Assembly (NCBI RefSeq): GCF_014202275.1
Contig: NZ_JACHGF010000002.1
Coordinates: forward strand, 62,001-126,000
Direction: 5' to 3'
Source: Rhabdobacter roseus
Lineage (GTDB): Bacteria; Bacteroidota; Bacteroidia; Cytophagales; Spirosomataceae
DNA: 64,000 bases
Below, piece by piece: positions 1-64,000 of the stretch. Numbering within the stretch: the stretch's first letter is position 1; each line of letters starts with the position of its first letter. Below the pieces are notes generated by a model that saw only the letters and a list, made by a program, of their open reading frames with translations, did no database searches and was not told the origin of the DNA. Made by a program: the position numbers and the translations under genes.

Positions 1-2
1 TT

Positions 3-3000
3 GCTACCTGCGCGCTGGCCATCGAGGGCGACAGCACGGCCCTCTACCTGGGCCAGACCCGGGCTTTGCACCTGGAGCGGCCGGGCGGGCTGACGGAGCC
101 CGTGGCCTGGAGCAGTTCCTACGCCCACTACGTCAGCAGTCTGACGGCCACCGACAGCACCGACAGCCGCAGCGGCGTGGACACGGTCTACGTGCGTCCC
201 GGGGCGGCGGGCACCTATACCTACGCGGTGCGCAGCAGCACCGACGCCAGCTGCTGGGCCGAGTACCGCCTGCGGGTCATCGACCAGGCCTGCGCCTGCG
301 AGGACTGCGACCTCCCGGCGGTGAAGGAGACCGACTACCCCAGCCTGGACGGCAGCCAGCCGCTGAGCGGTAGCCACAGCTACGTGGCCGAGAGCCTCTA
401 CCGCACGGCCGACGGCAGCTCGGTGAGCCAAACGGTGACCTACCTCGACGGGCTGGGACGGCCGGTGCAGCGGGTGCAGGTGCAGGCCGGGGGCTACGGG
501 CCGGGGGGCGCGGCTCCCACCGACCTGGTGCAGCCCATCGTCTACGACGCGCTGGGACGACAACCCCGGGAGTATCTGCCCTACGCCGGGGCCAGCAGCG
601 GGGGCCAGTTCGCGGCCGGGGCCGTCGCGGCCCAGGCCAGCTACTACGGCAGCACGCTGGGCAAGAGCGGGGCGGCCTACGCCCAGCTGCAGTACGAGGC
701 CTCCCCACTGAATCGGGTGGTGGCGCGCACCGCGCCGGGCAGCAGCCAGCCGGTCACCTACCGCTACCGGACCAACCGGGCCGGGGAGCTCTTCCGGCTG
801 CAGGTTGATTTTTCTACCGAGCCGCTGCGGGTGAGCACCTACGCGGCCGGGTCGCTGCGGGTGGTGGAAACCACCGACGAGGCGGGGCGGCCCACCACCG
901 AGTACCGGGATCTGTTCGACCGGGTGGTGGGCCAGGACGTGGGCGGACTGCGGACGCACTACGGCTACGACGCCCGCGGGCAGCTGCGATGCGTGGTGCC
1001 GCCGGGGGCCGTGCAGTTGCTCAGCGACGGGGCCAGCCTGGACCCCTTCGCCGGGGATTTGCTCTTCGCCTACCAATACGACGCGGAGGGCCGCCTGACG
1101 GCCAAGAAAGTACCCGGATCGGGCAGCAGCACGATGACCTACACCAGCCGGGACCTGCTGGATACCAGCACTGACGCCAAGGGGCAGGTGCTGAGCTACA
1201 CCTACGACACCCTGAACCGGGCGGTGACCGTCTCGCTGAACGGGCAGGAGATCACCCACCACTACTACGATACCTACCCCAGCGACGATTTCGAGGCCAG
1301 CCACGCCTTCGGGCAGGCCCGCAAGACCAACACCACGGGCCTGGCTACGGCCACCGACCAGCGAGTGCTGGGCAGCAGCACGCTGCTGCGCACGAGCACC
1401 TACTACGACGCCGAGGGACGGGTAATCCAACTCTCATCCCAGAATCACAAAGGGAGCGTGGACCGCAGCTCCCTAAAGCTGGATTTTAGCGGGCAGGTGC
1501 TCGAAGAGCGGCAGACGACCCGGGGGCTGACGCTACTGACGCGCCGCTCCTACGACCGGGGCGGGCGCGCCAAGGCGATCTGCCAGCAGGTCTACGACGA
1601 GCAGACGCCCGAGGCGGGCAAGTACTGGGAGCCCGTGGGGCGCTACGCCTACAACGGCATCGGGGAGCTGACGGGCAAGACGCTGGGCTGTGGCATCCAG
1701 CGGGTAGACTACGCCTACAACCTGCGGGGCTGGCTCACCAGGATGAACGATCCGGCGCAGCTGGCGGCGGGCAAGGACTTCTTCGGCATGAGCCTGACCT
1801 ACGACGCGGTGGGCAACATCAGCGGCTGGCAGTACCGCTCGGCGCAGCGGACGGGCCCCTACACCGAGGCGTTTTCGGTGACGGCCAAGGAGCTCTACCA
1901 GTACGGCTTCACCTACGACAACCTCTACCGGCTCAAAACGGCGGGGCTGACCAAGGCCGGAGCGCCGGTCTATGCCCTGGGTGGAACGGACAACGGGGCC
2001 ATGGACTACGATGCCAACGGGAACATCACCAGCCTGCGGCGCAGCTTTCAGGGCAGCGTGGTGGATGAGCTCAGCTACGTCTATACGACGGGCTCCAATC
2101 AATTAGCGTCGGTGGCCGACGGGGGTACCAATCCTTCCACGCCCAACGAGTTCTTCGGCAGCAACGCCAGCTACGGCTACGATGCCAACGGGAATCTCAT
2201 CAGCGACAGCGGCAAGGGCATCAGTAGCATCAGCTACAACTACCTGAACCTGCCGCAGGCGGTCACCCAGGGCAGTCAGACGATCGGCTACACCTACGAG
2301 GCGGGGGGACAAAAGCTCAAAGCGGATTTTGGCAGCGGGAAGGTCTACGACTACGTGGCCGGGCTGGTGTACGTCAACGACAGCCTGGAGTTTATCCCCA
2401 CGGCGGAGGGAAGAATCCTGCCGCCGGGACGGGCGGTGAACCCGGGTGATACGGTTACGAACAAATTTTACCGCTACGAGTACCAACTTAAAGATCATTT
2501 GGGTAATTTAAGGGTGGCGTGCCGCTGTGAGGAGAAGCCTAATGCCACGATGCCTTCTGAGGCCTACGTGCCGATCGTAGTACAGGAGAACCATTACGAT
2601 CCCTGGGGCTTGAGTTTACCGCTGGATACGCTGATAGGCAGTCCTGCGGACCGCTTTACCTATAACGGCAAGGAGAAGCAGGGGGAACTGGGTTGGCTGG
2701 ATTACGGAGCCCGGATGTATGATGCGCAGCTTGGTAGGTGGGGTGTCATTGATCCAATGGCGGAGAAGTACTATTCATTTTCTCTCTATAATTATTCGTT
2801 AAATGATCCTATTTTATTAAATGATATAGATGGTAGAGATATTGATGTAAGTAGATTTAATAGTAAAGAAGAGCAGGAAATTCTGCGAAAGTTTCTTACA
2901 ACTAAAGAAGGGTACTCATTTTTTGCCCAGTTTGCTAATAAAGGGGATAAAGTTGCTGGGGTGATATTCAAAGCAACAGGATCACATGCAAAAGATTTAT

Positions 3001-3482
3001 TGGTTATACAGTCCACTGATCATGTCCACATGGTATACGATAATGGGCAAACTCAGACCTTTGAGCGGAAAAACCCTGCTGAAAATACTGATCGCCCTGG
3101 AAGCAATTACGGAAAAGACCTTCAATATGCTGATAAAAATACGGATGCAAGTAAAGGCATTATTCATCTGATCCGTATAAACAAAGGACAAGATGATGTA
3201 TTTAAGTTACATACTTTATCCCATGAATCATTTGTCCACGTACAGGAGGACATAAACAGATTAAGTACTTTGCAAAGTGATGGTTCAATTAGACCAGGTA
3301 CTATGAAGTATATCGATCAACTCCGAGCAATAGGAGAAAGTGCTATATCGGATCATAATAAATTAGGACAAGGGAGAATTTCGAGTTATAGGAATATAAG
3401 TGCTCAATTAGATAAACTTAATAATACTAAAGTTTATACTGAGTTGTACAATAAAGATGTAAGAAATCATGGCAAGAGGTAA
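3..3482 (+). CDS. RHS-repeat polymorphic toxin protein, 5' end outside the window
   Basis: The frame is open to the left window edge, so the gene begins upstream; a TTG at 66 is only the first possible internal start. After an N-terminal region comes a DUF6443-type segment (TYLDGLGRPVQRV), many YD/RHS repeats, and the core-end signature at 2600-2800 (YDPWGLSLPL, then RFTYNGKEKQGELGW, then GARMYDAQLGRWGVIDP). The last 210 or so residues, from about 2820, are AT-rich and form a variable toxin tip, while the rhs body is GC-rich; this composition break is typical of exchangeable RHS tips. The tip contains HESFVH, an HExxxH arrangement that could bind metal, but I do not recognise the family. RHS proteins form a shell around the toxin, which is released into rival cells. 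The next gene overlaps its 3' end and is a plausible cognate partner. Confidence 0.9.
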   Translation, partial: ATCALAIEGDSTALYLGQTRALHLERPGGLTEPVAWSSSYAHYVSSLTATDSTDSRSGVDTVYVRPGAAGTYTYAVRSSTDASCWAEYRLRVIDQACACEDCDLPAVKETDYPSLDGSQPLSGSHSYVAESLYRTADGSSVSQTVTYLDGLGRPVQRVQVQAGGYGPGGAAPTDLVQPIVYDALGRQPREYLPYAGASSGGQFAAGAVAAQASYYGSTLGKSGAAYAQLQYEASPLNRVVARTAPGSSQPVTYRYRTNRAGELFRLQVDFSTEPLRVSTYAAGSLRVVETTDEAGRPTTEYRDLFDRVVGQDVGGLRTHYGYDARGQLRCVVPPGAVQLLSDGASLDPFAGDLLFAYQYDAEGRLTAKKVPGSGSSTMTYTSRDLLDTSTDAKGQVLSYTYDTLNRAVTVSLNGQEITHHYYDTYPSDDFEASHAFGQARKTNTTGLATATDQRVLGSSTLLRTSTYYDAEGRVIQLSSQNHKGSVDRSSLKLDFSGQVLEERQTTRGLTLLTRRSYDRGGRAKAICQQVYDEQTPEAGKYWEPVGRYAYNGIGELTGKTLGCGIQRVDYAYNLRGWLTRMNDPAQLAAGKDFFGMSLTYDAVGNISGWQYRSAQRTGPYTEAFSVTAKELYQYGFTYDNLYRLKTAGLTKAGAPVYALGGTDNGAMDYDANGNITSLRRSFQGSVVDELSYVYTTGSNQLASVADGGTNPSTPNEFFGSNASYGYDANGNLISDSGKGISSISYNYLNLPQAVTQGSQTIGYTYEAGGQKLKADFGSGKVYDYVAGLVYVNDSLEFIPTAEGRILPPGRAVNPGDTVTNKFYRYEYQLKDHLGNLRVACRCEEKPNATMPSEAYVPIVVQENHYDPWGLSLPLDTLIGSPADRFTYNGKEKQGELGWLDYGARMYDAQLGRWGVIDPMAEKYYSFSLYNYSLNDPILLNDIDGRDIDVSRFNSKEEQEILRKFLTTKEGYSFFAQFANKGDKVAGVIFKATGSHAKDLLVIQSTDHVHMVYDNGQTQTFERKNPAENTDRPGSNYGKDLQYADKNTDASKGIIHLIRINKGQDDVFKLHTLSHESFVHVQEDINRLSTLQSDGSIRPGTMKYIDQLRAIGESAISDHNKLGQGRISSYRNISAQLDKLNNTKVYTELYNKDVRNHGKR

Positions 3483-3969
3483 TTATTTATGTTTAATTTA
3501 TTTGATTTTCACAAATTTAATATTTCTTAATTGTGGGAGTAATATAAGAGGACAGGAGAATGTTCTAGCCTTTGATACATTATCGGATGGTAGGCTATTA
3601 ATTTCTGGTATGCTTATAAATGGAAAAAAAAACGGGGTCTGGAATAGCTATTATGATAATGGACAGTTTCAATTTGTAGAAACGTACATTAATGATACAC
3701 TAAATGGACCTTGGATCTCTTATAGGGATAATGGCAATATCTTTACATTGGGGGAATTCAAAAATAATCTTGAAGAAGGGGAATGGTTACATTTCGGAGA
3801 GTATCCTAATCATATTGCTGTGAAGCGGTATTATTCTAATGGTAAAAAGATAGGGACATGGGAATACTATGATCATCATGGTCGTCTGGAATTGAAGATC
3901 AAATACGGTAAAAATGAGGTTGAAGAAATACTGGTGGACAACCGAATGCCTGTGCCAGATCAACAATAA
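3469..3969 (+). CDS. YwqK-type MORN-repeat lipoprotein, likely immunity partner of the RHS tip
   Basis: This protein of 166 residues begins with a hydrophobic stretch ending in a lipobox (LIFLNC), so it is probably an envelope lipoprotein with the cysteine near residue 22. The body is a row of MORN-like units (NGKKNGVWNSYYDNGQ, NGPWISYRDNG, GEWLHFGEY, GKKIGTWEYYD), the pattern of proteins annotated as YwqK-family antitoxins. Its ATG lies inside the 3' end of the rhs gene, overlapping by 14 bases, so the two are co-translated. This arrangement suggests protection against the toxin tip encoded immediately upstream; that role is inferred from position and family. Confidence 0.75.
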   Translation: MARGNYLCLIYLIFTNLIFLNCGSNIRGQENVLAFDTLSDGRLLISGMLINGKKNGVWNSYYDNGQFQFVETYINDTLNGPWISYRDNGNIFTLGEFKNNLEEGEWLHFGEYPNHIAVKRYYSNGKKIGTWEYYDHHGRLELKIKYGKNEVEEILVDNRMPVPDQQ

Positions 3970-4100
3970 TTGTATGGCGTTTCATTGTCTAGAGATGATT
4001 ATGAGGGAATACGCATAAATATCATATATGCCTACGACTTGCGGGCCAAGTCAAGGCCGGAGCGCCGGTCTATGCCCTGGGCGGAACGGACAACGGGGCC

Positions 4101-5585
4101 ATGAGCTACGATGCCAACGGGAACATCACCAGCCTGCGGCGCAGCTTTCAGGGCAGCGTGGTGGATGATCTCAGCTATGCCTATACGACGGGCTCCAACC
4201 GCTTAGCGTCGGTGGCCGACGGGGGTACCAATCCTTCTACCCCGAACGAGTTTTTCGGTAGCAACGCCAGCTACGGCTACGATGCCAACGGGAATTTGAT
4301 CAGTGACAGCGGCAAGGGCATCAGCAGCATCAGCTACAACCATTTGAACCTGCCGCAGGCGGTCACCCAGGGCAGCCAGACGATCGGTTACACCTACGGA
4401 GCCGGGGGGCAGAAGCTCAAAGCCGATTTTGGTAATGGGAAGGTCTACGATTACATCGCCGGGCTGGTGTACGTCAACGACAGCCTGGAATTTATCCCCA
4501 CGGCCGAGGGAAGAATCCTGCCGCCGGGAAGGGCGGTGAATCCGGGTGATACGGTTACGAACAAATTTTACCGCTACGAGTACCAACTTAAAGATCATAT
4601 GGGCGGGCGGCGTTCCGCTAACTTGCGTATCGCGTGCCGGTGCGGGGAGCAGGAGAATGCCACGACGCCTTCTCAGGCCTACGCGCCGATTGCGGTGCAG
4701 GAGAATCACTATGATCCCTGGGGCTTGAGCTTGCCGCTGAATGCCCAGGCTGAGTGGGTAGCGGGTAGTCCGGCCGACCGTTTTACCTACAACGGCAAAG
4801 AGAAGCAGGGGGAGTTGGGTTGGCATGACTATGGAGCCCGGATGTACGATGCCCAGATTGGTAGGTGGGGGGTGGTCGATCCGCTGGCGGATTCTGCCAG
4901 GAGATTTAGTCCTTATGCTTATGGATTTAATAATCCAATACGCTTTGTTGATCCTGACGGCCGAATGGGCGATGATCCTCAGGATGGGTGGTTGCAAAAG
5001 CTGCTTAATTATTTTGGCTTTTTAGCGCAACCCCAATCTGAGCAAGAGGCCCAGATGTATGCCAGTAGGCAGGAGCAACTCTCGACGGTCTCTACAAGGT
5101 TGCAGGAAGGGGGAGAATCATTACGGAAAAAGGTAGCGTATGTTCCCCTCTTGGGTTCTGCTTCAGAACTCAGCCATGCCGCTGTAGAAAAAGATAATAC
5201 CCAGATTATGGTTAATACTATCTTTTTGGGGTTGGATGCTTTACCTATAACAAATGCCGCTAATGGGGGAAGTAATATAGCATTGGGTGTAAGAGAACAC
5301 CTTGGTGGCTTTGCAAAAAAAGTTGGAGGTAGTACTTGGGAAACATGGGGAACTAAAAACTTCCAAACACAATTCTTAGAAACAATAAATAATCCAGCAA
5401 ATAAAATTCACTTTAACCTTGATGGAGTGGGTAATGTTTGGAAAGCGGTCAGTGATGGTGCCAAAGGATTTGGAAAAAGTCTACATGTTACAAGCTGGGA
5501 ACTACATCAAATATATTCTAATCCTGATGCATTAGGAAGAACAATATTTTATCAAGGTGGAAAAGTAGTGCCGAATCCATTTTAA
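4101..5585 (+). CDS. Orphan RHS core plus toxin-tip cassette 1
   Basis: Homology to the upstream rhs gene begins abruptly at about 4052 (equivalent to 1952) and continues through the core end (RMYDAQIGRWGVVDPLAD). The first ATG, 4101, lies inside the rhs core and there is no signal peptide, promoter or ribosome site, so this is probably a silent cassette that could replace the expressed tip by recombination. The unique C-terminal 220 residues start near 4940 and are AT-rich toward the end. They include a helical pre-toxin region (LPITNAANGGSNIALGVREH) and end in FYQGGKVVPNPF. I do not recognise the toxin family. One difference from the parent is an 18-base insertion (MGGRRSANL in place of LGNL). 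A likely immunity gene follows after 13 bases. Confidence 0.75.
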   Translation: MSYDANGNITSLRRSFQGSVVDDLSYAYTTGSNRLASVADGGTNPSTPNEFFGSNASYGYDANGNLISDSGKGISSISYNHLNLPQAVTQGSQTIGYTYGAGGQKLKADFGNGKVYDYIAGLVYVNDSLEFIPTAEGRILPPGRAVNPGDTVTNKFYRYEYQLKDHMGGRRSANLRIACRCGEQENATTPSQAYAPIAVQENHYDPWGLSLPLNAQAEWVAGSPADRFTYNGKEKQGELGWHDYGARMYDAQIGRWGVVDPLADSARRFSPYAYGFNNPIRFVDPDGRMGDDPQDGWLQKLLNYFGFLAQPQSEQEAQMYASRQEQLSTVSTRLQEGGESLRKKVAYVPLLGSASELSHAAVEKDNTQIMVNTIFLGLDALPITNAANGGSNIALGVREHLGGFAKKVGGSTWETWGTKNFQTQFLETINNPANKIHFNLDGVGNVWKAVSDGAKGFGKSLHVTSWELHQIYSNPDALGRTIFYQGGKVVPNPF

Positions 5586-5598
5586 AAAAGGAGATATT

Positions 5599-5991
5599 AT
5601 GAATAAGGACATTTTTAATTCAGACAGGGATTTTACTGTTTTTGATTATTTTATTAGTCATGGACAGTTATTAATTAGATCAAAGAAAGGAGATAATCAA
5701 AAATGTAATATTGACATCATTTTCTTTGACACAACATTCCTACAATTGTTTACAATGTTATATGGTTTGACAATAAGGGTAGTCAACAAAGATGATTTCA
5801 TTAAGTACGATTCTGTTAATAAGTATCTCAGTTATGATAACAGTAATTTATTTGAGATAATAAGTGGTAATGAGAAATACTATATTGCGGCATCATTTGT
5901 TAAAGTTTTTGAAAATGAATTAGAATTTAATGAAACGAGTTTAGGGATGATTCATAAAGGTCGAGAGAAAGAGATAGCAGGAAGCCGCTAA
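5599..5991 (+). CDS. Probable immunity protein for cassette 1, 3' end possibly recombined
   Basis: This encodes an AT-rich 130-residue protein with no recognised family and no signal peptide, preceded by a good ribosome site (AAAAAGGAGA). It directly follows the toxin tip of cassette 1, the usual place of an immunity gene. The last residues (REKEIAGSR) are suspicious: from about 5970 the DNA is shared with the 5' edge of a decayed colicin-D-like toxin tip read in another frame. The original 3' end may therefore have been replaced during cassette shuffling. Function is inferred from position only. Confidence 0.6.
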   Translation: MNKDIFNSDRDFTVFDYFISHGQLLIRSKKGDNQKCNIDIIFFDTTFLQLFTMLYGLTIRVVNKDDFIKYDSVNKYLSYDNSNLFEIISGNEKYYIAASFVKVFENELEFNETSLGMIHKGREKEIAGSR

Positions 5992-6240
5992 GGGGATAAA
6001 GGCTAGTAGTAAAGTATTATTAAACATGTTAAGACAGCTACAAGCTAAGTTCAAACACGCTGTAGACTTTGGAATTACAGACAATTGGAATAAAGCTGCA
6101 TCAGGCAGGTTTAACTCAGCAATTAATCAGTAATCATTCTGTGTAAGTTCAAACTATTAATGGAACATATAGGGGACAACCTGTAATTCACTATGTCAAT
6201 CCAAATATTGGATTGAATGTAATACTAATTCAGGATTGAG
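5978..6240 (+). pseudogene. Decayed colicin-D-like RHS toxin tip
   Basis: Reading from 5978 gives a frame of about 50 codons with LQAKFKHAVDFGITDNWN and GRFNSAINQ, ending in TAA near 6133. After a frameshift the match resumes with INGTYRGQPVIHYVNPN and GLNVI, ending at TGA near 6240. Together these resemble the small C-terminal colicin-D-type RNase domain found at the end of many RHS and CdiA proteins, as I recall the family. The rhs core that should precede it is absent, there is an internal stop and frameshift, and the last part of the domain is missing. It is therefore a dead fragment of a former tip. Confidence 0.6.
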
Positions 6241-6373
6241 GTGGCGTATTTTTTAGGTAAGGAAAACAAGTTAAAGAGATTACATTACCTACTTTCTCGA
6301 ATAGTTCCTGGACAATATTCTTGATCTTTGCTTGTGCTTGTTCTAGACTTTCAAATACCCCGAGGAAGGCAAG

Positions 6374-8213
6374 TACGCGGGGCTGGCTCACGAAGATGAA
6401 CGATCCGGCGCAGCTGGCGGCGGGCAAGGACTTTTTCGGCATGAGCCTGAACTACGACGCGGTGGGCAACATCAGCGGCTGGCAGTACCGCTCGGCGCAG
6501 CGGACGGGCAGCTATGCCGATGCGTTTTCGGTGACGGCCAAGGAGCTCTACCAGTACAGCTTCACCTACGACAACCTCTACCGGCTCAAAACGGCGGGGC
6601 TGACCAAGGCCGGAGCGCCGGTGTATGCCCTGGGCGGAACGGACAACGGGGCCATGGACTACGATGCCAACGGGAACATCGTCAGCCTGCGGCGCAGCTT
6701 CCAGGGCAGCGTGGTGGATGAGCTCAGCTACGTCTATGCCGCGGGCTCCAACCGCTTAGCGTCGGTGGCCGACGGGGGTACCAATCCTTCTACCCCGAAC
6801 GAGTTTTTCGGTAGCAACGCCAGCTACGGCTACGATGCCAACGGGAATTTGATCAGTGACAGCGGCAAGGGCATCAGCAACATCGCGTACAACTACCTGA
6901 ACCTGCCGCAGGCGGTCACCAAGGGCAGTCAGACGATCGGCTACACCTATGATGCGGGGGGCCAGAAGCTCAAAGCGGATTTTGGTAGTGGCAAGGTCTA
7001 CGACTACATCGCCGGGCTGGTGTACGTCAACGACAGCCTGGAGTTTATCCCCACGGCCGAGGGAAGAATCCTGCCGCCGGGCCGAGCGGTGAACCCGCCG
7101 CTCAACGACGAGGCGGGGGTACCGGCGGGCGTAGCCAACACGTTCTACCGCTACGAGTATCAATTACGGGATCATTTGGGTAACTTGCGTATCGCCTGCC
7201 GCTGCGGAGAACGGGAGAATGCTGTGACTCCTTCCCAGGCCTACGCACCGATCGTGGTGCAGGAAAATCACTACGATCCCTGGGGCTTGAGCTTGCCGCT
7301 GAATGCCCAGACTGAGTGGGTAGCGGGTAGCCCTGCCGACCGCTTTACCTACAATGGAAAAGAGAAGCAGGGGGAGCTGGGCTGGCATGACTATGGAGCC
7401 CGGATGTACGATGCCCAGATTGGTAGGTGGGGCGTGGTGGATCCGTTAGCGGAGAAGAGAGAATGGCTCTCCCCATACAATTATGTGCAGAACAATCCTA
7501 TTTTAAGGGTTGACCCAGATGGTGCTTTTGATTTTGTACAAAGGGGGGATGGAAGTATCTATTGGGACAAAAATGCGAACTCCCAGGCAACAACCAAGCA
7601 GGGAGAAACCTATTTGGGTACATCATTGAATTTTACATTTAATAGTTATATTAATAATACTTTTGATGGTCCACAACCACCGTGGGATGTTACTGGGGAT
7701 AAATTGACTTCTACTATTATTGTGACGGGTAATGAGGCTGCGGACGGGAGCCTAACTTCGGTTGATATTAAATCATCATATTCCATTGGAGAAACCGGAG
7801 GTATAGCTATGTTCAAAGGCCGTGATTATTTTCCCGGACTAGGAGGTGATCAAAATAAGGCGATTGATATCAAGGGTATGAAAGGGGGAACAGTTACGTT
7901 TGAACAGCATGCGAGCGTACCGGGAATTGAGGCTGCTGGTTTGAGTCTTTTAGGCTACGATGTTGTCAATGTTGCTCAAAAAGCTACTTTTAATTTGTCT
8001 GGAAATAAACTTTCCGTTACGGCGAGCACTGATGTTTTTCCGTCCGCTACTCTATCGGTAAACGGTAAGCAATTGTTCCAATACAACCAACCCTCATTTA
8101 AAGCTACACATGGACGTGGTTCAAGCTATACAGATAATGGAACCGGGGGAGCCGTCACTAATGACATTCAGAGGAGACCTACACCAAGTTTTCACACAAG
8201 ATACAAGAAGTAA
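6374..8213 (+). CDS. Orphan RHS core plus toxin-tip cassette 2
   Basis: Rhs homology starts abruptly at about 6374 (GWLTKMNDPAQLAAG, equivalent to 1727 in the parent). It runs through the core end (RMYDAQIGRWGVVDPLAEK) near 7450. An ATG at 6321 is in frame but lies in unrelated DNA, so true expression is doubtful. One variable linker carries an insertion relative to the parent (NPPLNDEAGVPAGVANTFY). The tip from about 7500 is AT-rich, about 235 residues, rich in beta-prone Thr/Ser/Gly segments, and ends in RRPTPSFHTRYKK. I do not recognise a catalytic motif. Like cassette 1 it lacks the export and shell N-terminus and is probably a silent donor; a membrane immunity-like gene begins one base after its stop. 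Confidence 0.75.
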
Positions 8214-8214
8214 T

Positions 8215-8598
8215 ATGAAGACGGCAAGAATATTTTCAAAGTTTTCGGGATATATTTTGATAAAATGGGTCTGCTTCTATTTATATCAGTTTCTTGAGAG
8301 TAGAAATTCATGGAATTGGGAAAAAGTAAATTCTAGGGAAGATGCTTTGTTTACCGCTTGGATGTTATTAGCTCTGCCAATACTCGAAATTCTTATTCTT
8401 ATTTTCCCATTCCAACTGGCCCTAAAGCAAAAAGGAATAATAGCATTATTCATCCTTTTGCTAACCTTTTCATTTGAATTTGCAATTGGTTGGTATGCGA
8501 CTAACCAGCGTTTTGCAACATGGATGATTATAAAATTATTCTTTAGTGTAGCTCTTTTCTACATTTTCTATAAAAAAGAGATATGGATAAATGGGTAA
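8215..8598 (+). CDS. Small membrane protein, probable immunity partner of cassette 2
   Basis: The ATG at 8215 follows the cassette 2 stop by one base and gives a 127-residue protein. A longer in-frame start at 8110 lies inside the toxin tip and is unlikely. Several hydrophobic stretches (AWMLLALPILEILILIFPF, GIIALFILLLTFSFEFAIG, LFFSVALFYIFY) predict three to four membrane helices, and the C-terminus is basic. Membrane immunity proteins usually guard against toxins acting at the inner membrane, but nothing in the sequence identifies the target. The role is inferred from tight coupling with the upstream toxin tip. Confidence 0.6.
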   Translation: MKTARIFSKFSGYILIKWVCFYLYQFLESRNSWNWEKVNSREDALFTAWMLLALPILEILILIFPFQLALKQKGIIALFILLLTFSFEFAIGWYATNQRFATWMIIKLFFSVALFYIFYKKEIWING

Positions 8599-8624
8599 GC
8601 AAAATACATTTCGTCAAATAGCCT

Positions 8625-8648
8625 AAGCCCCAGAATGCCCGGGGCTTT
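8625..8648 (+). terminator. Intrinsic terminator after cassette 2
   Basis: AAGCCCC at 8625-8631 pairs with GGGGCTT at 8641-8647 around a 9-base loop and runs into CTTTTAGC. It lies 27 bases after the immunity-like gene. Confidence 0.6.
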
Positions 8649-8655
8649 TAGCTTA

Positions 8656-8814
8656 TCAGAGTGCCGCAATATTTTTAAGTTTTGCGGCCTTGATCAGGTT
8701 GTCAATTGTATAGAGGATATTGTTTTTATCTTTCTCGGAGAGGTTTTCGATTTCCTGTAGGTGTTGCAGGTTCTTTTTATCAAGCACCATGTTTTCGGAT
8801 TTGCCCAGCAGGTA
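8656..8814 (-). pseudogene. 3' fragment of an XRE-type regulator
   Basis: On the minus strand the last 50 or so codons of a helix-turn-helix regulator are visible. They contain NMVLDKKNLQHLQEIENL and DKNNILYTIDNLIKAAKLKN before a stop at 8656-8658. That is the typical C-terminus of small Bacteroidota XRE proteins. The DNA-binding N-terminus is missing because rhs core sequence begins at about 8818. It is a truncated relic created when rhs DNA recombined here. Confidence 0.55.
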
Positions 8815-8817
8815 GCC

Positions 8818-9258
8818 AATACTTTCTACCGCTACGAATACCAACTTAAAGATCATTTGGGTAATTTAAGGGTGGCATGCCGCTGTGAGGAGAAGCCTAA
8901 TGCCACGGCCTTCCCAGGCCTACGCGCCGATCGTGGTTCAGGAGAACCACTACGATCCCTGGGGGCTGAGTTTACCGCTGGATACGCTGATAGGTAGTCC
9001 AACCGATCGCTTTACCTACAACGGCAAGGAGAAGCAGGGGGAACTGGGCTGGCTGGATTACGGGGCTAGGATGTATGATGCCCAGATTGGTAGGTGGGGT
9101 GTTGTGGATCCCTTGGCACATATGAGAGTGTCTTTAACTCCCTACAACTTCGTAAGTAATAATCCGATATTTAGAATTGATCCGACAGGAGCTTTGGACT
9201 ATCCTATTTATGGGAAAGATGGCACGTATTTGGGAGATGATGGTAGAACTGGAGGGGA
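8818..9258 (+). pseudogene. RHS core fragment with truncated tip (remnant 3)
   Basis: Starting abruptly with FYRYEYQLKDHLGNLRVAC, this matches the parent rhs from about 2468 to the core end (GARMYDAQIGRWGVVDPLAH) near 9115. A two-base deletion around 8905 shifts the frame relative to the parent. Only about 45 codons of a variable tip remain (NPIFRIDPTGALDYPIYGKD) before another rhs fragment is joined in frame. It cannot encode a complete toxin. Confidence 0.7.
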
Positions 9259-9270
9259 TTTGGCTTTTAT

Positions 9271-9592
9271 CGGGGAGCTGACGGGCAAGACGCTGGGCTG
9301 CGGCATCCAGCGGGTGGACTACGCCTACAACCTGCGGGGCTGGCTCACGAAGGTGAACGATCTGGCGCAGCTGGCGGCGGGCAAGGACTTTTTCGGGATG
9401 AGCCTGAGCTACGACGCGGTGGGCAACATCAGCGGCTGGCAGTACCGCTCGGCGCAGCGCACGGGCAGCTATGCCGAGGCGTTTTCGGTGACGGCCAAAG
9501 AGCTCTACCAATACGGCTTCACCTACGACAACCTCTACCGGCTCAAAACGGCGGGGGTGACCAAGGCCGGAGCGCCGGTCTACGCGCGTCGG
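9271..9592 (+). pseudogene. RHS core fragment (remnant 4), cut by the IS21-like remnant
   Basis: This piece matches parent positions of about 1660-1970 (IGELTGKTLGCGIQRVDYAY to GVTKAGAPVYA). It is fused in frame to the short tip of remnant 3. It ends at about 9590, where minus-strand transposase sequence begins. The order, a core-end fragment followed by a core-middle fragment, cannot arise by simple deletion of one gene; it points to repeated recombination between rhs copies. Confidence 0.7.
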
Positions 9593-9798
9593 GCTCGGAC
9601 TAAGGCCTCCAGCGCCGAATCCTTGAGTTTTAACAGGCTTTGGTAGTCCTCTCCGGTGCAGCCTAACAACTCGCGGTAGTAACGGACTGTAGGACGGGAT
9701 ATACCCGTCTGCCGAACGATATTACGCTCGGAAAAATTTTGATTTAATAGCAGTAGTGCCTGCCGTAACTTTTGCATACTAAGTGACTGGTTAGCCAT
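9588..9798 (-). pseudogene. istA: 5' fragment of an IS21-family IstA transposase
   Basis: About 70 codons on the minus strand start with MANQSLSMQKLRQALLLL. They contain a helix-turn-helix region (ERNIVRQTGISRPTVRYYREL) like the N-terminus of Bacteroidota IS21 IstA proteins. The DDE catalytic domain and istB are absent; rhs sequence replaces them at about 9588. The element end, with its tandem terminal repeats, lies upstream at 9859-10053, so only one tip of the insertion sequence remains. Confidence 0.7.
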
Positions 9799-9858
9799 AA
9801 GTCTAGGTCGTGATTAGGTCAAAACCCAATCTAACCCCAACCCATGGTTGCAGCCCTT

Positions 9859-10053
9859 AGTGGTAAACTTTGTGACGGAATGTCAGGCTTGTATAACATC
9901 AAACCAACTCCCAGGTGGTAAACGTTGCCTCGGAACTAGTGGCAAAGTTTGGCCCGGAATACTGGTAAAGTTTCCGTCGGAACAGTGGTAAACTTTGCTC
10001 CGGAATTGGTGGTAAGGTTTCGAGCGGAATGGTGGTAAAGTTTACTCCGGAAT
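9859..10053. repeat. Seven tandem terminal repeats of an IS21-type element
   Basis: Seven imperfect units of about 23 bases follow the pattern GTGGTAAAGTTTnnnnCGGAAT. They sit near 9859, 9914, 9938, 9961, 9984, 10007 and 10031. IS21-family ends are known to carry multiple repeated transposase-binding sites. The outer edge at 10053 coincides with the point where the ATPase reading frame is broken, which marks the insertion boundary. Confidence 0.75.
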
Positions 10054-10059
10054 ATCCAC

Positions 10060-10257
10060 CCTGGCCGCCACCAGCAGCAATAGCAGCATCGGCTCTTTGA
10101 GCAGACCCCATACCGCCGTCAGCATTCCGTTTTTGCTTTTATCGTCTACGTAGTTCTCGCCGTGGGCCCGGCGGGATTGCAGGGCCTGGTCGGTGGTGAG
10201 GCCTCGGGGAGGATTCGTGGGGTCGGTGTACATGAAAGGTAGATCTGGGGTATCCAT
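10060..10257 (-). pseudogene. N-terminal fragment of a P-type cation ATPase
   Basis: On the minus strand, from an ATG near 10257, the frame reads MDTPDLPFMYTDP, then GLTTDQALQSRRAHGENYV, then WGLLKEPMLLLLLVAA. This is the cation-ATPase N-terminal segment that precedes the first membrane helix. The frame stops matching at about 10060, at the edge of the IS21-type terminal repeats. The rest of the gene, including the phosphorylation site, is not in the window beyond the insertion, so the gene is dead here. Confidence 0.65.
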
Positions 10258-10263
10258 AGCGTG

Positions 10264-11069
10264 GCATCTCTTGAGTACTTTCAATCCTTTGGGTTTTTAA
10301 GCGTCGCTTTTGCGCTTACTCCGTCTCTATTTCCGACCAGACTCCCACCGGGCCGCCGACACCATGACAAGCTATTCAAAAAACGGTTCCTTTCCAAATG
10401 CGCAGACGCGCGCTGGCGGTACCCGCAGCGGGATAAGGTAATAGACCCGGTAACGAAGTGAAGACCCTCAGGCCGTCCTGCAAGAAACGGGGCGAGAAGA
10501 TGCTGGATTTGGTGCGGATGGCTGGGCAGGAAGAGGGTAGGTACTTGGCTAGATAGCCAAGGGATCTGACCGGTGGCTTTTAAGGTACCTGTGCCGTAGT
10601 AGCGCCGCCGCTTGCTCTTGTCACCGAGCTCCCAGGCACTCCGTTTCGCTGTGCGATTTCGCCAGCACCCGTGCCAGAACTACCCACCGTTTAGGGTACC
10701 TTACCCGCTGGCTGGGCGATAGGTATGCCTATTCTCAAGGTACTTGCCGAGTCTACCTTCAAAGACTTGGAATATCCATCTACACTATCATCGTTTAATC
10801 CGTATTCCACGGTGAAGGTTTAGTAAGTCGAAGACTTACCTTATGTTTAGCCACCCGTTTTTGTAAACGGACGGCAGCGGGGGGGAAAGTAGCCCCAGCT
10901 CACCTAACTGCAAGAGCAGGCTTTTTATACTACCTCCCCCCCCCAAAAAAGCCCACCTCCCTTTTTTGTTTGCTCTGTCCGATTCACTACCTTAGCCGAG
11001 GGGATAGCGCTTCGTAAAGGCTATCCCTTAATTCCTAACGTATTACGTTCTAGCCACCCTCTACCACCC
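10264..11069. other. Gene-free stretch between the ATPase remnant and the DUF3800 gene
   Basis: I see no convincing gene in these 800 bases; short frames on both strands lack family signatures. Two small hairpins are present. One is GTAAGTC-GAA-GACTTAC at 10823-10839. The other is GGGATAGC paired with GCTATCCC at 11001-11027, 43 bases before the DUF3800 start, where it could act as a terminator for leftward or rightward transcripts or as a regulatory stem. Poly-C and poly-T tracts occur near 10935-10970. Confidence 0.5.
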
Positions 11070-12212
11070 ATGCACAACCACGTAGCCTTCCTGGACGAAT
11101 GGGGTAACAACGGGCTCGACTTTACGAAAAAAGGAGTGTCTACGCACTTCATCGTGGTGGCCCTGACTCTGCCGAAGGAGCGGGTACCCGAAGCGGAAGA
11201 GGTACTTGAGCGGGTACGGCGGAAGCACTTTCAGGCCGGACCGATGAAATCGGCCGGGGTAGGCAGTAACCACGGGCGGCGAAGGGCCATCCTGGCCGAG
11301 CTGCTGGAAGCGCCTTTTCAAATTTTTGCCCTGGTGGTAGACAAGCGGCAACTGATCGGGGAGGGGCTACGCTATAAAGGATCCTTTTACAAGTTTCTCC
11401 ACGGCCTGGCCGACCGGGAACTGTACCGTACCTTCCCAAACCTGGAGCTGGTGGCCGATGAGCACGGGAGCAAAAGCTTCATGGAGGGCTTCATCCGCTA
11501 CGTGCAAAACCGGCACATCCCCAACCTGTTCAACCAGGCTACCTTTGGCTTTGTCAATGATCAACGTAGCTTACTGGTGCAGGGGGCGGACCTGGTGGCG
11601 GGTACCTTAGCCCGCTGCTACGACGAAACGGTACTGACCGACGAGCGCCCAATCTTTATTGAACTACTGCGTCCCAAGCTGCTGACCCTGCGCTTTTGGC
11701 CCGATGTATTCGCCCCTTCTCTAGCCCAGACGGCTTTGGGCGCAGAAAAGTACCATCCCGTGCTGGCCGAACTGAGCGTTAACCTGGCGAACGATTTCCT
11801 GAATACGAAAAACGCCCACCTCTCTCCGCCGGAACTCGACCAGGTGACCTGCCTGCACTACCTGGTCTTTCTCTTCCGGCACATCGACCCCACGCGCTAT
11901 ATCTCCAGCCTGGAGCTGATGGAGCATCTCAAGGCCAGAAAGGGCAAAGATATATCGCTGCACTACTTCCAAACCAAGGTGATTGCGCCGCTGCGGGATG
12001 CGGGCGTACTGATTGCCAGCAGCGCGCGGGGCTATAAGCTCCCGGCCAGCGAGCGCGACCTGTACGATTTCATCAACCACAGCCATACCATCATCGCGCC
12101 CATGCTGTCCCGCGTCCAGAAATTCCGGGACCGGATTCGACTGGCTACCGGTGGAGCTCTGGATGTGCTGGACCGGGAGGAATATGGTACGTTGCGAAGG
12201 TTGGTAGAGTAG
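11070..12212 (+). CDS. DUF3800 family protein
   Basis: This 380-residue protein begins with MHNHVAFLDEWGNNGLDF, matching the first acidic motif of DUF3800 (an Asp-Glu pair near residue 9). It continues with LELVADEHGSK and LLVQGADLVAGTLAR, the second and third conserved acidic motifs. DUF3800 proteins are thought to have an RNase H-like fold and are common in phage and defence islands, but their activity is not established. A C-terminal part of about 130 residues looks helical and may bind DNA (a winged-helix-like segment around HYFQTKVIAPLRDAGVLI). It stands alone, GC-richer than the AT-rich ssp-like operon that follows 270 bases downstream, so it may have arrived separately. Confidence 0.75.
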   Translation: MHNHVAFLDEWGNNGLDFTKKGVSTHFIVVALTLPKERVPEAEEVLERVRRKHFQAGPMKSAGVGSNHGRRRAILAELLEAPFQIFALVVDKRQLIGEGLRYKGSFYKFLHGLADRELYRTFPNLELVADEHGSKSFMEGFIRYVQNRHIPNLFNQATFGFVNDQRSLLVQGADLVAGTLARCYDETVLTDERPIFIELLRPKLLTLRFWPDVFAPSLAQTALGAEKYHPVLAELSVNLANDFLNTKNAHLSPPELDQVTCLHYLVFLFRHIDPTRYISSLELMEHLKARKGKDISLHYFQTKVIAPLRDAGVLIASSARGYKLPASERDLYDFINHSHTIIAPMLSRVQKFRDRIRLATGGALDVLDREEYGTLRRLVE

Positions 12213-12484
12213 ATCGAAGGCGGTTATTGGTTAGGGGAAATGAGGCTATTTATTCCTGTGTCGAATGAATTACTACTCTGACTCACCCCATGAAAGTAGT
12301 ATGATAGAAGGAACCTATATTATATTTAATTCACGCAGTGGGTAACGAGTCTCTAATTTCTAGATCTTATTTATATAATTTCTTGAAAGCAATATGATAT
12401 AATTATATTACCTCTGTTTACCTAAGAGTAGCCAATTTTCATGTACATTTATGCGTATTTACAGCTCAATCAGTGTACGAGAAT

Positions 12485-13366
12485 ATGGATAAACTGTCTT
12501 TTTCCGGTCATGAATCCTTCATTTGTAAGCAGTTCTGGCTTAAAAAGGTGTTCGACTATGCTACAGATGGAAAGAGCTTTAACGATGAATTCGCAGTAGT
12601 TCGACTAGGGGTTGGTAAAAACATGGTTACGTCGTTACGTTTTTGGGGTAGGGCATTTGGGGTTTTGGATGAAGCGGACGCTCCTACCGAAATCGCCCTG
12701 TACTTATTTGGTGAAACTGGCAAAGATACTTACCTAGAAGATCTTGCCACGGTATGGTTGTTACATTATCAACTAGTGAGGACTAATAGGTTTTCTGTGA
12801 GTTCGTTGGTCTTTAATGCTCTCCGCAAAGAACGAATAGAGTTCACTCACGAGCACTTAGTCTACTTCTTGCTCCGAAAGACAAAGGAGTATGGCGCAAA
12901 TACTGACAATCCAAAGACCATTGAGCGCGATGCCAACGTGTTTCTACGAATGTACTCAAAGCCCCGACGGGAAGAGAGCCTCGAAATAGAAGATGATTTT
13001 GCCGGTATACTTAATGACCTCGACATTGTCAAACGGTATAAACAACGAGGGTTAGATGGGAAGCTCGTTGATTGGTATAAAATAGAAGCCGGCGAGCCCT
13101 TCGATTTGCCCTTCCAAATTGTCCTGTTTGTTATATTGGACAACTATGAAGGACAGAAGAGCATCACTTTCAGAGAATTGCTAACCGGAGTTAATTCTCC
13201 GGGCTCGGTATTTGCGTTAAGTGCGGAGGGACTATTCGCTAAACTAAAGCAGATTACAGATTATTATAAAGAGGCGGTGTATACTGAAACGGCTGGAAAC
13301 CAAGTACTGCAATTCAAAAAACTACCTAGCAAGTTCGACATACTGAATGAATATTACAACCATTGA
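12485..13366 (+). CDS. sspB: DUF4007 protein, SspB-like component of a phosphorothioation system
   Basis: The protein (293 residues from ATG 12485; a GTG at 12473 is the alternative) starts with MDKLSFSGHESFICKQFWLK. The GHESF...FWLKK pattern opens DUF4007 proteins. In Ssp phosphorothioation modules the DUF4007 component, SspB, is described as a DNA nickase that acts with the ATPase SspC and the sulfurtransferase SspD to insert sulfur into the DNA backbone. Its 3' end overlaps the ATPase gene by 20 bases, so the two are translationally coupled. The gene is AT-rich compared with the backbone, as are all its partners, which suggests joint acquisition. The SspB assignment rests on the family and on neighbours. 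Confidence 0.75.
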   Translation: MDKLSFSGHESFICKQFWLKKVFDYATDGKSFNDEFAVVRLGVGKNMVTSLRFWGRAFGVLDEADAPTEIALYLFGETGKDTYLEDLATVWLLHYQLVRTNRFSVSSLVFNALRKERIEFTHEHLVYFLLRKTKEYGANTDNPKTIERDANVFLRMYSKPRREESLEIEDDFAGILNDLDIVKRYKQRGLDGKLVDWYKIEAGEPFDLPFQIVLFVILDNYEGQKSITFRELLTGVNSPGSVFALSAEGLFAKLKQITDYYKEAVYTETAGNQVLQFKKLPSKFDILNEYYNH

Positions 13367-16300
13367 ATACGGCGCGAGCTTTTCTTCTTCTGTCAATATT
13401 GTCAGAGATGCAGAAACGGCATTGAACTATATTGTCACCCCTAATACGGAACAAGCTTTTGGTCAGATTATAAATGATTTCCGTCTTGGTGTGCGTTCCT
13501 TTACGATTATTGGAGCGTATGGAGTCGGCAAGTCGGCTTTCCTATGGGCGTTTGAACAAAGTGTCTCCAAACAGAAACCGCTGTTTCAGAAATTAAAACA
13601 AGCCCCTCTTTTTACAAAAGGCGCTGAGTTTTTACGAATTGTAGGCGAATACAATTCCCTTAAAGAAACTTTCGCAAGCCATTTGAGCATCGACAGTACA
13701 GATTTTACTGTCAATGATATTTTTCAAGCGTTGGAAACTCATTTGGTGTCGGTAGACGATCAAGGGAAGACACTGGTCATCGTCATTGACGAGTTTGGCA
13801 AGTTCCTGGAGTATGCTGCGAAGAATAATCCCGAGGGAGAATTGTTTTTCGTGCAACAATTGGCAGAATATGCTAACGACCTTAAAAAGAACTTGTTGTT
13901 AATCACCTCGTTGCATCAAGATTTCAATGGGTATTCGCGAAGCCTTTCAGTATCCCAACAAAGAGAATGGGACAAAGTAAGGGGGCGTCTGAAGGAAATT
14001 GCCTTTAATGAACCAGTAGAGCAGTTACTATTTCTAGCGTCAGAACGTTTACCCAAACTCGGAATCTCTCATACCCCTCGTGACTTTCTCAAGTTGTTCG
14101 AAGCTATCAAAACCTCGAAGGCGTTTCCTTTAAGAGATTATTTCTCAGAAATAATAGCGGAACGTCTACTACCTTTTGATATTCTATCGGCGGCGGTGTT
14201 AACCCTGAGTCTACAGAAGTACGGACAAAACGAGCGTTCGTTGTTTTCGTTTATAGAGTCACAGGACCCATTTGGGATAAAAGACTTTAACAGGGAAACA
14301 GGACTGTTTTATGGATTAGCCCATGTTTATGACTACCTCATCCACAACTATTATTCATTTCTTAACACCAAGTACAATCCCCATTATGCTCAATGGGCTG
14401 CAATCCGTTCTGCTATCGAGCGTACTGAGAGTCTATTAGCTGGCCAAGAGACCGACGCGTTGAAGCTAGTCAAGAGCATTGGACTCATGAACATTTTTGC
14501 CTCTACGGCAGCCACTATTAACAGGCGCTTTTTAATTGACTATGGTCGTTATAGTTTGGGTATATCCGAGCCCGAGCAACTGCTATATGAACTCGAAAAG
14601 TTCAAAATTATCCGATTTATCCGACACAGCAATAAATACGTCCTGTTCGAAGGTACTGATTTGGATATCGAACTTGCTATCGACGAAGCCGGTAATCTAG
14701 TTGAGCGTGTTTCGAATGTAGTTCATCACTTACTTAAGCATTTTGATTTTCCATACGTTCTGGCTAAAGCCGCCTTTTATCAAAAAGGCACACCGCGCCT
14801 CTTTGCCTTTCATTTAAGTGAAACGCCACAAGAGCTAGCTCCCGTCGGAGAGGTTGATGGCTACATTAACCTTATTTTTTCAGATATAGTTACAGAAAGT
14901 CAACTAAAAGAGCATTCTGCCAATGGACAGGAAGCAGTTTTATATGGCCTCTTTAAAAACACCGATGAAATACGCAATGTATTATTTGAAATCGACAAAG
15001 TAGAAAAAGTAACAGAACAGAATGGTGACGATCGGGTAGCCGTCAGGGAGCTAAATGCTATACGGCAACATCAAGTAAGATTGTTGAATCACTATGTGCT
15101 CGAGAGCATTTATTCAGAGCGATCCTCTGTGGCTTGGTTCTTTAAAGGGAACAAAGAAACGGTCTACTCTCAAAAGGCTTTTAACCAATTGCTATCGAAA
15201 ATATGCGAGGAGGTATATCCTGCTTCGCCTATATATAAGAATGAAATGGTCAATAAGACCAAACTTAGCGGAGCGCTGAGCTTGGCTAAGAAAAACTACC
15301 TAAAGCAGCTGGTTGATAATTGGCAAATACCAGATTTAGGCTTTCAGACTAATAAATTCCCTCCCGAAAAGACCGTATACCTTTCCTTACTACGCGAAAC
15401 AGGTGTTCATAGACAAGTGGAGCACGGATATACGTTATTAAAACCTGACAACAGTACTTTCCTCGAACTTTGGAATATTTGTTCTGAGTTTCTTATAAGC
15501 ACACAGAGCGGAAAGAGAAAGCTAAATGAGTTAAGTGATATTTTGCTTGCGCGACCGTTGAAGCTGAAGAAGGGATTTGTCGATTTTTGGTTACCGACCT
15601 TTCTCTTTTGTCAAAGAAACGATTTTGCTCTGTTTGGTCGAGATGGGTATATCCCTATCCTTTCAGCCGAGACATTAGACCTGGTAAGTAAGGAGCCAGG
15701 TACCTTTGAGGTGAAAGCCTTTGATATCGAAGGGGTCAAATTGGATATTTTCAATCGTTATCGCTCTTTATTAAATCTATCCGAGCAAAGTAGTCCAACA
15801 TCAACTACTTTCATCGAGACGATACGTCCCTTCTTAACATTTTACCGCGATCTTCCGCTATATGCTAAGCACACCAAAAACTTAAGTAAAAAAGCGATAG
15901 CCTTGCGAGAGGCAATTGTTTTAGCCAAAGATCCGGAAGATACCTTCTTTGATCAATTTCCCAAAGCCCTTGGATTCAACATTCTGCAACTCCAAAGAAA
16001 TCAGAGTGATTTGGAGGAATTTGTATCTCAACTTGAAAAAAGCATTCGTGAGATTAGGACCTGCTATGAAGAGTTAGTTAACAGCTTTGAGGTGTTGATA
16101 ACGAATGAGTTCACAAATGGGGTAGGGATTTTTACCGAGTACAAGAAGGAACTACAAGATCGATTCAGGAATATAAAAACGCATCTTTTGCTTCCGAGGC
16201 AGAAGGTATTCCTTCAGCGTGTCAACTCCCAACTGGATGACCGAAAGGCATGGCTAAGCTCATTGGCACAAGCTTGTATCGGAAAGTCTTTGGATACCAT

Positions 16301-16598
16301 CACTGACAACGAGCGAGAAGTGCTCTTTGACAGGTTCAAAGACACGATTCTAGAAATGGACAACCTTTGCGACATTAGTAATGATACGTTTGATGAAGAA
16401 AAGGAAATGGTATTAAAACTAGAAGTAACATCCTTTGTAAGAGGCCTAAAACGAAATCTTGTAAGGCTGCCTAAAAGTAAAAATGAAGAACTTATCCAGC
16501 TTAAAAGTGAAATAAAATATAAATTGGGACAGGATAAGCAATTAAATATTGCTACATTGACTAAAATTTTAGAGGAACTGCTACAAGATGAAGAATAA
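13347..16598 (+). CDS. sspC: Large P-loop ATPase, SspC-like
   Basis: This 1083-residue protein carries a Walker A loop (GAYGVGKSAFLW) near residues 56-67 and a Walker B segment (LVIVIDEFGKFLEY) near 143-156, separated by the usual spacing. The remaining 900 residues are helical with coiled-coil-prone stretches near the end and no other domain I recognise. Its position between the DUF4007 gene and the PP-loop gene, with overlaps on both sides (20 and 11 bases), matches SspC of Ssp-type DNA phosphorothioation systems, where the ATPase supports DNA processing by SspB and SspD. The family assignment is therefore mainly contextual. Confidence 0.7.
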   Translation: MNITTIEYGASFSSSVNIVRDAETALNYIVTPNTEQAFGQIINDFRLGVRSFTIIGAYGVGKSAFLWAFEQSVSKQKPLFQKLKQAPLFTKGAEFLRIVGEYNSLKETFASHLSIDSTDFTVNDIFQALETHLVSVDDQGKTLVIVIDEFGKFLEYAAKNNPEGELFFVQQLAEYANDLKKNLLLITSLHQDFNGYSRSLSVSQQREWDKVRGRLKEIAFNEPVEQLLFLASERLPKLGISHTPRDFLKLFEAIKTSKAFPLRDYFSEIIAERLLPFDILSAAVLTLSLQKYGQNERSLFSFIESQDPFGIKDFNRETGLFYGLAHVYDYLIHNYYSFLNTKYNPHYAQWAAIRSAIERTESLLAGQETDALKLVKSIGLMNIFASTAATINRRFLIDYGRYSLGISEPEQLLYELEKFKIIRFIRHSNKYVLFEGTDLDIELAIDEAGNLVERVSNVVHHLLKHFDFPYVLAKAAFYQKGTPRLFAFHLSETPQELAPVGEVDGYINLIFSDIVTESQLKEHSANGQEAVLYGLFKNTDEIRNVLFEIDKVEKVTEQNGDDRVAVRELNAIRQHQVRLLNHYVLESIYSERSSVAWFFKGNKETVYSQKAFNQLLSKICEEVYPASPIYKNEMVNKTKLSGALSLAKKNYLKQLVDNWQIPDLGFQTNKFPPEKTVYLSLLRETGVHRQVEHGYTLLKPDNSTFLELWNICSEFLISTQSGKRKLNELSDILLARPLKLKKGFVDFWLPTFLFCQRNDFALFGRDGYIPILSAETLDLVSKEPGTFEVKAFDIEGVKLDIFNRYRSLLNLSEQSSPTSTTFIETIRPFLTFYRDLPLYAKHTKNLSKKAIALREAIVLAKDPEDTFFDQFPKALGFNILQLQRNQSDLEEFVSQLEKSIREIRTCYEELVNSFEVLITNEFTNGVGIFTEYKKELQDRFRNIKTHLLLPRQKVFLQRVNSQLDDRKAWLSSLAQACIGKSLDTITDNEREVLFDRFKDTILEMDNLCDISNDTFDEEKEMVLKLEVTSFVRGLKRNLVRLPKSKNEELIQLKSEIKYKLGQDKQLNIATLTKILEELLQDEE

Positions 16599-17691
16599 GG
16601 TAAGGCATGTATTGGGAATATCGGGAGGGAAAGACAGCGCCGCACTCGCAATTTACCTCTTCCAAAAGTACCCATCCCTAGATGTAGAATACTATACCTG
16701 TGATACTGGAAAGGAACTTGACGAAACTTATGAACTCATTAGGAACCTTGAAATTTATTTGGGTAAAAAAATTGTTCGTCTCCAAGCTGCCGGAGATAGC
16801 CATGAAGACCCGTTTGACCATTTTTTGAAACTTTACGGGGGATTCTTGCCCTCCTCCGGCTCTCGTTGGTGTACACGAAAACTCAAGCTCGACCCTTTCG
16901 AAAAATGGGTTGGAGACGATCCTGTTATCTCTTACGTTGGAATTCGGGGAGACGAGAATAGGGAAGGCTATATATCCAAGAAAACAAACATTCAATCCAT
17001 TTTTCCGTTCCGACAGAACATTTGGAGCGAGGATGTCGTTGCCAAGCTTTTAAAAAACGAACGAATTCCAAATGTATTGAATTGGTACGGAAATACTGCC
17101 TCCGACAAATTGGAGCGTATAGTAGAGATAGTCTCTGAACCACTTTCAGCTAAGTTTAATCAGAACAATAAGTTAACAGCCCTATTGGAGTTGGATACCG
17201 TCGCCTTCAATAAAGTAGTTTTTGACTACTTGAAAACCACAGGCTATCCGTTGTCTGTCTTGGATGAATTTCCGCTATTAAAGAACAAGGATGTACTCAT
17301 TAGAAATGACATTTTTCAAATCCTGCGTGACTCTGGCGTAGGTGTTCCAAAATATTATGAGGGACTACCGTTTGAATTTAACGGATCTGTCGGCGTATAT
17401 GCTCGTAGCCGCTCGGGATGCTATTTTTGCTTCTTTCAGCAAAAGATCGAATGGGTGTGGTTGTACGAACAGCATCCTGAAAAATTTAAATTAGCGGTAG
17501 AATACGAAAAGGATGGGTATACCTGGATGCAGGATGAAAGACTCGAAGACCTTATCAAACCTGAGCGCATTGCACAGATTAAGGAAGAACAAATTAAAAG
17601 AATCGAGAAAGTAAATAGCAAAAAATCCTCATATCTGATTGATATTTTGGCTGAGTCGGAAGTGGAGGGTTGTGCAAGTTGCTTTATATAA
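16588..17691 (+). CDS. sspD: PP-loop sulfurtransferase (PAPS-reductase fold), SspD/DndC-like
   Basis: The N-terminus shows a PP-loop motif (GISGGKDSAAL, residues 10-20) that adenylates substrates with ATP. Cysteines suited to an iron-sulfur cluster occur at SRWCTRK (near residue 94), SGCYFCFFQQ (about 274-283) and EGCASC at the extreme C-terminus. DndC and SspD proteins with this layout activate the DNA backbone and transfer sulfur supplied by a cysteine desulfurase, forming phosphorothioate DNA. Length, 367 residues, is within the usual range. The gene overlaps the ATPase gene by 11 bases and is followed after 12 bases by the DUF262 gene. A desulfurase that could feed it lies convergently at 20120-21247. 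Confidence 0.8.
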   Translation: MKNKVRHVLGISGGKDSAALAIYLFQKYPSLDVEYYTCDTGKELDETYELIRNLEIYLGKKIVRLQAAGDSHEDPFDHFLKLYGGFLPSSGSRWCTRKLKLDPFEKWVGDDPVISYVGIRGDENREGYISKKTNIQSIFPFRQNIWSEDVVAKLLKNERIPNVLNWYGNTASDKLERIVEIVSEPLSAKFNQNNKLTALLELDTVAFNKVVFDYLKTTGYPLSVLDEFPLLKNKDVLIRNDIFQILRDSGVGVPKYYEGLPFEFNGSVGVYARSRSGCYFCFFQQKIEWVWLYEQHPEKFKLAVEYEKDGYTWMQDERLEDLIKPERIAQIKEEQIKRIEKVNSKKSSYLIDILAESEVEGCASCFI

Positions 17692-17703
17692 AAAATAATA
17701 TCG

Positions 17704-18831
17704 ATGGATTTCGTTATCGAAGAATGGACCCTAAGTGATTTAATATTTAAACACGAGCATGGCTATATTAACCTAAATCCACCGTATCAACGAGGTGATA
17801 TATGGACTATGCCTGCCAAGAAAAAACTCATTGAATCTATCAAACTTAAGTATCCACTGCCCGCTTTTTTTCTCTTTAAAAACGAAGTTTCGAAATACGA
17901 AATGGTTGACGGGCAACAGAGAACTAGAACTATACTTGGATATGCAAAGGGACTCTTTCCTGATATTAACAAGCAAGAATTTGAAGATAGTGATAAAGAC
18001 TTTTTTTTGAATCATTATAAAATATCAGTATTTGTTATAACAATTGCTACTCAGTCTGAAATTGAAGATTTCTATTATAGAGTTAATAAATTTGGCACTA
18101 AACTCAATAGACCCGAAATTTTAAAAGCTCAGTATTCTAATAGCCCACTACAGAATTTAATAGAGAGAATATCAGACTCTCCACAGTTCGAATCAATAGA
18201 ATTGTTTACTCAGTCAACACTTAATCGCCTAACGGACTTCGATTTTATTGGCGAATTACTAGGTATTTTAAAATTTGGAATTACTGATAAAAAACTCTCA
18301 GTTGATAGGTGGTACCAAGATTCTACCTTTTCTGAACCACAGGCAGAAGAGCTAGAGAGACGCTTCTTTGTAATTCTTGATGATGTGATACGTTTTAATG
18401 AAATTTATCCGTTAAAAAACACCAGATATCGTCAACGAAATGATTTTTATACTTTATTTTGTTTCTTAATTAATACACAAGAACTGAAAAAATCCAGCTT
18501 GGATCACTTTTACAAGATTTTGGTATTAATAGGCGAAGATATATCTCCGTCTCAAGAGGAGTGTTTTGCCTTTCAAGAGTATGCTACTAATTGTGTTAGC
18601 CAGTCCAATTCAAAAAATGCTAGAGAAGAGCGTTTACGCTTTTTTAACGAGTTGTTATTGAATACAATTCAATCCCCTATTTCTACTGAATCAAAAGAGA
18701 ATTTAACAATTGTAGATGTGCTTAATTTTTACCATCTTCCAGAAGATTCTCTTGTAATGGTTGAGAACTATACTACTATTGATATTTGGCTCCTTCAAGA
18801 ACGAACCCAGAGGTATTATTTTAAACAATGA
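17704..18831 (+). CDS. DUF262 (ParB-like, DGQQR) protein, short SspE-like candidate
   Basis: Residues 1-100 carry the DUF262 signature: NPPYQRGDIWTMPAKKKLIE followed by YEMVDGQQRTRTI (DGQQR at 69-73). In GmrSD and SspE proteins this domain binds or hydrolyses nucleotides, and in SspE it senses phosphorothioate DNA. SspE normally has a C-terminal DUF1524 HNH nuclease, but here the 375-residue protein ends in helical sequence with no HNH or other nuclease motif that I can find. It sits in the ssp-like operon and its stop overlaps the start of a protein kinase gene (ATGA), so the pair is likely produced together. It may be a sensor whose effector function has moved elsewhere; that is inference. 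Confidence 0.75.
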   Translation: MDFVIEEWTLSDLIFKHEHGYINLNPPYQRGDIWTMPAKKKLIESIKLKYPLPAFFLFKNEVSKYEMVDGQQRTRTILGYAKGLFPDINKQEFEDSDKDFFLNHYKISVFVITIATQSEIEDFYYRVNKFGTKLNRPEILKAQYSNSPLQNLIERISDSPQFESIELFTQSTLNRLTDFDFIGELLGILKFGITDKKLSVDRWYQDSTFSEPQAEELERRFFVILDDVIRFNEIYPLKNTRYRQRNDFYTLFCFLINTQELKKSSLDHFYKILVLIGEDISPSQEECFAFQEYATNCVSQSNSKNAREERLRFFNELLLNTIQSPISTESKENLTIVDVLNFYHLPEDSLVMVENYTTIDIWLLQERTQRYYFKQ

Positions 18832-19784
18832 AGTTTGAGTCAAAGAGAATAATTTTATCTGAAGATGCAGATAAAAATCTTTTAGCCGATGAAAATTTCA
18901 TTGAGCACGAGGGGGGGGTGTATTTTCTTCATTATTTAAATGAAAAGTACAAAAATTCTAAGGGAGGGAACTCGAGTGTATTCACCCTTTCCCCTGCTGA
19001 TGAGCCTCAAAAGAAATTTGTAATAAAAATTTGCAATTATCATCGCCCATCACGAAATGCACATGCTCATATTATCAGAAGGCATGGGCGATTTATCGAG
19101 GAAATCAAAGTTTTAAGAGAACTTAAAGAAAAAGGAAGAGAAAACATCGTATCTATATTATTTGATGGCTCGATTCGTATTGATGGTAGAGATTTTCCTT
19201 ACTACGTTATGGAGAAGGCTGACTGTGATTTGAAAGAATATATGTTTGCTAATTCTGAAATAGATAACCAAGAGAAGGTTAAGTTTTGTGTGAATATATT
19301 TCAGGCTTTAAGTGATCTTCATAAAGAGGGATACTATCATAGAGATATAAAGCCTGATAATATTTTTCTCTTTTTTATTGGCGACACAGAAAAGGAAAAG
19401 GCCATCTGGAAAATTGGCGATTTAGGATTGGCTGCACATAGAGATAAGGATTACGACGATTTAGGGGAAAAAATCGGTCCTTTTGGGTGGCTATCGCCGG
19501 AGGCTATGAACAAATTTTTAACTGAAGAGGCTAATATAGGGTTTGATTGTAGAATAGATGATAAATCAGATATCTTTCAATTAGGTAAACTATTTTGGTT
19601 TATTTTTCAACGAAACGTGCCTATTGGACAATTAGAATTAGATGATTTTCTTGTTTCGATTAATCATAAAGAAATTATTTTTGAGCTTTTAAAAGAGATG
19701 CTAAGGTATTCAAAAGTTAGGCGAATCAATCGAGAGGTTTTAGGCTCTTTTATGGCCGAGTTGCAACGGTCTTTTGCTGTATAA
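18828..19784 (+). CDS. Serine/threonine protein kinase coupled to the DUF262 gene
   Basis: A single kinase domain fills this 318-residue protein. Visible motifs are the glycine-rich region (GGNSSVF, 47-53), a VAIK-like lysine (FVIKIC, K67), an alpha-C glutamate near 91-92, the catalytic loop HRDIKPDN (171-178), DLG in place of DFG (198-200), and SPE in place of APE (223-225). All residues needed for catalysis appear present. There is no membrane segment and no PASTA or other sensor domain. The start overlaps the DUF262 stop by four bases. Kinases are known in some anti-phage systems (PglW in BREX, Stk2), but I know of none as a standard part of the Ssp operon, so this is an unusual fifth member. 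Confidence 0.85.
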   Translation: MKFESKRIILSEDADKNLLADENFIEHEGGVYFLHYLNEKYKNSKGGNSSVFTLSPADEPQKKFVIKICNYHRPSRNAHAHIIRRHGRFIEEIKVLRELKEKGRENIVSILFDGSIRIDGRDFPYYVMEKADCDLKEYMFANSEIDNQEKVKFCVNIFQALSDLHKEGYYHRDIKPDNIFLFFIGDTEKEKAIWKIGDLGLAAHRDKDYDDLGEKIGPFGWLSPEAMNKFLTEEANIGFDCRIDDKSDIFQLGKLFWFIFQRNVPIGQLELDDFLVSINHKEIIFELLKEMLRYSKVRRINREVLGSFMAELQRSFAV

Positions 19785-19813
19785 TAAGTTAGTAGAATTA
19801 TCATTATATGCAC

Positions 19814-20050
19814 TTAGTTAACATCTTTCAAAATACTATTTAGATCTTTTTCTCTATAAGATTTCTTCAAAGCATAAGCCAGCCTAAGCTTTTCAATTTC
19901 GCGAGAAGTTAAAATTTCCTTTTTATAAAGATATACTAATAACAGTTGTATCAAATTATCAGAACCCATGACCATTTTTTTCTCTATTGGATTCCAAGCT
20001 ATATAGTGCATATAGAAATGACTTAACCTCAAAATTTGTATAAATGTCAT
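19814..20050 (-). CDS. Small protein of unknown function downstream of the cysteine desulfurase
   Basis: This is a 78-residue frame, perhaps shorter if the second ATG (MHYIAWNPIE) is used. Its sequence is mostly helical and charged at the C-terminus (ILTSREIEKLRLAYALKKSY). It follows the desulfurase gene on the same strand by 70 bases and could be co-transcribed. I recognise no family. The coherent amino-acid composition argues for a real gene, but it could also be chance in AT-rich DNA. Confidence 0.4.
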   Translation of the reverse strand: MTFIQILRLSHFYMHYIAWNPIEKKMVMGSDNLIQLLLVYLYKKEILTSREIEKLRLAYALKKSYREKDLNSILKDVN

Positions 20051-20119
20051 GTATCAGCTTATTTGTAAAATAGACCATTCATATCTACACAAGCATCGAA
20101 CACGCGAAATGATCGTAAA

Positions 20120-21247
20120 TCACAATAGTGTCATGAAATCATGAATTCTCATCAAAAGTAAATCAATATCATCGTTCGTATTATCCTTCCCTAAGGAAAT
20201 ACGTATACTACTGATTGCATCACTATTTGACAATCCCATAGCTAACAGAACATGGGAGGGCTGGATTAAGCTTGAATTACAGGCAGAGCCGTTACTAATC
20301 GCAATGTCTTTATTTATGCCAATAAAAACGTCAGTATCGAATCCTAGGATGGAAACATTAACTGTATTGAATATTCGCGGAGCGCGCTTCCCATTTATAA
20401 AAGCTCCGTCTAATTTTAGTAGCTCTTGTTCAGCCTTATTGCGAAGACTTTCAATAAAAATCTTATTGGTCTCCATTTCAACCAAAGAAATCTCAAAGGC
20501 CTTTCCCAAACCAGCTATTAGCGGTACATTATACGTGCCGCTTCTTAAGCCATTCTCCTGAGCACCACCGTGTAGCAATGGCTGGATTCTATTTTGAGCT
20601 TTTGCGTAACTATTTATATAGAGCCCACCAATACCTTTAGGTGCATACATTTTATGGCCGGAAAAACATAGTATATCAATATTCGATTCTACTACATTGA
20701 TAGGCAATTTTCCAACACCTTGAGTACCATCACAGACAAAGTAGGCACCTGCCTCTTTTGCTATTTCACCAATCTTTTCAATCGGATGTATTACCCCGGT
20801 CTCGTTATTTACCCACATTAAGCATATCAACAGGGTATCTTGTTTTATCAGGGAGCTTAGTTTCTCCAAATCTATGACACCGTGCTCGTTCACAGGGAGA
20901 TAGTCAATGTCAAACCCTATACTTTCCAAATAGTAGCAGGTTTCCAGAACAGCTTTATGCTCTGTTGGGCAGGTGATAATATGTCTTTTTGAATTTCTAG
21001 GGTGTAGAGCCAAACCCTTTAGAGCAAAATTAATGCTCTCAGTAGCTCCTGATGTAAAATAAATTTCATCTTTAACTGAGCCAATGACTTTCGCAATGCT
21101 CGATCTAGCCTCGTCCACCAGCAATCGTGCGCGAATCCCATAAGAATGCTGGCTTGATGCATTACCATATACGTCAGTTAATGTCTGAAATACTACTTCA
21201 GAGACTCTTTTATCGACTGGAGTAGTAGAGTTATAATCTAAATACAT
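20120..21247 (-). CDS. sspA: Cysteine desulfurase, SspA/DndA-like
   Basis: This is a class V aminotransferase fold protein of 375 residues, full length for the IscS/NifS group. Motifs include LDYNSTTPV at the start, TSGATESIN (65-73), the PLP lysine in CFSGHKMYAPKG (K199), and the catalytic cysteine in SNGSACNSS (C323). These enzymes remove sulfur from cysteine as a persulfide. In Ssp and Dnd systems a dedicated desulfurase supplies the PP-loop sulfurtransferase. Here it is the only desulfurase in the window and lies convergent to the ssp-like operon, separated only by a small gene, with the same AT-rich composition. A general iron-sulfur role cannot be excluded from sequence alone. Confidence 0.8.
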   Translation of the reverse strand: MYLDYNSTTPVDKRVSEVVFQTLTDVYGNASSQHSYGIRARLLVDEARSSIAKVIGSVKDEIYFTSGATESINFALKGLALHPRNSKRHIITCPTEHKAVLETCYYLESIGFDIDYLPVNEHGVIDLEKLSSLIKQDTLLICLMWVNNETGVIHPIEKIGEIAKEAGAYFVCDGTQGVGKLPINVVESNIDILCFSGHKMYAPKGIGGLYINSYAKAQNRIQPLLHGGAQENGLRSGTYNVPLIAGLGKAFEISLVEMETNKIFIESLRNKAEQELLKLDGAFINGKRAPRIFNTVNVSILGFDTDVFIGINKDIAISNGSACNSSLIQPSHVLLAMGLSNSDAISSIRISLGKDNTNDDIDLLLMRIHDFMTLL

Positions 21248-21607
21248 AGGTCTAAGTTACAAAATTTAGGCCAGTTCACCTCAATTTAGTGGTTTTTTGA
21301 ATTGTAATTGATGAAATCAGATTCCAGTCAAAGCTGACGAAACTCACCTACTGCACGTATCCCCTTCCCTACAAGCGTGGGGATTGATCGGGCATCAACT
21401 CTTTGGGTATCGTAGTTCGAATGTGTAGTCTCCACGGCGCGAGCGGGGACTTCATGCTGATAATGAGCTGATAATTCATTAATCAGCCGATGAAGCCTGG
21501 TCATTGGCAAATGGATAGTTATGAAATGCATCATTGAGAACCTTCTGACCTCTAGCCATCCTAACAAATTCATTATCTTTGATACTCAGGTATCAGGAAA
21601 CTATAAT
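21248..21607. other. Intergenic stretch between the desulfurase and the NTase-HEPN gene
   Basis: This 360-base region separates two divergently transcribed genes and should hold both promoters. A frame on the minus strand (21328-21573) overlaps the regulatory space and has no family signature, so I do not call it. No clear hairpin was found. Confidence 0.4.
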
Positions 21608-22465
21608 ATGAAGACGACCCTAGACCATCTCCCATCCGACAAGCAACGGGAGATCCTCGAAATCCTTGAAATCATCAAGGAGGAGGCTAACCCGGAAAAG
21701 ATAATACTCTTCGGTAGCTATGCTAAAGGGGACTGGGTTGAAGACAAATACCGAGAAGATGGTGTCACTTACACGTACATCAGTGACTATGACTTCCTGG
21801 TCGTAATCAAAAAGAATGGTATAAAGGAGCAAGCCATTATCAGCCATATTGAAAATCGGTGCGAGGGATATAAAAACGTAGTCAGCCCAATTGTTCATGA
21901 TATCGACTATATCAATGAGGGACTACTAATCGGTCAGTACTTTTTTACTGAGATTATTAATGATGGTATCTTGTTGTTCGATTCTGGAAATTTCCAGCTT
22001 GCCAGGGCCAAAACCCTTACGGTAGAAGAAGAAAAATCAAAAGCCAAAGGCTATTTTGACATGTGGTTTCCTATGGGATTAGAGTTTCTAAAATTGGCAG
22101 AGAATAAGCTAGGACAAGAGAATTTACGGATTGGAGCTTTCATGATGCACCAAGCTGCCGAATACTTTTACAGTGCAGCTCTTTTGGTCCACACCGGCTA
22201 TAAGCCGAAAACCCATAATTTACATAAATTAAGAAATTATTCGAAGCATTTATCGACCAATTTGTATTCCATTTTTCGGTCTCCCGTGTCAGACACGAAT
22301 GAATTACGCCTTTTTGATCTATTGAAAAAAGGGTACATTGACGCCAGATATAAACTTGATTATCTAATTACAGAATCGGAATATTCCGCCCTGCTAGAAA
22401 AGCTCAAGAGAATGAAAGTAGTTGTTGAAGAATTATGCGAGCAAAGAATTGCCTCATTTGTTTAG
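21608..22465 (+). CDS. Nucleotidyltransferase-HEPN fusion protein
   Basis: I chose ATG 21608 because the protein then begins MKTTLDHLPSDKQREI, as in related Bacteroidota proteins; an upstream in-frame ATG at 21521 is less likely. Residues 30-65 contain the minimal nucleotidyltransferase motif (KIILFGSYAKGDW, then ISDYDFLVV, with the two aspartates at 60 and 62). The C-terminal half from about 160 is a HEPN domain with a possible Rx4H motif (RNYSKH). Separate MNT and HEPN proteins form toxin-antitoxin pairs in which the nucleotidyltransferase modifies the HEPN RNase; here both are on one 285-residue chain. Its location between the ssp-like module and a XRE gene fits a defence or toxin-antitoxin role, which is inferred. 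Confidence 0.8.
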   Translation: MKTTLDHLPSDKQREILEILEIIKEEANPEKIILFGSYAKGDWVEDKYREDGVTYTYISDYDFLVVIKKNGIKEQAIISHIENRCEGYKNVVSPIVHDIDYINEGLLIGQYFFTEIINDGILLFDSGNFQLARAKTLTVEEEKSKAKGYFDMWFPMGLEFLKLAENKLGQENLRIGAFMMHQAAEYFYSAALLVHTGYKPKTHNLHKLRNYSKHLSTNLYSIFRSPVSDTNELRLFDLLKKGYIDARYKLDYLITESEYSALLEKLKRMKVVVEELCEQRIASFV

Positions 22466-22488
22466 AACGGCAATTTCTAGCTACATCG

Positions 22489-22746
22489 CTAATAACGGGA
22501 CAAAAAATCAAATTCCTTATCCAGAATCTCTTTGGGAGACATCCCTAGGCCTTTCGCGTATTCTAAAAAGGTAGTAAAGAAATAGTCCTTTTTACCATTT
22601 TCTATATTACTAATATTACTCTTGGTGAGGTCACAACGAGCTGCAAGCTGATCTTGACTTAAGTCTGCTTGAACTCTTAGAGCCCTAAGATGGAGGCCGA
22701 TTTCCTGCAATCGCGATTGATCCCGTTCCTTTTTCATTCTGTCCAA
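22489..22746 (-). CDS. Small XRE-family transcription regulator
   Basis: This 85-residue protein is essentially one helix-turn-helix domain (LRALRVQADLSQDQLAARCD followed by TKSNISNIENGKKDYFF). No other domain is present. It is convergent with the NTase-HEPN gene, with 23 bases between the stops. Such solitary XRE proteins often regulate neighbouring defence or mobile genes. Confidence 0.8.
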   Translation of the reverse strand: MDRMKKERDQSRLQEIGLHLRALRVQADLSQDQLAARCDLTKSNISNIENGKKDYFFTTFLEYAKGLGMSPKEILDKEFDFLSRY

Positions 22747-23458
22747 TCGCGAAAAAGCCGAATTTTGTCTTGAAAAATGTTATAAGATCTTGCAACAAAA
22801 CTCAGGATTCACTATATTTGTACAATCAACGTCCTCACTACCGGCCTGAGAAACCCAATAAACGGGATGTTGACTATGCAAAAGACTTTAAACCGTACGT
22901 GTACGGCCCCTTCGTTTTTGAGGATGGGCAGTTTCTCAAGCCTATGTAGTGAGCTGAAGGGGCCTGCGCGTCGGTTTATGTTTCGTCTTTTTACTGTTTC
23001 TTCCCAACATTCCGGCATTCGAAAGCAAATACACCGTCACCTTGTAATCTCCTCGCCCCGCCCGGATCTTTGGCTGGTGTCTTTTACTGCCATTCCCTCA
23101 CGAAATAACCGAAACTCCCAACTTCATTCATCGACTTGTAAAATACCCTGGAGACAGGGGAGAAGGTTACTGGCCTTTGAAAGGAACAATGTGTCCTTTT
23201 GGTAGGCTCTTGATTAGCATCAATCTACAATCTACCCCATAAATCCATGAACCGTTACCCCAACTTCATTTTCCGCCTCATCATCCGCAAGCCGCAGTAG
23301 GGCTTAGGCGTAGGCACCTCGTATCGGGAAGGTTGAGGCTTTGGCCGTCCGGGCTTATTAGGCCTGGCTGGGCTCGCCTTGCCTTCCGGGCCGCACCTAC
23401 CTGGGAGCCGTCTGCTTGTACTTAACTCCTTTTTCATCCTTCAATCATTCAAGTTACA
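22747..23458. other. 712-base stretch between the XRE gene and the SusC operon
   Basis: It contains a good plus-strand promoter (listed separately). Short frames follow it: one reads DVDYAKDFKPYVYGPFVFED but has no clear start, and a 112-codon frame from 22867 lacks any family look. Near 23251 a 17-codon frame (MNRYPNFIFRLIIRKPQ) could be a leader peptide. None is called as a gene. The composition changes here from AT-rich island to GC-rich locus. Confidence 0.4.
22790..22820 (+). promoter_or_regulatory. Bacteroidota-type promoter
   Basis: TTG at 22790-22792 and TATATTTG at 22813-22820 are separated by 20 bases, matching the TTG / TAnnTTTG consensus of the Bacteroidota primary sigma factor. 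It points rightward and could start the long leader of the SusC operon 640 bases downstream, or an unrecognised short transcript. Confidence 0.45.
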
Positions 23459-26400
23459 ATGAAGCAGCTTTATTGTTCCCTGGGCAAGCTATGGGCTTCC
23501 CTGTTCTACCTATCGCTCCTCTTTTTGCTCCTGTGGTGCTGGCGGCCCGCCCAGGGCCAGGACCTCACGCACACCCTACAGGGGCGGGTACTCTCCGCCG
23601 CCGAGCGGGAGCCTTTGCCGGGCGCTTCCGTGCAACTGCGTGGTACCCGCCAGGGCACCACCACTGACGAGCGCGGCAGCTTTACGTGTACGGCCACCGG
23701 TAGCCGGGTGAGCCTGAGTATCTCCTTCATCGGCTACGCGGCCCTGGATACGGTGCTGGCCCTGCCGCTGCGGCAGGAGCTGCTGCTGCTGCTGGAGCCG
23801 GACGCCGCCCAACTCCGGGAGGCGGTGGTGACGGGCTACCAGCGGATCCCGCGCGAAAGGGCCACGGGCTCCTTCGTACACGTAGACAACGAACTGCTGA
23901 ACCGGCGGGTCTCCACCAACCTGCTGGATCGCCTGGATGGGGTAGCCAGCGGGCTGTTCTTCAAGGGAGAGGCCCTCCACACGAGCTCGACCAACCCCCT
24001 GGGCCGGAACCTGAACCTACGGATCCGGGGGGAAAGTACCCTGGCCCCCACCACGCAGATCAGCCGGGACCCGCTGATCGTGGTGGACCACTTCCCCTTT
24101 GAGGGCAACCTGGATCAGATCAACCCCAACGACGTGGAGTCGATCACGATCCTGCGGGATGCGGCCGCCGCTTCCATCTGGGGGGCGCGGGCCGGCAACG
24201 GGGTGATCGTGATCACCACCAAGAAGGGGAGCCGGAACAAGCCGCTGCGCGTGGAGCTCAACGGCAACCTGACCCTGGGGGCGAAGCCAGACCTGTACGC
24301 GGATCAGAACTACCTGCCCGCGGCTTCCTACATTGAGGTGGAACGGACGCTGTTTGCGGCCGGGTACTTCAACGCCGACCTGGCCAACACCACCACCCGC
24401 CCGCCCCTCTCGCCGGTGGTGGAACTGCTGGCCCAGCAACGGGCGGGAGCCCTTTCGGAGGCCCAAACCGAGGCCGCCCTGGCCGAACTGGCCGGGCGGG
24501 ACCTGCGGCCGGACTACCGGCGCTACGTGTACCGGCGGGCCGTGAACCAGCAGTACTCCGTGGGGCTGCGCGGGGGCGGTGGGGCGGCCACCTACGCGCT
24601 GTCGACGGGCTTCGACCGGAACCGGACCAACCTGGTGGGGAACGACTACCAGCGGTTTACCCTGAATTCCAACGCAACCTACACCCTGGCAAAGGGACTG
24701 GAACTGAGCACGAGCCTCAACTACAGCACCAACAAGACCACTACGAACAACTACCAGAATCACTACGGGTTCATGCCGGTCGGGGGGAAGTACCCGCGGC
24801 TGTACCCCTACGCCCGCCTGGCCGACGAGGCCGGGAACCCGCTGGCGATTACCAAGGACTACCGGGCTGCCTACGTGGACCAGGCCGCCGCCCAGGGCTT
24901 GCTGGACTGGGGCTACCGCCCCCTGGAGGAAACGGCCCTGGCCGACAACGCCACCCAAACCCACAGCCTGTTGCTGCGGGCGGGGCTTCGGTATAGCGTG
25001 CGCCCGGGGCTGAGTGCGGAGGTGCTCTACCAGCAGGAAAAGCAGGGGATCGCGGGCCGGGACCACCGCAGCCAGGATACCTACTACGTCCGGGACCTGA
25101 TCAACCGCTTCACGGGGCGGGGGCCCGACGGCAGCCTGACCTACCCGGTGCCGCTGGGCGGGGTGCTGCTGCAAAACCAGGTGGACTGGAAGACCGACAA
25201 CCTGCGGGCGCAGTGGCACCTGGACCAAAGCTTCAAAAGCGCGCACCGGCTGACGGCCCTGGCCGGGGCGGAAGCCCGCCAGCTGCGCACGGAAGGCTAC
25301 ACGCGGACTTCGTACGGCTACAGCGAGGCGCTGGGCGTGGCGGTGGCGCCCCTCAACTACGCGGCCTTTTGGCCGGTCAACCCGGCGGGAACGGCCCGCA
25401 TTCCCGCCCCCGCGGGGGGGATGAGTGGCTACCTCAACCGCTTCCTGTCCTTCTACGCCAACGCGGCCTATACCTACCAACACCGGTACACGCTCACACT
25501 GAGCGCCCGCAAGGACGGGTCCAATATTTTCGGGGCGAACACCAACCAGCGGTTTTCGCCCCTGTGGTCGGCGGGCGGGTCCTGGGAGCTGAGCCAGGAG
25601 CGGTTTTACGACCTGGACTGGCTGCCGTCCCTGCGGCTCCGGGCGTCCTACGGCTACAGCGGCAACGTGTACCAGGGTGCGGTGTACACCACCGGCGTGT
25701 ACATCCCCAGCCCGCTGACGGGAGCCCGCATGATCCATAACCTGACGGCCCCCAACCCGGAGCTGAAGTGGGAGCAGGTGGGTACCCTGAACGCCGGGGT
25801 CGACTTTGCCTTCCAAAACCAGCGGTTCAGCGGCAGCCTGGAGTGGTACCGGAAACGGGGTCGGGACCTCATCGAAGCCCAGCGGCTGGCCCCCTCGACC
25901 GGCTTCTTTAGCTTTACTACCAACGGGGCCGCCACCCGCACCCAGGGCCTGGACCTGAGCCTGACCGGCCGGTTTCGGGCGGGGGGCCTGGGCTGGCAGC
26001 CTACCTTCCTGCTCAGCACGGTCCGGGACCAGATCACCGACTACAGCGTTACGCCCACGGCCGGCAGTATCCAAACCAATACCGGCCGGCCCGGCCTGGT
26101 GGGAAAGCCCCTCTATAGCCTCTACTCCTACGCCTGGGCCGGACTGGACCCGGCCACCGGCGACCCGCGGGGCTACCTGAACGGGGAGGTCAGTACGAAT
26201 TACGCGGGGATCCTCACCAATTTCAGCCCGGACAGCCTGGTGTTTCACGGCTCGTCGGTGCCGACCGCCTTCGGGGCGTTGCGCCAGGATTTTTCCTGGA
26301 AGGGCTTTTCGCTGTCGGTCAACCTGGTCTACAAGCTGGGGTACTACTTCCGGCGGCAGTCGGTTTCGCCCAACTACCAGGACGTCCTGGCGGGCTATAC

Positions 26401-26755
26401 CCACCCGGACTACGCGGTCCGCTGGCAGCAGCCGGGGGACGAAACGCCGGTTCCTTCCTTCGTGTATCCCAACAACAATAACCGAAGTACCTTCTACCGC
26501 TTTTCGGAGGAGCTGGTCGAGCGGGGTGACCACCTGCGGGTGCAGGACCTGCGGCTCAGCTACGAGCTGAGCGGCCGGGCGCTGCGGGCCCTGGGCGTGC
26601 CGCAGGCCCAGCTGTACGCCTACGCCTCCCAACTGGGCCTGCTCTGGAAGGCCAACCGGCGGGGGATCGACCCCGATACCAGCTACATAAACCCGACGGA
26701 CCATAACCTGCCCCGTCCCTTTACGCTATCCCTTGGTTTCAAACTCAGCCTATAA
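23459..26755 (+). CDS. SusC/RagA-family TonB-dependent outer-membrane receptor
   Basis: This 1098-residue protein has a long signal peptide (LFYLSLLFLLLWCW, cleaved near GQD). A carboxypeptidase-regulatory-like beta domain follows (about 40-115; VLSAAEREPLPGASVQLRGT, SISFIGYAAL). Then comes a TonB plug with the SusC signature (VVTGYQRIPRERATGSF; DVESITILRDAAAASIWGAR; NGVIVITTKKG) and a C-terminal barrel ending in SLGFKLSL. SusC proteins form lidded transporters with a SusD lipoprotein, encoded next, to import glycans or peptides. There is no STN signalling domain. The downstream TlpA-like thioredoxin gene suggests a peptide- or redox-related substrate rather than a polysaccharide, since no glycoside hydrolase is nearby; that is inference. 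Confidence 0.9.
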   Translation: MKQLYCSLGKLWASLFYLSLLFLLLWCWRPAQGQDLTHTLQGRVLSAAEREPLPGASVQLRGTRQGTTTDERGSFTCTATGSRVSLSISFIGYAALDTVLALPLRQELLLLLEPDAAQLREAVVTGYQRIPRERATGSFVHVDNELLNRRVSTNLLDRLDGVASGLFFKGEALHTSSTNPLGRNLNLRIRGESTLAPTTQISRDPLIVVDHFPFEGNLDQINPNDVESITILRDAAAASIWGARAGNGVIVITTKKGSRNKPLRVELNGNLTLGAKPDLYADQNYLPAASYIEVERTLFAAGYFNADLANTTTRPPLSPVVELLAQQRAGALSEAQTEAALAELAGRDLRPDYRRYVYRRAVNQQYSVGLRGGGGAATYALSTGFDRNRTNLVGNDYQRFTLNSNATYTLAKGLELSTSLNYSTNKTTTNNYQNHYGFMPVGGKYPRLYPYARLADEAGNPLAITKDYRAAYVDQAAAQGLLDWGYRPLEETALADNATQTHSLLLRAGLRYSVRPGLSAEVLYQQEKQGIAGRDHRSQDTYYVRDLINRFTGRGPDGSLTYPVPLGGVLLQNQVDWKTDNLRAQWHLDQSFKSAHRLTALAGAEARQLRTEGYTRTSYGYSEALGVAVAPLNYAAFWPVNPAGTARIPAPAGGMSGYLNRFLSFYANAAYTYQHRYTLTLSARKDGSNIFGANTNQRFSPLWSAGGSWELSQERFYDLDWLPSLRLRASYGYSGNVYQGAVYTTGVYIPSPLTGARMIHNLTAPNPELKWEQVGTLNAGVDFAFQNQRFSGSLEWYRKRGRDLIEAQRLAPSTGFFSFTTNGAATRTQGLDLSLTGRFRAGGLGWQPTFLLSTVRDQITDYSVTPTAGSIQTNTGRPGLVGKPLYSLYSYAWAGLDPATGDPRGYLNGEVSTNYAGILTNFSPDSLVFHGSSVPTAFGALRQDFSWKGFSLSVNLVYKLGYYFRRQSVSPNYQDVLAGYTHPDYAVRWQQPGDETPVPSFVYPNNNNRSTFYRFSEELVERGDHLRVQDLRLSYELSGRALRALGVPQAQLYAYASQLGLLWKANRRGIDPDTSYINPTDHNLPRPFTLSLGFKLSL

Positions 26756-26766
26756 CGTCGATACCC

Positions 26767-28200
26767 ATGCGTGATCAAACAAATACTACCCTTTGGACGG
26801 TCCGTCGGGCGGCGCTCCGCCTGTGGGCCCTGCTGCTGGCCGTGGGGGCTCTTTCCTGCCAGCCCTTCGACGCCTGGCTCGACGTGAAGCGCGACCGGGC
26901 GGATGTGCTCCCCGAAACCCTGCTGGATCTGCAGGCGCTGCTGGACAACACCCTCGTTTTCAACCAGGGCTACCCGCTGCTGGGCCAGGTAAGCGCCGAC
27001 CACCTGGTGGTGCCCGACGACCGGCTGAACGCGATCTCTCCCGCCGAGCGTAACGCCTACGTCTGGGCGAAGGATGTCTACGAAGGGGCCGCGGCCGGGG
27101 AATTTGCCAACCCCTACGTGAAGATCGGCTACGGCAACGTGGTCCTGGAAAGGCTCGGGGCGGCCGTACGGACGGCGGCGGACCGGGCCCAGGCCGACCA
27201 CCTCCAAGGGCAGGCCCTGTTCCTGCGGGCTTTTTCTACCTACCAGCTGTCGCAACTGTTTTGCCCGCCCTACGATCCGGCGACGGCCGACCGGGAGGCG
27301 GGCCTGCAGCTACGGATGAGCCCGGACCCGAACGTGGCCGTGCCGCGTTCGACCGTGCAGCAGACCTACGAGCAGTTGCTGCAGGATGCCCAAACGGCGG
27401 CGGACCTGCTGCCGGTCCGGCCGCTGTATCCCACCCGCGCTTCGCGGGGGGCGGCGCAGGCCTTGCTGGCTAAGGTGTACCTGGTGATGGGGGCCTATGC
27501 GGAAGCGCTCCACTACGCCGAGCTGGCCCTCGGGGGCACCGCAGCGACCCTCCTGGACTACCAGGCGGACTTGGTGCAACCCACCAGTACCTTTCGGTTT
27601 CCGGCCTTTTCGGTCGAAAAGCCCCATCCGGAAATCCTCTTTTACGCCGAGGGTTCGCCCTTGTCGACCACCAACCCCAACGCGGGGGCGGCCTTCGTCG
27701 AGCCCGGCCTGTACGCCTCCTACGAAGACGATGATTTGCGGAAGCACCTCTTTTTTCGGACCCACGCCAACGGCCGGGCCGAAGTGGTGGGCCGATATAC
27801 GGGTACATCCAACGCCTTTGCCGGGATTGCCCTCAACGAGCTGTACCTGATCCGGGCCGAATGCCTCGCCCGGCTGGGGGAGGTACCCCGGGCCCTGGAG
27901 GCGCTCAACGGGCTGCTGCAACACCGCTACCGCGCCGGTACCTATACCCCCCGCAGCAGCGCGGACCCCGACCTGGCCCTGCAGTGGATCCTGACCGAGC
28001 GGCGCAAGGAACTGGCCTTCACCGGTCAGCTCCGCTGGGAAGACCTGCGTCGGCTCAACCGGGAGCCCGACCGGGCCCTCTCCCTGGAGCGCCGGGCCAA
28101 CGGAATGACCTACCAACTGCCTCCCAACGATCCGCGCTACGTTTTCCCGCTGCCGGACCTGGAAATTCAGCTGAGCGGGATTGCCCAAAACCCGCGCTAA
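26767..28200 (+). CDS. SusD/RagB-family outer-membrane lipoprotein
   Basis: The 477-residue protein begins with a lipoprotein signal (LWALLLAVGALSC), then DAWLDVKRDRADVLPETLLD, typical of RagB/SusD N-termini. Helical repeats follow (QGQALFLRAFSTYQLSQLF; SRGAAQALLAKVYLVMGAYA) with the C-terminal SusD segment (ILTERRKELAFTGQLRWEDL). It starts 11 bases after the SusC gene, so the two form the usual operon. SusD caps the SusC barrel and binds the ligand at the cell surface. Confidence 0.9.
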   Translation: MRDQTNTTLWTVRRAALRLWALLLAVGALSCQPFDAWLDVKRDRADVLPETLLDLQALLDNTLVFNQGYPLLGQVSADHLVVPDDRLNAISPAERNAYVWAKDVYEGAAAGEFANPYVKIGYGNVVLERLGAAVRTAADRAQADHLQGQALFLRAFSTYQLSQLFCPPYDPATADREAGLQLRMSPDPNVAVPRSTVQQTYEQLLQDAQTAADLLPVRPLYPTRASRGAAQALLAKVYLVMGAYAEALHYAELALGGTAATLLDYQADLVQPTSTFRFPAFSVEKPHPEILFYAEGSPLSTTNPNAGAAFVEPGLYASYEDDDLRKHLFFRTHANGRAEVVGRYTGTSNAFAGIALNELYLIRAECLARLGEVPRALEALNGLLQHRYRAGTYTPRSSADPDLALQWILTERRKELAFTGQLRWEDLRRLNREPDRALSLERRANGMTYQLPPNDPRYVFPLPDLEIQLSGIAQNPR

Positions 28201-28228
28201 ACCTTTCCACTATATAAACGTGACGAGC

Positions 28229-29743
28229 ATGAAAACCAAAAAAATCATCGACCTGCTCTGCCGCCTGGGCATTCTGCTGGCCGCCAGCCTCATGGCCTCG
28301 ACGGCCCGGGGCGATCGCCCCGCCTTGACCCTGACGGTGGAGGTGGAGGAGCGCCTGGCGGTCGACTCCCTGTTTGTGCGATTCCGCCATACAACCCTGC
28401 CCCAGGCCACCCCGGAAGCAGATATGCTGTGTTTAAAAAGAAGTGGTCCGCGCACTTTCGTGTATGCGGGGAGGTTTCCGCAGGCCCGCGGGCAATTTTC
28501 CCTGCACATCCGTCCGGCGGCCGGGAGTATCTGGGAGGATCGGTATGCGTACCTGCCCTTGACCCCGGCCTTTTACTGGGAAGCGGGGGATAGCCTAACC
28601 CTGCTCATTCAAAAAAGGCAGGCCGGGAAGCCGATCGGTAGTCCGATGTACGATTACGCGTATACCTTTCGGGGCAAAGGGGCCGCCAAATACAACGCCT
28701 GGCTCCGGGTGTACCGCACCTACCTCCAGGCGCCCACCGCCCGTCCGGCGGAGCGCTTGACGCTGGACTACCAGGAGATGGCTTCCTGGTCCCAGATACG
28801 GGCGGCGCTGGATACCCTGCAAAGCCAGCGGGCGGCGCTGGATGATTTTCACTACGACCTCTTCCGGGCGGACCTGGTCGGCGGGCAAAGCGAGCGATTT
28901 GCCCGGCTCAAAAGCCTGGGCGAAACGTCCCGGGATTCGGGATGGTGCCGGGACGTGCTGGCCCGGCAGCTCATGTCCCCGCTCGATTCCCTGGCCGGAG
29001 CGATTCCCGGCCCGGTGGCCTACCATTCCCGCGCCTTGATCCACTACCAGTTCGAGCGCCTGCGGTTCGAGGCTCACCTGGCCGCGCTGGGCGGGGACCC
29101 GTTTGACCTGCTGGAAGCCGTGGCGACCCGGTACGAAGGAGGTTTTCGGGATCGGTTGTGGCTGAACCTATTCCTTCAAAATACCGAGGGGCGGGATTTG
29201 GTCCGGGACTACCAAAGGGTACGCGGGCAGATGACCGATGCGGCCTGCCAGCAGGCCCTGCGGGAGGTAGTGGTGCGTTTGCCCGGGATGCCCGTGCTGG
29301 ATTTCGAGCTACCGGACCTGGCGGGGAACCGGGTTCGGTTAGCGGATCTGAGGGGCAAGGTCGTCTTCCTGGACGCCTGGTTCACGGGCTGTGGGGCCTG
29401 TGCGGCCTACTACCGGCAGGTGTTAAAACCGGCCAAAGAAGCGCTGAAAGCGGAAACCGACATCGTCTTCGTGTCCCTATCCGTCGACCGGAGCGAGGCG
29501 CTGTGGCGCAAGAGTGTGGCGTCGGGGACCTATACGTCGGCGCGGGCCGTCAACCTCTACACCGAGGGGCAGGGCCTGGACCACACCTGGACCCGGCAGT
29601 ACCGGTGGGAGGGTGTTCCCAAGCTGATGGTGGTGACGCGGGAGGGGAAAATCCACCAGCTCTATGAAAATGGCCTGGCGGAGGATATTCGTACCGCGGA
29701 AGCCCTGGTCAGGAGCCTGCAAGCGGTCAAAAGCGAGCGGTAA
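28229..29743 (+). CDS. TlpA-like thioredoxin-fold protein
   Basis: From ATG 28229 the 504-residue product starts with a signal peptide (LCRLGILLAASLMASTARGD), so it acts in the periplasm. A long N-terminal helical domain is followed from about residue 360 by a thioredoxin-fold domain (VLDFELPDLAGNRVRLADLR). This carries a redox motif FTGCGACAAYY, a CxxC pair flanked as in TlpA/ResA proteins. An in-frame ATG at 28181 overlaps the susD gene and is less likely. Proteins of this layout often sit behind susC/susD pairs in Cytophagales. It may keep cysteine residues of a substrate reduced; a link to the neighbouring cysteine-containing lanthipeptide is possible but untested. Confidence 0.8.
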   Translation: MKTKKIIDLLCRLGILLAASLMASTARGDRPALTLTVEVEERLAVDSLFVRFRHTTLPQATPEADMLCLKRSGPRTFVYAGRFPQARGQFSLHIRPAAGSIWEDRYAYLPLTPAFYWEAGDSLTLLIQKRQAGKPIGSPMYDYAYTFRGKGAAKYNAWLRVYRTYLQAPTARPAERLTLDYQEMASWSQIRAALDTLQSQRAALDDFHYDLFRADLVGGQSERFARLKSLGETSRDSGWCRDVLARQLMSPLDSLAGAIPGPVAYHSRALIHYQFERLRFEAHLAALGGDPFDLLEAVATRYEGGFRDRLWLNLFLQNTEGRDLVRDYQRVRGQMTDAACQQALREVVVRLPGMPVLDFELPDLAGNRVRLADLRGKVVFLDAWFTGCGACAAYYRQVLKPAKEALKAETDIVFVSLSVDRSEALWRKSVASGTYTSARAVNLYTEGQGLDHTWTRQYRWEGVPKLMVVTREGKIHQLYENGLAEDIRTAEALVRSLQAVKSER

Positions 29744-29748
29744 GGCTA

Positions 29749-29807
29749 GCCCGGCCCCCAGGCCGAAAAGCGCCGTCGGTACGGCGCTTTCGACCAGGGG
29801 GCCGGGC
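29749..29807. terminator. Nested double hairpin between convergent genes
   Basis: An outer stem (GCCCGGCCCCC at 29749-29759 with GGGGGCCGGGC at 29797-29807) encloses an inner perfect stem (AAAGCGCCGT at 29767-29776 with ACGGCGCTTT at 29781-29790). It starts five bases after the tlpA-like stop and lies just before the stop of the convergent small gene, so it likely terminates both transcripts. Confidence 0.7.
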
Positions 29808-29818
29808 GGGATTTCTGC

Positions 29819-30118
29819 TTACGGATTCGCCCGGGAGACGGTCACCGAAAGCTCCTGCGCATTTTTAGGAATCCTCTGTTGGCCATCCGGCGCGACGGCG
29901 GGCGAATACACCTGGCAGGCCCGGTCCCCGGGTTCGTCACAGCCCGTGGTAGGGGGTGTTCCGATGTAGTAGTAGTCATCGTCCTCCGAGGCTACGGAGT
30001 AAAAGGCAAAGGCCGCCGCTTGCGTGGTGGGTCGGCTGGTATTCATCGCTACCAACAGGCCACCGCTCAGGAGCAGGGCCAACAGGGATACCCCTTGGGA
30101 TTTAACGAAACGGTTCAT
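29819..30118 (-). CDS. Small secreted protein, DUF6520-like
   Basis: This 99-residue protein has an N-terminal signal or anchor segment (GVSLLALLLSGGLLVAMN), then an acidic tyrosine-rich stretch (SVASEDDDYYYIGTPP) and two cysteines (TTGCDEPGDRACQVY). Small Bacteroidota proteins named DUF6520 have this layout and often occur beside SusC/SusD/TlpA genes, as here. Its function is unknown. It is on the same strand as the lanthipeptide operon but 700 bases away from it. Confidence 0.55.
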   Translation of the reverse strand: MNRFVKSQGVSLLALLLSGGLLVAMNTSRPTTQAAAFAFYSVASEDDDYYYIGTPPTTGCDEPGDRACQVYSPAVAPDGQQRIPKNAQELSVTVSRANP

Positions 30119-30836
30119 GATCGACTGGTTTTTGTTTTGAAACGATACGCCTACTCTTTTTTCAGGTTTTCGGCCTACTTCCTGGCGGTAGGGGAGCTGT
30201 CCTGGACGGCTCCCTGGGCGGCTTAGACGGTAAAGGGGCTAGGTCATAGGGATGGTGGGGCGGTTTGGTGAAAAAGGAGACTGTTTAGGCTTAGGAGTAT
30301 GGTAAAAGCAAGCTTAGGAGATCGTGGGCTACCCGGCGGTGCGTAGGGTGGCCCGCACAGGGTGGCCCGCACAGGGTGGCCTGGCTAAACACCAAGGTAT
30401 ATCATGGGCATTGGGATAAGAGCCCAGGTCACCGCTTCGCGTTTTTCATGACATCTTCGGGCCGATTTTCTATCATACGACCAGTCCTTTGGATTTCCAT
30501 GAACCATAACGTGGTGGCCTGATGATAGAAAACCGGCCAATTCTCTAGGGTAAAACCCGCACAGGATGATACCAACTGAGAAAATCCTTAGCCCGCACTG
30601 ACGATATATAGGTTGCCCGTAAGCGGGAGCGTTTCTCAGCCGTGGGCTCGCATGACGCCATCCGGGCAGTGGGGTACCGGAAGGCAACGGGACGACTAGC
30701 CCCCTAGTAGTACGGCCTTTTAGGCGGCAACGTATTGTTTTCGAGCGCCTTGCCAAAGCTCCGTACAAGCTGCGCCAAATGCAAAAAAGGGGGGCTACTC
30801 TTTTCCGACGCGAAGCATACACTTTTCCGATACTTC
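30119..30836. other. Gene-free stretch with short repeats
   Basis: No convincing gene is seen. A short tandem repeat (GGGTGGCCCGCACA, about 2.5 copies) lies at 30346-30381. An imperfect inverted repeat follows: GGCCGATTTTCTATCAT at 30460-30476 and ATGATAGAAAACCGGCC at 30522-30538, one mismatch, 45-base loop. Its arms may be the ends of a tiny non-autonomous element or a regulatory stem. Confidence 0.45.
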
Positions 30837-31784
30837 CTACCGCTCGGGCGGTGGCGGGCCGTGGTCCGCCTTCACGGCTTGGGGGCTGAGGCCAAAGTAC
30901 CGCCTGAACCGGGCACTGAAGCCCGCCGGATGGCTGTAGCCCAGCCGCTGGGAAACGGCACGGACCGTTCGTTGCTCTTCCGTCAGCAAGCGCCAGGCTT
31001 CCTCCATCTTGAGGTGGAGCAGGTACTGCTTCAACGGAATCCCATAGGCTTGCTGAAACTTCCGCGCCAGGGTGTCGGGGTGCAGGCCCAGGGCGTCGGC
31101 CAACTCCTGGATGGTCGGCAGGGGGCTCGTCCGGACCTGGGTCCGGAGTGCTTCCTGGACCCGATTGGCCACGTCCGGTTCCTTTTCGGGGGCCTCTTGC
31201 CGAATCCCCAGCGCTTCCAGGATCCGGGTTAGGGGGGGCGGGTCCGGGGGGCGGAGGATGCGTTCCCAGCCATCAGGGGCAGGGGATTGGACGGAGGCCG
31301 GTCGGAGGTGGGAGTGGAGACTCCCTAGCGCGTAGGCCAGCAGGGCGGGGCGGAAGGCCGGAATCTGCCCGTACCCGGCCCGTAGCGCGGGCTCGTCCAG
31401 GTGCAGTACCACCCACTCCAGGTTGCCCGCCCCGTACCGCACTGGGCTTTCCCCGGCCGGGGCGTACCAGGTCAAGAGCCTACCTGGGGTCAGGTCCAGG
31501 CCGCCTTTCGCTTCTTCGGGTCCATGCAGGCTCCCCCTGATCACATACCAAAGGTAGATACCGAAGGTGTGCCGGTGAAAGGTCAACCTCCCGTCCCGGC
31601 TCGTCTCCAGTTCCAGGTGCCGGAGGCGGTACCCGGGGCCCTGCCGGGTTTGGCGGCGCAGCTGTCCGTCCGGCCAGCGGATGAGTTCGGCGGGATCTTG
31701 GTCGGGATGGGGGGCGGGCTCCCTCGTGACCGTGGCGTGGGCGGTGATGGCTTCGGATAACCGGATGTCCCACGGAAGGTCCAT
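30837..31784 (-). CDS. AraC-family transcription regulator
   Basis: The protein (about 315 residues; ATG 31784 preferred over an overlapping TTG) has an N-terminal sensing half of no clear family. Its C-terminal AraC DNA-binding domain has two helix-turn-helix units (ELADALGLHPDTLARKFQQA; VRAVSQRLGYSHPAGFSARF, then RRYFGLSP). It begins two bases after the stop of the RteC-like gene, so it is probably the last gene of the lanthipeptide-side operon. A role in regulating that operon or the facing SusC operon is likely but not shown. Confidence 0.85.
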   Translation of the reverse strand: MDLPWDIRLSEAITAHATVTREPAPHPDQDPAELIRWPDGQLRRQTRQGPGYRLRHLELETSRDGRLTFHRHTFGIYLWYVIRGSLHGPEEAKGGLDLTPGRLLTWYAPAGESPVRYGAGNLEWVVLHLDEPALRAGYGQIPAFRPALLAYALGSLHSHLRPASVQSPAPDGWERILRPPDPPPLTRILEALGIRQEAPEKEPDVANRVQEALRTQVRTSPLPTIQELADALGLHPDTLARKFQQAYGIPLKQYLLHLKMEEAWRLLTEEQRTVRAVSQRLGYSHPAGFSARFRRYFGLSPQAVKADHGPPPPER

Positions 31785-31786
31785 GT

Positions 31787-33022
31787 TCAATAGTTCTTAA
31801 TGGTACGAATGGCTTTTTCCAGCACGGCCACGACGACCTGCTTGTCCCGGTCCTCCACCTCGTAGGCCTTCCTCCGCATGCTGTTCCAGGAGAGGGTTTT
31901 CCGGTGCTGGGTGGAAAGGTGGGGCACCAGCAGCCGGAAGGCCTGGGCCACCGAGCGGACCTGGAGGATCTCGGTGTCCACCAGCGCCCGGACGGCCACC
32001 GCCGTCTGGTCCACCGTCAGGCCCACCGTGGCCCGGAGGGTAGCCTCCCCGGGGATTGGCGGGGGCGTCTCCCCGCCCGCCTTGCTTTTCAGGTAAGCGA
32101 TCTCGGCGGTAAACCAGCGGTCCATCACCGTGGTGACGTCGTCCAGGCCCGGATCAAGGCGGACCCGGGGTTTCCGGTGCAGCTGCTGAAACTGTTTGAA
32201 GCGAAGGAGCAAGCGGTCGAGCTGTTCCGACTCGCTGGCCTGCGCCTGCACTTCCCGGGCTATGCCCGCCGTATAGTACCGCAAGAAGGCCCGGCTGTTG
32301 AAGTTCAGGTAAACCAGCCGTTCCACCAGATGTTCCGACCATCCGCCCCGGGAGCCTCCGCCCCGGGAGCCTCCGCCCCGGGAGCCTCCGCTCGGGGACC
32401 GGAGGGCCTGGTTCTTTTCGACCAGGCACTTTTCGAGCTCGGCCACCAGTTCCTGGTGATAAAATACCTCCCGGAAGGATACCTGGGCGTTCGGGCGATG
32501 GCTGGTAAATCCGTACAAGCCTTCCAGGACAAGGCCGGCGAGCTCCCCGCCGCGGGTCCGCTGCCGTAGTGGCCCTTCCAGGGCCTTGACCCGGGTGTGC
32601 AGGGCCGCTTTGATTTCGGCCAGGTAGGCCGCCGGGACTCGCCCTTCGTCCCCGATGAGCGCTCCCAGTCGCTCGTCGAGAAACGCCAGCAATTCAGCCA
32701 GGGCGTCGGACAGGGCGTGACACGATTGGTGGAAAGCCGCATGGGTTGGACCCCGGGTCCGGTTTTCGTACACCTGATCGAGCAGGATCACCAGGCCGCT
32801 GTGGTAGCTCCGGACCAGCGCCCGAAGCTTGTTGGGGTCCGTCTGGGTAAAAGCCAGGCGTTTAAGGATCGTTTTTTGCCGGTGCGCGTGGGCCCGCGCC
32901 CGGACGGCGATTGTTTCGGCCTCGGCCGGGCTGGGCGCGAGGAAATCATCCCGGGCGGGATTGAGTGCCACCGTCACCACGAAGTCCAGCCATTGAAGGG
33001 GGTATTGCATAACCTTACGCAC
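31787..33022 (-). CDS. RteC-like protein with an in-frame GC-rich repeat
   Basis: This 411-residue protein is mostly helical. The C-terminal two thirds resemble RteC of Bacteroides conjugative elements in order and spacing: a YLNFNSRAFLRYYTAG segment, a helical stretch, a TVGLTVDQTAVAVRALVDT segment, and a serine-rich finish (LSWNSMRRKAYEVEDRDKQV). RteC controls element excision in Bacteroides, but RteC-like proteins are also found outside such elements. Residues near 213-228 (GGSRGGGSRGGGSRGG) come from three copies of a 15-base unit CCCCGGGAGCCTCCG. The gene lies between the lanthipeptide precursor and the AraC gene on one strand, suggesting a regulatory or accessory role. Assignment is tentative. 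Confidence 0.45.
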   Translation of the reverse strand: MRKVMQYPLQWLDFVVTVALNPARDDFLAPSPAEAETIAVRARAHAHRQKTILKRLAFTQTDPNKLRALVRSYHSGLVILLDQVYENRTRGPTHAAFHQSCHALSDALAELLAFLDERLGALIGDEGRVPAAYLAEIKAALHTRVKALEGPLRQRTRGGELAGLVLEGLYGFTSHRPNAQVSFREVFYHQELVAELEKCLVEKNQALRSPSGGSRGGGSRGGGSRGGWSEHLVERLVYLNFNSRAFLRYYTAGIAREVQAQASESEQLDRLLLRFKQFQQLHRKPRVRLDPGLDDVTTVMDRWFTAEIAYLKSKAGGETPPPIPGEATLRATVGLTVDQTAVAVRALVDTEILQVRSVAQAFRLLVPHLSTQHRKTLSWNSMRRKAYEVEDRDKQVVVAVLEKAIRTIKNY

Positions 33023-33154
33023 GAATAATTCCCTACCTCTACCCCAAAAGCGTTACCGGCCCTTTCATAAGGTCCGGTTGTCGGGATAGGCGGCCTTATC
33101 CCGATCACGGAGCAGGACTGGTGCCCGGCCCAGGAGACGGGCCGGGCACCGCGA

Positions 33155-33295
33155 TTAGCCCGCTTTGGTGCAAATGGTGCCGCTGGTCGTGATGGACTGC
33201 TTTCCCTGGGCGGAGGCGCGACCCGCTGGGTTTTCCAGCCGCGCCAGCACGTACGTTTTCAGGTACCGCTTTTGGGGGGTAATGGGCGTTTTCAT
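33155..33295 (-). CDS. lanA: Class I lanthipeptide precursor (46 residues)
   Basis: ATG 33295 gives a basic leader (MKTPITPQKRYLKTYVLARL) followed by ENPAGRASAQGKQ and a core rich in Ser/Thr (SITTSGTICTKAG). Leaders with a lysine-rich start and an aromatic/Leu helix are typical of Bacteroidota class I lanthipeptide precursors. The core has one cysteine and several Ser/Thr, so at most one lanthionine or methyllanthionine ring can form; other dehydrated residues would stay as dehydroalanine or dehydrobutyrine. A longer frame with an upstream ATG exists but breaks this pattern. It is on the same strand as the dehydratase gene, 2.2 kb downstream of it, behind the two-component genes. Confidence 0.7.
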   Translation of the reverse strand: MKTPITPQKRYLKTYVLARLENPAGRASAQGKQSITTSGTICTKAG

Positions 33296-33409
33296 AACCG
33301 TTGCTGTTTTAGGGGGAGAAAAAAGAACCTGGGGACAAAGCAACGGCAAGGAACGGCCGCCCGAAAATTTTTGAGACGAACGCGGCGCAAAATGAGACGA
33401 ACGCCCCTT

Positions 33410-34597
33410 TTAAGCGTGTCCGTTGTCCGGCTCAGCGCCTATTTCCTCGGTGGGGTACCGGTCCAGAGGCAGCGAAATGTGCACGGTAAAGACCGCTTCC
33501 TCGTGGCTGATTTCGAACTGATGCTCGCCGGGAAACTTCAGCTCCAACGTGCTACGGATCGTACTCAACCCCAGCCCCGAACCCGCCGGGGCTGGTCCAG
33601 AATCGGGAGGAGGGACGCTGTTGGTGACCGTAAAATGCAGCCAGTCTTTTTCGACCCGACTGGTAATGTCCACAAACGAAGGCAAGTAGGTGGCGTGCAC
33701 ACTGTGCTTGAAGGCATTTTCTACCAAGGTTAACAGCAGCAGAGTCGGAACGCGGTGGCGGGGCTGGACGGGGCCCGTGTGGGTAAAAGCAATCTCGGTG
33801 CGTAACTCGGCGCGCATGGATTCCAATTCGAGGTACTGTTGGATCAGGTGGTGCTCCTCTTCCAGGGGGATGAAAGCCTTCTCGGCCTCGTAGAGGGTGA
33901 ACCGAATCAGGTCGGCGGCCTGGTGAAGGTAGGCCGCGCCGGGGCCGGAAACGGAATCCAGTTCCGTCGCCGTGGCGTTGAAGATGTTGAAAATGAAATG
34001 GGGGGTCAGCAGGGAGCGGAGGGCTTTCAGCTCGGTTTTAGCCTTTTCTTCCTGCCACCGGATCTGTTCCAGTTCGCGCAGAAGCCCGTGTTTCATCATG
34101 TGGAGGCCTATGGGCAGGATTAAAAGCTGAAAATCGACGAGATCGTAAATGAATACCAGCCAATCCCCGCCCGCCCGCTGCGACCAGGGTTTTAGGTAGC
34201 GTTGTCCGATTGATTCGAAAATCGGCGGGAGGTTTTCCAGCCCCCAAAGCAGCGCGTAGCTCTGGTAAAGCAGCGTCGTAATTAGGTGCATAGCCACCAG
34301 GCCGACGGCCAGGGTCGCCCCCAGCCAGGCGACGCTGCCGAGGGGCTTCGGGCCGAGCCGGTATACGACCACCAGGAGGTAGTACAGGGGGATAAAACGG
34401 GCATAGTAGAGCCCATAGGCCCAGAGCAGCTCGGAAGAAGGCCTTTGTTGGGTCCAGGCGGGCACGAAAAAGAGAAGGTGGTACAGGATAAAGCAGGTCC
34501 AGAACAGTACGTGCACGAACCCGCGGTGCCGGGGACTGGTTGGAAAGAGCAGCCCACGATAGGCGCTAAATTGGGACGTTCTTGTGGGCATGGCCAT
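33410..34597 (-). CDS. LytS-type sensor histidine kinase (lanthipeptide locus)
   Basis: This 395-residue protein has four to five N-terminal membrane helices (VLFWTCFILYHLLFFVPAW; VAWLGATLAVGLVAMHLI). A His_kinase domain with the phospho-acceptor histidine follows in LRSLLTPHFIFNIFNATA. The ATPase part has LLTLVENAFKHSV and GSGLGLSTIRSTLELKF. LytS-type kinases signal to LytTR regulators. Its ATG overlaps the stop of the regulator gene upstream (TAATG), so they form a pair. It may sense the peptide made by this locus or envelope stress; the ligand is unknown. Confidence 0.85.
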   Translation of the reverse strand: MAMPTRTSQFSAYRGLLFPTSPRHRGFVHVLFWTCFILYHLLFFVPAWTQQRPSSELLWAYGLYYARFIPLYYLLVVVYRLGPKPLGSVAWLGATLAVGLVAMHLITTLLYQSYALLWGLENLPPIFESIGQRYLKPWSQRAGGDWLVFIYDLVDFQLLILPIGLHMMKHGLLRELEQIRWQEEKAKTELKALRSLLTPHFIFNIFNATATELDSVSGPGAAYLHQAADLIRFTLYEAEKAFIPLEEEHHLIQQYLELESMRAELRTEIAFTHTGPVQPRHRVPTLLLLTLVENAFKHSVHATYLPSFVDITSRVEKDWLHFTVTNSVPPPDSGPAPAGSGLGLSTIRSTLELKFPGEHQFEISHEEAVFTVHISLPLDRYPTEEIGAEPDNGHA

Positions 34598-35376
34598 TAG
34601 CGGGTCAGTAGTCTTAGAATCATCTCCCGCCGGAGCCGATCGGCAATGAGGTACTCGCTGCCGTCGATCATTTTGACCATATTGCCCTCGATCGTCTTAA
34701 CCGCATGGCGGTTGACGATGCAGGAACGATGGATGCGCACAAAGTCCGTGTCCGGCAGCCGCTCTTCCATCCCGCCCAGGTTTTCCCGAACCAGGAGCAT
34801 TCCCTCCGTATAGTAGATCTTGACGTAGTCTTTCAGGGCCACCAGGGCGTAGATATGCTGGTGGGGGATTCGGTGAAACTTTTTGTCCGATCGAAGCCAG
34901 GCATACCCCTGGCGCTCCGCACCGGTACCGGCCGGCGCTCGGCGCTCGCCAGGTGAGTCTTCGCTTTCCCCCGCGACGGGATCGTCCGGGAAATGCGGCT
35001 GGTGTTTGACACTGATTTTTAAAATCGTCTTGATAAAGCGGGGCCAGGAAACGGGTTTGAGCAAAAAATCCGTGACATCGTACTCGAACGCATCCAGGGC
35101 GTACTCCTTGTAGGCCGTAACCAGAATGACGTGGGGGCGGGGCGGGGGCAACGATTTGAGCAGGTCCAGGCCGGTCAGCCCCGGCATTTCTACGTCCAGG
35201 AAGATAATATCGGGGCGGTGGTTGACGATGATTTCCAGGGCCTGGGGGACGTTGCTGCAGCACCCCAGCAGCTCGAGCCACGACATTTCGCTGATCAGCC
35301 GGGCTAGGGCCTGCTGCGCTTTGGGTTCGTCGTCTACGACCAGACACCGCAAGGAAGAAAAGAGGTCCTTTTTCAT
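34597..35376 (-). CDS. LytTR-family response regulator (lanthipeptide locus)
   Basis: Residues 8-125 form a receiver domain (CLVVDDEPKAQQAL; IIFLDVEMPGLTGLDLL with the phospho-aspartate; VILVTAYKEYALDAFEYDV; DFLLKPV). The C-terminus is a LytTR DNA-binding domain (LVALKDYVKIYYTEGM; FVRIHRSCIVNRHAVKTIEG). A linker of about 35 residues rich in Gly, Ser and Pro separates them. The gene lies 120 bases downstream of lanB and is coupled to the kinase gene, so it likely controls this operon. LytTR proteins usually bind paired 9-base direct repeats; I did not find a clear pair by eye. Confidence 0.9.
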   Translation of the reverse strand: MKKDLFSSLRCLVVDDEPKAQQALARLISEMSWLELLGCCSNVPQALEIIVNHRPDIIFLDVEMPGLTGLDLLKSLPPPRPHVILVTAYKEYALDAFEYDVTDFLLKPVSWPRFIKTILKISVKHQPHFPDDPVAGESEDSPGERRAPAGTGAERQGYAWLRSDKKFHRIPHQHIYALVALKDYVKIYYTEGMLLVRENLGGMEERLPDTDFVRIHRSCIVNRHAVKTIEGNMVKMIDGSEYLIADRLRREMILRLLTR

Positions 35377-35497
35377 AGGCTCAGCAGGTTATGTAACCCC
35401 AGTCCGATCAACAGCGGCGGGATGGGTGGTGGGATTTTTTTTCCTTCAACCTACGAAATAAACCCCAAAACGCCAAGAAAAAGAGTTACTTAATCGG

Positions 35498-38400
35498 TTA
35501 CTTGGCGGGGCGTGGTGGTGAGGAATGGGGGCGTTTGGGGTAGGAATGGTAATATTTTTTTAGGTAGTAGGAAAGAACCAATTCCTGTTGCCGAGCCTGC
35601 GCCAGGAATAGCCGGTTGAAGAACAGGTGCAGGTGAGAGGCCACCACCGCCGGATCCGCCGGTTCCTGCTGACCCCGGCGGACGCGACGCACCGCTCTTG
35701 AGCGCCGGGCTATTACCCGCCCTACCCGCCCGCCGCTTGCCGCCAGGAGGGATTCGATGCGCTGCCGGTCCCGCCGGTAGTGGGCGTCCAGCTGCCCTTT
35801 CAGGGCCGTATCGCCCCGAAACTCCCGGAAAAGAGCGTCGAAGACCCGTTCCACCAGTGTCCCCCGGGCTGCGTGGTCCAGCCCCCAGTCGTTTAGCAGC
35901 CGATCGGCCCCGGCCAGCCCCAGCAACCACCGGGGCCAGCCCGTCAGATCCAGCAGGGAAATGACCGCTTCACTGTCCGCGTGAAAAAGGGATTCGGTCC
36001 GTTCGTAGGGCAGACCGGGGTACCGTTCCAGTTCCCGGCGGTAGGTATCGTACTGGATGCTATGGAGCCAGCCTTCCTCCCACGCGCGGTGCAGCTCCTG
36101 CGTGAGCCCACGGGTGGCTTCGGGGGCTTCCGCCGGGTAAAACCGGATGCGGAGGTGCGGTTCGGGGTCGGCATACCGCACAAAAAACCACTTTTCTACC
36201 GACTTCGCCCGGACCAGTGCCCGCATGAGCGGCCCGATTCGCTCCCGGAGCAACCGGTCTCCGGTTTGGGGGCCGCAGTAGACTTTGACGTAGGTCCAGC
36301 CACCCCCCCCCGGGGGGAAATCGCGCTGTACGGTTTCCGCGCCTCCCGAAGGAGTGCTTCTCGGCGTGGCGACGCCCGGCGAGGCGACGCTCGGCGCGGC
36401 GGCTCCCGGCGTATTTTTTGCCTCCCTAAAGGGGAGCACGATTTCGTGGGTGAACCCGTTTAAGAGCCCGGTGGACGATTCCGGAAATTCAACCAGCCGG
36501 ATCCGGTCTTGGGTCCGGAACAGCGCGTGTAATGACTCCCGGGAACGGGCCGAATCGTGGTCGATCAGCAGTTCCCGGTCTCCCTCCACGAACTGGGTGT
36601 AACGCGGAATGCCGAGCTTTTGACGGACCGCCTCCCATTCGTGGGCCCACTCGCCCTCGCGAGCGACCGTGGCGACGCCCGGAGCGGCGGCTCCCGGCGT
36701 GGCGACGCCCGAAGGAAACAACCGGGGAAAGTGGCTTTTGGTGATGGTCCAGCGGGCCCGGGCCAGGATCCAGTGCCCGTACTGCACCCGGGGTAAAAAT
36801 ACCCGTTCCGCCAGGTGGCCCCACTGCCAGCCGTAGCCGGTACCCTGTCCGGCTACGTCGCAAAGGAACCGGTACATCGGCAGGCCCTGGGTGAAGTTAT
36901 GGGCCGTCGTCAGCCGGGGAATGACCCGCTTGCCCAGCCGTCGGCTCCTTAGCTGGACCTGGTTGTCCCTGACGGAGACCAGCAGGTCCGCGGGGGAAAT
37001 GCGCCGTTCGGGCGGCAGGTGGCTACCGCCCAGGTAGACGATCTCATAGTCGGTGAGGTGCGGGCGCTGAAGGAGGTTTCCCAGGCGTGGTTCGGGCAAA
37101 TGGGCGATTTCGGCAAAAACGACCTCCGGCTCCTGCTGCGCGCGCGTGGCGGCCGCCACGCGCAGCTGCGCGGCCAGACTGGGGTCGGCCTCTCCGAACC
37201 GGCCCAGCAGCTCCAGCCCCGAAGCCCCTCCCATCGCCCGGGCCAAAAACCGAAAATCGCCCCGGTCCAGGGCCTCTGGGGAATCGGTTAGCAGGCTTCC
37301 CAGCCAGTACAGGCCGTCGCCCGGGTGGGACCCCGTCGGGTCCCACCCCGCAGGGGTCATCCCGGCGCAATCCTCATCCGTGAGCGTTACGCACCGCGTG
37401 GGTTCCAGCCAGGCCCTTTCCGCCAGGTTTTCCCGTAGCCGCGCGAGGGCATCCTCCGTGGGGTAGGGCCGCTCGGGGCGGGTGGGAAAGACGAGGTCTG
37501 CCAGCAGGGGGAGCTCCTCGCAACTACCGGGCCGTACCGGGCCGTACCCGATCCCCTCGGTGCTATCCAGGGCTTCGGGCAACGGTACCTCCTGGCCTTC
37601 AAACCGGCGCAAAAAGGCGTCCCGAAATTGGTCCAACTCCCGACTGCGGCCCATTTCGAGCAGCGGCCGCACCGTTTCAAACTCCCGGGCCAGGACTTGC
37701 ACCCACCGGGCGCTGAGCGACCACCGTCCCGCCAAAACCAGATCCGTTTGGACCACCGGGCGGTTCTCCGGATTTTGGATGTAAGGGGCGAGCAACGCCT
37801 GAAGGCGCAGACCGGCGTTCAGCGGGGCTTGGGTTGCTTCCAGGAGCTGGTGGACCTGGTTGAGCAATTTTTTCTCCGATCCCGCCCCTTTCAGGGTCAT
37901 GAGCTTCGCTCGGAGAGACGCAAAAGGGTCGCGGCCCGTGACCGTGAACCGCCACTCGCTTTCGAGCAATTGGGCTTGGATCAATTCCCGAATCAGCTTC
38001 CTGGCCCGGGCCGGGGGTAGGCCGGGCCCAAGGGCCTGCCCCAGTTCCCGGGCGGTTGCTCCCCCTTGGGCCCGGCGCATCGCGCGCTCCACTTCCGGTC
38101 CCGGCTCGACCGCCGTGAGCGTGTGGAGGGTTCCCGTGTGGGTGTATTTCCGTTCGGTGTACCGGTAGATCCCCTGCCCGAAGGTCAGGCTGGAGTTGAG
38201 TTCAAACCGCAATTGCGCCTGGATGGTGGGCTTGGCTTCGAGCCTCCGGATCAGGTCGTGCAGGGCGGCCGGGTCCAGCCGCCGGTAGCGCCGGAACGCT
38301 TCCGAGCCGGCGGGCTCCAGGACGGTCCGCCCGGATAGGGTCCCGGTGGCTACCCCGGCAAATAGACCGAAAGGGGTGGCGCGCGTGCACAAGCGGACGA

Positions 38401-38653
38401 GGTAGTGGGTAAGGGCCGATAACACCTGCCGTCGGTTTTTGTCTGGTTGGCCGTCGGTGCGAAGGCCCCGGAAGGAGGCATAGAGACCCGGCGAGGCGAG
38501 GAAGAGGGCTTCCGCGAGCCAAGGGTCGGAAAATAGGGTTAGCAGGTGTTGCTCCGCCAGCTCCGGACTTTGCATGGCGTGGAAAGTCCGGAGGGTTTCC
38601 AGGGGGAGCAGGGGCCTTCGAAGCAGGAAAAAGCCGTCGGGGATCAGAGACAT
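35498..38653 (-). CDS. lanB: Class I lanthipeptide dehydratase
   Basis: At 1051 residues this is a full-length LanB. The N-terminal glutamylation domain is recognisable from the start (FLLRRPLLPLETLRTFHAMQ), TRATPFGLFAGVATGTLSG and YRRLDPAALHDLI. The C-terminal elimination domain begins with WTYVKVYCGPQTGDRLLRER and contains KWFFVRYADPEPHLRIRF, as in SpaB_C or thiopeptide-type domains. These enzymes use glutamyl-tRNA to dehydrate Ser and Thr of a precursor. Two Gly/Ala/Pro-rich loops, near residues 648-663 (GVATPGAAAPGVATV) and 747-767, derive from GC-rich repeat DNA inserted in frame. It is the first gene of the minus-strand operon and is divergent from the LanC-like gene. Confidence 0.9.
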   Translation of the reverse strand: MSLIPDGFFLLRRPLLPLETLRTFHAMQSPELAEQHLLTLFSDPWLAEALFLASPGLYASFRGLRTDGQPDKNRRQVLSALTHYLVRLCTRATPFGLFAGVATGTLSGRTVLEPAGSEAFRRYRRLDPAALHDLIRRLEAKPTIQAQLRFELNSSLTFGQGIYRYTERKYTHTGTLHTLTAVEPGPEVERAMRRAQGGATARELGQALGPGLPPARARKLIRELIQAQLLESEWRFTVTGRDPFASLRAKLMTLKGAGSEKKLLNQVHQLLEATQAPLNAGLRLQALLAPYIQNPENRPVVQTDLVLAGRWSLSARWVQVLAREFETVRPLLEMGRSRELDQFRDAFLRRFEGQEVPLPEALDSTEGIGYGPVRPGSCEELPLLADLVFPTRPERPYPTEDALARLRENLAERAWLEPTRCVTLTDEDCAGMTPAGWDPTGSHPGDGLYWLGSLLTDSPEALDRGDFRFLARAMGGASGLELLGRFGEADPSLAAQLRVAAATRAQQEPEVVFAEIAHLPEPRLGNLLQRPHLTDYEIVYLGGSHLPPERRISPADLLVSVRDNQVQLRSRRLGKRVIPRLTTAHNFTQGLPMYRFLCDVAGQGTGYGWQWGHLAERVFLPRVQYGHWILARARWTITKSHFPRLFPSGVATPGAAAPGVATVAREGEWAHEWEAVRQKLGIPRYTQFVEGDRELLIDHDSARSRESLHALFRTQDRIRLVEFPESSTGLLNGFTHEIVLPFREAKNTPGAAAPSVASPGVATPRSTPSGGAETVQRDFPPGGGGWTYVKVYCGPQTGDRLLRERIGPLMRALVRAKSVEKWFFVRYADPEPHLRIRFYPAEAPEATRGLTQELHRAWEEGWLHSIQYDTYRRELERYPGLPYERTESLFHADSEAVISLLDLTGWPRWLLGLAGADRLLNDWGLDHAARGTLVERVFDALFREFRGDTALKGQLDAHYRRDRQRIESLLAASGGRVGRVIARRSRAVRRVRRGQQEPADPAVVASHLHLFFNRLFLAQARQQELVLSYYLKKYYHSYPKRPHSSPPRPAK
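36361..36412. repeat. GC-rich repeat unit inside lanB
   Basis: Several variants of the 10-12 base units GGCGTGGCGACGCCC and GGCGGCTCCCGG follow one another. They keep the lanB frame and add a Gly/Ala/Pro-rich loop. A second copy lies at 36669-36712. Confidence 0.6.
36669..36712. repeat. Second GC-rich repeat unit inside lanB
   Basis: This is the same unit family as at 36361-36412 (GTGGCGACGCCC, GAGCGGCGGCTCCCGG, GTGGCGACGCCC), again in frame. It encodes GVATPGAAAPGVAT in a likely surface loop. Confidence 0.6.
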
Positions 38654-38767
38654 GGCGGGTACATTTTCGTGGAAAAAGGGCGACGAGCAAATTTTTTAAA
38701 TGGCGTTCACCTTTCCACATTTTTTAGACCAAGGGCCCCGGAAATGATACCGGCGCGGCCCTGGGGG

Positions 38768-38795
38768 CGACGAAGCAACTTTCGTCGTTTTTTTT
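38768..38795 (+). terminator. Intrinsic terminator or attenuator ahead of the lanC-like gene
   Basis: A perfect stem CGACGAA / TTCGTCG (38768-38774 and 38781-38787, six-base loop) is followed by eight T residues. It lies in the divergent lanB-lanC intergenic region, 76 bases before the LanC-like start. Any rightward transcript starting before it would have to read through, so it may act as an attenuator. Confidence 0.65.
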
Positions 38796-38870
38796 ACCGC
38801 GTTCGTATCAAAAATTTGCTATTTGACGCGGGTAAAGCAAGCTTTATGAGATTAATTAAATGCCACCAAC

Positions 38871-39998
38871 ATGGGTATTTCTTCCGTTTTCGACCCCGTC
38901 CCGTTGGGCCAGATCGAGGGGGTTTGTCGGCGAATGCAGGCGCAGCGGCACCGGGAGCCTTCGTTTGGGCTGGACTACGGCTGCCTGGGCCAGGCCGTAT
39001 TCTATTACCTGTACGCCAGGCATACGGACCAGGAAGCGTTTCTCCGGGAGTCCGCCGACCAGTTTGACCGGGCCTGTGCCTGCGTCAATACCGATCGATC
39101 CTTCGTCATTCCCCGGGATTTCTGCGACTTGGGAGCGGTGGTCCATTACCTGGCTGAAGGGGGGGCGCTAGCGGTGGAACCCGGCTATTTTCTGGGGGAC
39201 GTGGATGCCTTTCTGCACCAGGGGCTGGAGCAGGCTCTCCGGCGCGGGGCCGTTTCGGGTTTTACGACCGGTGCCGCTGGCTACGGACTGTACTTCCTAC
39301 ACCGTGCCCGCTACGATCCGGCGCGTTTTGCGCCGACCCTTGAGCGCCTGGCCGACTGGCTGGCGGTGTTTACCCTTAAGACGCCTTTGGGGTGTTGCTG
39401 GCCTTCGACCCGCCACCAAACGGTAACGGGCGTGGACCTGACGCTGGCCTACGGGCAGGCTTCGGTGGTGCTGCTGTTGGCCGCGATGGTGGAGTTGGGT
39501 TTTGCCGATCCCCGAAAAGTCCGCTCGGTGGTCGCCGGAGCCATTGCCTTGATTGATCACTGTCTGAAGGTGACCCAAAGCCATACCGTGCGGGTATCCC
39601 TACCGGAAGGTCACCTGGGTACGGCCTACGCCCTGCTCCGGGCCGGGCTCGTGTTTGACACCCCCGCGTGGAAGGCGCTGGGCGAATCCCTGCTGCGGCA
39701 CTGTGCGCATAGCTGCCAGGATTCCCGGCGGAAGCTTCCCCGCGCCGGAATCCGCGGGGGCGTGGCGGGGGCAACCCTGGCGTTTGCGCGTATCCACCGC
39801 CTCACGGACAATGCGCTCTACGGGGAGGCCGCCCGCCAATGCCAGCGCATCTTACTCCGTCAGACCAAGCAGGACGAGGACGGGAATACCCCTTCTCCGG
39901 GGGAAGTAAGTGACGGGAAGGCTCTTTCGGGGGTGGGAGCCACCCTCATCCGCTCATCCGGACAACTTGACTTTGACCGACTCATTTGGCTGATTTAG
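38871..39998 (+). CDS. lanC: LanC-like protein lacking the zinc ligands
   Basis: The 375-residue protein follows the LanC plan: repeated double-glycine turns (SGFTTGAAGYGLYFL; RGGVAGATLAFARIHRLTDN) and a C-terminus (LSGVGATLIRSSGQLDFDRL) like the LLxGxxGIGL...WDRLLLL ending of Bacteroidota LanC cyclases. In active LanC the zinc is held by a Cys in WCYG and a Cys-His pair in CHG. Here the equivalent places read LPEGHLG (Pro 245 for the Cys) and GIRGG (Ile 294-Arg 295 for Cys-His), and the usual HG motif reads AYG (194). The protein has therefore probably lost catalysis. It is divergent from lanB and may serve as a scaffold or be decaying, although the frame is intact. Confidence 0.75.
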   Translation: MGISSVFDPVPLGQIEGVCRRMQAQRHREPSFGLDYGCLGQAVFYYLYARHTDQEAFLRESADQFDRACACVNTDRSFVIPRDFCDLGAVVHYLAEGGALAVEPGYFLGDVDAFLHQGLEQALRRGAVSGFTTGAAGYGLYFLHRARYDPARFAPTLERLADWLAVFTLKTPLGCCWPSTRHQTVTGVDLTLAYGQASVVLLLAAMVELGFADPRKVRSVVAGAIALIDHCLKVTQSHTVRVSLPEGHLGTAYALLRAGLVFDTPAWKALGESLLRHCAHSCQDSRRKLPRAGIRGGVAGATLAFARIHRLTDNALYGEAARQCQRILLRQTKQDEDGNTPSPGEVSDGKALSGVGATLIRSSGQLDFDRLIWLI

Positions 39999-41099
39999 AG
40001 GCTGTCCGGGTAAGGGGTTTGGCTCCTTTTCAAGACCTGGGTATCGACCTCCCACGGTGTTTTCGGATTTTTGGAAGCGGAAACGGGCTTTTGCTTACGC
40101 AAGACTGAACAGGCAGAGCGCGCTTCCTCACGGTAGCGCCGCTCACGCCTCCGCAGCCCTCGCATTATCACCTTCGTTCACCGCCGCATTCTACTTCCCT
40201 TCCCCTTTGCCATCCGTCAAAATGGGCCTTTTGAGCCCGACCTGGATCCTCAACGTTTGGTGAATAATCTGGATCGGGTACCTTCTTGGAGTAGAGCGGG
40301 TTTCCTTGTTTCTGCTTAGGCCTTTTATGGGGCCGGTATTGACGTTGATTTGTTGCGTCGCGCGGGTTCCGCCCTGATCCTCCCCCTTGATGACAGTGGG
40401 TCCATCCCGCACTTGCTCCTATCGCCGAGGGGATCCTTGCCTGCGGCCAGGAAGGGCGGCATCCTGTCCAACCGGCGCTGGGAATGGCCTTCCTCCAGGT
40501 ACCACAAGCCCGAAAAAGGGCCTGCGTTCACCTCGTAGAATTGGTGTGGGTGAAAGTCATCGGTGTAGTAAAGCGGCTATGGAAGGGAGTGCCAGGGCAA
40601 AAAAACCAGCTGGACTCCAGTTGGGGTTTAACTATTATATACACTATACTAATGCTGCTACCGAAGCAGCTGCACAAATCAATCCGCAAATATCAGTCCA
40701 AAAAATCACCCCGGTGAAAGCGTTACCAGGGTGATCCAAATGACAACGTTACAAAACTTCAACTTCCTGAAGTCAAGTACAAAGTAAGGCAAAAAGGGTT
40801 TACTTCAGGGGAAAAAACCTCAGTAACCCTTCCATATCTATTTACTACCAACCCCCTATTTTAGGGGTTGTACCTTCTTGTTGCGCTCGCTACCTTTGGC
40901 TTGGTGATGCCTCTGGGCAGTTCCAAATTACAACGTTACAGGCACGCCCCATGAGCTCACTCTCCTACCGCTTGAAGGACCTCCATCTCTTTTACGTCCC
41001 GCTTAAAAAAGAAAAAGCCTGGGCACCATGGCGCCCAGGCTTTCCGACATATATCCACACCATATAAGATGCAAATATAAATTTTTTTGGTTATTCTCC
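39999..41099. other. Gene-free stretch between the lanthipeptide locus and the mobilizable element
   Basis: I find no convincing gene. Short frames near 40350-40540 and 40560-40735 have no recognisable motif. A small stem AACCCC/GGGGTT is at 40849-40868. This is probably decayed DNA of the mobile element or of an older insertion, since the next 1.3 kb holds clear pseudogenes. Confidence 0.45.
41014..41043 (-). terminator. Strong intrinsic terminator, leftward
   Basis: AAAGCCTGGGC (41014-41024) pairs perfectly with GCCCAGGCTTT (41033-41043) around eight bases. Read on the minus strand the stem is followed by TTTTCTTTTTTAAGCGG. It would end transcripts coming from the decayed minus-strand frame at 41100-41440. 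Confidence 0.7.
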
Positions 41100-41440
41100 C
41101 TACACCTTCCGGGGCGTATTCATCCGTAGGTTGCTCATCCGCACGTAGCCCTCGTTGAGCTTGTTGATCCGGCACGTGGCCAGATTGTCCATCAGCCGTT
41201 TGGGCGCTTGCCGAAGACGCCAATGGCCTCCCGCCGCCTCTCAAACGTTACCCTGGCTGCGTTGCCGGTCCCGGTGAGCGTCTCCTCCTTCTTGCGGTAC
41301 GGCGGTGTCATCAGGATCATAACGGCGTTGAGGACCCGGACGGGGACCCGGTCCCGCCTCAGTTCCAACGCCCACGATCCGTTCCGTATCAGGGGAAGCA
41401 TCCCATGCCAATAGAACGAGGTATCGTTGTTTTCCGGTGG
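41100..41440 (-). pseudogene. Decayed minus-strand reading frame of unknown family
   Basis: On the minus strand a frame reads ENNDTSFYWHGMLPLI, WALELRRDRVPVRVLNAVMI and RKKEETLTGTG up to about 41205. After a frameshift, protein-like sequence resumes (RLMDNLATCRINKLNEGYVR, MSNLRMNTPRKV) to a TAG at 41100-41102. The composition in both pieces looks like real protein. I do not recognise the family; in position it would belong to the mobilizable element. The strong terminator 57 bases downstream fits its former 3' end. Confidence 0.45.
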
Positions 41441-41493
41441 GCTCCCTACTTTTGAGACACCCTTTTAGGGAATAGTGAAGGTCAGCGAGAAGC

Positions 41494-42363
41494 ATGATGG
41501 AATTCAGCCACGCACGGGCGTCCCTCGAGCAGGTACGCCCGAGGGATATGGTGCACTAGCTGTCCCGGTTAGGGTACGAACCCGTCCAGGTCAGAGGCCA
41601 CGACTATTGGTGCCATTCTCCCGTTCCGATCGAAAAAAACGCCTCCCTTTAAGATCAACCGGTGGCTTAACCGGTAGTACGATCACGGGGAACAGCCGAG
41701 CGGTAACGTGATTGACTTTGGCATCCGCTACTACGGTTGCTCGGTCGGGGCCTTTATCCACCGGGTACACGGCGATCTTTCTCCTCACCCGCGGCGGGAG
41801 CCCCCTCCCCTCCACCCGCTAAGCCCCCGGTGCGAATCCGGGGGCAGCGGATAGAGCCGATTACGGCCCCTGCCCTCGGATGACAGGTACACTATAGACT
41901 CCATAAGCAACGCTACTACGCCCTTGGCCTCCCCAACGATTCGGGCGGCTTCGAGCTGCGGAACGCCTACTGTTAAACTCAGGACCTCCCCCAAGGATAT
42001 CACCACGCTTGCCGTGAGGGTCTTCGAAGGGTTCATGGACTTCTCTTTCCTACCGGATGATTGCCCCGCATGACCTGAGCGATTTCGTCATTCCCAATTC
42101 CGTCGCTTTTTTCCCGCGCCCGCCCTTTCCTGGAGCGGCACCAAAGGGTTCACCTGTATCTAGACTGGGGTGATACCGGTTGGCGCATCAGGAGGGAAGC
42201 GCTGGCGGGTTCTTTCGTATACTGCGACGAAAGCGGGCTTTACCAGTCCTACAAGGACCTGAACGAATGGCTGACCGCCGGGGCTCTTTCGGCCGAGCCG
42301 CCAATCCAATCGCCGCACTCGGAAAACCAACAGGCACCCCAATATCCGCCCAAGCCCCGGTAG
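41494..42363 (+). pseudogene. Decayed CHC2 zinc-finger/Toprim DNA primase
   Basis: The start (ATG 41494; MEFSHARASLEQVRPRDMVH, TAG, LSRLGYEPV) is followed by a CHC2-type segment: GHDYWCHSP, then FRSKKTPPFKINRWLNR, then YDHGEQPSGNVIDFGIRYYG. A later part reads YYALGLPNDSGGFELRNAYC, KDITTLAVRVFEGFMDF and DLSDFVIPNSVAFF. The Toprim end reads RVHLYLDWGDTGWRIRREAL, then CDESGLYQSYKDLNEWL, to TAG at 42361. Following the protein requires at least four frame changes and passes at least three stops. Such primases support replication of Bacteroidota plasmids and mobilizable elements. The element has therefore lost this gene recently enough for its identity to be clear. Confidence 0.8.
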
Positions 42364-42828
42364 ACAAATCCCCAAGGCCGGAGGCTTCGGATCTGAACCC
42401 ATTCACCCGGGACATCCGTTGATTTGGTCGGTCGGATTGCCTTAAGCGCAATCGGCAAGATGTACGGTTGTATCACGCTCCGCCCGTGCTCCAACCGAAT
42501 CTTGCCCCGCCGTTGTGCCCTCGGAACTCGGGCGGCGGGGAGGCTTAGGGAGAAGGGAGGGATTAGGGGTATGAAAAGACCTTAATCGGGAGGGTGGCTA
42601 GGGTTTGCCATGGCCCCTTGGGGAACCACGCAGGAGCGGCGGCTGGGGTAGCGTAAGGGATTCGCCGTAGGGAGCCTTCGGGGAGGGCTCAGTTAGGTCG
42701 AATGCCCAGGTGACCCGGATCAAATTCGGCGAGGTATAGGAAAAACGAAATGCCGCCGCTATCTTAACCGTTCGGAGTCTGCCTGGTCCTGGCCTTGGTA
42801 GACCGGTTGAACGCGAAATGGCTATGTG
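42364..42828. other. Intergenic stretch before the mobilization genes
   Basis: These 465 bases hold no recognisable gene. The region immediately upstream of relaxosome genes usually contains oriT, and a nick site may be here, but I could not identify a defining inverted repeat by eye. Confidence 0.35.
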
Positions 42829-43218
42829 ATGAAAGCAGAAAACAACCGTAATCGGTGGCTGCACCTGCGCCTCACCGAGCAGGAGTACGCCTCCCTCCAT
42901 CAGGAGTATGCCCGGACCACGGACCGGAAACTTTCTGACTTTGCCCGCCGAAAGCTCCTGGGCAAGCCCGTCACGGTGCTCCACCGGAACCAATCGCTGG
43001 ACGGGATAGGCGAAGAACTGGGTCGCCTCCGGATGGAGTTACGGGCGGCGGGCCATAACTTCAACCAGGCCGTCAAAAAGCTCCATACCCTGCGGGGGGG
43101 GCACCAGATCGAGGCTTGGCTACTTACCTACGAAACCCAGCGGGAGCAGCTTTGCCGGCAGGTAGAACGGGCCGGGAGCTACCTGAAAACCCTGGCGGGA
43201 CTATGGTCGCGCGAATAG
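42829..43218 (+). CDS. mobC: MobC-like relaxosome accessory protein
   Basis: This basic 129-residue protein starts MKAENNRNRWLHLRLTEQEY, a ribbon-helix-helix-like N-terminus. It contains SDFARRKLLGKPVTVLHRNQ and LRRELRAAG-like sequence (RLRMELRAAGHNFNQAVKKL), the typical MobC pattern. MobC binds near oriT and helps the relaxase open the DNA. A GTG one codon upstream is an alternative start. The gene overlaps the relaxase gene by 16 bases. Confidence 0.75.
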   Translation: MKAENNRNRWLHLRLTEQEYASLHQEYARTTDRKLSDFARRKLLGKPVTVLHRNQSLDGIGEELGRLRMELRAAGHNFNQAVKKLHTLRGGHQIEAWLLTYETQREQLCRQVERAGSYLKTLAGLWSRE

Positions 43219-44453
43219 GCATCGGCAAAAACCTGAGGGCGGTCCTGCTGTACAACGAAGGGAAAGTGGCCCGGCAGGAGGCGACCCTGCTCGAAGCCGG
43301 CTACTACCCAAAGGAGGTCGCGGGACTGACCTTTCATGAAAAATGGGCCCGGCTTCAGCAGCGGATGAGCCTTAACCCGCGGGTCAAAGCCAACGTTCTG
43401 CACATCAGCCTTAATTTTGCGCCCGGTGAAAACCTCCCGCCGGAACGGTTGACGGACATTGCCGTCCTCTACCTCGACAAGATCGGTTTTGCGGACCAGC
43501 CCTTTTTGCTCTACGAGCACCACGATGCGGCCCACCCCCACGTCCACCTGGTCACGACCAATATCCGGGCGGACGGCCGTCGGATCAGCCTGCATAACAT
43601 TGGTCGCATCCGCTCGGAAAAGGCCCGGAAGGAAATCCAGGCGCAGTTCGGGTTGGTGAAAGCGGAAGACCGCCCCCGGCTCGGCTACGAGCCGCCGCCG
43701 GTACGGGTCGAGCCCGCCGCCTACGGGAAAGCGGAAACCAAACGAGCCCTGAGCCAGGTGCTTCGGCACGTCTTGCCCACCTACCGGTACAGCTCCCTGC
43801 CGGAGCTCAACGCGGTGCTGCGCCAGTACCAGGTCCGGGCCGACCGGGGAAGTGAAGATTCCCGCCTTTATCAAAAGGGAGGACTGGTCTACCGCATCCT
43901 GGATGCCGCCGGGAATCCGGTGGGGGTGCCCATGAAGGCGAGTGCTTTTTCGTTTAAGCCCACGTTAACGTACCTCTCCGGGCGGTTTGCAGAAAACCAG
44001 GCCACCAAACGAAACTACCGAGCAAGGCTTAAAAATACCATTGATCTGGCCCTGCTCGAGAAGCCGACCTGGGCCACGCTGTCCCGGCAGTTGGAGCACG
44101 AAGGCGTCAGGCTGGTGGAGCGTAGCAACGACCAGGGACGGGTCTACGGGCTGACCTACGTGGATCACCGGACACGCTGTGTCTTCAACGGCAGTGAGTT
44201 GGGGAAGCCGTACACGGTCCAAGGTCTTCGCGCCCGGTGCGGGTCGGTGCCCTTGACCCAGCCGCCCCGGGTTTCGGTGACCCCGCCGAGCCAGGAGTCC
44301 TCGCCCCGGCTGCCTGGCACGGACTTCACAGATCGTTCGCGGGACGACGGGCTTCTGGAAGCGCTTACCCTGCCCCTGCCGGATCCGACCGGTGTCCCCT
44401 GGCCCCTCCGGAAAAAAATGCCCCGAAAGCGAAGAAGAATTAGCCAACCCTAA
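43203..44453 (+). CDS. mobA: Relaxase/mobilization nuclease (MobA/VirD2-type)
   Basis: I chose ATG 43203 (MVARIGIGKNLRAVLLYN); a longer frame from 43116 overlaps mobC too far. The relaxase domain in the first 200 residues holds the metal-binding three-histidine motif EHHDAAHPHVHLVTTNI (H111, H113, H115). A catalytic tyrosine is expected in the first 40 residues; Y17, Y34 and Y35 are candidates. The protein nicks oriT and pilots the strand into the recipient, using the transfer machinery of a helper element. The rest of its 416 residues is basic and helical with a Pro-rich end. The coupling-protein gene follows after 12 bases. Confidence 0.85.
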   Translation: MVARIGIGKNLRAVLLYNEGKVARQEATLLEAGYYPKEVAGLTFHEKWARLQQRMSLNPRVKANVLHISLNFAPGENLPPERLTDIAVLYLDKIGFADQPFLLYEHHDAAHPHVHLVTTNIRADGRRISLHNIGRIRSEKARKEIQAQFGLVKAEDRPRLGYEPPPVRVEPAAYGKAETKRALSQVLRHVLPTYRYSSLPELNAVLRQYQVRADRGSEDSRLYQKGGLVYRILDAAGNPVGVPMKASAFSFKPTLTYLSGRFAENQATKRNYRARLKNTIDLALLEKPTWATLSRQLEHEGVRLVERSNDQGRVYGLTYVDHRTRCVFNGSELGKPYTVQGLRARCGSVPLTQPPRVSVTPPSQESSPRLPGTDFTDRSRDDGLLEALTLPLPDPTGVPWPLRKKMPRKRRRISQP

Positions 44454-44465
44454 ACGGATACCACC

Positions 44466-46436
44466 ATGCAGGAGAATCAATACGCCCTGGGTAAAATTCT
44501 GGACCTGACCCGGATGCTAGCCATCGTGCTGCTGGGGCTTCACTTCTATTACTATGGCTACACCGCCTTTGCCGGTTGGCAGCTCGTTTCCGATTTCAGC
44601 GACCGGTTATTGGAAAACGTGGCGCGGACGGGTTTGTTTGCCCGCTTCCACCGTTCCAAGGTCCTGGCTCTGGGCTTGCTTCTGGTATCGCTACTCGGCA
44701 TCAAGGGGAAAAAGAAGGAGAACTTGCCGGTCTGGACCGGGCTGGGCTACACCCTAACCGGAATGGCTATCTACTTTGCCGCCTCCCTGTTGTGGTACCT
44801 GCCGCTGTCGGCTCAGGGGGTGACGGTTGCCTACCTGGCGGTGACGACGGTTGGCTTCGTCCTGGTGCTGATGGGAGGGACCCTGCTCTCCCGCGTGATT
44901 ACGGTTCGCCTGGAGGAGGATGTCTTTAACCGTCAGAATGAAACCTTTCCCCAGGAAGAACGGTACCTGGACAATGCGTTTTCAATTAACCTTCCGGCCC
45001 GGTATCGGCTCCGGAACCAGACGCGCAAAAGCTGGATCAACGTCATCAATCCTTTCCGGGGACTGCTGGTCCTGGGCTCGCCCGGAGCCGGCAAGTCCTA
45101 CTTCGTTATTCGGCACGTGATCACCCAGCATCTGAGCAAAGCCTTTACGATGTTTGTCTACGATTTTAAGATACCGGACCTTTCCGTGGTTGCCTACAAC
45201 GCGTTTCTCCGGTACCGACACCGGTATGCTAAACCACCGGCTTTTTATACCATCCATTTTGACGACCTTAGCCGTAGCCACCGCTGCAACCCCCTGGAGG
45301 CGGAAGGGATGCTCGACCTGACCGATGCCGCCGAATCATCCCGCACCATCCTGCTCGGACTGAACCGCGAGTGGATCCGACGTCAAGGTGATTTTTTCGT
45401 CGAGTCGGCCATTAACTTCCTGACGGCAGTGATCTGGTTTTTGCGGAAGTTCGGCCACGGCCGGTACTGCACCTTGCCCCATGCCATCGAACTGATGCAG
45501 CTGGAATACGGCAAACTGTTCACCATCCTGCGGGCCGAAAAGGAGATCGAAGTGTTGATCAATCCTTTCGTGACGGCCTATCGGAACGGCGCGATGGAAC
45601 AACTCGAAGGCCAGGTCGCCTCGGCCAAGATCGCTTTGGCCCGGCTTTCTTCCCCCCAGCTGTACTACGTGTTGAGCGGCCGTGATTTTACGCTGGACAT
45701 CAACAATCCGGACCAGCCCAAGATCGTTTGCATGGGCAATAATCCCCAGAAGAGCCAAATTTACGGTGCCGTGTTGTCCCTGTACGTGAACCGGCTGGTG
45801 AAACTGGTCAACCAAAAGGGGAAAGCGAAATGCAGTCTGGTACTGGATGAGTTCCCCACGATTTACCTTAACCACATCGACGGCCTGCTGGCCACGGCCC
45901 GTTCCAACCAGGTGGCTACCACGCTGGGCCTCCAGGACTTTAGTCAGCTTCGGAAGGATTACGGCAGGGAACAGGCCGAGGTGATCATGAACATTACGGG
46001 CAATCTCATCGCGGGCCAGGTCACGGGCGATACGGCCAAACAGCTGTCCGAGCGGCTCGGAAAGGTCATGCAGGACCGTACCAGCCTCTCCGTGAACCGG
46101 ACCGATACGTCCGTGAGTAAATCCAAGCAGTACGATTATGCCATCCCGGCTTCCCGCATGGCTACGCTCAGTTCCGGGGAATTTGTGGGGCTGGTGGCCG
46201 ACAACCCGGATCAGAAAATAGACCGAAAGGCGTTTCATGGCGCGATTGTCAATGATCACCGGGCGCTAAAAAGGGAGGAGGCCGCCTACCAGCCGCTGCC
46301 GGTCATCCGGCCCGTGGACGATGCGCAGGTACAGGCCAACTACCTTCGGATCAAGGAAGAGATCCAGGACCTGGTCGACAGTGAGCTGGAGCGGATCCTG
46401 CAGGATCCGGGGTTGGCCCATTTGGTGGTAAAGTAG
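44466..46436 (+). CDS. TraG/VirD4-type coupling protein of the mobilizable element
   Basis: Two or three N-terminal membrane helices (IVLLGLHFYYYGYTAFAGW; GMAIYFAASLLWYLPL) precede a large cytoplasmic ATPase domain. The Walker A loop is LVLGSPGAGKSYFVIRHVI near residues 199-217. The Walker B region is CSLVLDEFPTIYLNHIDGLL near 458, followed by TARSNQVATTLGLQDFSQL, typical of VirD4/TraG proteins. At 656 residues it is full length. These proteins bring the relaxase-DNA complex to a type IV secretion channel. No channel genes are in the window, so the element is mobilizable rather than self-transmissible. Confidence 0.85.
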   Translation: MQENQYALGKILDLTRMLAIVLLGLHFYYYGYTAFAGWQLVSDFSDRLLENVARTGLFARFHRSKVLALGLLLVSLLGIKGKKKENLPVWTGLGYTLTGMAIYFAASLLWYLPLSAQGVTVAYLAVTTVGFVLVLMGGTLLSRVITVRLEEDVFNRQNETFPQEERYLDNAFSINLPARYRLRNQTRKSWINVINPFRGLLVLGSPGAGKSYFVIRHVITQHLSKAFTMFVYDFKIPDLSVVAYNAFLRYRHRYAKPPAFYTIHFDDLSRSHRCNPLEAEGMLDLTDAAESSRTILLGLNREWIRRQGDFFVESAINFLTAVIWFLRKFGHGRYCTLPHAIELMQLEYGKLFTILRAEKEIEVLINPFVTAYRNGAMEQLEGQVASAKIALARLSSPQLYYVLSGRDFTLDINNPDQPKIVCMGNNPQKSQIYGAVLSLYVNRLVKLVNQKGKAKCSLVLDEFPTIYLNHIDGLLATARSNQVATTLGLQDFSQLRKDYGREQAEVIMNITGNLIAGQVTGDTAKQLSERLGKVMQDRTSLSVNRTDTSVSKSKQYDYAIPASRMATLSSGEFVGLVADNPDQKIDRKAFHGAIVNDHRALKREEAAYQPLPVIRPVDDAQVQANYLRIKEEIQDLVDSELERILQDPGLAHLVVK

Positions 46437-46468
46437 AGGGAGAAATGCGCCTGAACAAGCCTTTCGGG

Positions 46469-47185
46469 TTAGGAACGAAGGGACTTTTTGTGCTGGTCCA
46501 GCCACCACTCCAGCTGTTCTACCACCCGAACGGCCTCTTTTCCCGGGTGGTTTTGCTGTACATAGCGGACGAACGAGGCTTGGGTATCCTGCTGCTCCCA
46601 TTCCAGGTTGGTTAGAACCAGATCCGGCCACGGCTTGACATGCCGGGTGAAGGCATGGAGTTCCAGGTACGGAGGGGCTTGGGACAGGTGGGTGGTGAGC
46701 TCGGCGTACAGGGATGGGGCCATCACCCGCTCGGCTTCCCGGAGCAGGTCAAACAGAACGAAGGGAGGGTTTTCGTGGGCTAGGGCCTTCCCGAAGTTGG
46801 GGGCTCCTTTCGTGTCCAGGAACTCCTGGAGATAGGTCCGAAAGGCGACTTCGGTGGCCACACAGAGATCCATACCGTAAAAGGAGTAGGCTTTTTTGAA
46901 ACGGTCCAATGAAAAAGCATCCTGGCATTGTTTGACCACGTACCTCAGCAGGGCGATTTCTCGCTCGATGACAAACGCGAGGGTAGGGGGGGAATCCTTC
47001 GGGTTACTGGCCTGCGCAAACCGGGGGTGGGAAAAGAGCTCGAACGCGCTGCTCTTAAAGAAGCGGGTTTTGCGGGCATGGGTCAACTGCACGTAGAGCG
47101 GATACGTGGATTTTCCGTGAAAGGAAACGGCTTTCAACCGATCGTTGAAATACGTCCTATAGCTGATTTTTGACGCCCTTTTCAT
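46469..47185 (-). CDS. Unknown protein with an arm-type DNA-binding-like N-terminus
   Basis: This 238-residue protein begins MKRASKISYRTYFNDRLKAV, then FHGKSTYPLYVQLTHARKTR. It resembles the arm-DNA-binding domain at the start of Bacteroidota tyrosine integrases (a beta sheet contacting arm sites). The catalytic tyrosine-recombinase domain is absent; the remainder is helical. It is convergent with the coupling-protein gene inside the mobilizable element. It might bind element ends or regulate excision, but no function can be assigned. Confidence 0.5.
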   Translation of the reverse strand: MKRASKISYRTYFNDRLKAVSFHGKSTYPLYVQLTHARKTRFFKSSAFELFSHPRFAQASNPKDSPPTLAFVIEREIALLRYVVKQCQDAFSLDRFKKAYSFYGMDLCVATEVAFRTYLQEFLDTKGAPNFGKALAHENPPFVLFDLLREAERVMAPSLYAELTTHLSQAPPYLELHAFTRHVKPWPDLVLTNLEWEQQDTQASFVRYVQQNHPGKEAVRVVEQLEWWLDQHKKSLRS

Positions 47186-47316
47186 GCGGATTCGCGTTAA
47201 GAGGGTAAAGATAGTATATTGTTTTGCTAGATATGGATTTATATAAACAAATTACTACCTTAGTGGGGTGATTGAGCCCTGAGGAGGAAGGAATGGGATC
47301 AGAGAGGAGGTGCATC

Positions 47317-47457
47317 ATGAAGCAATTAAGCCCCGAGTGGGTAAGGGATTTCCTGCGCCAGAAAGGAAGAGAAATAACCGTGGAGGAAGCGGCCATGATT
47401 TACGAATGGCTGCGAAAAGTAGCCTTCTTGGCGGTCGGGCACTACCTCCGGACTTGA
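47317..47457 (+). CDS. Small conserved-looking protein upstream of the serine recombinase
   Basis: From ATG 47317 this 46-residue protein reads MKQLSPEWVRDFLRQKGREI, then TVEEAAMIYEWLRKVAFLAV. It has one amphipathic helix and a hydrophobic C-terminus. Similar tiny frames commonly precede large serine recombinases in Bacteroidota, as far as I recall, and it lies 25 bases before the recombinase gene. Its job is unknown; it could be a recombination directionality or regulatory peptide. Confidence 0.55.
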   Translation: MKQLSPEWVRDFLRQKGREITVEEAAMIYEWLRKVAFLAVGHYLRT

Positions 47458-47482
47458 CAAACCACGCAAAGAACAAAAGGAT

Positions 47483-49309
47483 ATGTTGGTAGCGGACTTA
47501 TACATTCGGGTGTCGACCGATGAACAGGCGGATAAAGGCTATTCGCAACGGGATCAGGAAGAACGGCTAAGGCTGTATTGCCAGCAAAACCGGATCTCAG
47601 TCAACCAGGTAATACGGGAAGACCATTCGGCCAAGACGTTTGAGCGGCCGGAATGGTCCCGGTATGTGCTGCATCTGCGCAAGGCTAAAGGAAAATCGGA
47701 TTTGGTCTTGTTTACCAAATGGGACCGGTTCAGCCGCAATGCTGGCGATGCCTACCAGATGATCAGTATTCTCCGGAAATTAGGCGTGGAGCCGCAAGCC
47801 ATCGAGCAGCCCCTGGACATGTCCATTCCCGAAAGTAAAATCATGCTGGCAATCTACCTGGCCACCCCCGAGGTGGAAAACGACCGCCGGTCGCTCAACG
47901 TCATCAACGGCATGCGGAGGGCTCGGAAGGAGGGGCGATGGATGGGACCGGCGCCCGTGGGGTATATCAATCGGAGTACGGAAGAGGGACGTAAATACAT
48001 CGCGCCCAAAGAGCCGGAAGCGGGTATTCTGCGGTGGGTCTTTGCGACCCTGGCCGAAGGGCACTACACCACCGAACAAGTTTGGAAACAGGCCTTGGCC
48101 AAAAAGCTAAAGTGCAGCAAGAACAATTTTTGGCTGGCCATCCGCAATCCGGTCTATTGCGGAAAGATCCACGTACACGCGTTTAGGGATGAGGCAGCCT
48201 TTTACGTGACGGGACAGCACGAACCTTTGGTCACCGAAACATTATTTAACCGCGTGCAAGCGGTGTTGAGTGGGCGCGCCAAAAAGCAACGGACGAAAAT
48301 GAACTCCAACGAAAATTTACCGTTGCGTGGGTTCCTTATTTGTCCAGAGTGCGGAAAAATGTTGACGGGCAGCGCCTCTAAAGGAAGAAATAACTACTAC
48401 TACTACTACCATTGTACGTCGGCCTGCGGGAGCCGTTTCAAGGCCCCGCAGGCGAACGCGTTGTTTGTCGACTACCTCCGGCAATTCATACCCGAGCCAG
48501 ACATGGTAGAGCTGTATCGGTTCTTTTTGAACGCGGAATACCACCAACAAACTCGTTCCTTGCGGGACGAACGGAATGCGATCCTGGATAAAATGAAGGC
48601 CTTGAACGACCGGTTGAATGCGGCCCGGCGGCGGGTTTTTGAAGAGCTAATTGACCCACTGGATTTTAAGCTGATGAAAGCGGACTGTGAGCAGGAGATC
48701 AACGAGCTGGAGCGGAAGCTGATGGCCCTCCAATCGAATAATCCCAAGAGCATTGAAGGATTACTGGAAGAGGGAGTGGCGAACCTGTTGAGGCTGGATT
48801 ATTTGTACCGCGAAGGGAGTATCGCGCAAAAGCGGCATGTCATCGGTTCGATTTTTCCGGAAAATCTCGTGTTTGACGGAAATTATTATCGAACCGCCCG
48901 CCTTAACGAAGCGGTGCGTCTTATCTACTTGATGAAGAGGGATTTACAAATAAAAAAAAACGGTACAAGTGACGAATTTCTCGACTTGTACCGTTCGGCG
49001 GTCCGGACGGGACTCGAACCCGCGACCCCATGCGTGACAGGCATGTATTCTAACCAACTGAACTACCGGACCAATGTGTCAATTATTGTTGTTTTCGCCG
49101 TCGTTTCGGTGAAAACGTGGTGCAAAAGTAGACGGCTTTGTAATACGGTGCAAGTGTACTCTCGAAAAAAAGTAACAATTTTTTTAAATAGCCTGACTAT
49201 CAGTCGCTCTTTTTTTAGGGAGTCTGTTTTTGTACTTTTGGGGCGCGCCGCCGTACCGGGCAAGGTACCTTTCTGTATTCAGAAGGCGCGCCGAATTCAA
49301 GCAGCATGA
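47483..49309 (+). CDS. Large serine recombinase (site-specific integrase), reading through tRNA-Asp
   Basis: The N-terminal resolvase domain shows YIRVSTDEQADKGYSQRDQE with the catalytic serine, and FTKWDRFSRNAGDAYQMI. A recombinase domain follows (GRWMGPAPVGYI), then a zinc ribbon (CPECGKMLTGSASKGRNNYY, then HCTSACGSRF) and a coiled coil (about 355-430). These enzymes integrate and excise mobile elements. The frame has no stop until 49307-49309: after about residue 490 it crosses the terminator, the antisense of tRNA-Asp and the promoter of the next gene. The native protein probably ended near 48950-48990, and the tail (from about AVRTGLEPATP) is not protein-like. The element seems to have inserted beside this tRNA gene, removing the original stop. 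Confidence 0.8.
   Translation: MLVADLYIRVSTDEQADKGYSQRDQEERLRLYCQQNRISVNQVIREDHSAKTFERPEWSRYVLHLRKAKGKSDLVLFTKWDRFSRNAGDAYQMISILRKLGVEPQAIEQPLDMSIPESKIMLAIYLATPEVENDRRSLNVINGMRRARKEGRWMGPAPVGYINRSTEEGRKYIAPKEPEAGILRWVFATLAEGHYTTEQVWKQALAKKLKCSKNNFWLAIRNPVYCGKIHVHAFRDEAAFYVTGQHEPLVTETLFNRVQAVLSGRAKKQRTKMNSNENLPLRGFLICPECGKMLTGSASKGRNNYYYYYHCTSACGSRFKAPQANALFVDYLRQFIPEPDMVELYRFFLNAEYHQQTRSLRDERNAILDKMKALNDRLNAARRRVFEELIDPLDFKLMKADCEQEINELERKLMALQSNNPKSIEGLLEEGVANLLRLDYLYREGSIAQKRHVIGSIFPENLVFDGNYYRTARLNEAVRLIYLMKRDLQIKKNGTSDEFLDLYRSAVRTGLEPATPCVTGMYSNQLNYRTNVSIIVVFAVVSVKTWCKSRRLCNTVQVYSRKKVTIFLNSLTISRSFFRESVFVLLGRAAVPGKVPFCIQKARRIQAA
48952..48993 (-). terminator. Intrinsic terminator of tRNA-Asp
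   Basis: CGGTACAAGT (48961-48970) pairs with ACTTGTACCG (48984-48993). On the minus strand the stem is followed by nine T residues. It lies six bases after the tRNA 3' end and is also the place where the recombinase frame meets chromosomal DNA. Confidence 0.85.
48999..49072 (-). tRNA. tRNA-Asp (anticodon GTC)
   Basis: Read on the minus strand it starts GGTCCGGTAGTTCAGTTGG, has the anticodon loop CCTGTCACG, T-arm GGGTTCGAGTCCC and a perfect 7-base acceptor stem (GGTCCGG/CCGGACC) with G as discriminator base. CCA is not encoded. It has its own promoter and terminator. Confidence 0.95.
49123..49153 (-). promoter_or_regulatory. Promoter of tRNA-Asp
   Basis: On the minus strand TTG (49153-49151) and TACTTTTG (49130-49123) are 20 bases apart, a close match to the Bacteroidota consensus. 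The -7 box lies 50 bases before the mature tRNA 5' end. Confidence 0.65.
49210..49240 (+). promoter_or_regulatory. Probable promoter of nif3
   Basis: A TACTTTTG box at 49233-49240 lies 65 bases before the nif3 start, with a T-rich -33 region near 49210-49217. The box fits the Bacteroidota -7 consensus; the -33 element is weak. Two GGCGCGCC sites flank the leader. Confidence 0.4.
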
Positions 49310-50406
49310 CCCAACTACACGAAATCATACAACAGCTGGAACGCTGGGCACCGCCTGCCTACCAGGAAAGCTACGACAACGCCGGGCTGATTGTGGGGGA
49401 CCCGGCCCAGCCCGTGCGGGGGGTACTTTGCTCCCTCGACTGCACCGAAGCCGTGGTGGACGAAGCCATCCAAAAAGGGTGTAACGTGGTGGTAGCGCAC
49501 CACCCCATTGTATTCAAAGGCCTGAAGTCGCTCACGGGACGCACCTACGTAGAGCGGACGGTACTGAAGGCCATCAAGCACGACGTGGCCCTTTACGCCA
49601 TCCATACCAACCTCGACAGCGTAGTAGACGGCGTGAACTGGATGATCGCCGCGCGCCTGGGCCTCCAAAACGTAAAAGTGCTGGCTCCCAAAAAGCAGCT
49701 CCTCATGAAGCTCACCACCTTCGTGCCGCTTACCGATACGCCCGCCGTGCTGGAAGCGCTCTACGCGGCCGGAGCCGGCCGGATAGGGGAGTACTCGGGC
49801 TGTAGCTTTCGGACGCTGGGCACGGGTACCTTCACGCCCGGCGCGGCGGCTAACCCTACGCTAGGTACCCGCGGGGAGCCCGAGGAGGTACAGGAGCACC
49901 GGGTGGAGGTACTTTTTTCGGCCTATCTGGAGCGGCGTATCCTAAGTGCCTTGCGCGAGGCGCACCCCTACGAAGAGGTAGCCTACTACCTGCATACCCT
50001 CGAAAACGAAAACCAGGAAGTAGGGGCGGGGGCCGTGGGGGAGCTGCCCGAGCCGCTGGCAGTACCGGATTTTCTGCGTTTCCTGAAAGAAAAAATGGAG
50101 ACGCCGCTGGTAAAATATACCGAGCCTGCGGGTACCATGGTGCGGCGCGTGGCCGTGTGCGGAGGCGTAGGAAGTTTCCTGCTGCCCGCCGCCAAGCAAG
50201 CCCAAGCCGACGCCTTCGTGACGGCCGACTACAAGTACCACGAGTTTTTTGACGCCGAAGGACGACTCATGATCTGCGATATTGGGCATTATGAAAGCGA
50301 AGTACACACGAAAGACATTCTTTACAAGTATTTATCAGAAAAATTTGATAATTTTGCGCTCTATTTATCGGAGGTTAACACCAATCCGGTTAGGTACTTT
50401 TGGTAA
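49306..50406 (+). CDS. Nif3-like dinuclear metal-centre protein
   Basis: This 366-residue protein has the two conserved Nif3 halves. The N-terminal half has MTQLHEIIQQLERWAPP, SYDNAGLIVGD and VVVAHHPIVFKGLKSL, with the metal-binding histidines. The C-terminal half has AVCGGVGSFLLPAAKQAQAD and ICDIGHYESEVHTKDIL. Between them is the CutA-like insert (SALREAHPYEEVAYYLHTLE) seen in longer family members. Nif3 proteins form hexameric toroids and are widespread, but their reaction is not settled; a GTP cyclohydrolase-like activity has been suggested. A loop near residues 178-188 (TPGAAANPTLGTRGE) resembles the Gly/Ala/Pro repeats in lanB. The zinc-ribbon gene that often accompanies nif3 follows. 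Confidence 0.9.
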   Translation: MTQLHEIIQQLERWAPPAYQESYDNAGLIVGDPAQPVRGVLCSLDCTEAVVDEAIQKGCNVVVAHHPIVFKGLKSLTGRTYVERTVLKAIKHDVALYAIHTNLDSVVDGVNWMIAARLGLQNVKVLAPKKQLLMKLTTFVPLTDTPAVLEALYAAGAGRIGEYSGCSFRTLGTGTFTPGAAANPTLGTRGEPEEVQEHRVEVLFSAYLERRILSALREAHPYEEVAYYLHTLENENQEVGAGAVGELPEPLAVPDFLRFLKEKMETPLVKYTEPAGTMVRRVAVCGGVGSFLLPAAKQAQADAFVTADYKYHEFFDAEGRLMICDIGHYESEVHTKDILYKYLSEKFDNFALYLSEVNTNPVRYFW

Positions 50407-50512
50407 TGTATTCTGCAACAGCTGTGCACAAGAAGCGGAACGCATCATTTCAAGTACCTTCATCACTTACTGGAACCAAACGATAGTCTGAAACAGTCCG
50501 TAAACGACATAC

Positions 50513-51259
50513 ATGGAAAACACGATCGCACAAAGGTTAGACGCACTGCTTAAGCTGCAGGAAATTGATTCAAATCTTGACGAAATACTAAAAACCCGGG
50601 GTGACTTACCCGAAGAAGTACGGGACCTTGAAGACGAAATCATCGGCTTTGAAACCCGTCTCGGCAAATTCAAATCGGAGATCGATGGCCTTAACGGCGA
50701 GATAGATAGCCTGAAAGGTGCCCAGAAAGACGCCGAAAAGCTGATTACCCGCTACAAAGATCAGCAGATGAACGTGCGGAACAACCGCGAGTACGACGCC
50801 ATCACGAAGGAGATCGAGCTGCAGGAGCTGGATGTACAGCTGGCCGAAAAGAAAATCAATGAGGCCCGCGCCCGGATTCGCCTCATCGAGGAGGACGTGA
50901 ACCGTACCCAAAGTACCCTCAACGAACGCAACGAAGACCTCAAGGCCAAGAAGCAGGAGCTGTCGGTGATCATGGGTGAGAGCGAGGAAGAAGAAAAACA
51001 ACTGATCGGGGAGCGCGAAAAACACATCAAAAAAATTGAGGAACGATTGCTGAAATCGTACCAGAAGATTCGCAACAACTCCATCAACGGACTGGCCGTA
51101 GTACCCGTCTCACGCGGGGCGTGCGGAGGCTGCTTCAACATTGTACCTCCCCAGCGCCAGGCCGATATTCGGGAGCGGAAAAAACTAATCGTGTGCGAGC
51201 ACTGCGGACGTATCCTGGCGGATGTCGAAAGCGTAGAACCCGCTTCGAACCGGCGCTAG
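50513..51259 (+). CDS. C4-type zinc-ribbon coiled-coil protein (DUF164-like)
   Basis: About 170 residues of charged coiled coil (VRDLEDEIIGFETRLGKFKS; KEIELQELDVQLAEKKINEA) are followed by a zinc ribbon with two CxxC pairs (GACGGCFNIVPP and VCEHCGRIL). The family is commonly encoded beside nif3, as here, 106 bases downstream. The coiled coil and ribbon suggest nucleic-acid or protein binding; the cellular role is not defined. Its 248 residues are the normal length. Confidence 0.85.
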   Translation: MENTIAQRLDALLKLQEIDSNLDEILKTRGDLPEEVRDLEDEIIGFETRLGKFKSEIDGLNGEIDSLKGAQKDAEKLITRYKDQQMNVRNNREYDAITKEIELQELDVQLAEKKINEARARIRLIEEDVNRTQSTLNERNEDLKAKKQELSVIMGESEEEEKQLIGEREKHIKKIEERLLKSYQKIRNNSINGLAVVPVSRGACGGCFNIVPPQRQADIRERKKLIVCEHCGRILADVESVEPASNRR

Positions 51260-51280
51260 GTTTCGGTCCGGGATGTCGAC

Positions 51281-51313
51281 AAAAAAAGGCTGCCCCACCG
51301 GCGGCCTTTTTTT
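51281..51313. terminator. Bidirectional intrinsic terminator
   Basis: AAAAAAAGGCTGCC and GGCGGCCTTTTTTT pair with one mismatch around CCACC, 21 bases after the zinc-ribbon gene. A/T tracts on both sides allow use in both directions. Confidence 0.75.
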
Positions 51314-51384
51314 ATACACCCGGTTGCCGGGCATCTCAATCGCTCCGGTGGGCGTATATGCATTCAAAAAACGCGCTATTACGC

Positions 51385-52896
51385 ATGAATTATTTCCGAA
51401 TGTGGCTAATTACCTTACTCCTGGTCCTGGTCGGCCTGCTTACGGAGAGCCGGGCGCACGAGGCCGAAGCGGATTTTGCCTTTACGCCACGCCTGCAAAA
51501 AGCCTACTTTGAAATCCAGAAACTACGCCTCAACCACGCCCGCGAGCTCCTGGAGCAGGAACGCGCGCAGAATCCTGCCAACGGGGCGCTGGTATACCTT
51601 GAGAACTACGCCGACATGTACTACCTCCTGATCTCGGAGGATATGAAAGCTTACGCTACCCTAAGCAAACAGCAGGACGCCCGCCTAAGTACCCTCGCGC
51701 GGCTGCCGGGCTCGTCGCCCTACCAGCGCCTGCTCATGGCCGAAGTACGGCTGCACTGGGCCTTTGCCAAGCTGAAGTTTGGCAGCGAGGTCAGTGCCTG
51801 CTGGGATATTATCAAAGCGTACCGCCTGCTGGAAGAAAACCGAAAAAAATTTCCTGCGTTTGCGCCTACCCTCAAATCCCTCGGGCTGCTGCACGTCCTG
51901 ATTGGCTCCATTCCTGACAACTACGCCTGGGTAGCCAAAATGCTGGGCTTGAAGGGGAGCATCAGCCAGGGCCTGAATGAACTCCAACAAGTACAGCGCC
52001 AGGAGCCGTTTTTCCGGCAGGAGGCCCAGCTCATTGAGCTCCTGCTGCACGCCTACACGCTCCAAATGAGTCCGGCCCAGATCCAGCAGCTGCACCAGCT
52101 TCCCCGCAGCCAGCCCGACAACCTGCTGCTGCACTTTTTTGGCACGTCCATCCTGATGAAGGAAGGCCGGAGCGAGGAGGCCCTCACCGTGCTGGCCAAA
52201 GCGCCCCGCGGCGAAGACTACCTGCCGTTTCCTTTTCTGGACTACCTCCGGGCCGAAATTCTGCTTCAAAAGGGCCAGTATGCCACGGCTTTTGCCTATT
52301 ACAGCCTGTTTCAGAAAAATTTCAAAGGATTTAATTTCTTAAAAGACAGCTACTTCAAACAGTTTCTCTGCCGCTGGCTGGACAAAAGTACCCCCGCCGA
52401 GGCGCTCGTCCATCTGGCGCGGGTGGAGAAAGTAGGAAGTACCATCACGGAGTCGGACCAGTACGCCCAGCGCTTTGCCGAGCAGTACCGCAAAGGCCCC
52501 CGCCCGGAGCAGAAGGTACTTTTTCGGGCACGCTACGCCAGCGACGGTGGGTACCTGGCCGAGGCCTGGGAAGCTCTGGAGCCCTACACCGAGGCTTCTT
52601 TTCAGGAACTGACGGACCGCGCCGAATTCAACTACCGGCGGGGGCGCATTTTGCAGAAGAAAGGCCAGCCCGAACAGGCTACCCGTTACTACCAGCGGAC
52701 CATCGCCCTTTGCCAGGGCACTTCGCTTTATTATGGGGCCTCGTCGGCGCTGCAACTGGGGTACATTTGTCGGGAAAAACAACAAAATGACCAGGCCGTG
52801 GCCTATTTTCGGAAGGCGATGTCGTTTAAAAAGCACGAATACAAAAACAGCATCGACAACAAAGCCCGCGCGGCCCTCACGGAGCTGGGCGTGTAG
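51385..52896 (+). CDS. Secreted or membrane-anchored TPR-repeat protein
   Basis: ATG 51385 gives MNYFRMWLITLLLVLVGLL, a clear signal peptide, ahead of a mature start near AHEAE; an ATG at 51358 is also possible. The 503-residue product consists of helical repeats resembling TPR units (FEIQKLRLNHARELLEQERA; GALVYLENYADMYYLL; FNYRRGRILQKKGQPEQATR; YYGASSALQLGYICREKQQN). Such proteins serve as periplasmic scaffolds. No enzyme motif is present and the partner is unknown. It is separated from the upstream gene by a strong terminator. Confidence 0.75.
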   Translation: MNYFRMWLITLLLVLVGLLTESRAHEAEADFAFTPRLQKAYFEIQKLRLNHARELLEQERAQNPANGALVYLENYADMYYLLISEDMKAYATLSKQQDARLSTLARLPGSSPYQRLLMAEVRLHWAFAKLKFGSEVSACWDIIKAYRLLEENRKKFPAFAPTLKSLGLLHVLIGSIPDNYAWVAKMLGLKGSISQGLNELQQVQRQEPFFRQEAQLIELLLHAYTLQMSPAQIQQLHQLPRSQPDNLLLHFFGTSILMKEGRSEEALTVLAKAPRGEDYLPFPFLDYLRAEILLQKGQYATAFAYYSLFQKNFKGFNFLKDSYFKQFLCRWLDKSTPAEALVHLARVEKVGSTITESDQYAQRFAEQYRKGPRPEQKVLFRARYASDGGYLAEAWEALEPYTEASFQELTDRAEFNYRRGRILQKKGQPEQATRYYQRTIALCQGTSLYYGASSALQLGYICREKQQNDQAVAYFRKAMSFKKHEYKNSIDNKARAALTELGV

Positions 52897-52900
52897 CTTT

Positions 52901-53023
52901 AGGCAGAGGGCATTGGGCTTGGGGCAGAGGGGGTACTTTGGGCAGATGGCTTGGGGTGCTTTCGAGAAAGTACCCCATGCCAGGCACCCTTTCTCCGCGG
53001 GAGAAAGGGCGGGGGGATAGAGG
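52901..53023. repeat. Bipartite intergenic repeat, copy 1
   Basis: The first half contains four GGCAGAGGG-like units with a GGTACTTT in the middle. The second half has a stem CCCTTTCTCC-GCG-GGAGAAAGGG (52987-53009) followed by CGGGGGGATAGAGGC. A second copy with the same two-part order is at 60780-60952. Confidence 0.65.
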
Positions 53024-53065
53024 CCATAATAAAACAAATTTTATACGAACCTAAGCAGAAGTAGG

Positions 53066-53770
53066 GTGGAGGAGAAAGAATACCAGGTGTCGCGCAAAAT
53101 ACTGAGCTGGGCCGAGGAAGACCGGCCGCGCGAGAAGCTGCTGCTCAAGGGCAAAGCCGCCCTGACCGACGCCGAACTCATCGCGATCCTGATCGGCTCG
53201 GGTACGGTGGAGCTGTCGGCGGTGGATGTAGCCAAGATGATTCTGGGCTCGGCCGGCAATAACCTCAACGAACTGGCCCGGCACGGCGTTAAGGAGCTGA
53301 CGAAGATCAAGGGCATTGGGGAGGCGAAGGCCATCACCATCGTGGCGGCGCTGGAGCTGGGACGGCGGCGTAAAGAAAGTACCATGCTGCGACGGCGGCG
53401 CATTGGCTCCTCGCTGGATGCCTACGAAGAAATGAAACCCTACCTGCTGGACAAGCCCCACGAGGAGTTCTGGATTTTGCTGCTCAACCGCGCCAACGAG
53501 GTACTTCGTCCGGTCCAGATCAGCACGGGCGGCGTGGCGGGTACCGTGGCCGACCCCAAAATGATTTTTAAGCACGCGCTGGAGCAGCTGGCGAGCTCGA
53601 TCATCCTTTTTCACAACCACCCCTCGGGCAACCTCTCGCCCAGCCAGGCCGACCGCGACCTCACCCGCAAACTAAAAGAGGCAGGCCGAATGCTCGACCT
53701 GCCCGTGTTGGATCACCTTATTTTTACCGATAGCGGCTACTACAGCTTTGCCGACGAAGGTACTTTCTAA
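53066..53770 (+). CDS. radC: RadC-family JAMM/MPN protein
   Basis: This 234-residue protein uses a GTG start at 53066. The N-terminus (ILSWAEEDRPREKLLLKG, ALTDAELIAILIGSG) and a helix-hairpin-helix (LTKIKGIGEAKAITIVAA) match RadC. The C-terminal MPN domain has the JAMM motif ILFHNHPSGNLSPSQADRDL with metal-binding His, His and Asp. The name RadC implies DNA repair, but that role has been questioned; the biochemical activity is uncertain. Its stop overlaps the stop of the convergent DUF3298 gene by four bases. Confidence 0.9.
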   Translation: MEEKEYQVSRKILSWAEEDRPREKLLLKGKAALTDAELIAILIGSGTVELSAVDVAKMILGSAGNNLNELARHGVKELTKIKGIGEAKAITIVAALELGRRRKESTMLRRRRIGSSLDAYEEMKPYLLDKPHEEFWILLLNRANEVLRPVQISTGGVAGTVADPKMIFKHALEQLASSIILFHNHPSGNLSPSQADRDLTRKLKEAGRMLDLPVLDHLIFTDSGYYSFADEGTF

Positions 53771-54588
53771 AAGAGTAGCTCGCGCTTCACAACGCCCTCC
53801 AGCTCGGCGTAAGGTACCGTAAACGAAATGGGGCCACGGGCGTAGGCGGCTATTTCGTAGGGATTGTAGTGAAAAAGTACCCCCTCGCGCGTGAAGGCGA
53901 CGTTGGCCGGCAGGAAGAAAACGTGGTCTCGCAGAAAGTACCCCTGCTCCTCCAGGTTGGCGTCCGCCGGGATTTCTTCCAGCTTCCGGAAGGCCGCCTC
54001 GGCTTTCTGGTACAGGGCTACTGTGTCGCTCACGTAGGTTTGCCACTCCCGGTGCTGGCCGGTTTGGGCGTCGAAGAGGTAGTAGCCCAGGAACGAGTTG
54101 GGGTGCGCGCCGCCCGTGAAAGAATACTGGTCCAGGCTGTACACAATGAGCTTCGGCGTGGTAGCTACCGTATCGCCCTTCATTTCCACCGCCCAGCAGC
54201 CGGGGGCGTCGGGGTTTTCCTGGTGGAAGTCGCGGTAGCTGGCCATAAAAGCCTGTCCGGCGTTTTCCATCTCCGACAGGTTGGGCTTCTTGGTGCTTTG
54301 GTAGGCGCTGTCGGAGTACGTATACAGCAGCCGAACCACCGTTTCCTGGAGGTACTTGCGCAGCGCCTGGGTGGCTTTGCCCGAATCGGCGGGCATCAGC
54401 AGGTCCACGGATACCATCGCGCCGCCCAGGTTGGCGGTGTCGCAGCTACCTACTTCGGTACCCTGCCGGGTGGCGTTTTCAAAGGTGATGCCCGTGCGCT
54501 GGGTACTTTCCTCGTCCTGGTTTGCTTGCCGACAAGCCCCCGCCAGGAGGGTACTTAGTAAGCACAGGGCTGCTAGGTGCTGCTTCAT
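53767..54588 (-). CDS. DUF3298/RsiV-like lipoprotein
   Basis: The 273-residue protein starts with a lipoprotein signal (LAALCLLSTLLAGAC). It has an N-terminal DUF4163-like part and a C-terminal DUF3298 part marked by LIVYSLDQYSFTGGAHPNSF and FTREGVLFHYNPYEIAAYAR. RsiV from Bacillus, which shares this domain, binds lysozyme; many Bacteroidota homologues are periplasmic proteins of unknown use. It may interact with glycans or enzymes at the cell surface, which is inference. The next gene upstream on this strand is a LytTR regulator. Confidence 0.8.
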   Translation of the reverse strand: MKQHLAALCLLSTLLAGACRQANQDEESTQRTGITFENATRQGTEVGSCDTANLGGAMVSVDLLMPADSGKATQALRKYLQETVVRLLYTYSDSAYQSTKKPNLSEMENAGQAFMASYRDFHQENPDAPGCWAVEMKGDTVATTPKLIVYSLDQYSFTGGAHPNSFLGYYLFDAQTGQHREWQTYVSDTVALYQKAEAAFRKLEEIPADANLEEQGYFLRDHVFFLPANVAFTREGVLFHYNPYEIAAYARGPISFTVPYAELEGVVKRELLF

Positions 54589-54648
54589 AAGGTACTTCCG
54601 GGTCCAAAAACCGCTATTAGATTTGGTAAAAAAAGATTCCGTAGGGCC

Positions 54649-55383
54649 TCATAGGCTCATGAGCTCTTTGAAACGAATGGCCTGACGGCGCGAAATTTCG
54701 ATGCGGTCGCCGCCCTGTAGGGTCACGAGCAGACCACCGCTAAACCACGGCTCGATCTTCTCGATCCATTGCAGGTTGATGATATGCTTGCGGTTGGCGC
54801 GGAAGTAGGTATTCTGGTCGAGGCGCTCTTCCAGGCTGTTGAGTGACTTCAGTACCAGCGGTTTCTGATCGTCGAAGTGCAGCCGCACGTAGTTGCCCAT
54901 CGACTCAAAAAGCCGGATTTTTCCCAGCTTCACAAACCAACATTTTTCTCCGTCCTTTACAAACACCTGATCGTTTTCGCCCAGTACCTTTTCGCTACGC
55001 TCGTTGGGGGCCACGGCTACTTCCAGCGGCGACTGGTTTTCTTCCACGCGGTTGATGGCGTCGCGGAGCCGGTCGCTGTCGATGGGCTTCAGGAGGTAGT
55101 CCAGGGCGTTAAACTCAAAAGCTTTGATGGCGTACTCGTCGTAGGCGGTGGTAAAAATCACCTCCGGGGCCTTGCCTTCCAGGGCCGAGAGCAGTTCGAA
55201 GCCATTCTTGCCGGGCATCTGGATGTCCAGGAAAAGGAGCTCCGGTTGCAACTCATCGATCATCACCAGGGCTTCGTCGGCATTGGAGGCTTCGCCCACG
55301 ATGTCAATTTTCGAGAAAGGCTCAAGGAGGCGTTTGAGTTCGTTGCGGGCCAGGCGTTCGTCATCAACGATTAGTGTTTTCAT
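54649..55383 (-). CDS. LytTR-family response regulator (backbone)
   Basis: The receiver domain occupies residues 1-120 (MKTLIVDDERLARNELKRLL; LLFLDIQMPGKNGFELLSAL with the phospho-aspartate; VIFTTAYDEYAIKAFEFNAL; DYLLKPID). The LytTR domain follows a short linker (GKIRLFESMGNYVRLHFDD; YFRANRKHIINLQWIEKIEP; EISRRQAIRFKEL). Length, 244 residues, is standard. The kinase gene lies 70 bases upstream on the same strand, forming a typical pair. Confidence 0.9.
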   Translation of the reverse strand: MKTLIVDDERLARNELKRLLEPFSKIDIVGEASNADEALVMIDELQPELLFLDIQMPGKNGFELLSALEGKAPEVIFTTAYDEYAIKAFEFNALDYLLKPIDSDRLRDAINRVEENQSPLEVAVAPNERSEKVLGENDQVFVKDGEKCWFVKLGKIRLFESMGNYVRLHFDDQKPLVLKSLNSLEERLDQNTYFRANRKHIINLQWIEKIEPWFSGGLLVTLQGGDRIEISRRQAIRFKELMSL

Positions 55384-55453
55384 GGCTTTTGGGGTTGTAA
55401 AGAGCGTTTAATCTATTCGTTTAGGGTACTTCCGTTGGGTACTTTGGGGTTGG

Positions 55454-56533
55454 TCAGGATTCTTCCTGGGTACTGGGTGCTACCTCGCCGCTAAACCGGT
55501 GCAGGCCGTCGGTGAGCATGGGCATCCGTACTTCGGCGCACACTACATTCTCTTTTTCCTGCAAGATCCGAAAACTGGCGTACTTTCCGTACAAAATCGA
55601 GAGCCGCTCGGCGGTATTGAGCAGGCCCACGCCGCCGGAGTCGGTGGTGCCCAGCGTACCGGTGTTCCGAATCCGGATCAGGAGCAGCTGCTCTTCCAGC
55701 TCCGTGCTTACTTCCAGAAAGCCCCCACCCATAACCTTGGACACGCCATGCTTGATGCCGTTTTCGACCAGCGTCTGGAGCATCATGGGCGGTACCTGCC
55801 AGTAGAGGGTCGTTGGGTCGGCCTCGAGGCGGTATTGCAGCCGGTCTTCGTAGCGGACTTTTTCCAGTTCCAGGTAGTCTTCCACGGTTTTGAGCTCTTC
55901 GCGCAGATCTACGGTTTTGCGGCGGTCGGCCAGGAGCGAATTTCGTAAAATATTGGACAACTGCGTAATGCTTTGCTGCGCTTTGGCGGGATTTTCCATC
56001 ACTAGCGCCCGGATACTGTTCAGGGCGTTAAAGGTAAAGTGTGGGTTGAGCTGCGAGCGAAGTACCTTGGCCTCGGCCTCGCGCATGGAGGTTTTGAGCA
56101 TGATTTTGTCCAGATCAGCCAGGCGGTTTTGCTCCACGTAGTGGTATACGGTGTACGACAGGATCCAGGCCAGCAGGTTTTTGCACCAGCCCGAAAAGTA
56201 CCCCCAAAACAGGAACGGGTGGTTGACGAGGTTTTCGGCCAGCACGGCTTTGTCGAGCGGGACGTTCACGGCGGTCATGATCACGCCCAGCACCAGCACC
56301 GACAGCCCCACCCGAAACACCAGCCGGGGCATGGGCAGGGCGGTCCAGTTCCAGCGCCGGATCACCAGGCGGTAGAGGTGCGTGAGGGTAATACCCAGCA
56401 GGATGTTGGCCAGGCTGGTAAAAAAGTAGTTGGAATCAAATCCGTATTCGGCCGAATAGAGCAGGTACTCGTACATCACGAGCACAGTCCAGCCGGTGAT
56501 TTGGAGCGTCCAGTATATGCGCGTCTTGGACAT
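55454..56533 (-). CDS. LytS-type sensor histidine kinase (backbone)
   Basis: ATG 56533 gives MSKTRIYWTLQITGWTVLVM. The N-terminal third has four membrane helices (WTVLVMYEYLLYSAEYG; YFFTSLANILLGITLTHLY; VGLSVLVLGVIMTAV). The His_kinase segment carries the phospho-acceptor in VLRSQLNPHFTFNALNSIRA. The ATPase part has MLQTLVENGIKHGVSKV and GGVGLLNTAERLSILYG. The signal is unknown. It is the partner of the LytTR regulator just downstream. Confidence 0.9.
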   Translation of the reverse strand: MSKTRIYWTLQITGWTVLVMYEYLLYSAEYGFDSNYFFTSLANILLGITLTHLYRLVIRRWNWTALPMPRLVFRVGLSVLVLGVIMTAVNVPLDKAVLAENLVNHPFLFWGYFSGWCKNLLAWILSYTVYHYVEQNRLADLDKIMLKTSMREAEAKVLRSQLNPHFTFNALNSIRALVMENPAKAQQSITQLSNILRNSLLADRRKTVDLREELKTVEDYLELEKVRYEDRLQYRLEADPTTLYWQVPPMMLQTLVENGIKHGVSKVMGGGFLEVSTELEEQLLLIRIRNTGTLGTTDSGGVGLLNTAERLSILYGKYASFRILQEKENVVCAEVRMPMLTDGLHRFSGEVAPSTQEES

Positions 56534-56711
56534 GGATGACGTGGGTCTAGCCAAAGAAATAAAATAAGTAGGTACCCGCGAGAAAAGCTAAAAAAAAGCC
56601 ATTGCGTTTTCTGCCGGTTAGCATACCCTTACAAAAAAAGCAAGGTACATACTTACCGCCAACGGCGCGGGCGTAATTACACCAGTGGGAGCCACTCTAC
56701 ACGAGCGGCTG

Positions 56712-57356
56712 CTAGGAGTTATGCGGTATTTCGAGCGAAAGCAGGTGGGTGATGTCGTTGGAAACTTCCAGGGTAAACTGCCGGTCGGGGTAGCAGTAGC
56801 TGAGCTTGTACAGGCACAGGTTGCTGTGCTCGTAGTGATCCATTTCGGTGAGGGGCTGGTTAAAGAGGGTCGTGAGCAGGATGCGCATCGCGCGGCCGTG
56901 CATGGCTATCAGGATGCACTTTTCGTGGGGGCGCGACAGGATCAGGTCAATCACGGGTAGCTGGCGCTCGCGCACCTGCATGGGGCTTTCGCCTTCCTCG
57001 GCGGCCAGCTCCACTTGTCCGTTGCGCCATGCCAGCACCAGGTCCCGGTAGTAGGCGTTGTCCATGTTGTTAGGGGTGCGGCCTTCGCGCATACCCCAGC
57101 CTATCTCGTTCAGCCCGGCGTGGCTTTCGTACGGAATCCCCAGGTCAATGAATGCCTGGACGGTTTGCTTCGTGCGCTGGAGCTTCGAGGTATATATTCG
57201 GTCAAAAGGGACGTGCTCGTAGGCGTCAAAAAAAGCCGCCGCCTGGGCTTTGCCCCAATCATTAAGCTCAGAATCAACGCCGCTTCCCTGTACTACGCCC
57301 AGGCGGTTGTACTCGGTTTCGCCGTGCCGGATGATATAGATAGACTTGCTTCTCAA
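56712..57356 (-). CDS. Histidine phosphatase family protein (phosphoglycerate-mutase fold)
   Basis: The 214-residue protein opens with the phospho-histidine motif IYIIRHGETEYNRLGVVQGS (His 11). It has the second catalytic histidine in CILIAMHGRAMRIL, plus the arginine of YTSKLQRTKQT. The fold is used by phosphatases and mutases acting on sugars, nucleotides or cofactors. No substrate can be read from the sequence. It is divergent from the thioesterase gene of the menaquinone pair. Confidence 0.85.
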   Translation of the reverse strand: MRSKSIYIIRHGETEYNRLGVVQGSGVDSELNDWGKAQAAAFFDAYEHVPFDRIYTSKLQRTKQTVQAFIDLGIPYESHAGLNEIGWGMREGRTPNNMDNAYYRDLVLAWRNGQVELAAEEGESPMQVRERQLPVIDLILSRPHEKCILIAMHGRAMRILLTTLFNQPLTEMDHYEHSNLCLYKLSYCYPDRQFTLEVSNDITHLLSLEIPHNS

Positions 57357-57442
57357 TGGATTTGGATTATTTTTATAAATAATTTGCCAAAAAGTGGTTT
57401 TTTCGCTTATTTAGCGCATACAAATTTAGATAATTTTTAGAT

Positions 57443-57868
57443 ATGTTTAAAAATAATGCGTCAATAGATTTCCTGAAATCCCTGGATACCAATTCCATGG
57501 GGGGGCACCTGGGAATCGAATACCTGGAGATAGGAGCAGACTACATACTGGCCCGGATGCCCGTTGACCACCGAACCCGCCAGCCCTTCGGCATCCTGCA
57601 CGGCGGGGCGTCGGTGGTGCTGGCCGAAAGCCTCGGGAGTGTGGCCTCTTTTCTGTGCCTCGACGACCCCCAAACCCAGCGCGCCGTGGGCCTGGAAATA
57701 AACGCCAATCACCTGCGGTCGGTAAAGGAAGGGTACGTCTACGGACAAGTGACGCCCATCCACGTGGGCCGCACCACCCACATCTGGGACATCCGGATCA
57801 CCAACGAAGCCAACAAGCTGGTGTGCGTAAGCCGCCTCACGATTGCGATCATCGAGGCCAATCGCTAG
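57443..57868 (+). CDS. menI: Hotdog thioesterase, probable DHNA-CoA hydrolase
   Basis: This 141-residue protein has a single hotdog domain with the conserved segment TRQPFGILHGGASVVLAESL, containing the HGG turn and active-site glutamate. It also has AVGLEINANHLRSVKEGYVY. It resembles the PaaI/YbdB/MenI group. The gene directly precedes an isochorismate synthase gene by 87 bases, so hydrolysis of 1,4-dihydroxy-2-naphthoyl-CoA in menaquinone synthesis is the most likely role. The substrate is inferred from that neighbour. Confidence 0.75.
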   Translation: MFKNNASIDFLKSLDTNSMGGHLGIEYLEIGADYILARMPVDHRTRQPFGILHGGASVVLAESLGSVASFLCLDDPQTQRAVGLEINANHLRSVKEGYVYGQVTPIHVGRTTHIWDIRITNEANKLVCVSRLTIAIIEANR

Positions 57869-57955
57869 CAGATCGAAACAAAAAGGTCATCCAAAAGTGT
57901 TATTCAGGCAGGTACTTTGAAGGTACCCACGCACTGCGTACGGAAGATTTTATTC

Positions 57956-59206
57956 ATGATTGATCAAGAAATAACTACCCCCGAGCCGGGCGTCATTAGT
58001 TACCAGGCTCAGTCTCTTTGGGATACCGCCCAGGCCCTGGGCTTCCCGGCGGCTATTTGGCGGCTGCCGCACCGGGCGGAGGCGGTGCTGCTGGTGTCGC
58101 TGCGCGAGCAAATAGCACGTCGCCAGCCCGACCTGGAGGCCTTGCCGACCGGTTTTTTGTTAAGTCCTTTTCTTCATGCCCAGCCCGACGAGGTACTTTT
58201 TCTGGAAGGAGACCTGATTTTTACGCTCAACGAGAGCGGGCAGGTACTTCGTATGGAAAGCCCCCTGGGCGAAGAGCATCCCCTGGTGCGGCCGTTTCTG
58301 GACGCCGCCGCGCAGGTGCCTGCCAAGGCCGCCCCGCTGGCCCCGACGCACCTGCACCCGCTCAACGACGAAGTACCGGTGCCGACGGGTACTTTTCAGA
58401 ACGCCGTAGCCCAGGCCGTGGCGGCGATCCGGGAGGGGTACTTTGACAAGGTGGTACTTTCGCGCACCAAAACCCTCACCTACGCCGACGATTTCCCGCC
58501 GCTGGAGGCTTTTCAGCGGCTGTGCCGCGCCTACCCCACGGCCTTCGTGTCGCTGGTGCGCCTGCCCGAGCGCGACGAAATGTGGCTCGGCGCTACGCCC
58601 GAAACCCTCGTGGAGCTGGACGCCAACCGGATCTTCCGGACCATTGCGCTGGCCGGTACCCAGCGCGCCAGCACCGAGAGCGGCACGCTGCTGCCGCGCC
58701 AGGAGGTACGCTGGGGGCAAAAAGAAATCGAAGAGCAGGCGCTGGTGAGCCGCTACATCATTGAATGCTTCAAGAAAATACGCCTGCGCGAGTACCTCGA
58801 GCGCGGGCCCAAAACGGTACTGGCGGGTAACCTATACCATTTACAAACGGAGTTTGAGGTTGATACGCAGGAGGTAAACTTTCCGGAGCTGGGTACCGTG
58901 ATGCTACGGCTGCTGCATCCTACCTCGGCGGTTTGCGGTACGCCCAAGGAGCCCGCGCTGCGCTTTCTGACCAGCGTGGAAGGCTACGACCGCTCTTTTT
59001 ACAGCGGGTACCTGGGTCCGGTCAACGTGGAGCGGGCGTCCAACCTGTACGTAAACCTCCGTACCATGCGCCTGGCCCAGGGCGTAGCCACGGTATTTGC
59101 CGGGGCGGGTATCACCGAAGACTCCGACCCCGAGCGCGAGTGGGAGGAGACCGAGCTCAAGTGCCAGACCCTCCTGCGAGTACTCGCACCAGACCCAACT
59201 ACCTAA
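57956..59206 (+). CDS. menF: Isochorismate synthase
   Basis: From ATG 57956 (MIDQEITTPEPG) the product has 416 residues. The chorismate-binding domain covers the C-terminal 260 residues (FDKVVLSRTKTLTY; MWLGATPETLVEL; ALAGTQRAS; WGQKEIEEQALVSRYIIE; LLHPTSAVCGTPKEPALRFL; RSFYSGYLGPVN; VFAGAGITEDSDPEREWEET). These are the expected binding and catalytic segments for conversion of chorismate to isochorismate. Combined with the upstream thioesterase it points to menaquinone, the usual quinone of Bacteroidota. An isochorismate synthase for a siderophore is less likely, as no siderophore genes are near. Confidence 0.85.
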   Translation: MIDQEITTPEPGVISYQAQSLWDTAQALGFPAAIWRLPHRAEAVLLVSLREQIARRQPDLEALPTGFLLSPFLHAQPDEVLFLEGDLIFTLNESGQVLRMESPLGEEHPLVRPFLDAAAQVPAKAAPLAPTHLHPLNDEVPVPTGTFQNAVAQAVAAIREGYFDKVVLSRTKTLTYADDFPPLEAFQRLCRAYPTAFVSLVRLPERDEMWLGATPETLVELDANRIFRTIALAGTQRASTESGTLLPRQEVRWGQKEIEEQALVSRYIIECFKKIRLREYLERGPKTVLAGNLYHLQTEFEVDTQEVNFPELGTVMLRLLHPTSAVCGTPKEPALRFLTSVEGYDRSFYSGYLGPVNVERASNLYVNLRTMRLAQGVATVFAGAGITEDSDPEREWEETELKCQTLLRVLAPDPTT

Positions 59207-59364
59207 GCACCTGCCTAAAAGGTACTTTGCCGATAAGCCAATGGGTAGATTTTTGAGCAAGCTACTTATAAGACTAGCGTAACTTCCCGGAAAATTAAAA
59301 CCGAAAGGTACTTTGGGAAGTTACGTAAGCATGCTAAGTCTCATCCCTAACCGCTCACAACCTC

Positions 59365-59787
59365 ATGAATCGACTCTTCGGAATTTCCCACAATCCGTCC
59401 TATCTGCACGTTTGGCTGCTGCTGCTCCGCGTTGGCGTGGCGGCCTGTATGCTCACCCACGGGTGGCCTAAGTTGATGAAAGTCCTCGGCGGCGATTTTC
59501 AATTCATGGACCCCATCGGGATCGGGGCCGCCCCGTCGCTGGTGTTGGTTACGTTCTCCGAAGCCATTTGTTCGTTCCTGATTTTGTTGGGGTTAGCTAC
59601 CCGTCTGGCCACCATTCCGCTCATCATCAGCTGCTCGGTGGCGGCCCTGGTGGCCCACGCCGGCGACCCCTTCGGCAAAAAGGAGGTACTGGTGCTCTAC
59701 ATACTTATTTACATTACGCTGCTGGTACTGGGGGGAGGCAAGTACTCCGCCGACGCCGCCATCAGCCAAAACAAGCGCGGGTACTAG
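59365..59787 (+). CDS. DoxX-family membrane protein
   Basis: This 140-residue protein has four predicted membrane helices (LLLRVGVAACMLTHGWPKL; SLVLVTFSEAICSFLILLG; LATIPLIISCSVAALVAH; VLYILIYITLLVLGGG). The motif THGWPKLMKVLGG is characteristic of DoxX proteins. DoxX relatives take part in redox or thiosulfate-related membrane processes in some organisms, but most are uncharacterised. Confidence 0.85.
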   Translation: MNRLFGISHNPSYLHVWLLLLRVGVAACMLTHGWPKLMKVLGGDFQFMDPIGIGAAPSLVLVTFSEAICSFLILLGLATRLATIPLIISCSVAALVAHAGDPFGKKEVLVLYILIYITLLVLGGGKYSADAAISQNKRGY

Positions 59788-59889
59788 TAGGGTACTGCTG
59801 TGCGTATAGGGCCTGAGGGTAGTTTTGGCTAACTACCCCCGGGCTTTGCTTGGCCCGAAGGTAGGGTGGGGCATTCTGATTCTTAGTCC

Positions 59890-59897
59890 TATCTTTG
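59890..59897 (+). promoter_or_regulatory. Candidate -7 box of cvfB
   Basis: TATCTTTG fits the Bacteroidota TAnnTTTG consensus and lies 24 bases before the start codon. No clear TTG is at the ideal distance upstream, so this is tentative. Confidence 0.35.
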
Positions 59898-59920
59898 CGA
59901 ACTACCAGTTTTGACTAACT

Positions 59921-60760
59921 ATGCTATTCATCGGAAAATACAATAACCTGACCGTACTGCGGCGCACCAGCGTGGGGCTTTTCCTGGGCGACGTGGAAGG
60001 CGAAGAGGTACTTTTGCCCAACAAGTACGTCACCGACACCATGCAGGAGGACGACGAGCTGCGGGTCTTTGTGTATAAAGATTCCGAAGACCGCCCCGTG
60101 GCTACCACCGAAACGCCCAAGGTAGTTCGTAATGAATTTGCCTGCCTAAAGGTAAAACAGGTCACGGCCGTGGGGGCTTTCCTGGACTGGGGCCTGGAAA
60201 AAGACCTGCTGGTGCCCTTTCGGGAGCAGTCGCGGCCCATGCAGGAGGGTGAGTGGCACATTATTTTCCTGTACCTCGACCACAAAACCCAGCGCCTGTC
60301 GGCTACGGCCAAGTGGCATAAGTACACCGAAAACGACCGCCTGAGCGTGGCCGAGGGCGACGAAGTGGAGGTGCTGGTGGCCGAAACCACCGAGCTGGGC
60401 GTGAACGTGATCGTGAACCAGTACCACCGGGGGCTTATCTACCACAACGAGCTGTTCCGGGACCTCGCCTACGGCGACACCGTGAAAGGCTACGTGAAGC
60501 GCATCCGGGAAGACAACAAGCTGGACATCAGCCTGGAAAAGCAGGGCTACGACAGCGTGGAGCCCAACGCCCAGCGCATTCTGGCGGCGCTACGCCAAAA
60601 CGGCGGGTACCTGGGGCTGTCCGACAAAAGTACCCCCGAGGCCATCACGCACCAGCTGCAAATGAGCAAGAAGTTGTTCAAAAAAGCCATCGGTGGCCTC
60701 TACCGCCAGGGCGTCATCCGGATCGAAGAAGACGGCATTCGGCTGGTGGCGGAGGAGTAG
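59921..60760 (+). CDS. cvfB: CvfB-like S1 RNA-binding protein
   Basis: The 279-residue protein contains S1-like RNA-binding units (FLGDVEGEEVLLPNKYVTD; VTAVGAFLDWGLEKDLLVPF; LGVNVIVNQYHRGLIYHNEL; YGDTVKGYVKRIREDNKLDI). It ends with a winged-helix domain (QMSKKLFKKAIGGLYRQGVI). This order is that of CvfB/YitL proteins, which bind RNA and affect virulence factor expression in Staphylococcus. Length matches the family. Confidence 0.85.
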   Translation: MLFIGKYNNLTVLRRTSVGLFLGDVEGEEVLLPNKYVTDTMQEDDELRVFVYKDSEDRPVATTETPKVVRNEFACLKVKQVTAVGAFLDWGLEKDLLVPFREQSRPMQEGEWHIIFLYLDHKTQRLSATAKWHKYTENDRLSVAEGDEVEVLVAETTELGVNVIVNQYHRGLIYHNELFRDLAYGDTVKGYVKRIREDNKLDISLEKQGYDSVEPNAQRILAALRQNGGYLGLSDKSTPEAITHQLQMSKKLFKKAIGGLYRQGVIRIEEDGIRLVAEE

Positions 60761-60779
60761 GGTGCTAGGGGTTTGTAGC

Positions 60780-60952
60780 ATGGGGCAGAGGGGTACTTTG
60801 TCGCATGGGGCAGAGGGCTTAGGGCAGAGGGGTAGTTTAGTGGTCAAATGGTAAAGTACCTATACGTTGGAGTTGCTCCTCCGGGAGGAGCTCCTCCCGG
60901 AGGAGCGCGCAAACTCCCTTTCTCCGTCGGAGAAAGGGCCGGGGATAGAGGC
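60780..60952. repeat. Bipartite intergenic repeat, copy 2, with a 32-base palindrome
   Basis: GGCAGAGGG-like units with GGTACTTT (60780-60838) precede the stem CCCTTTCTCC-GTC-GGAGAAAGGG (60916-60938) and CCGGGGATAGAGGC, as in copy 1. Between the halves a perfect palindrome (half-site GCTCCTCCGGGAGGAG) occupies 60875-60906. Confidence 0.65.
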
Positions 60953-60979
60953 AAATCTTGGCATCAAGGGTACTTTTGC

Positions 60980-61960
60980 TCAGCTATTGAGCTGGGTGCC
61001 TTTCAGCAGGTGCTCGCGGAGCTTGTGGCGCAGCGACTCCGGCGCTAACACCCGGGTTTCGTGCGCGCTGCGGGCCAGCTCGTACACCAGCTCTTCGTTG
61101 ACGATCATCCGTAGCGTTACCCGAAATTCCTCCTCGTTGTCGACGAGAATATCGTTTGTTGAAAAAGCAAAGAACGGCTGCGTTTTGAAGTACCTGCCGC
61201 GGGTGGGCGTCATGGACAGGACCACCTCCTAGGCGGGCTGGTCGTACACGGCAATGCCTAGTGCCTGCCGGAAGTACGCCTCGGCGTCGAAGGTACTTTC
61301 GACCGGCTCTTCCTCGACAAGTTGCACGGAGTCCGGCAGTACGCGGTCGAGCCCGAAGCAGCGGATGCCCCGGCGGTTGCGGGCCAGGCCCACCAGGTAC
61401 CAGCGGTTGCGGTGCTCCTTCACCACGTAGGGCTCCACCAGGTACCTTTCCGGCTGACCATTCTCAAACTTCTGGTGCAGAAAATGCACCGCCCGCTGCT
61501 TCTGAATGGCCTCCAGGAAAATTTCGATCAACTGGCTACCCCGAAAGTAAGGTACCTCCTCGAAGAGCAACGCCTGCGCCGGAAGCCGCCCCGCCCGGAA
61601 GTGCACCGCCTTCTCGATTTTCTCCACCGTACTGCGGAGGTCATCGAAAAGCCCCATTTCTTTAAACTGCGTGAGGGTCTGGACGGCCCCGTAGAGGTTG
61701 CGCAGGTCGCGGTCCGAAAGAACCAGCTCCACCTGGAGGTCGAAAGGGGCCGTGTAGCGGTAGCCCCTTTGTCGGTAGTCGTACTGGAGCGGCGCTTGGT
61801 AGGCCTCGCGCAGGTACTTTAGGTCTTCTTTCAGGGTACGTTCCGAGTAGCCCGTCAGGTCCAGGAGTTCTTCCTTGGTCACGACCCGCGCGCCGCGCCA
61901 GCGGTTCAGCCGCTCGTTGATTTTGTGGAGACGCTCGTACTGATTTCGGTTTTCGGCCAT
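60980..61960 (-). pseudogene. WYL-domain regulator interrupted by an in-frame TAG
   Basis: From ATG 61960 the frame has a winged-helix N-terminus (RVVTKEELLDLTGYSERTLK, EDLKYLREAYQ). A WYL domain follows (IFLEAIQKQRAVHFLHQKF, YLVEPYVVKEHRNRWYLVGL, GLDRVLP). A TAG at 61229-61231 interrupts it. The same frame continues (EVVLSMTPTRGRYFKTQPFF, EEEFRVTLRMIVNEELVYEL) to 60980, giving the usual C-terminal WCX domain. Only one base change separates it from an intact gene of about 326 codons; CAG to TAG would explain it. WYL regulators commonly sit beside CRISPR-Cas genes and sense nucleic-acid ligands. It is divergent from cas6. Confidence 0.8.
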
Positions 61961-62143
61961 TTTTTTTAAAAATAATGGAGGGAGGTACATCAAAGCTGCA
62001 CGCGTGGCGGCCATCTTTGGTGAGGTAAAGGCAAAAGGACGGCCTATTTACCAGCCCCGGCCGCCGAAAAAGGGACCGTTCGATCAAATTTTATTGGAAA
62101 TAATCGAGAAAAAACTGTAAACTGCCTCCATATCCATGACCCC

Positions 62144-63001
62144 ATGCGCTTTAAACTAATCCTCCGCCCCGAAAAAGACCGACAGCACCTGCTGTTCAAC
62201 TACCAGTACCCGCTCATGGCCTGGCTCTACGGCCTGCTCCACCGGGCCGACGCCGACTATGCCGCTTTCCTGCACCAGCAGGGCTACGCCGTCCCCGATC
62301 GCCGGAAGTCGTTCAAGCACTTTACTTTTTCGAGCCTGCTGATTCCGCGCATGGAGAAGCCCCGCCCCGGCGACACGTATATGGTACTTCGTTCGAGGGA
62401 AATTGAGCTGGTGGTGTCGTTCTACCTGGACCGCGCCGCCGAAGGTTTCGTAGTAGGGCTGTTCCAGAATCAACGCCTGAGTCTTTTCAATCAGCAACAC
62501 CGCGCCGACTTCGTCGTGGAGCGCGTCGAGACGCTGCCCCGTACCCAGGCACAGGTACTTGAAAGTACCCCAAGCTCCGGGCCTACCAGTTTGATTTTTA
62601 GTACGTTATCGCCTTTGGTCGTAGCCGAGAAGGTTCGGGGGCTGGATCAGTACCTGGCTCCCACCGACGCCCGCTACCCGGCGCTTTTCGCCCTGAACCT
62701 CGTCGATAAGTACCGCTCCCTGGTACCTGACGCCCTGCCCGCGATGGACGCCGCCACGGCCGCGCAACTGGTGAAGTTCCGACTCCTGCCCGAGCAAAAT
62801 CGCATCAAAACCCGAAAGATTGTGATCAAAGAAGGGAAAGAAGCGCAAACGAAAGTAGTTGGGTACCACCACTTTCACTTTGAAGTAACGGCCCCGCCGG
62901 AGCTGCTAGAGCTAGGGTACCTGGGCGGCTTTGGCAAGTACTGCGCCAACGGCATGGGCTGCGTAGAGGTGGTGGAGAAAGTACCGGTGGCGAGTGGGTG
63001 A
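62144..63001 (+). CDS. cas6: CRISPR-associated endoribonuclease Cas6
   Basis: The 285-residue protein starts MRFKLILRPEKDRQHLLFNY, then QYPLMAWLYGLLHRADADYA. It has the ferredoxin-like Cas6 pattern (FKHFTFSSLLIPRME, SREIELVVSFYLD). The second half has IFSTLSPLVVAEK, YPALFALNLVDKYRSL, KTRKIVIKEGKEAQTKVVGY and the glycine-rich loop GYLGGFGKYCANGMGCVEVV. Cas6 cuts CRISPR precursor RNA within repeats. A general-base histidine is likely in the first 55 residues (H33 or H44). The gene has backbone-like GC content, unlike the AT-rich cas8-like gene downstream. No repeat array is visible in the window. Confidence 0.85.
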   Translation: MRFKLILRPEKDRQHLLFNYQYPLMAWLYGLLHRADADYAAFLHQQGYAVPDRRKSFKHFTFSSLLIPRMEKPRPGDTYMVLRSREIELVVSFYLDRAAEGFVVGLFQNQRLSLFNQQHRADFVVERVETLPRTQAQVLESTPSSGPTSLIFSTLSPLVVAEKVRGLDQYLAPTDARYPALFALNLVDKYRSLVPDALPAMDAATAAQLVKFRLLPEQNRIKTRKIVIKEGKEAQTKVVGYHHFHFEVTAPPELLELGYLGGFGKYCANGMGCVEVVEKVPVASG

Positions 63002-63003
63002 GG

Positions 63004-63156
63004 TTAAGAAGATTTAACGTTCTTGATCTTTTTGATTAAGTCCTGTTGGCTAAGGCGTTTACCTCGGAGCTGACGAATCTCATCCCAACTCATTTCAGAG
63101 AGAGTTTTGCCGGTGATGCTATTGACCGCAGTTGTCTTGTCTGATTTCTTGCTCAT
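63004..63156 (-). CDS. Small unknown protein between cas6 and the cas8-like gene
   Basis: ATG 63156 gives 50 residues (MSKKSDKTTAVNSITGKTLS, then EMSWDEIRQLRGKRLSQQDL), basic and helical, with no signal peptide. Its stop lies three bases from the cas6 stop and it is divergent from the cas8-like gene, so it breaks the cas operon. No family is recognised; a small antitoxin or anti-CRISPR-associated protein cannot be excluded. Confidence 0.45.
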   Translation of the reverse strand: MSKKSDKTTAVNSITGKTLSEMSWDEIRQLRGKRLSQQDLIKKIKNVKSS

Positions 63157-63225
63157 TGAATTTAAAATTAATATTTCCTGCAAAATAAACAAAATAGTTC
63201 CTTTTCAAAGTAATAATTATATAGC

Positions 63226-64000
63226 ATGATAAAAGAGCTAATCAACTTTACGCGAAACCTTGATGAGGATTTCAAGAACTTGGGCGTAAGTCCCAGAGAA
63301 GGATTACACGTTTTAATTTCCACAAAAGAAATAGACGACATTGTAAAAATAGATACTGAAAATTATCAATACGCAATGTATTCTAAAAGAATGGCAGAGG
63401 AAAGCGAATTATTGAAGCGATGTAAATTCCTCTCTCAAAATGCTTGGTGCATTGATACAAACAAATGTTTTGACCTTCCTACGAAAGCTATTCACTCCTG
63501 TTCTCCATATTTAGTAGCATTTAAAAGAGAGCATTTAAAGGGAGGAGAGAAATACAAGAAAAATGAAGAAAAGAAAAAAAAACAGGTACATGAACGCTTT
63601 GCTGAGTATTTTGCCAAAGCGGAAGCCCTATTTCCAGACGATGACAGTAAATATAAAAATCAAGTATTTCAGCTTTTTTTTAAAAGTGGAGGTTTCAATG
63701 ATTTGTTGAATGAAATCTTGGAGAAAAATAGTGTCGAGAATCAAAGATTAAGTACGATTAAAGTTGATTTAGAGCAAAAAGCCAAAGACACAAAGGAAAA
63801 AAATGAAAAAGAAGAATTGAAAATGAAGATCAAAGACCTTGACAACCAACTACTTGCAGTAAAAGAATTGGAAGATAGTGATTATATACTTTTCTATCTT
63901 GACAAATCTTTAGATGAATATAAAACTGTTCATAAAAAATACTTGGCAGATAAATTATTCAATACTGATAAGTATAATACATTACCAAATGACGAAGGTT
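63226..64000 (+). CDS. cas8b: Cas8b/TM1802-like CRISPR protein, 3' end outside the window
   Basis: From ATG 63226 the frame is open for 258 codons to the window edge. It begins MIKELINFTRNLDEDFKNLG and continues with SPREGLHVLIS, CFDLPTKAIHSCSPYLVAFK and REHLKGGEKY. This resembles the N-terminal part of the TM1802 family, the large subunit of type I-B effector complexes that helps recognise the PAM. A lysine-rich coiled-coil stretch lies near residues 165-215. It is AT-rich, unlike cas6. Later cas genes should follow beyond the window. Confidence 0.65.
   Translation, partial: MIKELINFTRNLDEDFKNLGVSPREGLHVLISTKEIDDIVKIDTENYQYAMYSKRMAEESELLKRCKFLSQNAWCIDTNKCFDLPTKAIHSCSPYLVAFKREHLKGGEKYKKNEEKKKKQVHERFAEYFAKAEALFPDDDSKYKNQVFQLFFKSGGFNDLLNEILEKNSVENQRLSTIKVDLEQKAKDTKEKNEKEELKMKIKDLDNQLLAVKELEDSDYILFYLDKSLDEYKTVHKKYLADKLFNTDKYNTLPNDEG

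Follow-up and report, generated by a model that had tools for sequence, protein, structure and literature searches.

A LanC-like protein without a zinc site stands beside LanB and a one-cysteine precursor in Rhabdobacter roseus

Introduction

What can a LanC-like protein do for its LanB when every residue of the zinc site has gone? A locus of Rhabdobacter roseus (Bacteroidota, Cytophagales, Spirosomataceae) raises this question. We analyzed a stretch of 64,000 nucleotides (hereafter the window; assembly GCF_014202275.1, contig NZ_JACHGF010000002.1, positions 62,001 to 126,000 of the forward strand), and coordinates refer to the window unless another locus is named. In LanC enzymes, zinc activates the Cys thiolate and the His of an HG motif protonates the enolate, as described in the accessible part of PMC9934072. 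An earlier note, made from the sequence of the window, had claimed that a LanC-like protein with an intact frame has lost all zinc ligands here, and had suggested that it may be a non-catalytic partner of LanB, or that rings may form spontaneously or not at all.

Results

A LanC fold without zinc ligands

The lanC-like gene (38871–39998, plus strand) encodes a stand-alone protein of 375 aa without the lyase-kinase-cyclase fusion of class III LanKC, and its frame is intact as had been claimed, being open throughout from the ATG at 38871 to the stop at 39998. Pfam LANC_like matched the protein with 33.0 bits against a cut-off of 23.2, the match spanning residues 241-344 only, and the NCBIfam LanL, LanKC and LanM models all matched below their cut-offs. 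A sequence search of the PDB with the protein alone returned nothing significant (best E 0.095). A 19-row profile of its relatives aligned MadC (7e-30), NisC (2e-18) and the LanCL proteins of the PDB. AlphaFold2, given the window protein aligned with 12 others taken from named genome loci, produced a model with a mean pLDDT of 83.3 and a pTM of 0.86. Foldseek gave LanCL2, MadC and LanCL1 as the top PDB matches of this model, with NisC at rank 11, and a second structural aligner gave Z scores of 28.7 for MadC, 27.9 for CuvL, 27.6 for NisC (rmsd 3.3, 337 aligned residues), 26.8 for LanCL1 and 20.4 for ThurKC. By these scores the fold of the model is that of LanC, and the predicted structure is an alpha/alpha-toroid, which bears out the fold that the earlier note had recognised and had proposed to compare with NisC.

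The ligand columns were read in an alignment with 18 relatives and in a profile alignment of 96 LanCs; NisC residue numbers and roles follow the accessible parts of PMC9889658, PMC9934072 and PMC10604976. The 19-row profile alignment set NisC YDVIEG (Asp141), AHG (His212), WCYG (Cys284) and ICHG (Cys330-His331) on the columns used. Both alignments placed Pro245 (codon 39603–39605, plus strand) at the first zinc ligand, the cysteine of WCYG (NisC Cys284), and Tyr194 (39450–39452, plus strand) at the catalytic His of the HG motif (NisC His212), in agreement with the earlier claims. The CHG pair had been given as Ile294-Arg295, which is one residue early, because GIRGG aligns with GICHG; the correct pair is Arg295-Gly296 (39753–39758, plus strand; NisC Cys330-His331). 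This offset leaves the conclusion of ligand loss unchanged, since Pro245, Arg295 and Gly296 occupy the three ligand positions. The Asp141 equivalent is missing as well, columns 128-130 being without Asp in 15 of 15 clade members, and the first-ligand loop is deleted in 4 of the 15. Arg241, which we take to correspond to NisC Arg280, is retained by the window protein and by five others of the 15, a point in favor of a cryptic cyclase.

All three ligands are kept in 59 of the 96 aligned LanCs, and all 59 of these keep the HG His, so the loss goes beyond chance drift of a variable site; the full triad is absent from 37 of the 96, counted with readable ligand columns. That the LanC-like protein is not a zinc cyclase is well supported by the alignments, because the three ligands, the catalytic His and the Asp141 equivalent are gone and the first-ligand loop is gone in four relatives.

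The proposed substitute ligands are not conserved as a set

C175, C176, H230, C231 and C278 had been named by the earlier note as residues that might be placed to bind zinc instead. We checked these on the sequence of 15 clade members, in which Cys or His occurs at column 175 in 14, at 176 in 3, at 230 in 1, at 231 in 6 and at 278 in 10. Only column 175 is steady, so no conserved substitute set exists among the five, and they were rejected as a set on the basis of conservation. When every Cys and His of the window protein was checked in this way, just three columns kept one or the other residue in 14 of the 15 members, namely 51, 69 and 175 (His51, Cys69 and Cys175), and these could have a function. 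Their conservation speaks for a zinc bound elsewhere, at a site built of other Cys/His residues. In the AlphaFold2 model, however, His51 is at the end of the first inner helix (residues 38-52) and the outer helix that comes next (residues 55-74) contains Cys69; the toroid topology would put both away from the helix starts that bear the NisC ligands. We consider such a relocated site improbable.

Relatives share the loss

Back-translated patterns of the single protein found no close relatives, and an 11-row alignment used as the query found nine loci. A search of 149 related genomes gave matches in 17, the window's own genome included, and the closest relative in this search (48% identical, from Cytophagaceae bacterium SCN 52-12) had lost the same residues and was encoded beside the same divergent lanB, followed by a regulator and a kinase gene. 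Profile searches matched 64 of 222 family genomes and 63 of 390 order genomes, two sets that overlap. The LanC table draws on the window and 74 fetched stretches, which together gave 97 LanC ORFs; 96 were kept, L136 being dropped as a gapped row, and the table excludes three LanCs read later (L183-L185). Because the stretches were picked from the stronger matches, with weaker ones mostly left out, the LanC frequencies reported here hold for this sample only. LanC-like ORFs without the triad were also observed at L183:7054-8145 and L184:7057-8148; the stretches fetched around them showed no match to LanB, a kinase or a regulator.

On a careful tree, the 11 rows of the window's group formed one side of a branch with 100/100 support, and the clade of the window protein consists of Spirosomataceae, mostly Dyadobacter. 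The zinc-less state required three changes on this tree, two of which were forced by supported branches. A quick tree showed one clade of 30 zinc-less rows (SH-aLRT 99) and, elsewhere, a second zinc-less group comprising L031, L113, the second copy of L130, L135, L143 and L145. Four tandem Dyadobacter copies in the window clade retained the first Cys and the HG His and carried Leu-Phe at the pair. Homologues beside the same LanB type, which the earlier note had proposed to inspect, share the loss: the proteins of the window, L021, L119, L120, L110, L111 and L117 are without all three ligands.

The lanC-like gene belongs to a module with lanB, regulator and kinase genes

Across a gap of 218 bp, the lanC-like gene is divergent from lanB (35498–38653, minus strand), the product of which matched Pfam Lant_dehydr_N and Lant_dehydr_C. 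Also on the minus strand are the genes for a LytTR response regulator (34597–35376) and for a His_kinase/HATPase_c sensor kinase with three hydrophobic segments (33410–34597), both identified by Pfam and found in the same place in related loci. The order lanC-like, lanB, LytTR regulator and kinase recurs in L021, L110, L111, L117, L119 and L120. The module contains no recognisable transporter or protease gene. A 411-aa protein without a Pfam match (31787–33022, minus strand) is a possible accessory, its homologues adjoining the module in L120 and L185 and the lanB of L139; its membership is doubtful because homologues were not seen in other loci.

Several other features were observed in the window. 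To the left of the module, TonB-dependent receptor, SusD-like and thioredoxin-like genes lie at 23459-29743, and a secreted-looking peptide of 99 aa at 29819-30118 has a weak DUF6520 match (E 0.23, below the cut-off). No convincing ORF was seen at 40000-42800, and just right of the lanC-like gene, at 42826-49309, are mobilisation genes, for a MobC-like protein, a relaxase, a YWFCY/TraG-type coupling protein and a large serine recombinase. A stretch of low GC at 12473-21247 gave matches to SspB, SspC, SspD and SspA (phosphorothioation-type defence), and also encodes a kinase-like protein and a DUF-type protein that matches NsnA.

A conserved precursor peptide with one cysteine

A gene at 33155–33295 (minus strand) encodes a precursor peptide of 46 aa, MKTPITPQKRYLKTYVLARLENPAGRASAQGKQSITTSGTICTKAG, which has one core Cys and ends in ITTSGTICTKAG. 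When a profile of ten other precursors was run against the 672 ORFs of the window, this peptide was the sole significant hit (E 2.5e-8; next 0.6). A one-Cys peptide of 46-50 aa follows the kinase gene in six of the six window-type loci that reach there, the window included; L021 was left out of this count, its contig ending inside the kinase gene. Cys42, Thr36, Arg19 and Leu20 are invariant across 11 aligned precursors, and the position four residues before the Cys is Ser in 14 of 16 precursors and Thr in the remaining 2. A five-residue Ser-x-x-x-Cys ring would resemble ring A of nisin. The invariance of the Cys speaks for a product that contains a thioether or depends on its thiol.

With an E limit of 1e-15, the precursor profile matched 15 of the 222 family genomes, 11 of which are the profile's own rows and had originally been found through LanC; the four new genomes are G194, G199, G211 and G222. 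A zinc-less LanC lies within 7 kb in all 15, and in the four new ones zinc-less lanC, lanB, regulator and kinase genes all lie within 7 kb of the precursor. Weaker matches (G230 and G275, and second ones in G189, G205 and G209) were mostly partial or leader matches, and the profile did not list, among these genomes, the second module of G208 (L185), which has a one-Cys core.

Leaders of the related precursors fit LxLxKx5L, the motif of Bacteroidota class I lanthipeptides (PMC7268733). The leader in the window, RYLKTYVLARL, is a loose fit, and the model NF038153 did not pick it up even with an E limit of 10. Over the whole genome of R. roseus, this lantibiotic leader model gave nothing above its cut-off of 22, the best score (18.1 bits) falling at a second LanB locus. 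That second LanB locus (L041:7808-13124, contig C14) has a LytTR regulator and a kinase but nothing that matches LANC_like, and its candidate precursor, at L041:10988-11122, contains no Cys.

Both LanB and the zinc-less protein are maintained

As a reference we took 30 LanBs, all from loci with a zinc-type LanC only, and the 50 columns conserved among them at 97% or more. The window LanB retains 48 of these columns, and the LanBs of six other window-type loci retain 49 or 50.

Selection was measured between L151 (Dyadobacter sp. SG02) and L155 (D. soli), for which dS is about 1. The zinc-less lanC gave dN/dS of 0.077 (NG86) and 0.086 (YN00), and lanB 0.112 (NG86) and 0.127 (YN00); values for the regulator, the kinase and the 50-codon precursor were 0.054, 0.048 and 0.146. 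The lanC pair of the window and L021 is 47% identical with dN/dS of 0.10 at saturated dS. Outside L151/L155, six gene pairs, with ratios of 0.10-0.15, carry little weight, as their dS values (2.4-4.5) are saturated.

These data bear on whether the LanC-like protein is a decaying relic of a former cyclase. The extreme loss of the site would agree with decay, and the G222 (L181) copies of lanB and lanC are both broken across frames. Against this, the window and the other members read have open frames, and the L151/L155 ratio of about 0.08 was obtained at a dS of about 1. The relic reading was rejected on the dN/dS of this zinc-less pair, and we regard it as very improbable. Because the LanB columns are kept, dN/dS is low and the first-ligand loop is eroded, the sequences indicate that the dehydratase side is intact and that the LanC-like side is maintained without its chemistry.

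Tandem LanC pairs and the kinase link

LanC genes less than 200 bp apart were classed as tandem. In the sampled Cytophagales, 17 of 17 tandem pairs combined one C-C-H LanC with one zinc-less LanC, and in each of them the zinc-less gene came first (5'). These loci are L022, L023, L028, L095, L100, L102-L109, L123, L124, L128 and L133; outside the 17 are L030 (two zinc-type LanCs with a 436 bp gap) and L118 and L129 (two zinc-type LanCs further apart). Where read, the precursors of the tandem loci usually had several Cys residues, and many of their leaders ended in GG.

In four Dyadobacter loci (L103, L104, L107 and L108) a zinc-type LanC stands beside a zinc-less one with the same precursor, which leaves room for ring closure in R. 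roseus by a zinc LanC from another part of its genome. However, this genome is 99.98% complete, and LANC_like finds no second gene in it with an E limit of 0.001; neither does the 19-row profile at 1e-10, 8 of 14 candidates having been scored. We give a distant zinc LanC next to no credence.

A kinase/regulator pair was nearby for 16 of 20 solo zinc-less LanCs and for 6 of 42 solo zinc-type LanCs (Fisher 7.7e-7), although on the tree this link amounts to about three changes, and a test on independent pairs had 2-3 pairs and gave p 1. Solo zinc-less LanCs without the link are those of L027, L029, L130 (first copy) and L139, and zinc-type LanCs with it are those of L035, L093, L101, L112, L114 and L115. 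In the second zinc-less group, candidate precursors without Cys adjoin a zinc-less LanC and a kinase/regulator pair (L031:8812-8961, L130:16933-17082 and L143:9777-9923); these were picked by reading, not by profile. If they are the precursors, no thioether could form there. The same group has one-Cys precursors with the same spacing in L135 and L145, and a one-Cys candidate in L113.

Discussion

We hold with moderate confidence that the LanC-like protein of R. roseus is a metal-free LanC-fold partner (a pseudo-cyclase) of LanB, in a module of lanC-like, lanB, LytTR, kinase and one-Cys precursor genes. This reading is preferred because zinc/His chemistry is impossible in the way described for LanC enzymes, and because the residue pair of ThurKC is absent from the clade. 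Among the options of the earlier note, the non-catalytic LanB partner fits best, because the genes stay together, LanB is conserved and a zinc-less pair (L151/L155) is under purifying selection. The precursor, the sensor pair, the clade and the tandem pairs are additions to that note.

In such a module, LanB would dehydrate the Thr-Thr-Ser core of the precursor, and the LanC-like protein, without a zinc site or acid-base residues, would hold LanB, the dehydrated core or both. The single Cys may then add, without zinc, to the dehydrated Ser/Thr four residues upstream, with ring closure brought about either by the substrate alone or by its being confined on the LanC-like protein. The small modified peptide would likely be exported and then read by the adjacent sensor kinase, as the gene neighbourhood suggests, and the sensor pair of the module suggests a possible signalling role. 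For nisin and maddinglicin, the accessible part of PMC9889658 describes complexes of LanC with LanB and binding of the leader by LanC, and by analogy we take the LanC-like protein to retain the part of a LanC that docks.

The protein might instead be a cryptic cyclase, as the conserved precursor Cys suggests that ring closure still matters. Other residues might still catalyze it independently of metal, like class III LanKC domains: ThurKC makes (Me)Lan/labionin without zinc and has Ser726, Phe770 and Asp771 at the ligand places, as described in the accessible part of PMC10604976. The invariance of the Cys and the strong selection on the L151/L155 LanC-like pair are in keeping with such an enzyme. 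However, the Phe-Asp pair that is important in ThurKC is absent, and the class III replacement of Cys-His by Phe/Tyr/Met plus Asp does not describe Arg295-Gly296. The pair columns vary across the clade (R-G, T-S, Q-R and L-T; L-F in the four tandem copies; L-S, H-A, Q-H and Q-Y in further members), so there is no common catalytic pair. The loss of the first-ligand loop in 4 of the 15 members and the candidate precursors without Cys in three zinc-less loci of another clade also speak against it, and we judge metal-independent catalysis rather unlikely.

The metal-free partner that we favor differs from the known systems it resembles. With the class I enzymes NisC and MadC it shares the alpha/alpha-toroid fold and a stand-alone gene that neighbors lanB and a precursor containing Cys, but it is without the C-C-H triad, His212 and the Asp141 equivalent. 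Class III domains are the classic zinc-less case in the accessible parts of PMC7268733 and PMC10604976; in ThurKC a LanC fold (Z 20.4 to the model) likewise is without zinc ligands, whereas the window protein is stand-alone, is partnered by LanB instead of a lyase-kinase and has no Phe/Asp replacements. LanB with a triad-less cyclase is already tabulated in print: the 'B-Unk' synthetases of a 2024 cyclase survey combine LanB with a cyclase without a defined zinc triad, with 14 predicted peptides in Table 1 and single-Cys peptides set apart as a class (PMC11251773, accessible part). In the accessible part of that survey no residues are named and neither a kinase/regulator module nor tandem pairs were found, and 'Bacteroid' and 'Cytophag' are absent from its main text. 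LanC-like proteins of Bacteroidales also are from Bacteroidota and lack the triad, but in the accessible part of PMC10352776 they were never seen with LanB and are thought to be closer to endoglucanases, whereas that of the window adjoins a conserved LanB and a precursor. CA_C0082, described in the accessible part of PMC10301443, is a degenerate LanM-like enzyme without a zinc motif that is tied to peptide signalling through an agr system, a tie that the window module may share; it has also lost its dehydratase residues, whereas the window LanB is intact. Our literature search found no description of tandem zinc-type/zinc-less LanC pairs or of the kinase-linked module, which does not prove that none exists.

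The locus offers a natural and conserved test case of what use the LanC fold is to LanB without zinc, be it leader docking, core holding or steering of LanB. Its one-Cys precursor is a very small substrate for asking whether a class I lanthionine ring closes without a catalytic metal. More tentatively, and with some doubt on our part, Cytophagales may keep a dedicated non-catalytic LanC paralogue, which would work with a zinc LanC in multi-Cys clusters and solo with LanB in the window-type module, there for a one-ring or linear S-x-x-x-C dehydropeptide pheromone sensed by the adjacent LytTR pair. The 17 tandem pairs suggest that LanC may act as a catalytic/pseudo pair in many Bacteroidota.
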